Virus record (IMG/VR): IMGVR_UViG_3300042887_001790
Location: 1-31,014 of that record
Reading direction: 5' to 3' (one strand)
Source: a virus
Length of the DNA stretch: 31,014 bases
Part shown: piece after piece, positions 1 to 31,014 of the stretch
Numbering within the stretch: the first letter of the stretch is position 1
Layout: the number at the start of each line of letters is the position of its first letter
Made by a program: the position numbers and the translations under genes
Notes under the pieces: generated by a model
Database searches by the model: none
What the model was told of the DNA's origin: nothing
The model's input: only the letters and a program-made list of their open reading frames with translations

Positions 1-1
1 A

Positions 2-838
2 GACAACACACAGGTTTTGATGTCCTCCATCTTTGCACAGCAACGGGACATCGGTGCAATTGACGAACATCTTGTGCGGCATATGGTGTTGAACACCTAT
101 CGTATGTACCGCAAGAAGTTCTTCCGTGAATACGGGGAATTGGTTATCTGTCAGGACGGTGGAGCGTCTTGGCGGCGTGAATACTTCCCCATGTACAAGG
201 CAAAGCGCAGGGCTGACCGCAAGGAGAACCCCGAGCAGTGGGAGCGGTTCTACGGTATCATCAACACCATCCGCGATGAAGTCGCGGAAAACTTCCCGTA
301 CAGGAACATGATTGTGCAGGGCTGCGAAGCCGATGACATCATTGCATTCCTGACAAAGCGATACGCTCCCACCGAGAAGGTTCTCATCTTGAGTGGGGAC
401 AAGGATTTCGGTCAACTGCAACTACATCCTGGCGTGGATCAGTATTCTCCTCTGCTGAAGAAGTTCATCACGGTGGAGAATCCCAAGCAGTATCTGCTTG
501 AACACATCATCAAGGGAGACTCTTCTGATGGTGTTCCAAACATTCTTTCTGACGATGATTCATTCGTGGACGAGTCCAAGCGACAGAAGCCTGTGACGAA
601 GAAGCGAATGGAAGAAATCTTGGAGTTCTACGCCGATACAGGCAATATTCCGACAAAGTATTCCGCTAATTGGAATCGCAACAAGACGCTGATTGACTTG
701 CTGCACATTCCTGCGGAGTACGAAGAAAGAATTGAATCGGAGTGGAATAAACCTTTTACCCCTTCTCGCGCCAAGATTCTCAACTACATGATTGAGAAGG
801 GACTACGCAACCTGATTGAGGACATCGGAGATTTCTGA
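2..838 (+). CDS. rnh: RNase H-like 5'-3' exonuclease (T4 Rnh family), 5' end missing
   Basis: Flap/RNA-primer removing 5' nuclease of the T4 RNase H / FEN family, which removes Okazaki primers behind the phage replisome. The frame is open from base 2 (residues DNTQVL, then MSSIFAQQ), so the true start lies left of the window; a TTG at 17 and ATG at 20 are internal. Visible family motifs: QDGGASWRREYFPMYKAKRR (metal-binding D plus the basic R/K helix), GCEADDIIAF (acidic pair), LSGDKDFGQLQ, and GDSSDGVPNI, which binds DNA through the helix-hairpin-helix region. The roughly 279 visible residues approach the 305 aa of T4 Rnh, so only a short N-terminus is lost. The stop is 2 nt before the next ATG, suggesting one operon with the clamp genes. 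Confidence 0.9.
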   Translation, partial: DNTQVLMSSIFAQQRDIGAIDEHLVRHMVLNTYRMYRKKFFREYGELVICQDGGASWRREYFPMYKAKRRADRKENPEQWERFYGIINTIRDEVAENFPYRNMIVQGCEADDIIAFLTKRYAPTEKVLILSGDKDFGQLQLHPGVDQYSPLLKKFITVENPKQYLLEHIIKGDSSDGVPNILSDDDSFVDESKRQKPVTKKRMEEILEFYADTGNIPTKYSANWNRNKTLIDLLHIPAEYEERIESEWNKPFTPSRAKILNYMIEKGLRNLIEDIGDF

Positions 839-840
839 AA

Positions 841-1031
841 TGAGCAGAAGCAATGACTGGAGCGAATACGACCGCGATCCTAGTGCGAGAAAGGCGCGTA
901 AAAGCGTAGAGCGCAAGCACAAGAGCGCGCGGCGGCACGATGAAAAGCAGCAACTCAAGGACTACATGAACGATATGAACGCAAGACGAAAGGACTTTAA
1001 TTATGACGAGTACGAAGACAATGACGAGTAA
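841..1031 (+). CDS. small highly charged hypothetical protein (63 aa)
   Basis: Family not recognised. The ATG lies 2 nt after the rnh stop; an in-frame extension upstream to 816 would overlap rnh and is less likely. The first two thirds are rich in Arg/Lys (RKARKSVERKHKSARRHDEK) and the tail is acidic (DEYEDNDE), so it is probably soluble with a helical basic segment. It overlaps the proposed clamp start at 1003 in another frame. Its position just before gene 45 recalls the small 45.x ORFs of T4, but I see no sequence basis to equate them. Confidence 0.6.
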
Positions 1032-1500
1032 TTCCACTACCATCTCAAAGCGGACTCTTGAAATCCTCAAGAACTTCGCGTCTATCAACTCTGGCATCAT
1101 CGTGAACGAGGGCAACACCCTGAACACTCTGTCGTCCACGAAGAATATTCTTGCGGAAGCCAAGGTTGGCGAGACTTTCACGAAGTCGTTTGCCATTTGG
1201 GACTTGAACAAGTTCCTTGGAACCGTGAGCCTGTTCAAGGATCCAGAGTTCGTGTTTGAGGAGAACTACATCACAGTAAAGAGCGGTAAGTCCAGTGTGC
1301 GATACTACTACTGCGACCCGAAGTTGGTGACTTCCACAAGCAAGAAGATTGCTATGCCGTGGTGCAGTTTGACCTCACCGCAAAGGATTTTGCGGACATC
1401 ATCAAGGCAGCGTCCGTGCTTCAGGTTGGACACCTGTGCGTCCGCTCGTCTGCTGACGGTTCCAAGATTGAACTTGCCGCCACGGACAAGGGTGATGTGA
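1003..1500 (+). CDS. 45: sliding clamp gp45, N-terminal part (frame broken near 1356)
   Basis: First half of the T4-type trimeric sliding clamp, which tethers gp43 to DNA. Residues SKRTLEILKNFASINSG match T4 gp45 SKDTTALLKNFATINSG in register, followed by AEAKVG, the FAIWDLNKFLG strand and YYCDPKLV. Homology ends at KKIAMP (codons to about 1356); the rest to the stop at 1500 (WCSLTSPQ... onward) is out-of-frame noise. The real continuation is in the next frame from about 1359. The start at 1003 has AAAGGA about 8 nt upstream; ATG 1021 is an alternative. T4 gp45 is 228 aa, and the two pieces together make about that length. Either the gene is mutated or the assembly lost bases. Confidence 0.8.
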   Translation: MTSTKTMTSNSTTISKRTLEILKNFASINSGIIVNEGNTLNTLSSTKNILAEAKVGETFTKSFAIWDLNKFLGTVSLFKDPEFVFEENYITVKSGKSSVRYYYCDPKLVTSTSKKIAMPWCSLTSPQRILRTSSRQRPCFRLDTCASARLLTVPRLNLPPRTRVM

Positions 1501-1703
1501 CTTCCAACTTCTATTCTCTTGTGGTGGGAGACAACACTTCGGGAGCCACATTTGAGTTCATCTTTGATGTGGAAAACCTGAAGATCCTGCCTGGCGACTA
1601 CACCGTTGCCATTTCCGAGAAGGTTGTTTCGTCCTTCTCCAACAAGAATGAACCGCTGACCTATTGGATTGCTCTGAACGCTGACTCTACCTACGAGGCT
1701 TGA
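1359..1703 (+). CDS. 45: sliding clamp gp45, C-terminal part (separated by a frameshift)
   Basis: Second half of the clamp, in a different frame from the first. VVQFDLTAKDFADIIKAASV aligns with the T4 second domain start (AVTEIKAEDLQQLLRVSRGL), followed by FEFIFDVENLKILPGDYTV (T4 FNFIINMANMKMQPGNYKL) and the C-terminal end YWIALNADSTYEA (T4 YVVALEADSTHDF). The GTG at 1359 is only the first possible start in the open frame; I see no good ribosome site for it, so independent translation is doubtful. Only about two residues seem to be missing at the junction. The stop at 1703 is 3 nt before gp44. Confidence 0.8.
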   Translation: MVQFDLTAKDFADIIKAASVLQVGHLCVRSSADGSKIELAATDKGDVTSNFYSLVVGDNTSGATFEFIFDVENLKILPGDYTVAISEKVVSSFSNKNEPLTYWIALNADSTYEA

Positions 1704-1706
1704 TTC

Positions 1707-2660
1707 GTGACTACAACTGAAACCGTGAAGGGTCTTTGGGTTGAGAAGTACCGCCCACAGACCGTGGAAGACTGCATTTTGCCAACGGAAACGCATGAGA
1801 GTTTCATGCGGATGGTTGAACGGGGAGAACCACAGAACCTCCTGTTGTCGGGAGGACCAGGCTGTGGCAAGACCTCCGTGGCAAAGGCACTCTGCAATGA
1901 TCTTGGTTGTGACACCATGATCATCAACTGCTCCGAGGATGGCAACATTGACACCCTCCGCACGAAGATTCGCAGTTTCGCTTCCACCGTGTCCTTGACC
2001 GATGGGGTCAAGAAGGTCGTGATCTTGGACGAGTTTGACTATTCAAACGCACAGTCCACTCAACCCGCCCTTCGCGGTTTCATTGAAGAGTTTGCGGACA
2101 ACTGCCGCTTCATCCTGACTTGCAACTTCAAGAACAGGGTGATTGAGCCGCTGCACTCACGATGCACCTGCATTGATTTCCGCATTCCCTCCAAGGAGAA
2201 GCCTGCTCTTGCGGTGAAGTTCCTGAAGCGGGCAGCGGAAATCCTTGAAGCGGAGGGGGTGCAGTACGATGAGAAGGTGGTAGCCCAACTCATTATGAAG
2301 TACTTCCCCGATTTCCGCCGTACCCTGAACGAATTGCAGCGGTACGCCGTGAGCGGCAAGATTGATGTGGGCATCCTGAACAGCGTGGGTGATGTGGCTG
2401 TGAAGGAGTTGATCAAGCACATGAAGTCCAAGGATTTCGGTGCTGTCCGCAAGTGGGTGGTGGAGAACTTGGACAACGATCAGACTCGCATCTTCCGTGC
2501 GATCTACGACAGCCTGTACGAAACTGCGGAGTCTGGCTCCATTCCTCAAGCCATTCTTGTGCTTGGCGACTATCAGTACAAGGCAGCGTTTGCAGCCGAC
2601 CATGAGATCAATCTCACGGCGTGTCTTGTGCAGTTGATGATGGAGGTGAAGTTCAAGTAA
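1707..2660 (+). CDS. 44: clamp loader large subunit gp44 (AAA+ ATPase)
   Basis: Motor subunit of the T4-type clamp loader (gp44 with gp62), which opens and loads gp45 using ATP. At 317 aa it is close to T4 gp44 (319 aa). Visible: WVEKYRPQTVEDCILP at the N-terminus, Walker A GGPGCGKT (residues 49-56), Walker B VVILDEFD (104-111), the arginine-finger SRC motif (151-153), and a gp44-like collar segment (KYFPDFRRTLNELQRY; T4 KNFPDFRKTIGELDSY). The start is GTG, 3 nt after the clamp stop. The stop overlaps the next ATG by 1 nt (TAATG), implying translational coupling. Confidence 0.95.
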   Translation: MTTTETVKGLWVEKYRPQTVEDCILPTETHESFMRMVERGEPQNLLLSGGPGCGKTSVAKALCNDLGCDTMIINCSEDGNIDTLRTKIRSFASTVSLTDGVKKVVILDEFDYSNAQSTQPALRGFIEEFADNCRFILTCNFKNRVIEPLHSRCTCIDFRIPSKEKPALAVKFLKRAAEILEAEGVQYDEKVVAQLIMKYFPDFRRTLNELQRYAVSGKIDVGILNSVGDVAVKELIKHMKSKDFGAVRKWVVENLDNDQTRIFRAIYDSLYETAESGSIPQAILVLGDYQYKAAFAADHEINLTACLVQLMMEVKFK

Positions 2661-2926
2661 TGGCACGGAATCGCAGCGTCCGAAAAGGTAGAGTGTTCAA
2701 GGATTTCAAGGACAGGCGGGAGTATCAGACACCTATAGATCCTGCTGATTTTCCTGATCCCCCGCACTATTCCATAATGCCAGAAGATGTGCGGCAGATG
2801 ATGAAGCAGGACATATCAAAAATGACACGATCCGAACTTGATGCGATGATGCGTACCAACAAGCAATACTTGAAGGAATACAACAAGAAAACCAATGTCA
2901 GGAAGACCCGATGTCGCACCAACTGA
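2660..2926 (+). CDS. hypothetical protein between gp44 and gp62 (88 aa)
   Basis: Family not recognised. The ATG at 2660 shares its A with the gp44 stop codon, and the end overlaps the gp62 start (2911) by 16 nt, so the ORF is tightly coupled on both sides. Composition is basic at both ends (MARNRSVRKGRVFKDFKDRR and NKKTNVRKTRCRTN), with a Pro/Asp-rich linker (PIDPADFPDPPHYSIMP) and a probable helix in the middle. In T4 genes 44 and 62 are adjacent, so this ORF interrupts a normally contiguous pair. The in-frame opening at 2621 lies inside gp44 and is not a likely start. Confidence 0.65.
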   Translation: MARNRSVRKGRVFKDFKDRREYQTPIDPADFPDPPHYSIMPEDVRQMMKQDISKMTRSELDAMMRTNKQYLKEYNKKTNVRKTRCRTN

Positions 2927-3303
2927 CTGATTATTTGAATGCCATCAATGTGAACAAGGAACCGCTCTTGGACGAGAGCGAGTCGTACACGAAGCAATCG
3001 TATCCCCCGTTCGTGGTGACGCGCTGCTTGTCATATTTCCCCGACACCCTGTTCGCCGCGAACGAGATGAACATCCGCCCCCACTTGGATTCAAAAATGC
3101 ACTTTGACTTCCTGCGGGGTGCAGTGCGTCCTCGCAAGCGGTTCTCCAAGTGGCTGAAGCGGGAGGAAGACACCCGTGTGGCGGCTCTGACGGAATACTA
3201 CGGCATCTCCACACGGAAGGCGCGGGAAGCCCTCTCCGTGCTGTCTGAAGAGGATGTGGAGGAGATACTTGCGGCGGTGGATAAGGGTGGAAAGCGGCGT
3301 TGA
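2911..3303 (+). CDS. 62: clamp loader small subunit gp62
   Basis: Non-ATPase subunit of the clamp loader, partner of gp44. I recognise the short marine-phage form by LTDYLNAIN near the N-terminus, PPFVVTRCLSYFPDTLFAANE, FDFLRGAVRPRKRFSKWLK and the C-terminal YYGISTRKAREALSVLS. At 130 aa it is shorter than T4 gp62 (187 aa), as I recall for marine T4-like phages. The start lies inside the preceding small ORF with no separate leader, so translation is probably coupled. The TGA stop is immediately followed by TCTAAATA, a possible promoter for regA. Confidence 0.85.
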   Translation: MSHQLTDYLNAINVNKEPLLDESESYTKQSYPPFVVTRCLSYFPDTLFAANEMNIRPHLDSKMHFDFLRGAVRPRKRFSKWLKREEDTRVAALTEYYGISTRKAREALSVLSEEDVEEILAAVDKGGKRR

Positions 3304-3311
3304 TCTAAATA
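3304..3311 (+). promoter_or_regulatory. possible late-promoter-like box (TCTAAATA) before regA
   Basis: TCTAAATA follows the gp62 stop directly and resembles the T4 late box TATAAATA at 6 of 8 positions. It lies 37 nt before the regA ATG, in one of the few intergenic gaps of the block. RegA is not a typical late gene, so this may be coincidence. Confidence 0.25.
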
Positions 3312-3348
3312 GTTCCGTGTCTGTTCAATATTTGGGAGTGAACGCAAC

Positions 3349-3786
3349 ATGGAACAAAACGAACGCTACATTGACCTTGAGACAACCGATCTGCTTGAGG
3401 TCACGCTACAGAAACCTGATGACTTCTTGAAAGTCCGTGAAACGCTGACCCGCATTGGCGTATCGTCCCGAGCCGAAAAGAAGTTGTGGCAGTCCTGCCA
3501 TATCCTCCACAAGAAGGGCAAGTACTACATTGTCCACTTCAAGGAGATGTTTGCGCTTGATGATCTACCCACCTCCATCAACACCGAAGACACGGGACGG
3601 CGCAACACCATTGCGTGTCTGCTTGAGGAGTGGGGCTTGGTCAAGATCGTGGACAAAGCCAAGATCACGGACAAGGTTCCGCTGAACAAAATAAAGATCC
3701 TGCCCTTCAAAGAGAAGGGCGAGTGGGAATTGTGTCCTAAATACCATATAGGACGGTCAAAGAAGACCATGAAGCCCGAAGAGTGA
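3349..3786 (+). CDS. regA: RegA translational repressor
   Basis: RNA-binding protein that represses translation of several early T4 mRNAs by covering their initiation regions. The core matches T4 RegA closely: LEVTLQKPDDFLKVRETLTR (T4 IEITLKKPEDFLKVKETLTR), QSCHILHKKGKYYIVHFKEM, RRNTIACLLEEWGLVKIV and EWELCPKYHIG. It is 145 aa, longer than T4 RegA (122 aa) by about 14 N-terminal residues and a basic C-terminal tail. The ATG at 3349 has GGGAG about 11 nt upstream. A perfect 7-bp inverted repeat (3702-3708 with 3714-3720) lies within the 3' part. In T4 gene 43 follows regA directly; here a 21-kb accessory region begins instead. Confidence 0.93.
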   Translation: MEQNERYIDLETTDLLEVTLQKPDDFLKVRETLTRIGVSSRAEKKLWQSCHILHKKGKYYIVHFKEMFALDDLPTSINTEDTGRRNTIACLLEEWGLVKIVDKAKITDKVPLNKIKILPFKEKGEWELCPKYHIGRSKKTMKPEE

Positions 3787-3802
3787 ACAACGGAGATTTA
3801 TA

Positions 3803-4504
3803 ATGAACCTAGTGATCAAGTTCCCCACCCGCAATCGTCCCGACAAGTTCAAGGCTGTGTTTACGCGCTATCTTACCTTCCTCAGTGGACGGCATGATGT
3901 GCGTTTCATCGTCACGATGGACGAAGACGATCCCACGATGAACAACCCAGAGATGCAGCAGTGGTTTGCCACTCGCGCACAGAACGCACAGATTGAGTGC
4001 TTCTACGGCAACTCCAAGAGCAAGATTGAGGCTTGCAACGCGAACCTAGAGGGCGTGGACGGCGATGTGCTGCTTCTTGCGTCCGATGACATGGTTCCCG
4101 TTCAGATGGGTTACGATGACATCATTGCCAAGTGCTACGAGCAGGCTTTTCCTGACTACGATGGCGCAATCAAGTTCTGGGATGGACTACGCCCAAAGGA
4201 AGACCTGCTGATGACACTCACTGTCATGGGCTTCCCGCTGTACAAGCAGTTTGGCTATATCTACAATCCTGAATACAAGTCCGTGTACTGCGACAACGAG
4301 CAGACACAGGTTTGCGCTGCGCTGAACAAACTGCGCCGATGCGACCTGTGCATTATTCAGCACCAGTGGAGCGGAGAGCCGTGGGACGAACTCCATGCAA
4401 GGAATGAGAACAAGGAAATGTATGGTGTGGACGGTGAAACCTTCAAGCGGCGCGCCGCAAACAAGTTTGATATGGAGGTAATGTTCAATGCAACAACTCG
4501 CTAA
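3803..4504 (+). CDS. glycosyltransferase-like protein (GT-A fold, family 2-like)
   Basis: Probable GT-A enzyme that moves a sugar from a nucleotide donor. It opens with VIKFPTRNRPDKF, a typical first strand with a basic loop. FIVTMDEDDP gives the second strand, and GDVLLLASDDMVP (acidic pair near residues 95-96) is the metal/nucleotide site. No membrane segment is evident. The start has GGAG about 7 nt upstream within GGAGATTTATA, an 11-nt leader repeated before the gene at 14738. Base use is core-like. The end overlaps the following methyltransferase (ATG 4488) by 17 nt. Acceptor and sugar are not predictable. Confidence 0.7.
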   Translation: MNLVIKFPTRNRPDKFKAVFTRYLTFLSGRHDVRFIVTMDEDDPTMNNPEMQQWFATRAQNAQIECFYGNSKSKIEACNANLEGVDGDVLLLASDDMVPVQMGYDDIIAKCYEQAFPDYDGAIKFWDGLRPKEDLLMTLTVMGFPLYKQFGYIYNPEYKSVYCDNEQTQVCAALNKLRRCDLCIIQHQWSGEPWDELHARNENKEMYGVDGETFKRRAANKFDMEVMFNATTR

Positions 4505-5117
4505 AATAGACCACTACTGGCAAGATCCGATGTTTGAGGAGGGATATTTCACCTATCCCAATCTTTATTTTGCTGCGGTTCGTCACTTTCCGACCAACAG
4601 TCATTTTGTGGAGGTTGGTTGTTGGAAGGGACGCTCTGCTGCATTCATGGCGGTAGAAATTCACAATTCAGGGAAGTCTATTCAGTTTGATTGTGTGGAT
4701 ACATGGAACGGAAGTGTCACAGAAGAGCCACATCAAAATGATTCGTGGGTGAAATCAGGAACTCTATACGAACGGTTCTTGTCAAACACCGACCGTGTAA
4801 AGCATATCATCACACCAAAGCGCGGAGATTCAGTTGAAGTCGCTAGCACATATGAAGATAATTCGTTGGATTTTGTTTTCATAGACGGCGATCATCGTTA
4901 TGAGTGTGTAAAAGCAGATATAGAAGCGTGGTTGCCAAAGATGAAGTCAGGAAGCATATTGGCTGGTCACGATTACGGATGGTGCGAAGATGTCCGTAGA
5001 GCAGTCCATGAAGTTTTGGGAGAAGGTACCGATTCATACACAGATCGTTATGGAATAGGTTACAAGTCATACGATGATCCTTGGGGCGAAGGCTGCTGGA
5101 TCATAAACATTGATTGA
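4488..5117 (+). CDS. SAM-dependent class I methyltransferase, copy 1
   Basis: Methyltransferase_24-like enzyme, common in sugar and antibiotic O-methylation. The SAM-binding strand and loop are HFVEVGCWKGRSAAFMA (from residue 39); an acidic residue follows in FDCVDTW; and LDFVFIDGDHRYECVKAD (from residue 128) with GSILAGHDYG gives the later strands. Length is 209 aa. The start overlaps the preceding glycosyltransferase. It is a paralogue of the next gene, with which it shares FEEGYFTYPNLY/FEEGWFTYPNLY and the end DPWGEGCWI. A loop near the C-terminus (SYTDRYGIGYKSYD) is absent from copy 2. Base use is more AT-rich than the flanking glycosyltransferases, suggesting transfer. Substrate unknown, probably a glycan. 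Confidence 0.8.
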   Translation: MQQLAKIDHYWQDPMFEEGYFTYPNLYFAAVRHFPTNSHFVEVGCWKGRSAAFMAVEIHNSGKSIQFDCVDTWNGSVTEEPHQNDSWVKSGTLYERFLSNTDRVKHIITPKRGDSVEVASTYEDNSLDFVFIDGDHRYECVKADIEAWLPKMKSGSILAGHDYGWCEDVRRAVHEVLGEGTDSYTDRYGIGYKSYDDPWGEGCWIINID

Positions 5118-5125
5118 GGAAAATC

Positions 5126-5185
5126 ATGCCAGTATCAGCAAGTAAAATAACGGAGACTATGTTCAATGTCACAGCAACCAATTAA
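5126..5185 (+). pseudogene. fossil 5' end of the downstream glycosyltransferase gene
   Basis: The first codons, MPVSASKI, match the intact gene start at 5759 (MPVPASEI), including the preceding GAGGA. The frame then runs into the second methyltransferase copy and stops at 5185 (19 codons). This is what a tandem duplication leaves when the repeated unit ends just inside the next gene. It is probably not functional as a protein, although its SD and ATG could still attract ribosomes. Confidence 0.7.
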
Positions 5186-5750
5186 TCATTTTTGGCAAAA
5201 CTCCATGTTTGAGGAAGGGTGGTTTACCTATCCTAATTTGTATTCCCATATGGTTGGTATATTTCCTTCCAATAGTCATTTTGTTGAGGTTGGTTCCTGG
5301 AAGGGACGATCTGCTGCATTCATGGCAGTAGAGATTCATAATTCAGGAAAGAGTATTCGTTTTGATTGTGTTGATCCGTGGAATGATCTTGATCCACATC
5401 CATTAATTCAAAATGATCCGTGGGTGCAGAGCGGAAAATTGTACGATAAGTTTTTGTTCAACATTGATAAAGTGAAACACATCATCACCGCAAAGCGCGG
5501 CGAGTCCATTTCTATAGCAAATGAATACAACGATAAATCACTAGATTTTGTCTTTATTGATGGTGATCACCGATACGAATGTGTCAAGGCAGACATTGAG
5601 GCTTGGCTACCAAAGGTCAAGCCTGGTGGTATTTTAGCGGGACACGATTATGGGTGGAATGATGTTACTAGGGCAGTACAAGAAGTATTAGGAACAAAAG
5701 TTAAATCAGATCCTTGGGGCGAAGGCTGCTGGATCACAAACATTGATTGA
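5166..5750 (+). CDS. SAM-dependent class I methyltransferase, copy 2
   Basis: Second copy of the Methyltransferase_24-like enzyme (194 aa). It keeps HFVEVGSWKGRSAAFMA, FDCVDPWND, LDFVFIDGDHRYECVKAD and GGILAGHDYGW, so the SAM pocket looks intact. It differs from copy 1 in the acceptor-side segment after VDPW and lacks the extra C-terminal loop, hinting at a different acceptor. The start ATG follows CGGAGACT by about 6 nt. AT-rich like copy 1. It probably acts on a sugar of the glycan made by the island. Confidence 0.8.
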   Translation: MSQQPINHFWQNSMFEEGWFTYPNLYSHMVGIFPSNSHFVEVGSWKGRSAAFMAVEIHNSGKSIRFDCVDPWNDLDPHPLIQNDPWVQSGKLYDKFLFNIDKVKHIITAKRGESISIANEYNDKSLDFVFIDGDHRYECVKADIEAWLPKVKPGGILAGHDYGWNDVTRAVQEVLGTKVKSDPWGEGCWITNID

Positions 5751-5758
5751 GGACAATT

Positions 5759-6397
5759 ATGCCAGTACCAGCAAGTGAAATCAAGTTCAGCATTCTGATT
5801 CTGTCCATCCCTTCCCGCTTTGAGTCGCTGAAGGCGGCGGTTAATCACCTACAGGAACAAGCCGATGCCACGGGGCAGGGCAAGTCTGTTGAGATTCTTG
5901 TGCTGCTTGACAACAAGTCCAAGAGCATTTCCGAGAAGCGCAATGACCTCCTGCAAATGGCACGGGGCAAGTACATCGCTTTCTTGGATGACGATGATGC
6001 GGTCAGCAAGGACTACATGAGCGCGATCCTGAAGGCTATTGACGAGAACGATGTGGACTGTATCTCGTTCAATCAGTGGTGCAGTATCAACGGCGAACCG
6101 ATGGATGTGGAGTTCGGCATCGGTAATCCTCACGGACAGTTGTGGCGTGACGAGGACGGATTCCTTGGCGACATCAAGCGTCCACCTTATCATATGTGCG
6201 TGTGGCGGCGAGATATCGCGGTGAGCGAGGCTTTCAATTCCGTGTATGGAGCCAACGGTCAGTCCACGGAAGACATTGACTGGCTCATGCGTCTGTATCC
6301 CAAGATTCAGACCGAGCATCACATCCCTGATGCCCTGCATGGCTATATTTACAACTCAAAGACCACGGAATCGCTAGTTCCGCAGGATCAGCAGTGA
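5759..6397 (+). CDS. family 2 glycosyltransferase (GT-A)
   Basis: Probable family 2 glycosyltransferase of 212 aa. Visible are FSILILSIPSRFESL (first strand), EILVLLDN, the SISEKRNDLLQMARGKYIAF signature, and the acidic cluster DDDD (residues 77-80) that would hold metal and nucleotide sugar. STEDIDWLMRLY may supply the catalytic acid of the C-terminal half. ATG 5759 is chosen over the upstream in-frame codon at 5747 because its first codons are duplicated at 5126 with the same upstream GAGGA. The stop overlaps the next gene's GTG. Core-like base use. Confidence 0.8.
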   Translation: MPVPASEIKFSILILSIPSRFESLKAAVNHLQEQADATGQGKSVEILVLLDNKSKSISEKRNDLLQMARGKYIAFLDDDDAVSKDYMSAILKAIDENDVDCISFNQWCSINGEPMDVEFGIGNPHGQLWRDEDGFLGDIKRPPYHMCVWRRDIAVSEAFNSVYGANGQSTEDIDWLMRLYPKIQTEHHIPDALHGYIYNSKTTESLVPQDQQ

Positions 6398-7086
6398 AGG
6401 TAATCTCCTACAGCCTGTGGGGAGACAACCCCACATATACGGTCGGTGCCGTTCGCAACGCGGATCTGGCGGCGCAACTGTTCCCTGATTGGACTTGCGT
6501 GTTTTACTGCTTTCAGTCCGTTCCTGCCGAAATAATCGCGCAGTTAGAATCTCGTCCGAATGTGCTTGTGCGGCGGGTAGAGGGTGATTACAATACCGCA
6601 GACAGCCGTGGTATGTTCCACCGTTTCCTTCCCGCAGACGAAGAGGGCGTAGAGTGCATGATGAGCCGCGATACAGATTCCCGTCTGTCTGAGCGTGAGC
6701 GGCTGGCGGTGGACGCTTGGATTGCCAGTGGAGCGGATCTCCATGTGATGCGCGACCATCCGTATCACGGGGTTCCCATGCTTGGCGGTATGTGGGGCGT
6801 GAAGGGCGGCAAACTCAAGGGGATTGCCCGTGACATGGAAGAGTTTCAGCCGAGCAGCGACAAGGGACAGGACCAGTCGTTCCTGTGGGAATGGGTTTGG
6901 GACAAGGTAAAGGACGGCGAACTGGCGGTCTGCGTTCACGATCCTTTCTTTCAGAAGTCTCCATTCCCCGATGGCGCAAAGCGCGGAGAAGAAAATGGTG
7001 GCGTGTGGTTTGTCGGACAGGTCTTTGATGAAAACGACAAATACAACAGCCAAAGTGATTTAGACATGGTGAAAGGACAACCGTAA
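6394..7086 (+). CDS. putative glycosyltransferase-like protein with DTD motif
   Basis: Not assigned to a named family with certainty. The start MKVISYSLWGDNPTY and the first Rossmann-like strands resemble GT-A enzymes, and MSRDTDSRLSERER carries a DxD-type motif (residues 93-95). HPYHGVPMLGGMWGVKGG and GQDQSFLWEWVW follow, as often seen in phage and bacterial sugar-cluster proteins of this size (230 aa). The start is GTG in a GTGA overlap with the previous stop. Core-like GC; the next gene marks a sharp shift to AT-rich sequence. Confidence 0.6.
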   Translation: MKVISYSLWGDNPTYTVGAVRNADLAAQLFPDWTCVFYCFQSVPAEIIAQLESRPNVLVRRVEGDYNTADSRGMFHRFLPADEEGVECMMSRDTDSRLSERERLAVDAWIASGADLHVMRDHPYHGVPMLGGMWGVKGGKLKGIARDMEEFQPSSDKGQDQSFLWEWVWDKVKDGELAVCVHDPFFQKSPFPDGAKRGEENGGVWFVGQVFDENDKYNSQSDLDMVKGQP

Positions 7087-7808
7087 TGGATAGAATACTT
7101 TTTGTTCATCATCATTTGGGAATGGGAGATCACATCATGTGCAATGGTCTTGTCAGGTCTTTGCTCAATGATGGCAAAGTTTATACTGGTGTTTATGTCT
7201 TTGCAAAGGACAAAAATGCTTCTAGAGTCTCCCGTATGTTTGATGATGATCCGAGGATACAAGTAGTCCCGATCCCATCATCTGAAAACGAAATTTCATA
7301 TGTGAACGCGGTCATCAGCAAGTATGGAATAGTTGATTTCGTTCGTTGCGGATTTGGTGCCATAGACAACCTCATGTCTATGGGACTGATTTCTAACTTT
7401 GATGAAGCATTCTATATCGGGGCAGGAATACCGTTTGATGCAAAATGGTCGCAGTTCAAGATTAGACGAGACTACAAAGAAGAACAGAGAGTTTTGAACA
7501 AACTGAACCCATCGGAAAAGCCCTTCATGTTTGTACATGATGATCCTTCTAGAGGTTTTGTCCTCAATCCACCAAATCCACACGGGCTTCAGATCATCAA
7601 GAACGATGTAACGGTAGACCTATTTGACATGATTGGTGTGTTGGAGGCTGCATCTGAAATCCATTGCATGGAGAGTTCGATAAGCAATCTCATAGAGTTT
7701 TTGCCGAATGTGGTATGTCCTTTGTATATGCACCGAGGAATCCGAGTAGACGAAAATGGAAAGTCACAAAATGCTACCAGTAGAATGAAAAGGTGGACGA
7801 TTGTATGA
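7086..7808 (+). CDS. GT-B glycosyltransferase-like protein (heptosyltransferase/GT9-like)
   Basis: 240 aa. The start ILFVHHHLGMGDHIMCNGLV is the typical first strand and loop of GT9/heptosyltransferase-like GT-B proteins. FMFVHDDPSRGF begins the second Rossmann half, and ECASEIHCMESSISNLIEF-type sequence (residues about 190-205, motif CMESSISN) occupies the nucleotide-sugar site. It is shorter than bacterial heptosyltransferases (about 320-350 aa). Clearly AT-rich compared with the genes before it, marking the left edge of the AT-rich stretch. Its stop overlaps the next ATG. Confidence 0.6.
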   Translation: MDRILFVHHHLGMGDHIMCNGLVRSLLNDGKVYTGVYVFAKDKNASRVSRMFDDDPRIQVVPIPSSENEISYVNAVISKYGIVDFVRCGFGAIDNLMSMGLISNFDEAFYIGAGIPFDAKWSQFKIRRDYKEEQRVLNKLNPSEKPFMFVHDDPSRGFVLNPPNPHGLQIIKNDVTVDLFDMIGVLEAASEIHCMESSISNLIEFLPNVVCPLYMHRGIRVDENGKSQNATSRMKRWTIV

Positions 7809-8623
7809 CGGTTTTCAAGAATCTGATCATCGGATCTACATCTCAACTGGCAAATTACTTTCCTCAAGAGTTCGTTCGTGTTTCTTCTCGTTCGGAACTA
7901 GCAAGCCATTGCAACGAGTCTTGGGATACGGTTTATGTGTGTTTTGGTGAAAATCGTACCTATCTTGCTGATTCGAAAGACTCTTCAGTCACGGACGAGT
8001 TTTATCGCATAAACCATGATCTAACATTAAGTGTCGTGAATATGTTCAAGAACAGTTGCAGGAGAGTGGTGGTTTACTCCACAGCAGAACTGTGGAACGA
8101 TTGCAATGGTGCTGTTGGAATTGATACTCCGTTTCAGTACAAGCCCAACCATTACATACAGTCAAAGTACAATATGACAAAGGAACTAAAAGACAAGAGC
8201 AGATACCCGAATGTCAGCATTGCTTATCCATTCAACTTTAATGGGGTATACAGAAAGGGCGACTTTCTGTTTGGTAAGGTTTTTGGTTCTATACTGAACA
8301 GAACTGAAATACAGTTGGGAGACACCTACTACTACAGGGATATAGTTCATCCTAAATGGGCTGCTGAAGAGAGCATGGTTGATAGAGTAGGTGTAGATTT
8401 CATCATTGGTTCTGGAAGACTTGTGTATGTAAATGATCTGATACGATGTTTGTATTCGTCTTTCGGTCTTCGATATGAAGATATGGTCACTGAAAGAATC
8501 GTCACTCCATCAATCTATAGGAATCGCTTGTTTTATTCGGAAACAAAGGCAAAAAACAGTGATATCGAATCTCTACTGACATCTCTTGTTGCCGAACTGA
8601 AGGAGTTTTCTCATGCAAGTTGA
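7805..8623 (+). CDS. NAD(P)-dependent epimerase/dehydratase-like (SDR) protein
   Basis: 272 aa from ATG 7805, which overlaps the previous stop as ATGA; the in-frame GTG at 7793 is less likely. Extended-SDR traits: an N-terminal strand with a reduced nucleotide loop (LIIGSTSQLA), VVVYSTAELW supplying the catalytic Ser/Thr strand, and YIQSK (Y117, K121) as the YxxxK pair, then IAYPFNFNGVYRKGDF and a YRDIVHP substrate loop. The glycine loop is weaker than GxxGxxG, so cofactor use may be altered. It probably modifies a nucleotide sugar together with the nearby nucleotidyltransferase. Confidence 0.65.
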   Translation: MTVFKNLIIGSTSQLANYFPQEFVRVSSRSELASHCNESWDTVYVCFGENRTYLADSKDSSVTDEFYRINHDLTLSVVNMFKNSCRRVVVYSTAELWNDCNGAVGIDTPFQYKPNHYIQSKYNMTKELKDKSRYPNVSIAYPFNFNGVYRKGDFLFGKVFGSILNRTEIQLGDTYYYRDIVHPKWAAEESMVDRVGVDFIIGSGRLVYVNDLIRCLYSSFGLRYEDMVTERIVTPSIYRNRLFYSETKAKNSDIESLLTSLVAELKEFSHAS

Positions 8624-8984
8624 AGTATCTTTGGGTGAAGTAGTGGACAAGTATACGATCCTTCTGATAAAGGAGCGCATGATAACTGATCATAGTAAAC
8701 TATTGAATGTCAAGAAAGAGCGTCAATACCTTGAAGATGTTCTCAAGCATGAAAATTTTTCTGACACGGAGATGCTTGACCGATTGACTCTGGTGAACGA
8801 AAAGTTGTGGCACATAGAGGATCGCATTAGAATCAAGGAATCATTGAAACTGTTCGATGATGAATTTATTGCTTTGGCTCGTTCCGTGTACCGCACCAAT
8901 GACGAAAGGGCAAGGATTAAAAGACAGATAAACAGTGCGTATGGGTCTAACTTCGTAGAAGAGAAGCAGTACACCGATTATTGA
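8613..8984 (+). CDS. DUF6165-like protein (123 aa)
   Basis: The opening VSLGEVVDKYTILLIKERM matches, from memory, the DUF6165 signature (VSxGELxDKxTILxIK), a family of unknown function often found beside LPS and heptosyltransferase genes. The rest is predicted to be largely helical and charged (ERQYLEDVLKHENF, EDRIRIKESLKLF, DERARIKRQINSAYG). The ATG at 8613 overlaps the preceding SDR gene by 11 nt. No catalytic motif is evident; a structural or regulatory role in glycan assembly is possible. Confidence 0.6.
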   Translation: MQVEVSLGEVVDKYTILLIKERMITDHSKLLNVKKERQYLEDVLKHENFSDTEMLDRLTLVNEKLWHIEDRIRIKESLKLFDDEFIALARSVYRTNDERARIKRQINSAYGSNFVEEKQYTDY

Positions 8985-9012
8985 AATAGTCAAGCGTCCA
9001 AACAGAGGCGAC

Positions 9013-9756
9013 ATGAATACCAAAATTAATATACTCATTCCTATGGCGGGTCGCGGAGAAAGATTTTCTTCTGTTGGTTATGATCTTCCGAAACCACTAA
9101 TAGAAATCAATGGGCGACCTATGATAGAATGGGCATTGCGTAGTTTAGATGTGGATTTTCAACTACACAATTTCATTTTTGTGGTACGAGACTATCAAAA
9201 CGATGAAATCAATGATCGTCTTTCATCTGTTTTGAACACTCTAGTGCCGAACAATACAACCATAAAGATTGATTATGTCACAGAAGGACCAGCGTGTACT
9301 TGTTTGCTTGTTCGTGACATCATCAATGTAGCAACTCCTCTTATGATCGGAAACTGTGATCAAATTATGAGATGGAATGGATCATACTTTGTAAGCAGTT
9401 GCCTTAATTCTCCATATGATGGCGTGGTTGTTACTTATGATGAAAGTACTCCAAAGAACAGTTACGCAAAATTAAATTCTCGTGGAGATGTGATACGAAT
9501 TGAGGAAAAAAATGTAATAAGCAATGTTTCATTGAATGGCATACATTTTTGGAAACACGGTTTTGATTTTGTAAGTTCTGCGGATTCTATGATAAAAAAC
9601 AATGAGCGATACAACAATGAATTTTATGTTGGTCCAACATATAACCATATGATTAGTGCGGGAAAGAGGATTGGCATTTTTCATATTCCGCGAGAATGTC
9701 ATAATCCAGTTGGAGTGCCTAGCGATCTTGGTGTTTTTTTGGAGAGAAGTAAATGA
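9013..9756 (+). CDS. sugar nucleotidyltransferase
   Basis: NTP-transferase fold enzyme (247 aa) that would activate a sugar- or alditol-phosphate with NTP. It shows the nucleotide-binding signature MAGRGERFSSVGYDLPKPLI (residues 11-30, with K27 in PKPL), NGRPMIEWAL, and NCDQ with D116 as the likely metal ligand. The remainder fits the RmlA/GCD1-like type without the hexapeptide C-terminal domain. AGAGG precedes the ATG by about 6 nt. AT-rich. Its neighbours, an SDR and a cupin, suggest it supplies a special nucleotide-linked precursor. Confidence 0.8.
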   Translation: MNTKINILIPMAGRGERFSSVGYDLPKPLIEINGRPMIEWALRSLDVDFQLHNFIFVVRDYQNDEINDRLSSVLNTLVPNNTTIKIDYVTEGPACTCLLVRDIINVATPLMIGNCDQIMRWNGSYFVSSCLNSPYDGVVVTYDESTPKNSYAKLNSRGDVIRIEEKNVISNVSLNGIHFWKHGFDFVSSADSMIKNNERYNNEFYVGPTYNHMISAGKRIGIFHIPRECHNPVGVPSDLGVFLERSK

Positions 9757-10082
9757 AGAAGCACAAACTTTCTGATATGTTTCGTGGATGGTTCGTTGGT
9801 GATTTTGAGCCTTCCGTGCTGCAAACAAAAGAGTTTGAAGTTGGTCTACTCACCCACAAGAAGGGTGAGAAGTGGGAAGAACACTATCACAAGGTCGCTA
9901 CGGAAATCAATGTCTTGGTTGAAGGAAGCATGACGGTGAACGGCATACATATAGAGGTTGGAGACATCTTTATCATTGAACCAAACGAATCCTCCGCTCC
10001 CATATTCTTGGAGGATTGCAAAGTGCTGTGTGTAAAAACACCTTCTGTGATTGGAGATAAATATGCAACTATTCGTGAATGA
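9753..10082 (+). CDS. single-domain cupin protein
   Basis: 109 aa. The first cupin motif is complete: G38, H44, H46, E51, G58 in GEKWEEHYHKVATEINVLVEG-type spacing (G-x5-H-x-H-x4-E-x6-G), giving three metal ligands. The second motif is degenerate (VGDIFIIEPNESSAP), without the usual His, so metal binding may be incomplete. Cupins in sugar clusters act as epimerases, isomerases or small-molecule binders. The start overlaps the nucleotidyltransferase stop (ATGA), and the end overlaps the RuBisCO-like gene by 20 nt, which suggests a shared pathway. Confidence 0.75.
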   Translation: MKKHKLSDMFRGWFVGDFEPSVLQTKEFEVGLLTHKKGEKWEEHYHKVATEINVLVEGSMTVNGIHIEVGDIFIIEPNESSAPIFLEDCKVLCVKTPSVIGDKYATIRE

Positions 10083-11256
10083 AAACGAGATTGATTCGGA
10101 CAAGTATTTTGTTGTTACTTACAAATTGGAGTCGGACAAGAACCTCCGTGATGCTGCGTGGAACATTGCAATCGGGCAGAGCGTAGGCAATCCAAATGTC
10201 AGAAATCGTTGGGAGACAGAGGATTTGTTCAAGAATCACTCTTGTCTGATACTCGCTGACGAGACTGAACTACAGAACAAGACATCAGGAGAAGTCAAGA
10301 TAGCGTTCCCTGTGATCAATACTGATTGGGAAACAGATGGAATCAGCCATCTGCTCTGCCAGATCATGGGCGGTCATGTTGATATTGACTTGGTGAGGAA
10401 GTGCCGCATAGTCAAGTTGGATCTTCCGCAAAGTGTCACCAAGCACTTTGCTGGACCAAAGTTTGGCATCAGCGGTATGAGGAAGTTCACGGGTCAATAC
10501 GAAAAGCCACTGCTTGGCGCGATCATCAAGCCCAAGATTGGTATCACTCCCGAAACCCTGTTGGACATGGTTAAGGAACTCGTTGATGGCGGCGTTGATT
10601 TCATCAAGGAAGACGAGATCATGTCCAATCCGTCTTTCTGTCCACTAGACAAGCGCGTGGACATGATTTCAAACTACCTGCGCTCACAGTCTCGGAATGT
10701 AGTATTCTGTCATACCATCAACTGCGATCCGCACATTCTCGCGGATCGTGTCCGTAGAATCCATTCGCTTGGCGGAAACGGTGTACACATCAATGTGTGG
10801 AGCGGATACGGTGCGTACAACAGCATCAGGAAACTAGACCTTCCGATCTACCTGCATTTCCAAAGCAGCGGTGCAAAGGTTGTGACAAGCGTAAACAATC
10901 AGTTCAGCATCAGTTGGTCTGTGATTTGTCAGTTGGCTACTCTCATGGGTGTAGACACCATTCAAACAGGAATGGTCGGTGGCTACAGCAATGACGATAC
11001 AGATGAGATACTTGAATGCATTCGCGTTCTTCGTGCAGGAAATACGGTTCCTGCTTTGAGTTGCGGTCTTCACCCTGGTCTTGTTGACAAGATCACTTCA
11101 CTGGTTGGCAACGATTACCTTGGAAATGCTGGTGGTGCTATTCACGGACACCCAAGCGGAACCCTTGCTGGTGCCAAGGCAATGCGTCAGGCTGTTAATA
11201 ATGTATACGGAACAGAGTACACACAAGCAATTGAAAGATGGGGAAAAATTTTGTGA
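10063..11256 (+). CDS. RuBisCO-like protein (RuBisCO large-subunit superfamily, form IV-type)
   Basis: 397 aa from ATG 10063 (GGAG 6 nt upstream; TTG 10051 rejected). The family core is clear: FAGPKFGI, then PLLGAIIKPKIGITPE (K156 and K158 for RuBisCO K175 and K177), GGVDFIKEDE (K182, D184, E185 for the carbamylated K201 and metal ligands D203/E204), and SCGLHPG followed by NAGGAIHGHPSG for the phosphate-binding glycines. By eye the loop-6 lysine K334 is replaced by glycine (MVGGY, residues 304-308), and RuBisCO H294/R295 by N/V (HINVW, 242-246). It should therefore not fix CO2 but catalyse an enolase, isomerase or decarboxylase-type step. Its GC is core-like inside an AT-rich stretch. It lies in a sugar cluster next to a cupin. 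Confidence 0.88.
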   Translation: MQLFVNENEIDSDKYFVVTYKLESDKNLRDAAWNIAIGQSVGNPNVRNRWETEDLFKNHSCLILADETELQNKTSGEVKIAFPVINTDWETDGISHLLCQIMGGHVDIDLVRKCRIVKLDLPQSVTKHFAGPKFGISGMRKFTGQYEKPLLGAIIKPKIGITPETLLDMVKELVDGGVDFIKEDEIMSNPSFCPLDKRVDMISNYLRSQSRNVVFCHTINCDPHILADRVRRIHSLGGNGVHINVWSGYGAYNSIRKLDLPIYLHFQSSGAKVVTSVNNQFSISWSVICQLATLMGVDTIQTGMVGGYSNDDTDEILECIRVLRAGNTVPALSCGLHPGLVDKITSLVGNDYLGNAGGAIHGHPSGTLAGAKAMRQAVNNVYGTEYTQAIERWGKIL

Positions 11257-12182
11257 AGGTCTTGTACATCAATAAGGGTTGGGATACAGACTATCAGGCA
11301 TCATCCGTGATGCATGGATTGAGAACTCTTCTTGGAAAAGACCTAGTAGATTTTCCAAAAATGGAAAATATGTACAAGTCTTCGTTGCCTTCTACCCATC
11401 ACCAAGAATTGCAATTACGGTCAACCATGTATGGTCGTGGCTTTGGATATCCTTTTACACTTGATGATGATGATATAGACAGAACCGAAATAGTAAAAAA
11501 AATCAAAGACAGATATTTTGATGTTATCTTATTCGGTCCTTGCAACAACTCATTGTTGATTGGTGATTGGAACCTTAGCGTATTTAATGTAGCCGCAGAG
11601 TGCGGAAACAGAGTGTGTTTGATTGATGGGGATGATTTAGATGCAGGCACTCACGAAATAATTCATCACCATCTGTTACAGGTAGTTTCTAAAACTAATG
11701 GAGTGTATTTCAAACGAGAACTACAATCTTGTACAACAAAACATTTAGCACCAATATCGTTTTCGTTTCCTGTAGAAAAAGCCACGCTCACTCAACCGAC
11801 CAAGAGCAATGTGTTTGCTATGGAATCCTCTATAAATGTCGGATACAAATTTGAAAAAGAGGATGACTATTATTCAGAATACAGGAAATCTTATTTTGGA
11901 AAAACAGGCAAGCGAGGTGGATGGGATTGTCTTCGTCACTACGAAATACTATTCAATAGAGCAATTCCATATTTTGAAAACCTAGATCAACTACCCACAA
12001 ATACCATGTTTAGATTTCCTAGACAGTTGGTCAAAGACGGAATGCGTTGTCTCAATTCTGATGGGACGGTAGATTCTAGTTGTTATTTTGATGTAGAAGC
12101 CCAACTGTTCCGATACAGCATGGAAAACCTTACTACGATTTCAATGGCTCGGTATATGATTAATAGGATTTTTGGAGAATAA
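11253..12182 (+). CDS. putative glycosyltransferase-like protein, paralogue 1
   Basis: About 309 aa. I prefer GTG 11253 (GTGA overlap with the RuBisCO-like stop, GGGGA about 8 nt upstream), giving MKVLYINKG; ATG 11238 is the in-frame alternative. No certain family. The Rossmann-like opening, FDVILFGPCNNS, CLIDGDD and the C-terminal FRFPRQL block resemble GT-B/CgeB-like proteins of surface-glycan loci. It is paralogous to the next gene: both carry YY-(S/G)-(E/D)-Y...KSYFG, a GW-x-C-x-RH segment and an end of the form LTT-x-(S/A)-MA-x-Y. Strongly AT-rich. Confidence 0.5.
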   Translation: MKVLYINKGWDTDYQASSVMHGLRTLLGKDLVDFPKMENMYKSSLPSTHHQELQLRSTMYGRGFGYPFTLDDDDIDRTEIVKKIKDRYFDVILFGPCNNSLLIGDWNLSVFNVAAECGNRVCLIDGDDLDAGTHEIIHHHLLQVVSKTNGVYFKRELQSCTTKHLAPISFSFPVEKATLTQPTKSNVFAMESSINVGYKFEKEDDYYSEYRKSYFGKTGKRGGWDCLRHYEILFNRAIPYFENLDQLPTNTMFRFPRQLVKDGMRCLNSDGTVDSSCYFDVEAQLFRYSMENLTTISMARYMINRIFGE

Positions 12183-12183
12183 T

Positions 12184-13182
12184 ATGCTGAAAATATTGTT
12201 TGCTACGGCAATAGGCGATGCTAAATCATATGATTATTTAACAGATGGTATTCTTCATGGACTGAAAACCAGACCAGATCAGTTTGAAGTGTATGAGTGT
12301 TTTGCCATGAAGCACTTGTATAAAAAGTATCCAAACGAAGATGTTCATGCTTTGTTTGGTAGAAAAAATCTTGATGGAGAACCAAACGAATTGGTTTTGA
12401 CCGACTGCATTAAAATGATCTCTGACAAATTTTTTGATGTGATCATTTTTGACTGGAGAACATCTAGTCCTTTTTGGCATAGAAACGGGCATTGTCCGTA
12501 TTTTACCGAAACTATGGCTATTAGGAATGCCGCTTTCGCTTCCTATCCCGCAGACAAAATTGTATTTTTAGATAGCAGTGATGATAACATCGGAAAATAT
12601 GATATGTTTGTGGAAGAGTTTCTAGGAAGATCAACATACTTCAAGAGAGAACTCTACATTGATGATCCATATTTTCATCCAATAGACATACCATTTGCTG
12701 CTGAAAAGGGAAGTCCTCTTGTCCTCTCCGATTGCAAAGAAAAGTTCCTAGCCCGTGTCATACCCGAGAAAAAAGAGACATATGTGTTCAAAGATGAGTC
12801 ATCGTACTACGGTGATTATGCAAAATCATATTTTGGTGCTACATGGAAGAAAATAGGATGGGGATGCTATCGTCATTCTGAGATAGTTTTTTCTTCTTGC
12901 GTTCCAGTGTTTCCAGATATAAAGGAATGCCCCAGAAGAACTCTAACATTCTTTCCGAAGCAGATGTTTGAAGAAGTGCTTGATCGTGGGATATTGAACC
13001 AAGGTACTTTTAGGATACAAAAATACTGGGATCAATATGCATACGAAGATTTTGCAATCAATGAATCCAATGTTGATGTGTCGTGGTATGATGATATACT
13101 CACACGGATATACCATCATGCCCACAAACATCTAACAACCACTGCGATGGCAGACTATGTTTTGTCAAAACTGAACACATAA
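12184..13182 (+). CDS. putative glycosyltransferase-like protein, paralogue 2
   Basis: 332 aa from ATG 12184 (GGAG about 7 nt upstream); an upstream in-frame ATG at 12172 lies within the previous gene and is less likely. It opens with MLKILFATAIGDAKSYD and has FDVIIFDWRTSSPFW, KIVFLDSSDD and a C-terminal block with SYYGDYAKSYFG, GWGCYRHSEIVF and TLTFFPKQMF. These match paralogue 1 in order, indicating an old tandem duplication. It resembles GT-B-type sugar-cluster proteins, but no donor motif is decisive. About 30% GC in a 60-base line I counted. Confidence 0.5.
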   Translation: MLKILFATAIGDAKSYDYLTDGILHGLKTRPDQFEVYECFAMKHLYKKYPNEDVHALFGRKNLDGEPNELVLTDCIKMISDKFFDVIIFDWRTSSPFWHRNGHCPYFTETMAIRNAAFASYPADKIVFLDSSDDNIGKYDMFVEEFLGRSTYFKRELYIDDPYFHPIDIPFAAEKGSPLVLSDCKEKFLARVIPEKKETYVFKDESSYYGDYAKSYFGATWKKIGWGCYRHSEIVFSSCVPVFPDIKECPRRTLTFFPKQMFEEVLDRGILNQGTFRIQKYWDQYAYEDFAINESNVDVSWYDDILTRIYHHAHKHLTTTAMADYVLSKLNT

Positions 13183-13196
13183 ACGGACAGAATATT

Positions 13197-13781
13197 ATGA
13201 AAATAGTACAGATAGGTGCGTGTAGGGGGAATGATGATCTGACACCGATCATCAGTAGTAATGAAATTGAAAAACTCATAATAGTAGAACCTATGTGTGT
13301 TCACAATGAAGCATTGGAACTATGCTACGCTTCTATCAAAAACAAGACTATAGAAAATGTAGCGATATCCTGCACAAACGATGCACACATTGATTTTTAC
13401 TATCATCCAGATGACGGTCCTGGATACGAAGTATCATCAACCGATATCAATCACATCATAAAACACAGACATCTACAACCAGATAGAATAATCAAACTAC
13501 GAGTTCCATCAATCGGAATAAATGATCTGCTGAAAAAGCACGGCATGAACGAATTGGACATACTGTTTATAGACGCTGAAGGACTAGACGACCAACTAAT
13601 CCGATCAATAGATTTTTCCGTATTCAAGATACACAACATATTCTACGAAAACCTACACCTGAAATCAGATGTGAATCGGTATTTGCGAGACTTGGGATAT
13701 GTTGTCTATGAAAACATCGGTTCTAACGGGTGGATGAATTTGGCGGTTATGAACCCAGATCAGATAAACTCACTGTCATAA
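13197..13781 (+). CDS. FkbM-family methyltransferase
   Basis: 194 aa SAM-dependent methyltransferase of the FkbM type, which O-methylates sugars and polyketides. Motifs: KIVQIGACRGNDD (SAM loop, residues 2-14), LIIVEPMCVHNEAL (acidic residue binding the SAM ribose), NVAISCTND, and the FkbM-typical VPSIGINDLLKKHG followed by LDILFIDAEGLDDQLI. No membrane segment. A short 14-nt gap separates it from the previous gene. Together with the duplicated methyltransferases it implies several methylated positions in the glycan. Confidence 0.8.
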   Translation: MKIVQIGACRGNDDLTPIISSNEIEKLIIVEPMCVHNEALELCYASIKNKTIENVAISCTNDAHIDFYYHPDDGPGYEVSSTDINHIIKHRHLQPDRIIKLRVPSIGINDLLKKHGMNELDILFIDAEGLDDQLIRSIDFSVFKIHNIFYENLHLKSDVNRYLRDLGYVVYENIGSNGWMNLAVMNPDQINSLS

Positions 13782-13790
13782 AGGACTATC

Positions 13791-14711
13791 ATGGAAACCA
13801 AGGACTTTCTATTCTTTAACTATTCGTGGGTTCCTAACTCAACATTCTACTTTGAGTCCTTTGCAAAGAAAGGACACTCTGTTGACATAGTTACGGAACA
13901 TACCCTACATTCATTTGTGCCAAAGCATAAGTACAAGAATGTGGTTCTGTATCTGCATGAGCCGTGGAGTCTTCCAATAACAGACCATCTCATAAACACA
14001 TATTTTAGCGATGCTGTGTTGATTCAGCATGACGATACCGATTTTGAGGATGTACAGTATTGGAGTACTAGGGTTCCTGATTTGGTCATGCAGAGAGAAT
14101 ATACTGACAATACAAAAAATCCCCGTGGCTCTGCTATGGGTGCTTTTCATTTTCCGATCAATTCTTGGCACGATCCTGCCATAACCGAGAAGCCCTATGA
14201 CCTATGTTTCTTGGCAAACATGACACACCCAAGACGAGTGCTGTTTTCTAAAAAGATGATGGAGTTGATGAACGGCAGACTGAATCACTTGGTTTGGAAA
14301 GTGAACATAGAGCCTCATGTGAACACCCCTTCACAGTTTTATAACAAGAATGCTTTTGTTGAACAGAAGGAGGACACAAAGACCATCGTGAACAAGACCA
14401 AAATTGGACTCAACGATTTTGGAAACTCATACGAGCAGTGGAGAACATGGGAATACGCCAGTGCAGGAACTGCCATACTCATGCCAAAGATGAAGACCAA
14501 ATGTGTGTCCGAAGGATTCATGCCCTTTAATGAGTACATGATATTCCGTGATGATTACTCTGATATGGAAGAGAAGATTCTTTTCCTCTTGGAGAATAAT
14601 CGGTATTTAGAGTACGGTCGCATGGCTAAAGAAGCATATGACACCCGACACAATCCCGAAAAGTGTTTTGAGTTTTACTACAATCAAGTAATGCAGTACG
14701 CTAAACAGTAA
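13791..14711 (+). CDS. glycosyltransferase (GT-B type, CgeB/GT1-like)
   Basis: 306 aa. The N-terminal half has FFNYSWVPNSTFYFESFAKK and NVVLYLHEPW; the C-terminal half has DLCFLANMTHPRR at the domain junction and EQWRTWEYASAGTAILMPKM, the E-x-A-A/S-G-type helix that binds nucleotide sugar in GT-B enzymes. It ends in a helical tail (ARMAKEAYDTRH-like residues near 280). ATG 13791 follows AAGGA by about 6 nt. Less AT-rich than the two genes before. Donor and acceptor unknown. Confidence 0.7.
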   Translation: METKDFLFFNYSWVPNSTFYFESFAKKGHSVDIVTEHTLHSFVPKHKYKNVVLYLHEPWSLPITDHLINTYFSDAVLIQHDDTDFEDVQYWSTRVPDLVMQREYTDNTKNPRGSAMGAFHFPINSWHDPAITEKPYDLCFLANMTHPRRVLFSKKMMELMNGRLNHLVWKVNIEPHVNTPSQFYNKNAFVEQKEDTKTIVNKTKIGLNDFGNSYEQWRTWEYASAGTAILMPKMKTKCVSEGFMPFNEYMIFRDDYSDMEEKILFLLENNRYLEYGRMAKEAYDTRHNPEKCFEFYYNQVMQYAKQ

Positions 14712-14737
14712 TCTTGTATTGCTTGGAGATTTATACC

Positions 14738-15577
14738 ATGAGTAATTCAAAAAACACTATACTGATCCGAGGATCCCTAGCATACGAAAAGTATCCCAAT
14801 TCCTTTGTCCATGATACAATTCCTACCATCAGAGAGTGGTTTACTGGTCAATTGGTTGTCAGCACTTGGAAAGGACAAGAACAGCATCTGCGTGGATTGG
14901 AAGGCATGATTGATGATGTTGTGTTAAGCGATGATCCTGGTTTTGGATGCATACAGTCTTACGATAGGCAACTGATCTCGTATAAAGCAGGAATGGAGCG
15001 TTGTTCGGGAGATTTAGTGTTTGTTGCCAGAGCAGACTTCTGTTTGAAGAAGAATCCCTTTCACCTGTGGGAAAAGGTTCCTGCAAGACGGGGAAACGAT
15101 ATGAAGGTTTTTGAAAACCGAATAGTCATAGGAAACATGATGACTATTTCCCCCAATAAAGCAGAACCCAAAATTTCTAACTTCAGACCATCTGACTGGA
15201 TACAGATGGGAACAAAATCTGACCTGCTGAAGTGGTCAGGAGTACTACAGAAATCGCATGAATTACATTCTGCTGCAACAGGTCTTACTGATTTGTCTAC
15301 AACGGAATATAAGAGTGAGGCATACGGAAGCGAGCAACTGTGGTTGATCAGTCTTCTGAACAAATATGTGAGTGAAGACATAACACTCACCAATTACTGG
15401 TCCTGTGATCCTTATCTTGTGTGGTGCGCCTTGATTAACAACTTTGCAGTATTTAATACAAGGTCCACCATCGGTGCGTACAATTTGAATTGGGATTTTC
15501 AGCCAGAGTTCCATCCTTGGTACATGACGGAACAAGAGTATTTTCAGATTAACGAACAACTGAACGGATCAAGATGA
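14738..15577 (+). CDS. WavE-like lipopolysaccharide synthesis protein
   Basis: 279 aa from ATG 14738, which has GGAGA within GGAGATTTATA, the same 11-nt leader as the gene at 3803; the in-frame upstream ATG at 14714 lacks a site. WavE-type features: ILIRGSLAYEKYPNS, TGQLVVSTWKGQE, SYDRQLISYKAGMERCSGDL and VFVARADFCL (acid-containing strand), with YGSEQLWLISLLNKYV later. WavE proteins occur in LPS core loci (named from Vibrio cholerae) and are presumed glycosyltransferases. The stop overlaps the next ATG by 4 nt. Confidence 0.65.
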   Translation: MSNSKNTILIRGSLAYEKYPNSFVHDTIPTIREWFTGQLVVSTWKGQEQHLRGLEGMIDDVVLSDDPGFGCIQSYDRQLISYKAGMERCSGDLVFVARADFCLKKNPFHLWEKVPARRGNDMKVFENRIVIGNMMTISPNKAEPKISNFRPSDWIQMGTKSDLLKWSGVLQKSHELHSAATGLTDLSTTEYKSEAYGSEQLWLISLLNKYVSEDITLTNYWSCDPYLVWCALINNFAVFNTRSTIGAYNLNWDFQPEFHPWYMTEQEYFQINEQLNGSR

Positions 15578-16035
15578 AATACATTTCTCATAGAGGAAAT
15601 CTAACTGGAAGAAATCCCGATAGAGAAAACAGTCCGACTTACATAGAGGAAGCAATTTCTGCTGGATATGATGTTGAGATTGATGTGTGGTACATTGATG
15701 GAGAGTTTTATCTGGGTCACGATGAACCACGGTATGGGGTGTGTTTGGACTGGTTGTTGAAACATCCACTGTGGTGTCATGCAAAAAATTTGGATGCATT
15801 GGAACGCATGACTTCTTCTGGAGTGCATTGTTTTTGGCACGAAAATGACCGCTTTACCCTAACATCAAAATCCATACCTTGGTGTTTCCCCAACAATTGG
15901 TCTTCCAAAGGAATCACCGTTGTTTTTGATGCCCCGTGTTCCGAAATTTTAAGTAAGAGTGTATTGGGTATATGCACAGATGATCCTGTTTCGTGGAAGA
16001 AGTTTAACGACACAAAAAACAATTTGGAAATTTGA
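15574..16035 (+). CDS. glycerophosphodiester phosphodiesterase/PI-PLC-like protein, short
   Basis: 153 aa. ISHRGN (H6, R7) with RENSPTYIEEAI, YDVEIDVW (E35, D37) and LGHDEP (H49, D50) match the catalytic part of the GDPD/PI-PLC superfamily, with acid-base His and metal-binding Glu/Asp. HENDRFTLTS and WCFPNNW follow. It is about half the length of a bacterial GDPD, so it may act on a small phosphodiester, for example in glycan or lipid decoration. ATGA overlap with the WavE-like gene. AT-rich, the last gene of the AT-rich stretch. Confidence 0.6.
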   Translation: MKYISHRGNLTGRNPDRENSPTYIEEAISAGYDVEIDVWYIDGEFYLGHDEPRYGVCLDWLLKHPLWCHAKNLDALERMTSSGVHCFWHENDRFTLTSKSIPWCFPNNWSSKGITVVFDAPCSEILSKSVLGICTDDPVSWKKFNDTKNNLEI

Positions 16036-16037
16036 TT

Positions 16038-17129
16038 ATGTACGACTATCTGATTGTTGGTTCTGGTCTGTTTGGCGCGATATTCGCACGGCAGATGACC
16101 GATGCGGGTGCGCGGTGTCTTGTCGTGGACAAGCGCAGCCACATTGGAGGAAACTGCTACACCCGAGATGTGGGCGGAATTCATGTCCACGAATACGGTC
16201 CACACATTTTCCACACAAGCAGTGACCGCGTGTGGGAATACATGAACAGGTGGACGCGGTTCAATCACTTTGTGTATCGCCCCCGTGCGATACACGGCGA
16301 TAACCTGTACTCATTCCCCATCAATATGTTTACCCTGTATCAGTTGTGGGGCGTGAAGACTCCGCATGAGGCACAGGAAAAATTGGCTCAAGTGCGGATT
16401 GCGATACCTTCTCCGTCCAACCTAGAGGAGTGGGTGCTGTCTCAAGTGGGCGAAGAGATTTACGAGAAGTTCGTGAAGGGCTACACCACGAAGCAGTGGA
16501 ACCGCGATCCCAAGGATCTGCCTGCATCCATCATAAAGCGGCTTCCAATTCGGCTCACCTACGATGACAACTACTTTGAAGACAAATATCAGGGCATCCC
16601 TGTTGACGGATACACCCCAATCTTTGAAAAACTCTTGAGCGGTATCCCCCTTGAGACAGGAGTTGATTTTCTGAAAGATCGTGAGCGTCTGGAAGGCATG
16701 GCTCGAAAGGTTGTTTACACGGGAGCAATAGACGAATTCTTTGGTTCCGATCTTGGCAGTCTTGAGTGGAGAAGTCTGCGGTTTGAACACCAGACGCTAC
16801 AGATTCCCGACTATCAGGGAGTCGCAGCAGTAAACTATACTGATGCGAAAATTCCGTATACCCGTGTGGTGGAACACAAGCACTTCACTTTTGGGAAACA
16901 GGATCATACTGTTGTCACCCGCGAGTATCCGCAGAATTGGGATAGCACAAAAGAGAAGTTCTATCCTGTTGTAGACGATAGAAATAACGAACTGTATATT
17001 CAGTACAAGAACAGAATAGACACTGACAGATACATATTCGGTGGTCGTTTGGCAGACTACAAGTATTACGATATGCACCAAGTGGTGGGGTCTGCCCTGA
17101 CACGCAGCGAAAAGGAAATTAAGCGATGA
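16038..17129 (+). CDS. glf: UDP-galactopyranose mutase
   Basis: 363-aa FAD enzyme converting UDP-galactopyranose to UDP-galactofuranose. The dinucleotide motif YLIVGSGLFGAIFARQ, VVDKRSHIGGNCYT, the HEYGPHIFHT loop, YSFPINMFT, KGYTTKQWNRDP and the end RYIFGGRLADYKYYDM are all diagnostic. The length agrees with bacterial Glf (about 365-390 aa). ATG 16038 is preferred to the TTG at 16032. Core-like GC resumes here. The stop overlaps the epimerase ATG, so the two act as a pair that makes the Galf donor. Confidence 0.95.
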   Translation: MYDYLIVGSGLFGAIFARQMTDAGARCLVVDKRSHIGGNCYTRDVGGIHVHEYGPHIFHTSSDRVWEYMNRWTRFNHFVYRPRAIHGDNLYSFPINMFTLYQLWGVKTPHEAQEKLAQVRIAIPSPSNLEEWVLSQVGEEIYEKFVKGYTTKQWNRDPKDLPASIIKRLPIRLTYDDNYFEDKYQGIPVDGYTPIFEKLLSGIPLETGVDFLKDRERLEGMARKVVYTGAIDEFFGSDLGSLEWRSLRFEHQTLQIPDYQGVAAVNYTDAKIPYTRVVEHKHFTFGKQDHTVVTREYPQNWDSTKEKFYPVVDDRNNELYIQYKNRIDTDRYIFGGRLADYKYYDMHQVVGSALTRSEKEIKR

Positions 17130-18067
17130 AAGCACTAGTAACAGGTGGAGCGGGTTTCATTGGATCAAATCTCGTGGACAGATTGATTGCGGATGGTCAC
17201 GAAGTCACAGTGATCGACAATGAATCTTCTGATGCACATGATCAGTTCTATTGGAATCCTGCTGCCAAGAACTACAAGTACGACATCAATGATTACACAA
17301 TGGTTCGTAAACTGTATGAAGGTGTGGACACCGTTTTCCACCTTGCTGCGGAAGCCCGTATTCAGCCGTGCATTGTTGATCCGCTAAAGGCTGTGGAAGC
17401 CAATATGCTTGGCACAGCCAGCGTGTTGCAGTGCGCTCGGGTCTGTGGTGTGAAGCGTGTGATCTATTCTTCCACCTCGTCTGCATACGGACTGAAGAAT
17501 ACTCCACCGCTTGTTGAAACCATGCCCAACGATTGCCTGAATCCGTATTCCGTGTCCAAGACAGGCGGTGAAGAGTTGTGCAAGATGTACTCTAAACTGT
17601 ACGGCTTGGAGACAATCATCTTTCGCTACTTCAATGTCTACGGAGAGCGTCAGCCACTGCGAGGGCAGTACGCTCCAGTGATTGGCATCTTCCTGCGTCA
17701 ACGAGCCGCAGGAGAACCCATGACGATTGTGGGTGATGGAGAACAGCGGCGGGACTTCACCTATGTTGGTGATGTAGTGGAAGCCAACATCAAGGCATCA
17801 TATTTTGTTGCTCCTGAATATGATATAATCGACAATGGTTCCTGTAAGACTTATCGGGGTTGGAATTGGGGTCAGATTTACAACATTGGCACAGGAACCA
17901 ACCATTCCGTGAATCAGATTGCTGCACTCATGGGTGGTGAGACTGTAAATATTCCTCCCCGCGCAGGAGAATCCCGAATTACTCTAGCAAATGCAACCAA
18001 GGCAAAAAATCAACTTGGGTGGACTCCGAAAGTTCGTCTTGAAGACTGGATTACCGAGCATAAATAA
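17126..18067 (+). CDS. NAD-dependent nucleotide-sugar epimerase (GalE-like)
   Basis: 313-aa extended SDR. TGGAGFIGSNLVDRL (G7, G10, G13) binds NAD; HLAAEARIQ, YSSTSSAYG and YSVSK (Y141, K145) form the active site; FRYFNVYGERQ and RRDFTYVGDVV are typical of UDP-glucose/UDP-GlcNAc 4-epimerases and related dehydratases. Next to glf it most simply supplies UDP-galactose. Substrate could instead be another UDP- or GDP-sugar. The last codons overlap the ATAAATA box at 18060. Confidence 0.85.
   Translation: MKALVTGGAGFIGSNLVDRLIADGHEVTVIDNESSDAHDQFYWNPAAKNYKYDINDYTMVRKLYEGVDTVFHLAAEARIQPCIVDPLKAVEANMLGTASVLQCARVCGVKRVIYSSTSSAYGLKNTPPLVETMPNDCLNPYSVSKTGGEELCKMYSKLYGLETIIFRYFNVYGERQPLRGQYAPVIGIFLRQRAAGEPMTIVGDGEQRRDFTYVGDVVEANIKASYFVAPEYDIIDNGSCKTYRGWNWGQIYNIGTGTNHSVNQIAALMGGETVNIPPRAGESRITLANATKAKNQLGWTPKVRLEDWITEHK
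18060..18066 (+). promoter_or_regulatory. T4-type late promoter box ATAAATA
   Basis: ATAAATA (preceded by C) matches the late-gene -10 box TATAAATA at 7 of 8 positions. It lies 24 nt before the ATG at 18090, which leaves room for a start site and the AAGGAGA ribosome site. It overlaps the epimerase stop codon. Recognition would need phage late sigma and co-activator genes, which are not in this window. Confidence 0.55.
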
Positions 18068-18089
18068 CCGTACAAGGAGATCGTGAACA

Positions 18090-19286
18090 ATGTCTACAGT
18101 ATGCCTCTCTATGATCGTCAAGAACGAAACCAAGATTCTGCATGAGTGCTTGGACTCGGTTCATCCCCACATTGACTACTGGGTGATCGTGGACACAGGC
18201 TCCACAGACGGAACTCAGGAGTACATCAAGCAGTACTTTGCCGAAAAAGGTATTCCAGGCGAACTCATTGAGCGTCCGTGGATCAACTTTGGACACAATC
18301 GCTCCGAGGCACTTGACCTCTGCACAGGCAAGGCAGACTACGCTTGGATGATTGATGCCGATGACCGGGTGGTCGGAGGATTCAAGTATCCCTACGGCAA
18401 GAACCTCACCGCTGACGCTTATGCCATCAAGTGCGGACGCGACCAGTGCGTTTGGTGGCGCAACCAAATCTTCAAGACAGGCATCGGTTGGAAGTATGTG
18501 GGCGTACTGCACGAATACGCCCACTGCGAAAAGCAGCCGCTCCATCAGGAGAAGATTGAGGGCGAGTACTATCTTGAGGCGCGTACACTTGGACAGGAGC
18601 GCAACGGCGGGGTCACTCCCGTTGAGAAGTACTCCAAGGATGCTGAACTCCTATTGGAAGCCCTCAAGACAGAGCCAAACAATTCACGGTATCAGTTCTA
18701 TCTTGCACAGTCATACTTTGACTCGCAGCAGTGGGACAAGGCGATTGAGGCGTACTACAAGCGGGTGGAGATGGGTGGATGGGAAGAGGAGTGCTACTAC
18801 TCGCTGTTCCGCATCGCGCTATGCGAAATCTCCAAAGAGTCGCCGTGGACAACCGTGCAGCAGAAGTTCCTTGATGCCTACGACTACCGCCCATGCCGCG
18901 CCGAACCACTCCACGCCATAGCGCGGTTCCTCCGCATGAACAGTCGCCCCCGAGCCGCCTACCTGTTTGCGAAGGAAGCCGCACAGATTCCGTTCCCGCA
19001 GCAGGACATTCTGTTCATTGACACCAATGTGTACAAGTGGATGGCACTGGACGAACTGGCTGCCACCGCGTTCTATGTGCATGACTACAACACGGGTCTA
19101 CAGGCTTGCGAGGTGTTGCTGAAGCAGAACCGCCTTCCCGAGAGCGAGGTTGAGCGCAATCAAAAGAATCACGCGGCATATTTGGAAAAGGTGCAGCAGA
19201 TTGGGCGTATGCAGCCACAGCAGGCTCCTGTTCCGCAGACTGTTCCCGCCATAAATAAGACGAGAACCTTCAAGCGGAGAAAGTAA
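18090..19286 (+). CDS. family 2 glycosyltransferase with C-terminal TPR-like helices
   Basis: 398 aa. The GT-A domain opens with CLSMIVKNETKILHECLDSV; VIVDTGSTDGT (residues 33-42) and MIDADDR (88-93) hold nucleotide and metal. From about residue 185 the sequence is repeated helices (NSRYQFYLAQSYFDSQQWDK, AIEAYYKRVEM, and FRIALCEISKE) as in TPR-linked glycosyltransferases of bacteria and large phages. A Pro/Gln-rich linker and basic tail (RTFKRRK) end it. AAGGAGA lies about 8 nt before the ATG. The late-type box ahead suggests late expression, possibly to glycosylate virion proteins. Confidence 0.85.
   Translation: MSTVCLSMIVKNETKILHECLDSVHPHIDYWVIVDTGSTDGTQEYIKQYFAEKGIPGELIERPWINFGHNRSEALDLCTGKADYAWMIDADDRVVGGFKYPYGKNLTADAYAIKCGRDQCVWWRNQIFKTGIGWKYVGVLHEYAHCEKQPLHQEKIEGEYYLEARTLGQERNGGVTPVEKYSKDAELLLEALKTEPNNSRYQFYLAQSYFDSQQWDKAIEAYYKRVEMGGWEEECYYSLFRIALCEISKESPWTTVQQKFLDAYDYRPCRAEPLHAIARFLRMNSRPRAAYLFAKEAAQIPFPQQDILFIDTNVYKWMALDELAATAFYVHDYNTGLQACEVLLKQNRLPESEVERNQKNHAAYLEKVQQIGRMQPQQAPVPQTVPAINKTRTFKRRK
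19251..19257 (+). promoter_or_regulatory. T4-type late promoter box ATAAATA
   Basis: A second CATAAATAA, identical over 9 nt to the one at 18059. It lies within the last codons of the glycosyltransferase gene, 32 nt before the ATG at 19289. Two identical boxes within 1.2 kb, each just ahead of a gene, support a small late transcription unit covering 18090-20054. Confidence 0.55.
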
Positions 19287-19288
19287 CA

Positions 19289-19420
19289 ATGGCAAAGAAT
19301 TCACGGAGCGGAAAAGGCACAGGCGGATTCGCAAGCGCAAAGACCCGCCGCACCCGCAAGGCAGCAGTACTACGCAAGAGCGCAAACCGCGCTCGTAACG
19401 CAGCAGCAAAGGCACGGTAA
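19289..19420 (+). CDS. small very basic protein (43 aa)
   Basis: Family not recognised. ATG 19289 follows the previous stop by 2 nt; CGGAGAAAG supplies a ribosome site. The product has 6 Lys and 8 Arg in 43 residues and no acidic residue. It is rich in Ala, Gly and Ser, with helix-like RKAAVLRKSANRARNAAAKA at the C-terminus. Such composition suits nucleic-acid binding or packaging, like histone-tail or protamine-like phage peptides, but this is inference. It overlaps the next gene by 1 nt (TAATG), so it is probably co-translated with the likely virion protein. Confidence 0.65.
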   Translation: MAKNSRSGKGTGGFASAKTRRTRKAAVLRKSANRARNAAAKAR

Positions 19421-19842
19421 TGGCATCAGCGTACTACGACATCAACGCACAACAGCACTCCACGCTCAACTTTCACGCAGAGTATTACGATGACAATGGA
19501 AACGCTGTTGACCTGACGGGATACACTGCGCGGTTCCATGTGCGTCCAAACAATGACTCGTCCAAACTGTACCTGATGATTACCACATCAGGCGTGACGA
19601 GTGGCGGCTCCACTGGCGAGTTTGGTGCAACCGCTGGCATCAGCGGCAGCGGCGGCATCTCCCTCAACAGGGGTGAAACAGGCGGTGTTTTCACTGGCGG
19701 CATCCTCATCACCGCCGATGCCACCACGATGGGTTATGTTCGTTCAGGATCATGGAAGTATTCTTTGGACATCACAAAGGGTGTCACTACGGATGAACTC
19801 ATGCAAGGACAGTTCGTGGTGGCTCCGAAGAACACCCGATGA
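19420..19842 (+). CDS. probable virion/tail-associated structural protein (140 aa)
   Basis: The N-terminal segment YYDINAQQHSTLNFHAEYYD followed by NAVDLTGYTARFHVR is like the beta-sandwich N-terminal domain seen in phage structural and baseplate proteins (residues DLTGYTA...R). A Gly/Ser/Thr-rich middle (GGSTGEFGATAGISGSGG) and a strand-rich C-terminus (GSWKYSLDITKG) follow. No signal peptide or enzyme motif. It sits behind a late-type box, consistent with a virion role. The exact position in the particle is not known. Confidence 0.55.
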   Translation: MASAYYDINAQQHSTLNFHAEYYDDNGNAVDLTGYTARFHVRPNNDSSKLYLMITTSGVTSGGSTGEFGATAGISGSGGISLNRGETGGVFTGGILITADATTMGYVRSGSWKYSLDITKGVTTDELMQGQFVVAPKNTR

Positions 19843-20054
19843 AACTGAAGGTAAAAGAAACCTCCTATGCCGCCAATCCCAAGCAGGACGAGGGCAAACT
19901 ACTGGTGCGTTATCATCAGTTCACCGTGAAGCCCAAGCCGCGTGGAGTGAAGATATACCAAGACAAACTCACCGCCGTGCTGAAGCACGACAGACGCATC
20001 GGTGTGCTGATTCAAAAAGTAAAGAACAACAAGATTCTGAAGCAGTGGGATTGA
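19839..20054 (+). CDS. hypothetical basic protein (71 aa)
   Basis: Family not recognised. The ATG overlaps the preceding stop as ATGA, so it is probably translated with the structural gene. Lys-rich (MKLKVKETSYAANPK, VKPKPRGVKIYQDK, KVKNNKILKQ) with alternating strand-like segments. Its TGA stop lies within the -35 element of the promoter at 20051. Confidence 0.55.
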   Translation: MKLKVKETSYAANPKQDEGKLLVRYHQFTVKPKPRGVKIYQDKLTAVLKHDRRIGVLIQKVKNNKILKQWD

Positions 20055-20078
20055 CTCCTCTGCTTCTTGTGATACAAT
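20051..20078 (+). promoter_or_regulatory. sigma70-type promoter ahead of dut
   Basis: TTGACT (20051-20056), a 16-nt spacer, and TACAAT (20073-20078) preceded by TGTGA give a near-consensus host-type early promoter; -35 matches TTGACA at 5 of 6 and -10 matches TATAAT at 5 of 6. The start site would be near 20085, just before AAAGGAG (20086-20092) and the dut ATG at 20100. It would start the early block 20100-24782 and perhaps beyond. Confidence 0.7.
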
Positions 20079-20099
20079 CCCCTCAAAGGAGACTTCATC

Positions 20100-20672
20100 A
20101 TGGACAAGCCAACACTTGGTTTCTATCTCATTCCCGACACAGGCGCATCAGTTCCTGAATTTGCCACAGACGGCTCTGCGTGTTTTGACATCTGCGCTCG
20201 TTTCCACTACGACCGCGAAAACTCGGAAGCAGATTGGGAAGCCCACAAGCCCGTAGTCGCATACGGTCCACAGAATATAAAGAGTGAAATCTATCCCACG
20301 CAGGGAGTGCTTGATGTTCCTGCGGGATGGCGATTCCTTGTTCCCACGGGACTCATCCTAGACATCCCTGAAGGCTATTCGGTGCGCCTCCATGCCCGTA
20401 GCGGACTTGCCCTGAAGGAGGGCTTGGTGCTTGCGAATGCGGAGGGCGTGATTGACTCCGACTACACCGATGAACTCAAGGTCATGGTGACCGCCATGAG
20501 CAACTGCTTGGTGAGCATCCCCAACGGATCGCGCATCTGCCAAGCGGAACTGGTGCGGAATCAGCCTGTGGAGTTCAGCAAGATTGACCACCCGCCGCTG
20601 AAGAAGACGCAGCGAGAAGGCGGATTCGGCAGCACGGGACAGTTTTCATGGGACGCTAACAAGGGAGCCTAA
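20100..20672 (+). CDS. dut: dUTPase (trimeric type)
   Basis: Hydrolyses dUTP to dUMP and pyrophosphate, keeping uracil out of phage DNA. All five motifs are present in order: DGSACFDICA, RSGLALKEGL, GVIDSDYTDELKV (catalytic Asp/Tyr region), GSRICQAEL, and the C-terminal lid REGGFGSTGQF. At 190 aa it exceeds the usual 150 aa through an insert of about 40 residues after motif 1 (YDRENSEADWEAHK...). It is the first gene after the sigma70-type promoter and has a strong AAAGGAG site. Confidence 0.95.
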   Translation: MDKPTLGFYLIPDTGASVPEFATDGSACFDICARFHYDRENSEADWEAHKPVVAYGPQNIKSEIYPTQGVLDVPAGWRFLVPTGLILDIPEGYSVRLHARSGLALKEGLVLANAEGVIDSDYTDELKVMVTAMSNCLVSIPNGSRICQAELVRNQPVEFSKIDHPPLKKTQREGGFGSTGQFSWDANKGA

Positions 20673-20673
20673 T

Positions 20674-21045
20674 ATGACACGCGATGAACTACTGAAGTTT
20701 CACGAAGAGATCACGAAGCAAGCCCGCGAACTGATGAGCAAGAAGAACCGCGACTACGCTGGCAAGGAAGGAGTTGAGCCTTTTGCCAACTTTACCCGCG
20801 TTGAGTCTATGGGCATCTGCAAGACTGAGCAGGGTTTCATGGTGCGGTTAACCGACAAGATGAGCCGCCTGTCCTCTTTCATCCACGCAGGAAAGATGAA
20901 TGTGCAGGACGAGTCCTTCATGGACACCTGCGTGGATGTGATCAACTACATGGTGCTGCTTGCCGCATATTTAAAAGACAAAGATGCAGAAAATACCTCC
21001 AAACCCCTTGACTCAAATATTAGTGGCGGTAAGATTGGGGCATGA
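20674..21045 (+). CDS. DUF1599-like / MazG-like nucleotide-metabolism protein
   Basis: 123 aa. FHEEITKQARELMSKKNRDY followed by FANFTRVESMGI, VRLTDKMSRL and DTCVDVINYMVLLAAYL matches the all-alpha family annotated as nucleotide modification associated domain 1 (DUF1599), common in phages beside nucleotide genes. Glu and Asp residues in the helices could bind metal as in MazG/dUTPase-like folds. It follows dut by 1 nt, which supports a nucleotide-pool role. The substrate is unknown. Confidence 0.7.
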   Translation: MTRDELLKFHEEITKQARELMSKKNRDYAGKEGVEPFANFTRVESMGICKTEQGFMVRLTDKMSRLSSFIHAGKMNVQDESFMDTCVDVINYMVLLAAYLKDKDAENTSKPLDSNISGGKIGA

Positions 21046-21971
21046 TCCGACACCTCGGCTACGCTTGCCAAAATCTGTCTCTGTGTGAAGGGCGCAAGGC
21101 AAAGGACAGACTCTTCACCGACCGTACCTTGCGTATGGATCGGTTTTCCATAGAGAGGGTGGGGGAACTTGGTGCGCGGAACGCCGCCGACCTTCTCCCC
21201 ATCCTCGAATGGAATGTAGCCAACGGCATCAAGTTCTTCCGTATTGGCAGCGGGATGTTTCCGTTCATGGATCACCCCACGCTTGGCTACGAGATCACGG
21301 ACTTACTGCCTGAACACGAAGCCTCCATCCGCGCATCGCTGATCATGGCGGGTTGGTACGCCAAGCAGAACAAGATGCGCCTGTCGTGCCATCCTGGTCC
21401 GTACACTTGCATTGCCTCGCCTGATCCCCACACGGTGGAGAAAAGTGTGAAGTCTTTGGCTATGCACTCACTGATTGCCGACATTTTGGGCTACGAGGAC
21501 GAGTTTGCCATCAACATCCACATGGGCGGCGTGTACGGCGACAAGCACAAGACGGCTGATCGCTTCCTGCGCGAGTTCTCCCGACTTCCCGACAGCATCA
21601 AGCGGCGGCTCACCCTTGAGAACGATGACAAGCCCACGATGTGGAGCATGACTGAACTGTACACCCAAGTGGCAAAGCACTGCCCCGTGAAGTTGGTGTT
21701 GGACATCCACCACCACCGCTTCTGCCATCGGGAGTCGCTGCTTGAGGCAGCAGACATGGCGTTCCGCACATGGCAGGGGTTCTGTGAAATTCCGAAGGTA
21801 CACTACTCAGAGTCCAAGGCGGGAGCGCGACCGCAAGCCCACTCGGACTACATTCGTGAAGAAATTCCTCTGCTGTCGGATACAGTAGAGTACGATGTGA
21901 TGATTGAAGCCAAGGCAAAGGACTTGGCACTGCTTGAATACAGAAAGGTTCACACACCATGTTTGGTTTGA
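21042..21971 (+). CDS. uvdE: UV damage endonuclease (UvdE/UvsE family)
   Basis: 309-aa TIM-barrel endonuclease that nicks DNA 5' to UV photoproducts. Visible: RHLGYACQNLSL at the start, FFRIGSGMFPFMDHP, RLSCHPGPYTCIASPD, INIHMGGVYGDK, LTLENDDKPTMW (metal-binding Glu), LDIHHHRFC and HYSESK. These supply the His/Glu/Asp ligands expected for the metal cluster. The length agrees with bacterial UvsE (about 300 aa). The start overlaps the previous stop (ATGA). Repair of UV damage fits a phage exposed to sunlight. Confidence 0.9.
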   Translation: MIRHLGYACQNLSLCEGRKAKDRLFTDRTLRMDRFSIERVGELGARNAADLLPILEWNVANGIKFFRIGSGMFPFMDHPTLGYEITDLLPEHEASIRASLIMAGWYAKQNKMRLSCHPGPYTCIASPDPHTVEKSVKSLAMHSLIADILGYEDEFAINIHMGGVYGDKHKTADRFLREFSRLPDSIKRRLTLENDDKPTMWSMTELYTQVAKHCPVKLVLDIHHHRFCHRESLLEAADMAFRTWQGFCEIPKVHYSESKAGARPQAHSDYIREEIPLLSDTVEYDVMIEAKAKDLALLEYRKVHTPCLV

Positions 21972-22345
21972 TTCTGTCCACCGTTCTCTGCCTTGTTCCC
22001 CCCACCGTCGATACCCGTCCTCTGCTTGATGCCATGTATGCAGTGGAGTCCAATCGCGGCAAGAATCTTGTTGGTGACGGCGGGAAGGCGATTGGTCCGT
22101 ATCAGATTTGGCGTGAGTACTGGCAGGACGCTGTGGAACACGACCCGTCCATCGGCGGGAAGTACGAAGACTGCATGAACAAGGCGTATGCCGAAAAGAT
22201 CATCCGTGCGTATTGGGCGCGATACGCACCGAAGGGTGCGACCATTGAGCAGTTGGCGCGGATTCACAATGGTGGACCTAAGGGACATAAGCGTAGCGCG
22301 ACCGTGAAGTATTGGAACAAGATTGTAAAGGAGATGACCAAGTGA
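21959..22345 (+). CDS. lysozyme-like / transglycosylase protein with N-terminal hydrophobic leader
   Basis: 128 aa. Residues 1-16 (MFGLILSTVLCLVPPT) resemble a short signal or anchor. Then MYAVESNRGKNLVGDGGKAIGPYQIWREYW has the catalytic Glu (E30) followed by the GxAIGPYQI loop of lysozyme/SLT-like enzymes, and LARIHNGGPKGHKRSAT matches the C-terminal part of i-type or destabilase-like phage lysozymes. It could be an endolysin or a virion-associated murein hydrolase. It lies far from late lysis genes, in an early block; the ATG is inside the end of uvdE. Confidence 0.7.
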   Translation: MFGLILSTVLCLVPPTVDTRPLLDAMYAVESNRGKNLVGDGGKAIGPYQIWREYWQDAVEHDPSIGGKYEDCMNKAYAEKIIRAYWARYAPKGATIEQLARIHNGGPKGHKRSATVKYWNKIVKEMTK

Positions 22346-22737
22346 GTAACCCATTTGGATATTCGTATTACCTTGATATGTACCGTTGCCGCATCGGTGC
22401 AGCCGATGACTTGGAACTGCACTACCGCTTTCTTGAGCGCGTTGTGGACAAAATCGGCATGACCCGCATGAGTCAGCCTTTCGTGATCCATGCTCCCACC
22501 CACAACGGTGTGGAAGTGTACCCCAACAAGACAGGGGTGAGCGGTTGGGTTCCGCTTATTGAGAGCGGTATTCAGATCCACTCTATTGAACCAACCCACT
22601 TCATCACGCTTGATGTGTACTCCTGCAACAAGTTTGACAAGCAGATCATTCTTGACTACGCACGGGAGTGCTTTGGATTCCAACAGCACGAAGAGCGGTA
22701 CTTTGAGCGCGGTGTGGGATACGGGAATATCAGATGA
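22342..22737 (+). CDS. speD: S-adenosylmethionine decarboxylase-family protein (SpeD-like)
   Basis: 131 aa from GTG 22342 (GTGA overlap). The self-processing pyruvoyl fold is recognisable: LIESGIQIHSIEP followed by ITLDVYSCNKFD. The cleavage pair E74-S75, H80 and C95 have the same spacing as E62-S63, H68 and C83 of Thermotoga SpeD, so autocleavage should be possible. The usual SH after E is SG here, and the substrate side may differ. It would make decarboxylated AdoMet for spermidine; some SpeD homologues instead decarboxylate ornithine or arginine. A 12-bp direct repeat begins in its last codons. Confidence 0.75.
   Translation: MSNPFGYSYYLDMYRCRIGAADDLELHYRFLERVVDKIGMTRMSQPFVIHAPTHNGVEVYPNKTGVSGWVPLIESGIQIHSIEPTHFITLDVYSCNKFDKQIILDYARECFGFQQHEERYFERGVGYGNIR
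22724..22735 (+). repeat. left 12-bp direct repeat (GGAATATCAGAT) flanking the restriction gene
   Basis: Perfect copy of the repeat at 23327-23338, 603 bp apart. It covers the last codons of the SpeD-like gene. If the two copies recombined, the restriction gene would be lost, while speD would still end in AGA followed by a stop (TAA in place of TGA). Confidence 0.8.
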
Positions 22738-22759
22738 TTATCATAAAGGATATCAGCAA

Positions 22760-23344
22760 GTGAAAATATCTTCAATTTATTCGTTCAATGGTGGTGTAGA
22801 GTTTATGAACGAACATCATAGTTGTGAGTTAAAACAAATTCAGACAGTTATAGAAAAGATAAATGCTCGTAAGTTTAAAACGAAGGTTAGCAAAGAGAAG
22901 ACGATCAAAGGAAAACTTCTGTATAGTCAGGCGAAATTGAATTCGGAGTTTAAAAGACTCTTCGGAACACAAGATATTGGTGGTGGGTGGGAAAGAAAAA
23001 GAATAGGCTGTGATTATGTTCCTCTTCAGTACAAGGACGGGTTTGTGCCCCAAACCAGATGTTTGAAAGGTTTCAGAGAAATTGATTTTGTAAAATCAAA
23101 AGTTGGAGTGGAAGTTCAGTTTGGTAAATATTCATTCATGGTCTATGACATTCTAGGAAAGATTCCAATTTTTAAGAAACTAGGATTGATAGACTGTGGT
23201 GTAGAAATAGTTCCAACAAAAAGATTTGCGGAATCTATGTGTACTGGTGTATCATGTTACGAACAATTAGTGTGGGATTTGAACATGATAGGAAACACAT
23301 CCCCTTCTGTTCCAGTTGTCGTTATAGGAATATCAGATAAGTAG
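22760..23344 (+). CDS. type II restriction endonuclease, BglII-like family
   Basis: 194 aa from GTG 22760, with AAAGGA about 9 nt upstream; ATG 22806 is an alternative. It matches the BglII-like family: IYSFNGGVEFM at the start, FKTKVSKEKTIKGKLLYSQA, the catalytic segment EIDFVKSKVGVEVQFGKYSF, and VEIVPTKRFAESMCTGVSCY followed by VPVVVIGIS. D109, E118 and Q120 have exactly the spacing of BglII D84, E93 and Q95. It is shorter than BglII (223 aa). About 28% GC in a 60-base line I counted, against 55% in a speD line, and it lies between direct repeats, so it looks acquired. The next gene is its probable cognate methyltransferase. Confidence 0.85.
   Translation: MKISSIYSFNGGVEFMNEHHSCELKQIQTVIEKINARKFKTKVSKEKTIKGKLLYSQAKLNSEFKRLFGTQDIGGGWERKRIGCDYVPLQYKDGFVPQTRCLKGFREIDFVKSKVGVEVQFGKYSFMVYDILGKIPIFKKLGLIDCGVEIVPTKRFAESMCTGVSCYEQLVWDLNMIGNTSPSVPVVVIGISDK
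23327..23338 (+). repeat. right 12-bp direct repeat (GGAATATCAGAT) flanking the restriction gene
   Basis: Second perfect copy, covering the last codons of the restriction gene. AAGTAGAATTAAGTGG follows and leads into the methyltransferase. See the copy at 22724. Confidence 0.8.
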
Positions 23345-23365
23345 AATTAAGTGGAATAATAGTAT

Positions 23366-24532
23366 ATGAACACACACCGCATCATTCTTGGCGATTGTAT
23401 TACGGGCATGAAGACGCTGCCTGACGGCTGCGTTCAGACTTGCATTACATCCCCACCGTACTTTGGCTTGCGTGACTATGGAACAGGATCGTGGGAAGGA
23501 GGCGACATAGAATGCGATCATATTGATACTACTGCAATGGCAGAAAGGCTTCGGCAAAAGAAGTCTATGATTGCTGTTGGTGAACGAATGGATGGCAGTA
23601 CAAGAACTCGTATTCACGATGAGCAGATTGGACAGGGAATTCAATATAACCATTCTTGCAAAAAGTGTGGCGCAAAACGAGTAGATTCTCAAATTGGTCA
23701 GGAGGACACCGTGGACGGCTATGTGCAGAAGATGACCGAAGTGTTCCGCGAGGTGCGCCGCATCCTGCGTGATGACGGTACGCTGTGGCTGAATCTTGGT
23801 GACTCGTACATGGCTGCAAAGAATGTTGCACCGCCTCCACAGACCATCGGAGGTCAGCGTGGAATGCCATCGGATTTTGTACCAGGCAATCGCAAGGATC
23901 AGAAGGGGCTGAAGACCAAGGACTTGATCGGTATTCCTTGGCGCGTAGCCTTTGCACTGCAAGCAGACGGATGGTATCTGCGACAGGACATTATTTGGAG
24001 CAAGCCCAATCCCATGCCTGAAAGCGTGGAAGACCGCTGCACGAAGTCGCATGAGTACATCTTCCTGCTGTCTAAGAAGCCGAAGTACTACTACGATCAC
24101 GAAGCGATCAAGGAACCACTGGCAGAAAGTTCCGTTTCACGACTACAACAGAACATCCAATCACAAACTGGTTCTACCCGAGCAAACGGTGGAGCAAAGA
24201 CCAACGGCAACATGAAGGCTGTTGGTAATTTGAGTAGTGGACTAAAAAACAAGCGGTCTGTCTGGACGGTAAACTCAAAAGGCTACAAGGGCGCACACTT
24301 TGCGGTGTACCCCGAGAACCTGATTGAGCCGTGTGTGCTGGCAGGATGTCCTGTGGGAGGAACGGTGTTTGATCCGTTCACGGGCAGCGGCACCACTGCT
24401 GTTGTGGCACTGAAGAACGGACGAAACTATATCGGGACTGAATTGAATTCTGAATATGTGAAGATTGCGGAAGAGCGGATTAAAGAATCCGTTCCACAAA
24501 CCCTAGAGGAGATTTTAAATGAGCAAGTTTAA
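23366..24532 (+). CDS. DNA methyltransferase, beta class (N4-C or N6-A)
   Basis: 388 aa. The catalytic motif ITSPPYFGLRDY (TSPPY at 28-32) comes first, and the SAM motif FDPFTGSGTTAVVALKNGR lies near the C-terminus, the order of beta-class enzymes. SPPY is frequent in N4-cytosine methyltransferases, and the BglII-type partners are m4C enzymes. NHSCKKCGAKRVDSQIGQE gives a Cys pair, perhaps a zinc site with the ECDH upstream. GTLWLNLGDSY and HEYIFLLSKKPKYYYD complete the core. It is probably the protecting partner of the restriction enzyme, but could be an orphan phage enzyme, since similar ones occur alone. It overlaps the next gene by 14 nt. Confidence 0.9.
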   Translation: MNTHRIILGDCITGMKTLPDGCVQTCITSPPYFGLRDYGTGSWEGGDIECDHIDTTAMAERLRQKKSMIAVGERMDGSTRTRIHDEQIGQGIQYNHSCKKCGAKRVDSQIGQEDTVDGYVQKMTEVFREVRRILRDDGTLWLNLGDSYMAAKNVAPPPQTIGGQRGMPSDFVPGNRKDQKGLKTKDLIGIPWRVAFALQADGWYLRQDIIWSKPNPMPESVEDRCTKSHEYIFLLSKKPKYYYDHEAIKEPLAESSVSRLQQNIQSQTGSTRANGGAKTNGNMKAVGNLSSGLKNKRSVWTVNSKGYKGAHFAVYPENLIEPCVLAGCPVGGTVFDPFTGSGTTAVVALKNGRNYIGTELNSEYVKIAEERIKESVPQTLEEILNEQV

Positions 24533-24782
24533 GCCTATTGGAAAATGGATTTGGGTGCAATCGCACCTTGGCGGTCAGAAGGAAACCGAAGCAGGCATCA
24601 TCTACAATGAAGTAGTGAAAACACAGTACATTTGGGCTACGGTTGTCGGAATTGGTGATAAGATAACGGAAGACATCAAGGTTGGAGACAAGGTTCTGTG
24701 GGATCGCACCAAGAACCAAGGTCAGGGACATGATGGCAGGGACATGGTTCATCAGGACTGGATTGCACTCGTTGAGCGTTAA
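24519..24782 (+). CDS. GroES-like co-chaperonin (gp31-type role)
   Basis: 87 aa, the length of a GroES core. The opening FKPIGKWIWVQSHL, GGQKETEAGIIYNE in the mobile-loop position, then TVVGIGDKITEDIKVGDKVLWDR and DMVHQDWIALVER match the Cpn10 beta-barrel pattern. In T4, gp31 replaces GroES to fold the capsid protein with host GroEL; an analogous role is inferred. The ATG is inside the methyltransferase 3' end. The next gene (gp43) starts 8 nt after the stop. Confidence 0.75.
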   Translation: MSKFKPIGKWIWVQSHLGGQKETEAGIIYNEVVKTQYIWATVVGIGDKITEDIKVGDKVLWDRTKNQGQGHDGRDMVHQDWIALVER

Positions 24783-24790
24783 GGAGCATC

Positions 24791-27343
24791 GTGGACTTCT
24801 ACACTTCCGTTGACATTCGTGGCAAGAACATCCTGTACCGTGGATGGAAGAACGGGCAGCGTCAGCACCTCCGTGTGCCGTTCTGCCCTACCCTCTACAT
24901 CCCGTCCAAGGACGCAGGAGAGTTCACCACCATCAACGGCAAGCCCGTGCAGCCCATTCAGTTTGACGGCATCGGGGAAGCCCGCGAGTTCATTGACCGT
25001 TTCAAGGATGTCTCCAACTACGACATCTACGGAAACACCAACTTTGTGTATCAGTACCTTTACAAGGAGTTTCCCAATGAAGTCGATTACGACTTCAGCA
25101 GCCTCCGCATAGCCAACTTGGACATTGAGACATCGTGTGACGGCGGTTTTCCCACGCCATCCTCTCCCACGGAGCGGGTCATTGCAATCACGATCTCAAT
25201 GAGTGACAAGACCTATGTGCTAGGCTTGGGAGACTTTCATATTGACGGCGAGGGAGTTTCCTGCATTCCTTATGATGACGAGCAAGAACTGCTTGCAGGG
25301 TTCATTGAACTGTGGAGGTTCCTTGATCCCGACATCGTGACAGGGTGGAACATCCGCTTCTTTGATATTCCGTACCTTGTGGCGCGGATGAACTACCTTG
25401 AAGAAGGATGGGGGAACTCCCTCTCGCCGTGGGGCAAACTACGCGAGACTGTGGTGAATCGCATGGGACGCGACCAGACCGCGTATGTGATCAGCGGCGT
25501 TGCCACGCTTGACTACTTTGAACTGTATCAGACTTTCACCTATGTGAAGCAGGAGTCATACTCCCTCAATCACATTTCCAAGGTGGAGTTGGGCGAAGAG
25601 AAACTGTCGTATGCGGAATACGAAACCATTCAGGAGTTCTACACACAGAACTTTCAGCGGTTCATGGAGTATAACTTCCAAGATGTGCGGCTCGTTGATC
25701 GCCTTGAATCCAAACTGAAACTGCTGGAACTGGCGGTGGCGTTGGCGTATTCGGCGCGGGTGAACTTTGAGGATGTGTTCTCTCAAGTCCGCACATGGGA
25801 TGCCATCATCCACCACCACCTGATGAGCAAGGGCATGGTGATTCCGCAGAAGACCGATCAGAAGAAGGATGATCAGTACGCGGGTGCGTATGTGATGAAT
25901 CCCATCGTGGGCAAGCACGATTGGGTGGTGAGTTTTGACTTGAACTCGCTGTATCCGCACCTCATCATGCAGTACAACATCTCTCCCGAGACAAAAGACA
26001 CCAATCCCGTGTGGCGGCGCGGAGCCATCTCTCCCGAGTCCATGTTGGCACGGAATCGCGGGGAAGCGGTGAAGGATTTCATTGATCCTGCGGAATATCT
26101 GAACTCCGCGAAGGCAGACGGCGTGAGCGTGGCGGCGAACGGCGTTGCGTTCGTGCGCGACCGCCAAGGCTTCCTGCCCGAACTCATGGAGAAGATGTAC
26201 GCAGAACGCAAGCACTACAAGAGCCTGATGATCGCAGCACAGAAGCGGTTGGTGGACTTGGACAAGAACGCTCCCGCCGAAGAGCGGCGCAAGATTGAGT
26301 ACGAGATTTCCAAGTACCACAACTTCCAGTTGGTGCGGAAGATTCAGTTGAACTCCGCATACGGCGCAATCGGCAATCAGTACTTCAGATTCTTTGATGT
26401 GGCACTTGCGGAAGCCATCACGCTTTCGGGGCAGTTGAACATTCAGTGGATCGGTGACGCGCTGAACAAGTTCCTGAACCGCATCCTGAAGACGGAGGGC
26501 GAGGTGTATGTGATCTACATGGACACGGACTCCGTATACTTGAGACTTGGCAAGGTGGTGGATTCGTCTTTCAAGGGCGAACGCGACACGCAACGGGTGG
26601 TGGACTTCCTGAACGGATTCTGTGAGCGGGTGATACAGCCACAGATTGAGCGGGAGTTCGCCACCCTTGCGGACTGCATGAACGCCTACTCCAACAAGAT
26701 GGTGATGGGACGCGAAGTCATTGCGGAGAGCGGCGTGTGGACTGCGAAGAAGCGGTATATGCTGTCGGTGTGGGATGCCGAAGGCGTTCGCTACAAGACC
26801 CCGAAGTTCAAGATCATGGGCATTGAGACTGCGCGTTCGTCCACTCCTGCGTATGTTCGCAAGGCACTGAAGACTGCCATTGAGATGGTGCTGATGCGTG
26901 ACGAAGCCACGCTTCAGGAGTTTGTCCGCAAGACGGAGCGCGAGTTCAAGTCCCTGCCTGTTGAGGAAGTCGCCTCTCCCCGTGGCGTGAACGGCATGGA
27001 CGAGTACTCGTCACCGCTCACGATCTACAAGAAGGGAACGCCCATCGCGGTGAAGGCGGCTCTGCTCCACAACGCTCTTGTCAAAAAGATGGGCTTGAGC
27101 AAGAAGTACCGCACCATCGGTGAAGGCGAGAAGATGAAGTTCATCTACCTGAAGACTCCCAATCCCATCCACGAAGGCGTGATCGGTTTCCCCGTCACCA
27201 TGCCGAAGGAGTTCGGTCTTCAGAAATACATTGACTACGACACTCAATTCAAAAAGACTTTCCTTGAGCCTCTACGCGCCATCACCGATGCGATGGGGTG
27301 GAGTCCCGAGGAAAGAAATAGTCTTGAGTCACTGTTTGCTTGA
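24791..27343 (+). CDS. 43: DNA polymerase gp43 (family B)
   Basis: Replicative polymerase of 850 aa with proofreading exonuclease, a typical length for marine T4-like phages (T4: 898). Exo I ANLDIETS (D111, E113), WNIRFFDIPYL (Exo II), motif A SFDLNSLYPHLI (D383), motif B KIQLNSAYGAIGN and motif C YMDTDSVYL (D578, D580) are intact. The C-terminal tail SLESLFA resembles the clamp-binding peptide. The start is GTG 24791 with AAGGAG a few bases upstream. No intron or split, unlike some relatives. Uniform GC-rich core composition. Confidence 0.97.
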   Translation: MDFYTSVDIRGKNILYRGWKNGQRQHLRVPFCPTLYIPSKDAGEFTTINGKPVQPIQFDGIGEAREFIDRFKDVSNYDIYGNTNFVYQYLYKEFPNEVDYDFSSLRIANLDIETSCDGGFPTPSSPTERVIAITISMSDKTYVLGLGDFHIDGEGVSCIPYDDEQELLAGFIELWRFLDPDIVTGWNIRFFDIPYLVARMNYLEEGWGNSLSPWGKLRETVVNRMGRDQTAYVISGVATLDYFELYQTFTYVKQESYSLNHISKVELGEEKLSYAEYETIQEFYTQNFQRFMEYNFQDVRLVDRLESKLKLLELAVALAYSARVNFEDVFSQVRTWDAIIHHHLMSKGMVIPQKTDQKKDDQYAGAYVMNPIVGKHDWVVSFDLNSLYPHLIMQYNISPETKDTNPVWRRGAISPESMLARNRGEAVKDFIDPAEYLNSAKADGVSVAANGVAFVRDRQGFLPELMEKMYAERKHYKSLMIAAQKRLVDLDKNAPAEERRKIEYEISKYHNFQLVRKIQLNSAYGAIGNQYFRFFDVALAEAITLSGQLNIQWIGDALNKFLNRILKTEGEVYVIYMDTDSVYLRLGKVVDSSFKGERDTQRVVDFLNGFCERVIQPQIEREFATLADCMNAYSNKMVMGREVIAESGVWTAKKRYMLSVWDAEGVRYKTPKFKIMGIETARSSTPAYVRKALKTAIEMVLMRDEATLQEFVRKTEREFKSLPVEEVASPRGVNGMDEYSSPLTIYKKGTPIAVKAALLHNALVKKMGLSKKYRTIGEGEKMKFIYLKTPNPIHEGVIGFPVTMPKEFGLQKYIDYDTQFKKTFLEPLRAITDAMGWSPEERNSLESLFA

Positions 27344-27389
27344 TTCGTTCACTACATACAGTATCTAACCCCTAACAAAAGGATTCGTA

Positions 27390-27710
27390 ATGGCTACAAA
27401 GATCGTGAAGGTTCAGACTGGCGAAGAACTCATTGCTTCCGTCACCGAGAATTTTGAAGGCGATACCGTTGTGTCGTATACCCTCAAGAATCCGTGCATG
27501 GTTGTTCCCATGCCCACAAAGGGCGGCGGTGCAAATATTGCTGTCGTGCCGTGGATGGCTTCCGTGAAGGAGCAGAAGATGACGGTTCCTGCGTCCTATG
27601 TGATGTTCACCGCCGAGCCTGCAACCGATCTTGCAAACGAGTTCAACGGTGCGTTCAACGGGCTTGTGGTTCCCACCGCTGCTTCCGCAGGACTCAAACT
27701 CACCACCTGA
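27390..27710 (+). CDS. LSm-like hypothetical protein (106 aa)
   Basis: The N-terminal part KIVKVQTGEELIASVTENFE followed by YTLKNPCMVV looks like an Sm-type bent sheet (a strand pair ending in an L-K-N-P turn), and ANIAVVPWMASVKEQKMTVP is typical of marine T4-like phage proteins annotated as LSm-like. It could bind RNA as an Hfq-like oligomer; function is unproven. The C-terminus is Ala/Gly-rich. ATG 27390 has AAAAGG about 6 nt upstream. A weak TTGATT...TATCTA pair (27340-27367) might be a promoter. Confidence 0.6.
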   Translation: MATKIVKVQTGEELIASVTENFEGDTVVSYTLKNPCMVVPMPTKGGGANIAVVPWMASVKEQKMTVPASYVMFTAEPATDLANEFNGAFNGLVVPTAASAGLKLTT

Positions 27711-27886
27711 TGAGTACCCTAAATCTTGAATACTTGAAAGGTCTTCTCTCAAAAAGAAAAGACCTGCTGCGGCGTGAAACACAGCAGATGATCGTTGACA
27801 AACTTACGCCGTTGGATACAATACGGGCTAACGAGTCCGAGATGATGCTCATTGACGCACAGATGAAAGAATTGGAGAAAGCATGA
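27710..27886 (+). CDS. small coiled-coil-like hypothetical protein (58 aa)
   Basis: Family not recognised. The ATG overlaps the LSm-like stop by 1 nt (TGATG), and the TGA overlaps the uvsX ATG (ATGA), so it is embedded in the operon. The sequence is charged and helical (LEYLKGLLSKRKDLLRRETQ and ESEMMLIDAQMKELEKA), with heptad-like leucines and no Cys or Trp. T4 also has tiny ORFs around uvsX and gene 40, but no homology is claimed. Confidence 0.65.
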   Translation: MSTLNLEYLKGLLSKRKDLLRRETQQMIVDKLTPLDTIRANESEMMLIDAQMKELEKA

Positions 27887-28962
27887 AACTAAAGGACATT
27901 CTGAAGGCAGCAGGAAACAAGTACGCCACCGTAGCCTCTGACGGCTTGGAGGGCAGCGATGTAAAGGGATTCATCTCCACGGGATCGTATGCGTTCAACG
28001 CACTGTTGAGCGGTTCCATCCACGGAGGAATGCCTGACAACAAGATCATTGCCCTTGCGGGTGAGCAAGCCACAGGCAAGACCTACTTTGCCCTGAATGT
28101 GGTGCGTGAGTTCCTGAACTCCGATCCCAACGCGATGGTCATGTACTTTGATACGGAGCAAGCCATTACCACCGATCTGCTGAAGTCCCGTGGCATTGAC
28201 ACCGACCGCGTGGCTGTGCTGCCCGTGGCTACCATTGAGGAGTTCCGCCACCAGTGCGTTCTGTCGGTGGACAAGTACCTTGAAGCAGACAAGGACTCCC
28301 GCCCCCGCATGATGATCGTGCTTGACTCGCTTGGAATGTTGTCCACCGAGAAGGAGATGAACGACACCGCAGAGGGCAAGAATACCCGCGACATGACTCG
28401 CGCACAGGTGGCAAAGGCAGCGTTCCGCGTCCTGACCATCAAGTTGGGTCATGCACGGATTCCCCTGCTGATGACGAACCACACCTACGATGTGGTGGGC
28501 GCGTATGTTCCCATGAAGGAGATGGGTGGCGGCAGCGGTCTGAAGTATGCCGCTTCCACCATCATCTACCTGTCCAAGAAGAAGGACAAGGTGGACAACG
28601 AGGTGGTGGGCAACATCATCCACTGCAAGGCACACAAGAGCCGACTCACCAAGCAGGACAAAATGGTGGATGTGCAGTTGAATTTTGAAACTGGACTAAA
28701 CAAGTATTACGGACTGCTTGACATTGCGCTGAAGCACGGTATCTTTACGAAGGTGTCCACGAAGATTCAGTTGCCCAACGGCAAGACCGTGTTTGAATCG
28801 CAGATCAACAAGAACCCCGAGAAGTACTACAACGAAGACATCCTGCGGGCTATTGACATTGCCTGCAAGAAGGAGTTCTGCTACGGCAAGAGCGAAGCAC
28901 AGCAGGCAATGGATCGTCTGGCTGAACTTGATGAGGAACTTGGACTAAATGAGTCAAACTGA
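27883..28962 (+). CDS. uvsX: UvsX RecA-like recombinase
   Basis: 359-aa strand-exchange protein for recombination-dependent replication and repair. Walker A GEQATGKT (residues 60-67), VMYFDTEQAIT, Walker B-like MMIVLDSLGML, and MGGGSGLKYAASTIIYLSKK (DNA-binding loop and strand) are as in T4 UvsX (391 aa). The C-terminus is acidic (DEELGLNESN), as in the family. ATGA start overlap with the preceding ORF. The stop overlaps the helicase gene by 14 nt. Confidence 0.95.
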   Translation: MKLKDILKAAGNKYATVASDGLEGSDVKGFISTGSYAFNALLSGSIHGGMPDNKIIALAGEQATGKTYFALNVVREFLNSDPNAMVMYFDTEQAITTDLLKSRGIDTDRVAVLPVATIEEFRHQCVLSVDKYLEADKDSRPRMMIVLDSLGMLSTEKEMNDTAEGKNTRDMTRAQVAKAAFRVLTIKLGHARIPLLMTNHTYDVVGAYVPMKEMGGGSGLKYAASTIIYLSKKKDKVDNEVVGNIIHCKAHKSRLTKQDKMVDVQLNFETGLNKYYGLLDIALKHGIFTKVSTKIQLPNGKTVFESQINKNPEKYYNEDILRAIDIACKKEFCYGKSEAQQAMDRLAELDEELGLNESN

Positions 28963-30364
28963 AAAAACGATCCTGTCGGGACTGCTGAACGATCCCGAGT
29001 TCTGCAAGAAGACCATTCCATTCTTGCAGGAGGAGTATTTCCTTGATCGCGTGGATCGGGCTGTGTTCCGATCCATCAAGGATTTCGTGAATCAGTACAA
29101 GGGCATTCCCACAAAGGATGCCCTGCTTATTGCACTTGAAGACAACAAGGGATTGACGGAGGACGAGTTCTCCAAGTGCAAGAGCCTCGTAGGAGACATG
29201 GGGAAGTCCGCCAAGCAGGACACGCAGTGGTTGAGCGACACCACCGAGAAGTTCTGCAAGGACAAAGCCATCTATAATGCCATTCTTGAATCCATTCAGA
29301 TCATAGACGGCAAGGACAAGGCACGGACTCCCCATGCTCTCCCCGAGATTCTTTCAAAGGCTCTCGCGGTTTCTTTTGACACGAATGTGGGACACGATTT
29401 CCTTGAGGACTACGAGTCTCGCCATGAGTTCTACCACAGGGTGGAGCGAAAGGTTCCGTTTGACTTGGAGATGTTCAATGCCATCACGAAGGGCGGTATC
29501 TCTCCGAAGACCCTGAACATCATCATGGCAGGAACAGGCGTGGGCAAGTCGCTATTCATGTGCCATCATGCGGCTGCGTGTCTCATGCAGAACCGAAATG
29601 TGCTGTACATCACGCTTGAAATGGCTGAAGAGCGCATTGCGGAACGCATTGACGCAAACATCATGGACATCACGATGGATGAACTTCAGGACTTGCCGCT
29701 TGAGATGTACGAGAAGCGACTGAAGGGTGCGACTCGTGGCGTGAGCGGCAAACTCATCGTGAAGGAATACCCCACCTCCTTTGCGAATGTGAATCACTTC
29801 CGCATCCTGTTGGACGAGTTGCGACTGAAGAAGCAGTTTGTTCCCGACATCATTTTCGTGGACTACATCAACATCTGCTCGTCTGCACGGTTCAAGCACG
29901 GCAACAACATCAACTCGTATGGCTACATCAAGGCTATCGCAGAGGAGTTGCGTGGTCTGGCGATGGAGCGGGATGTTCCCATCGTGAGTGCCACACAGGT
30001 GAACCGCGCAGGGTTCTCGTCCACCGATGTTGACCTGACCGATACTTCAGAATCATTCGGCTTGCCCCACACGGCAGACCTGATGATTGCCCTCATCACC
30101 ACCGATGAGTTGGAGAAGGCAGGACAGATCATGGTGAAGCAGTTGAAGAACCGCTACAACGGCAAGGCTGCAAACAAGAAGTTCATCGTGGGCTTGAACT
30201 ATGCGAAGATGAAGTTCTACGATATTGACAGCAGCGTTTCGGAAGACCTGATGGATGCAAACATCCAAAAGGGCGAAGGTGACGGATACGGATCAGGATA
30301 CGGTGCCAAGGACTTCACGGCGAAGTTCGGCAAGAAGCGTGATACGAGTGATTGGAATATTTGA
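28949..30364 (+). CDS. 41: replicative helicase gp41 (DnaB-type)
   Basis: 471-aa hexameric 5'-3' helicase of the primosome (T4 gp41: 475 aa). The N-terminal helical domain begins EKTILSGLLNDPEF. Walker A is AGTGVGKS (194-201), then YITLEMAEERIAERIDAN (H1a/H2 region), Walker B DIIFVDYINI, VPIVSATQVNRAG (sensor Gln) and the arginine-containing LKNRYNGKAANKKFIVGLNY. A Gly-rich acidic tail (GEGDGYGSGYGAKDF) ends it, a likely site for contact with the primase or loader. The stop overlaps the primase ATG (TGATG). Confidence 0.95.
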   Translation: MSQTEKTILSGLLNDPEFCKKTIPFLQEEYFLDRVDRAVFRSIKDFVNQYKGIPTKDALLIALEDNKGLTEDEFSKCKSLVGDMGKSAKQDTQWLSDTTEKFCKDKAIYNAILESIQIIDGKDKARTPHALPEILSKALAVSFDTNVGHDFLEDYESRHEFYHRVERKVPFDLEMFNAITKGGISPKTLNIIMAGTGVGKSLFMCHHAAACLMQNRNVLYITLEMAEERIAERIDANIMDITMDELQDLPLEMYEKRLKGATRGVSGKLIVKEYPTSFANVNHFRILLDELRLKKQFVPDIIFVDYINICSSARFKHGNNINSYGYIKAIAEELRGLAMERDVPIVSATQVNRAGFSSTDVDLTDTSESFGLPHTADLMIALITTDELEKAGQIMVKQLKNRYNGKAANKKFIVGLNYAKMKFYDIDSSVSEDLMDANIQKGEGDGYGSGYGAKDFTAKFGKKRDTSDWNI

Positions 30365-31014
30365 TGTCCACCTACATTGACAAGAAGTACATCAACATGG
30401 TGTCTCCCCAACTTGAGCGATTCAAATGGAAGACCCAAGCACTTGCAAATTGTCGCTGCCCCGTGTGCGGAGACTCGCAGCGCAACAAGAGCAAGGCGCG
30501 TGGTTTCTTCTTCCCCAAGAAGAACGACTATTTCTACAAGTGTCACAACTGTGGAGTGGGGCATTCCGTATACCGATTTTTGGAAATCGTGGCTCCTGCT
30601 CTGGCACAGGAATACGCGCTTGAACGGTGGCGAAACGGGGAGAACGGCAAGAGCAACTATGTGAAGCCTGTGGAGGCGGCTGTAGCCCTTCCAAAGGCAC
30701 AGATACGGCTTCCTCCCGTGTCCACCCTGCCTGAAACGCACCCTGCACGACAATATTTGGAATCGCGCAAGGTTCCCCACACAGATCGGTTCTATTTTTC
30801 AAAAGCATTCGGAGATTGGGTGCGCTCCATTGACTCTACATATACTACCGTTCCGAATGACGAGCGTATCGTCATACCATTCGTGAACAAAGCAGGGGAA
30901 CTCCTCGCGGCGCAAGGACGCTGCTTGAGCGGTTCCAAAAATTCAATCCGATACATTACCGTGAAGTTCACCAAGGACGGACGAGCGGTCTACGGCGAAG
31001 ATCGGTTGGATTAT
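30364..31014 (+). CDS. 61: DNA primase gp61, 3' end beyond the window
   Basis: Primer synthesis subunit that works with gp41. The open frame from ATG 30364 runs to the window edge (217 codons). The N-terminal zinc ribbon is clear: CRCPVCGDSQRNKSKARGFF and YKCHNCGVGH with two Cys pairs, as in T4 gp61 (CPVCGDS...KARGW, CYNC). The later part contains the beginning of the catalytic core (RIVIPFVNKAGELLAAQGR, from about residue 168). The acidic catalytic residues lie beyond the end. T4 gp61 is 342 aa, so about two thirds is visible. Confidence 0.92.
   Translation, partial: MSTYIDKKYINMVSPQLERFKWKTQALANCRCPVCGDSQRNKSKARGFFFPKKNDYFYKCHNCGVGHSVYRFLEIVAPALAQEYALERWRNGENGKSNYVKPVEAAVALPKAQIRLPPVSTLPETHPARQYLESRKVPHTDRFYFSKAFGDWVRSIDSTYTTVPNDERIVIPFVNKAGELLAAQGRCLSGSKNSIRYITVKFTKDGRAVYGEDRLDY

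Follow-up and report, generated by a model that had tools for sequence, protein, structure and literature searches.

What might a RuBisCO-like protein (RLP) contribute to a phage gene cluster concerned with glycans and nucleotide sugars? The question is raised by one virus record, IMGVR_UViG_3300042887_001790, and the window analysed here is the whole of that 31-kb IMG/VR record (31,014 nucleotides). The original prediction, made from the letters alone, proposed that an open reading frame at 10063-11256 encodes a non-carboxylating RuBisCO relative that makes an unusual sugar precursor for a phage-directed glycan. That role is supported as a probable one, and the analysis extends beyond it: relatives occur in hundreds of viral contigs, a sugar nucleotidyltransferase (NTase) is their near-obligate partner, and in related modules NTases fused to RpiB or HAD domains stand in the place of the RLP.

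An RLP within a T4-like glycan island

The window has the backbone of a T4-like phage, with an exonuclease, clamp, clamp loader subunits and RegA to the left of the island, and a gp43 polymerase, UvsX and a gp41-like helicase to its right. The polymerase shares approximately 49% identity with cyanophage polymerases. The stretch from RegA to the polymerase is occupied by a glycan island of approximately 3.8-19.3 kb (3803-19286), containing glycosyltransferases, methyltransferases, a UDP-galactopyranose mutase, SDRs, an NTase, a cupin and the RLP. Most of this island has a G+C content of 38-43%, against about 50% outside, and the kilobase encoding the RLP stands out from its AT-rich surroundings at 47%. 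Elsewhere in the window (22559-24532), a restriction endonuclease II-like gene (phrog_28079) adjoins an N6/N4 DNA methylase, possibly as a phage restriction-modification pair. The features of the island that bear on the RLP are:

7793-8623, plus strand: SDR or NAD-dependent epimerase-like protein, 276 aa, a weak match
8613-8984, plus strand: DUF6165 protein, upstream of the NTase
9013-9756, plus strand: sugar nucleotidyltransferase, RmlA/IspD-like, closest solved structure 4evw
9753-10082, plus strand: small cupin, 109 aa, overlapping both the NTase and the RLP
10063-11256, plus strand: RLP, 397 aa, of a clade new among the references tested, with the metal centre K156/K158/K182/D184/E185 kept
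11238-12182, plus strand: protein without an assigned family, 314 aa, overlapping the 3' end of the RLP gene
14714-15577, plus strand: WavE-type glycosyltransferase (LPS synthesis)
15574-16035, plus strand: short GDPD-like phosphodiesterase-type protein with HRGN, ExD and GHD motifs
16032-18067, plus strand: UDP-galactopyranose mutase together with a GalE-like SDR

The predicted context of an overlapping cupin, an upstream NTase, an SDR and flanking glycosyltransferases was recovered, with the qualification that the cupin and SDR score slightly under Pfam's own cut-offs. The SDR may act at a later step, on the activated sugar. The protein at 11238-12182 has no match in Pfam, NCBIfam or PHROG, and the GDPD-like protein, which is of half length, has none in Pfam. 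Some other loci have relatives of the WavE-type glycosyltransferase close to the RLP (family 32, seven loci within three genes).

The RLP gene itself is intact and complete, beginning at an ATG (10063) preceded by a GGAG ribosome-binding site, against a mechanical call that begins at a TTG (10051). The claimed RuBisCO large-subunit core is borne out by Pfam RuBisCO_large (PF00016, E=2.8e-39, far past chance), although the match to RuBisCO_large_N is weak, and solved RuBisCOs and RLPs align with the protein across most of its length. Structure prediction agrees: an AlphaFold model built from a 32-sequence family alignment (pLDDT 90.5, pTM 0.89) found form III RuBisCOs as its top Foldseek matches (TM 0.89; 2d69), followed by MtnW and the Chlorobium RLP. 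Hence membership of the RuBisCO large-subunit superfamily is confirmed. Every match to a curated NCBIfam model nevertheless falls far under its cut-off, so no named equivalog fits. By E-value the form III RuBisCO model ranks first (190 bits, where the cut-off is 497), and the MtnW/YkrW models (135 against 513.6; 169 against 409) and the OiaX/OiaC-group model (156 against 700) fall similarly short. The family profile, in turn, scores the Chlorobium and R. palustris RLP2 structures below form III.

Active site and place among the RuBisCO forms

Active-site residues were surveyed in 45 family sequences, with loop 6 and the strand carrying H294 assigned from MAFFT and HMMER alignments. The metal centre is kept in all 45 (equivalents of K175, K177, K201, D203 and E204), corresponding in the window to the originally recognised KPK (K156/K158) and KxDE (K182/D184/E185) motifs. 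The lysine with its two acidic ligands (K201, D203, E204) is therefore present throughout, with carbamylation of K182 being predicted. The equivalents of S379 and of the phosphate-site glycines G381 and G403 are likewise kept in 45 of 45. By contrast, six replacements are invariant across the same sequences (E60G, T65N, N123G, H294Q, K334Y and G380C), such that the carboxylase residues E60, N123, H294, R295 and K334 have become G, G, Q, S or K (R in one), and Y. In RuBisCO, R295 is a phosphate ligand; its equivalent is K in 37 sequences, S in seven and R in one, the serine being that of the window RLP's own subclade, a point that weighs against the enolase or isomerase reading favoured below. 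The equivalent of H327 is H in 34 and Q in 11, and N-P takes the place of T65-W66 in the C1-phosphate site. Residues G38, N43-P44, G104, H242, N244, Q267, Y308 and C334 of the window protein are invariant across the family.

The original prediction correctly had H294 and R295 replaced, by Q267 and by S268 (lysine in most relatives), but was wrong to read the loop-6 lysine as glycine, as the K334 equivalent is an invariant tyrosine (Y308, in '...GGYS'). The H294Q replacement should be taken as a multiple-alignment result, as in pairwise HMMER alignments to MtnW it is H265 of the RLP that pairs with the histidine assigned to H294. The retention of the metal-centre residues alongside the replacement of those for carboxylation suggests that the machinery for enolisation has been kept, and that for CO2 addition has not. 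Judged by these residues, the family would belong to form IV in the broad sense, as a RuBisCO homologue lacking the carboxylation residues. Selection on the gene is strongly purifying (dN/dS of about 0.05-0.23 in the four pairs with usable values).

A phylogeny was inferred with 24 reference proteins, representing forms I, II, II/III and III, MtnW, Deep-Ykr-like proteins (our label for MtnW-related sequences under the MtnW cut-off) and OiaX-like proteins. The RLP family forms one side of a 100/100 branch, apart from all 24, and is hence a distinct clade among the sampled references rather than a lineage nested within forms I-III; the description of this clade as new is relative to the set tested, which left out IV-Photo, IV-NonPhoto, IV-GOS and the R. 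rubrum enzyme. The expectation of a form IV-type protein therefore held as regards a non-carboxylase, judged by residues, but not as regards the named MtnW and apiose/OiaX groups. Membership of MtnW/YkrW and of OiaX was rejected on both the curated cut-offs and the separate clades, and that of the Deep-Ykr 5-methylthioribulose-1-phosphate (MTRu-1P) isomerases on the placement of the sampled Deep-Ykr-like sequences elsewhere in the tree.

The comparison of residues separates these groups further. MtnW (the 2,3-diketo-5-methylthiopentyl-1-phosphate enolase, YkrW) shares with the RLP family the change of E60 to glycine, the loss of K334 and a kept Mg2+ centre, but has lysine at N123 and valine at K177 where the family has glycine and lysine. 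The sampled Deep-Ykr-like proteins lack K177 and keep N123 and H294. OiaX (3-oxo-isoapionate-4-phosphate decarboxylase) acts on a sugar-acid phosphate and has a comparable profile score, but in the OiaX-like proteins sampled H294, R295 and K334 are retained and K177 is lost, the reverse of the pattern here, and OiaX is set in catabolic operons with acid-sugar kinases. An earlier likeness may be found in the 65 RuBisCO homologues joining no known form that were reported from the Global Ocean Sampling in 2007 (PMC1821046), which are also marine, from a small size fraction, and altered at several active-site residues; they are likened by description, not by sequence.

Could the protein instead be a true CO2-fixing viral RuBisCO, as the 'rbcL' labels of AMG surveys suggest? 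Form III is both its best curated model by E-value and its best fold match, and one soil study reported that a viral rbcL, which may or may not belong to this family, was active when co-expressed with rbcS (PMC12615777). Yet E60, N123, H294 and K334 are replaced in 45 of 45 sequences, the family lies in a clade apart from forms I-III, and the context is one of glycans, with no phosphoribulokinase or small subunit identified nearby. This reading is extremely improbable, and was rejected on the invariant residues and the tree.

Distribution, partners and replacement of the RLP

Far more relatives of the RLP came from viral contigs than from cellular genomes, a ratio that is indicative only, as the scans give lower bounds and differed in design. 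In IMG/VR, a first scan recovered 168 stretches and a profile-led scan 332, hence the count is at least 332, pattern scans giving lower bounds. Identities of the fetched viral relatives range over 54-94%, and almost all of them are full length; a T4 core gene is visible within the stretch fetched for 28 of 80 viral loci. One scan of approximately 85,000 bacterial and archaeal genomes yielded 24 loci, from SAR11, Legionella, Azospirillum, nanoarchaea, Verrucomicrobia, Elusimicrobia and others; one of these (L105, 28% identical) groups with Deep-Ykr-like proteins. Another, a contig of a 'Sphingobacteriales' MAG (L100), has phage-like genes besides the RLP (a GroES-like gene and many small ORFs), and was probably derived from a phage and sorted into a bacterial bin. 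A search of 50,697 cultured-phage records returned no relative, PHROGs gave no match, and the BFVD viral structures contained no RuBisCO fold, only weak TIM-barrel matches. The crown of the RLP tree consists of viral members, among which those from SAR11 and Bacteroidota are interspersed, a pattern that points to virus-cell transfer in one direction or the other.

The cellular distribution is patchy (2 of 197 Pelagibacteraceae and 1 of 77 Legionellaceae), as might be expected were the RLP non-catalytic or decayed cargo of host-derived glycan islands. This is nonetheless very improbable, given the strong purifying selection, the invariant catalytic residues and an ORF that runs without a break in 79 of the 80 viral loci fetched. 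The sole exception among these (L048, 10001-11167) has the frame split into two ORFs, through sequencing error or decay; in another locus (L050) the gene is interrupted by the contig end.

Gene neighbours were counted in 105 loci (81 viral and 24 cellular), cut at 10 kb either side or at contig ends. In 90 of these (71 of the 81 viral and 19 of the 24 cellular) the RLP has an NTase within three genes, so that the search for the gene order elsewhere returned a near-constant partnership. A GDPD-like protein is within the same distance in 67 loci, being farther away in the window, and a cupin in 53, the usual order being NTase-cupin-RLP-GDPD. The nearest solved relative of the NTase, 4evw, goes by the name 'nucleoside-diphosphate-sugar pyrophosphorylase' and is uncharacterised. 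The NTase of the window scores above the Pfam cut-off for IspD, the family of a Campylobacter jejuni enzyme that makes CDP-6-D-fructose directly from D-fructose-6-phosphate and CTP (a PF01128-type NTase; PMC10918830). Among sampled RLP-linked NTases the top identity to that of the window is 55%, and the RLP, in a comparable set, reaches 83%; the NTase seems to be diverging faster, which suggests recombination or a change in NTase specificity. In five SAR11 loci (L088, L091, L093, L094 and L095) the RLP is flanked by two NTases, the upstream one in L094 being divergent and lacking the usual GxGxRF motif.

The cupin raises the alternative that the RLP is of the methionine-salvage type, either an MtnW enolase or a Deep-Ykr MTRu-1P isomerase, working with a cupin sulfurylase to recycle methylthioadenosine during infection. 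The adjacency of RLP and cupin does resemble the Rhodospirillum rubrum pair, in which a Deep-Ykr RLP, the isomerase of 5-methylthioribulose-1-phosphate, has a cupin as its working partner (PMC4958253). Against this, the family is in a 100/100 clade separate from MtnW and Deep-Ykr-like proteins, a cupin is near the RLP in only half of the loci and also adjoins RpiB-type modules that have no RLP, neither an MTA phosphorylase nor MtnA was identified, and the context of NTase and glycosyltransferases is constant. Hence methionine salvage is improbable.

Three Legionella species (L101-L103) carry the RLP-NTase pair without a cupin or GDPD-like gene, beside a divergent LicD gene. The minimal unit is therefore RLP plus NTase, which makes a common metabolite of the host the likely substrate. 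The donors from which LicD proteins take phospho-groups are CDP-linked, hence the neighbour hints, by analogy, at a CDP-linked product; LicD was rejected as a general partner of the RLP, being seen in the Legionella loci alone. These loci also bear on whether the RLP might be an OiaX-like decarboxylase, as in apiose breakdown, which removes CO2 from a phosphorylated 3-oxo sugar acid to leave a short ketose phosphate for activation by the NTase. OiaX employs the same metal chemistry, matches by profile, and is among the closest plasmid proteins by identity. But a two-gene unit would then need a sugar-acid phosphate uncommon in hosts, neither an acid-sugar kinase nor a dehydrogenase is a constant partner, and the OiaX-like proteins, with their converse set of active-site residues, form a separate 100/100 clade. 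We consider decarboxylation unlikely.

The strongest indication of function comes from modules in which the RLP is replaced. Cultured cyanophages have related NTase and GDPD-like genes in T4-like glycan islands, but no RLP: instead, an RpiB or HAD domain is fused to the NTase where the RLP type has a separate protein (SynMITS9220M01, Bellamy, S-CAM9, DSL-LC03 and B23). In the Synechococcus phage SynMITS9220M01 (L194, 7007-8164) the NTase carries a fused RpiB/LacAB isomerase domain, beside PfkB and HAD genes. This RpiB type recurs in 44 viral contigs (L198-L241), usually in the order HAD-PfkB-NTase~RpiB-cupin-GDPD; no RpiB was found in RLP loci and no RLP in RpiB loci, nor did we find a description of the cassette's function in the literature. 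In S-CAM9 the fusion is to a HAD domain, and HAD-containing architectures, the commonest form, account for 66 of 80 NTase-first viral loci. The HAD_2 domain, mostly at the NTase N-terminus (L193, 5344-6729; L196, 5344-6717), has by eye a beta-phosphoglucomutase-like DxDGV motif. HAD-fused NTases fall inside a supported clade with RLP-linked NTases, HAD genes are present in nine RLP loci as well, and the GDPD-like gene accompanies all three module types in viruses, as well as occurring in SAR11. Hence RpiB- and HAD-fused NTases stand in the RLP's slot in relatives, and this replacement is the main, albeit correlational, support for the RLP being a sugar-phosphate isomerase that feeds the NTase. 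RpiB acts at C1-C2 and RuBisCO-type enolisation at C2-C3, meaning that the slot is replaced but not necessarily by the same reaction; as the HAD architecture has no obvious isomerase, the slot could hold enzymes for different sugars.

A candidate role in nucleotide-sugar biosynthesis

On balance, residues and neighbouring genes favour the RLP being a non-carboxylating sugar-phosphate enolase or isomerase acting upstream of the NTase, with somewhat better than an even chance of this being correct; the argument from adjacent genes is correlational. We infer the catalysis, reaction class, substrate, order of steps, nucleotide and glycan target of the module along the following lines. Firstly, K182 would be carbamylated, binding Mg2+ together with D184 and E185. 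Secondly, this site would abstract the proton adjacent to the carbonyl group in a phosphorylated keto-sugar supplied by host central metabolism, assisted by K156 and K158. Thirdly, reprotonation would yield a rare sugar phosphate, either an isomer or an epimer. Fourthly, the adjacent NTase (9013-9756) would join this product to a nucleotide, enabling a glycosyl- or phosphosugar-transferase to place the activated sugar on a glycan, with the cupin, GDPD-like protein and SDR presumably serving accessory or later steps. By analogy, the closest functional precedent would be the R. rubrum isomerase (PMC4958253), another RuBisCO-fold, cupin-linked enzyme acting on a phosphorylated pentulose, although the RLP studied here has a sugar nucleotidyltransferase as its constant partner and is set in glycan assembly.

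The two enzymes might also act in the opposite order, in which case the RLP would isomerise a keto sugar already linked to an NDP and not a free sugar phosphate. The constant presence of the NTase leaves the order of the steps free, and the rebuilding of T65-W66 as N-P alters the C1-phosphate site. However, G381, G403 and S379 are kept, and every RLP substrate known to us is a small phosphorylated sugar or sugar acid, so action after the NTase is rather unlikely. Action of the RLP on the free sugar phosphate remains the preferred reading.

The remark that no description of a phage RLP in this setting was known holds in part. No paper describing the RLP-NTase module was found, in a search whose reach left out most subscription journals, and nothing relevant was found on RLPs of SAR11 or Legionella. 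A global-ocean AMG paper does not mention RuBisCO, and a Lac Pavin phage paper was rejected as a precedent because its RuBisCO is cellular. Viral rbcL genes do, however, appear in AMG surveys, clustering with 'RbcL-like' proteins in landfill viruses (PMC12607003) and being read as carbon fixation or photosynthesis in soil (PMC12615777), the Great Salt Lake (PMC8506154) and an estuary (PMC13390420).

It is tempting to suggest, at slightly less than an even chance, that this largely viral branch of RuBisCO performs a reaction new to the fold, supplying a rare sugar phosphate for nucleotide-sugar biosynthesis, that it serves one phage glycan module as a substitute for RpiB-type isomerases, and that it accounts for part of both the unassigned ocean RuBisCO homologues and the viral 'rbcL' annotations. 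The jobs of RLPs known to us are few, and all in salvage or catabolism. This family points to a biosynthetic role, in the making of surface-glycan precursors. Its members are the type of protein that AMG pipelines would label rbcL, though they lack the carboxylation residues, hence viral 'rbcL' annotations deserve re-checking. The two-gene RLP-NTase units of cultured Legionella offer a compact, culturable test case for the function of the family.
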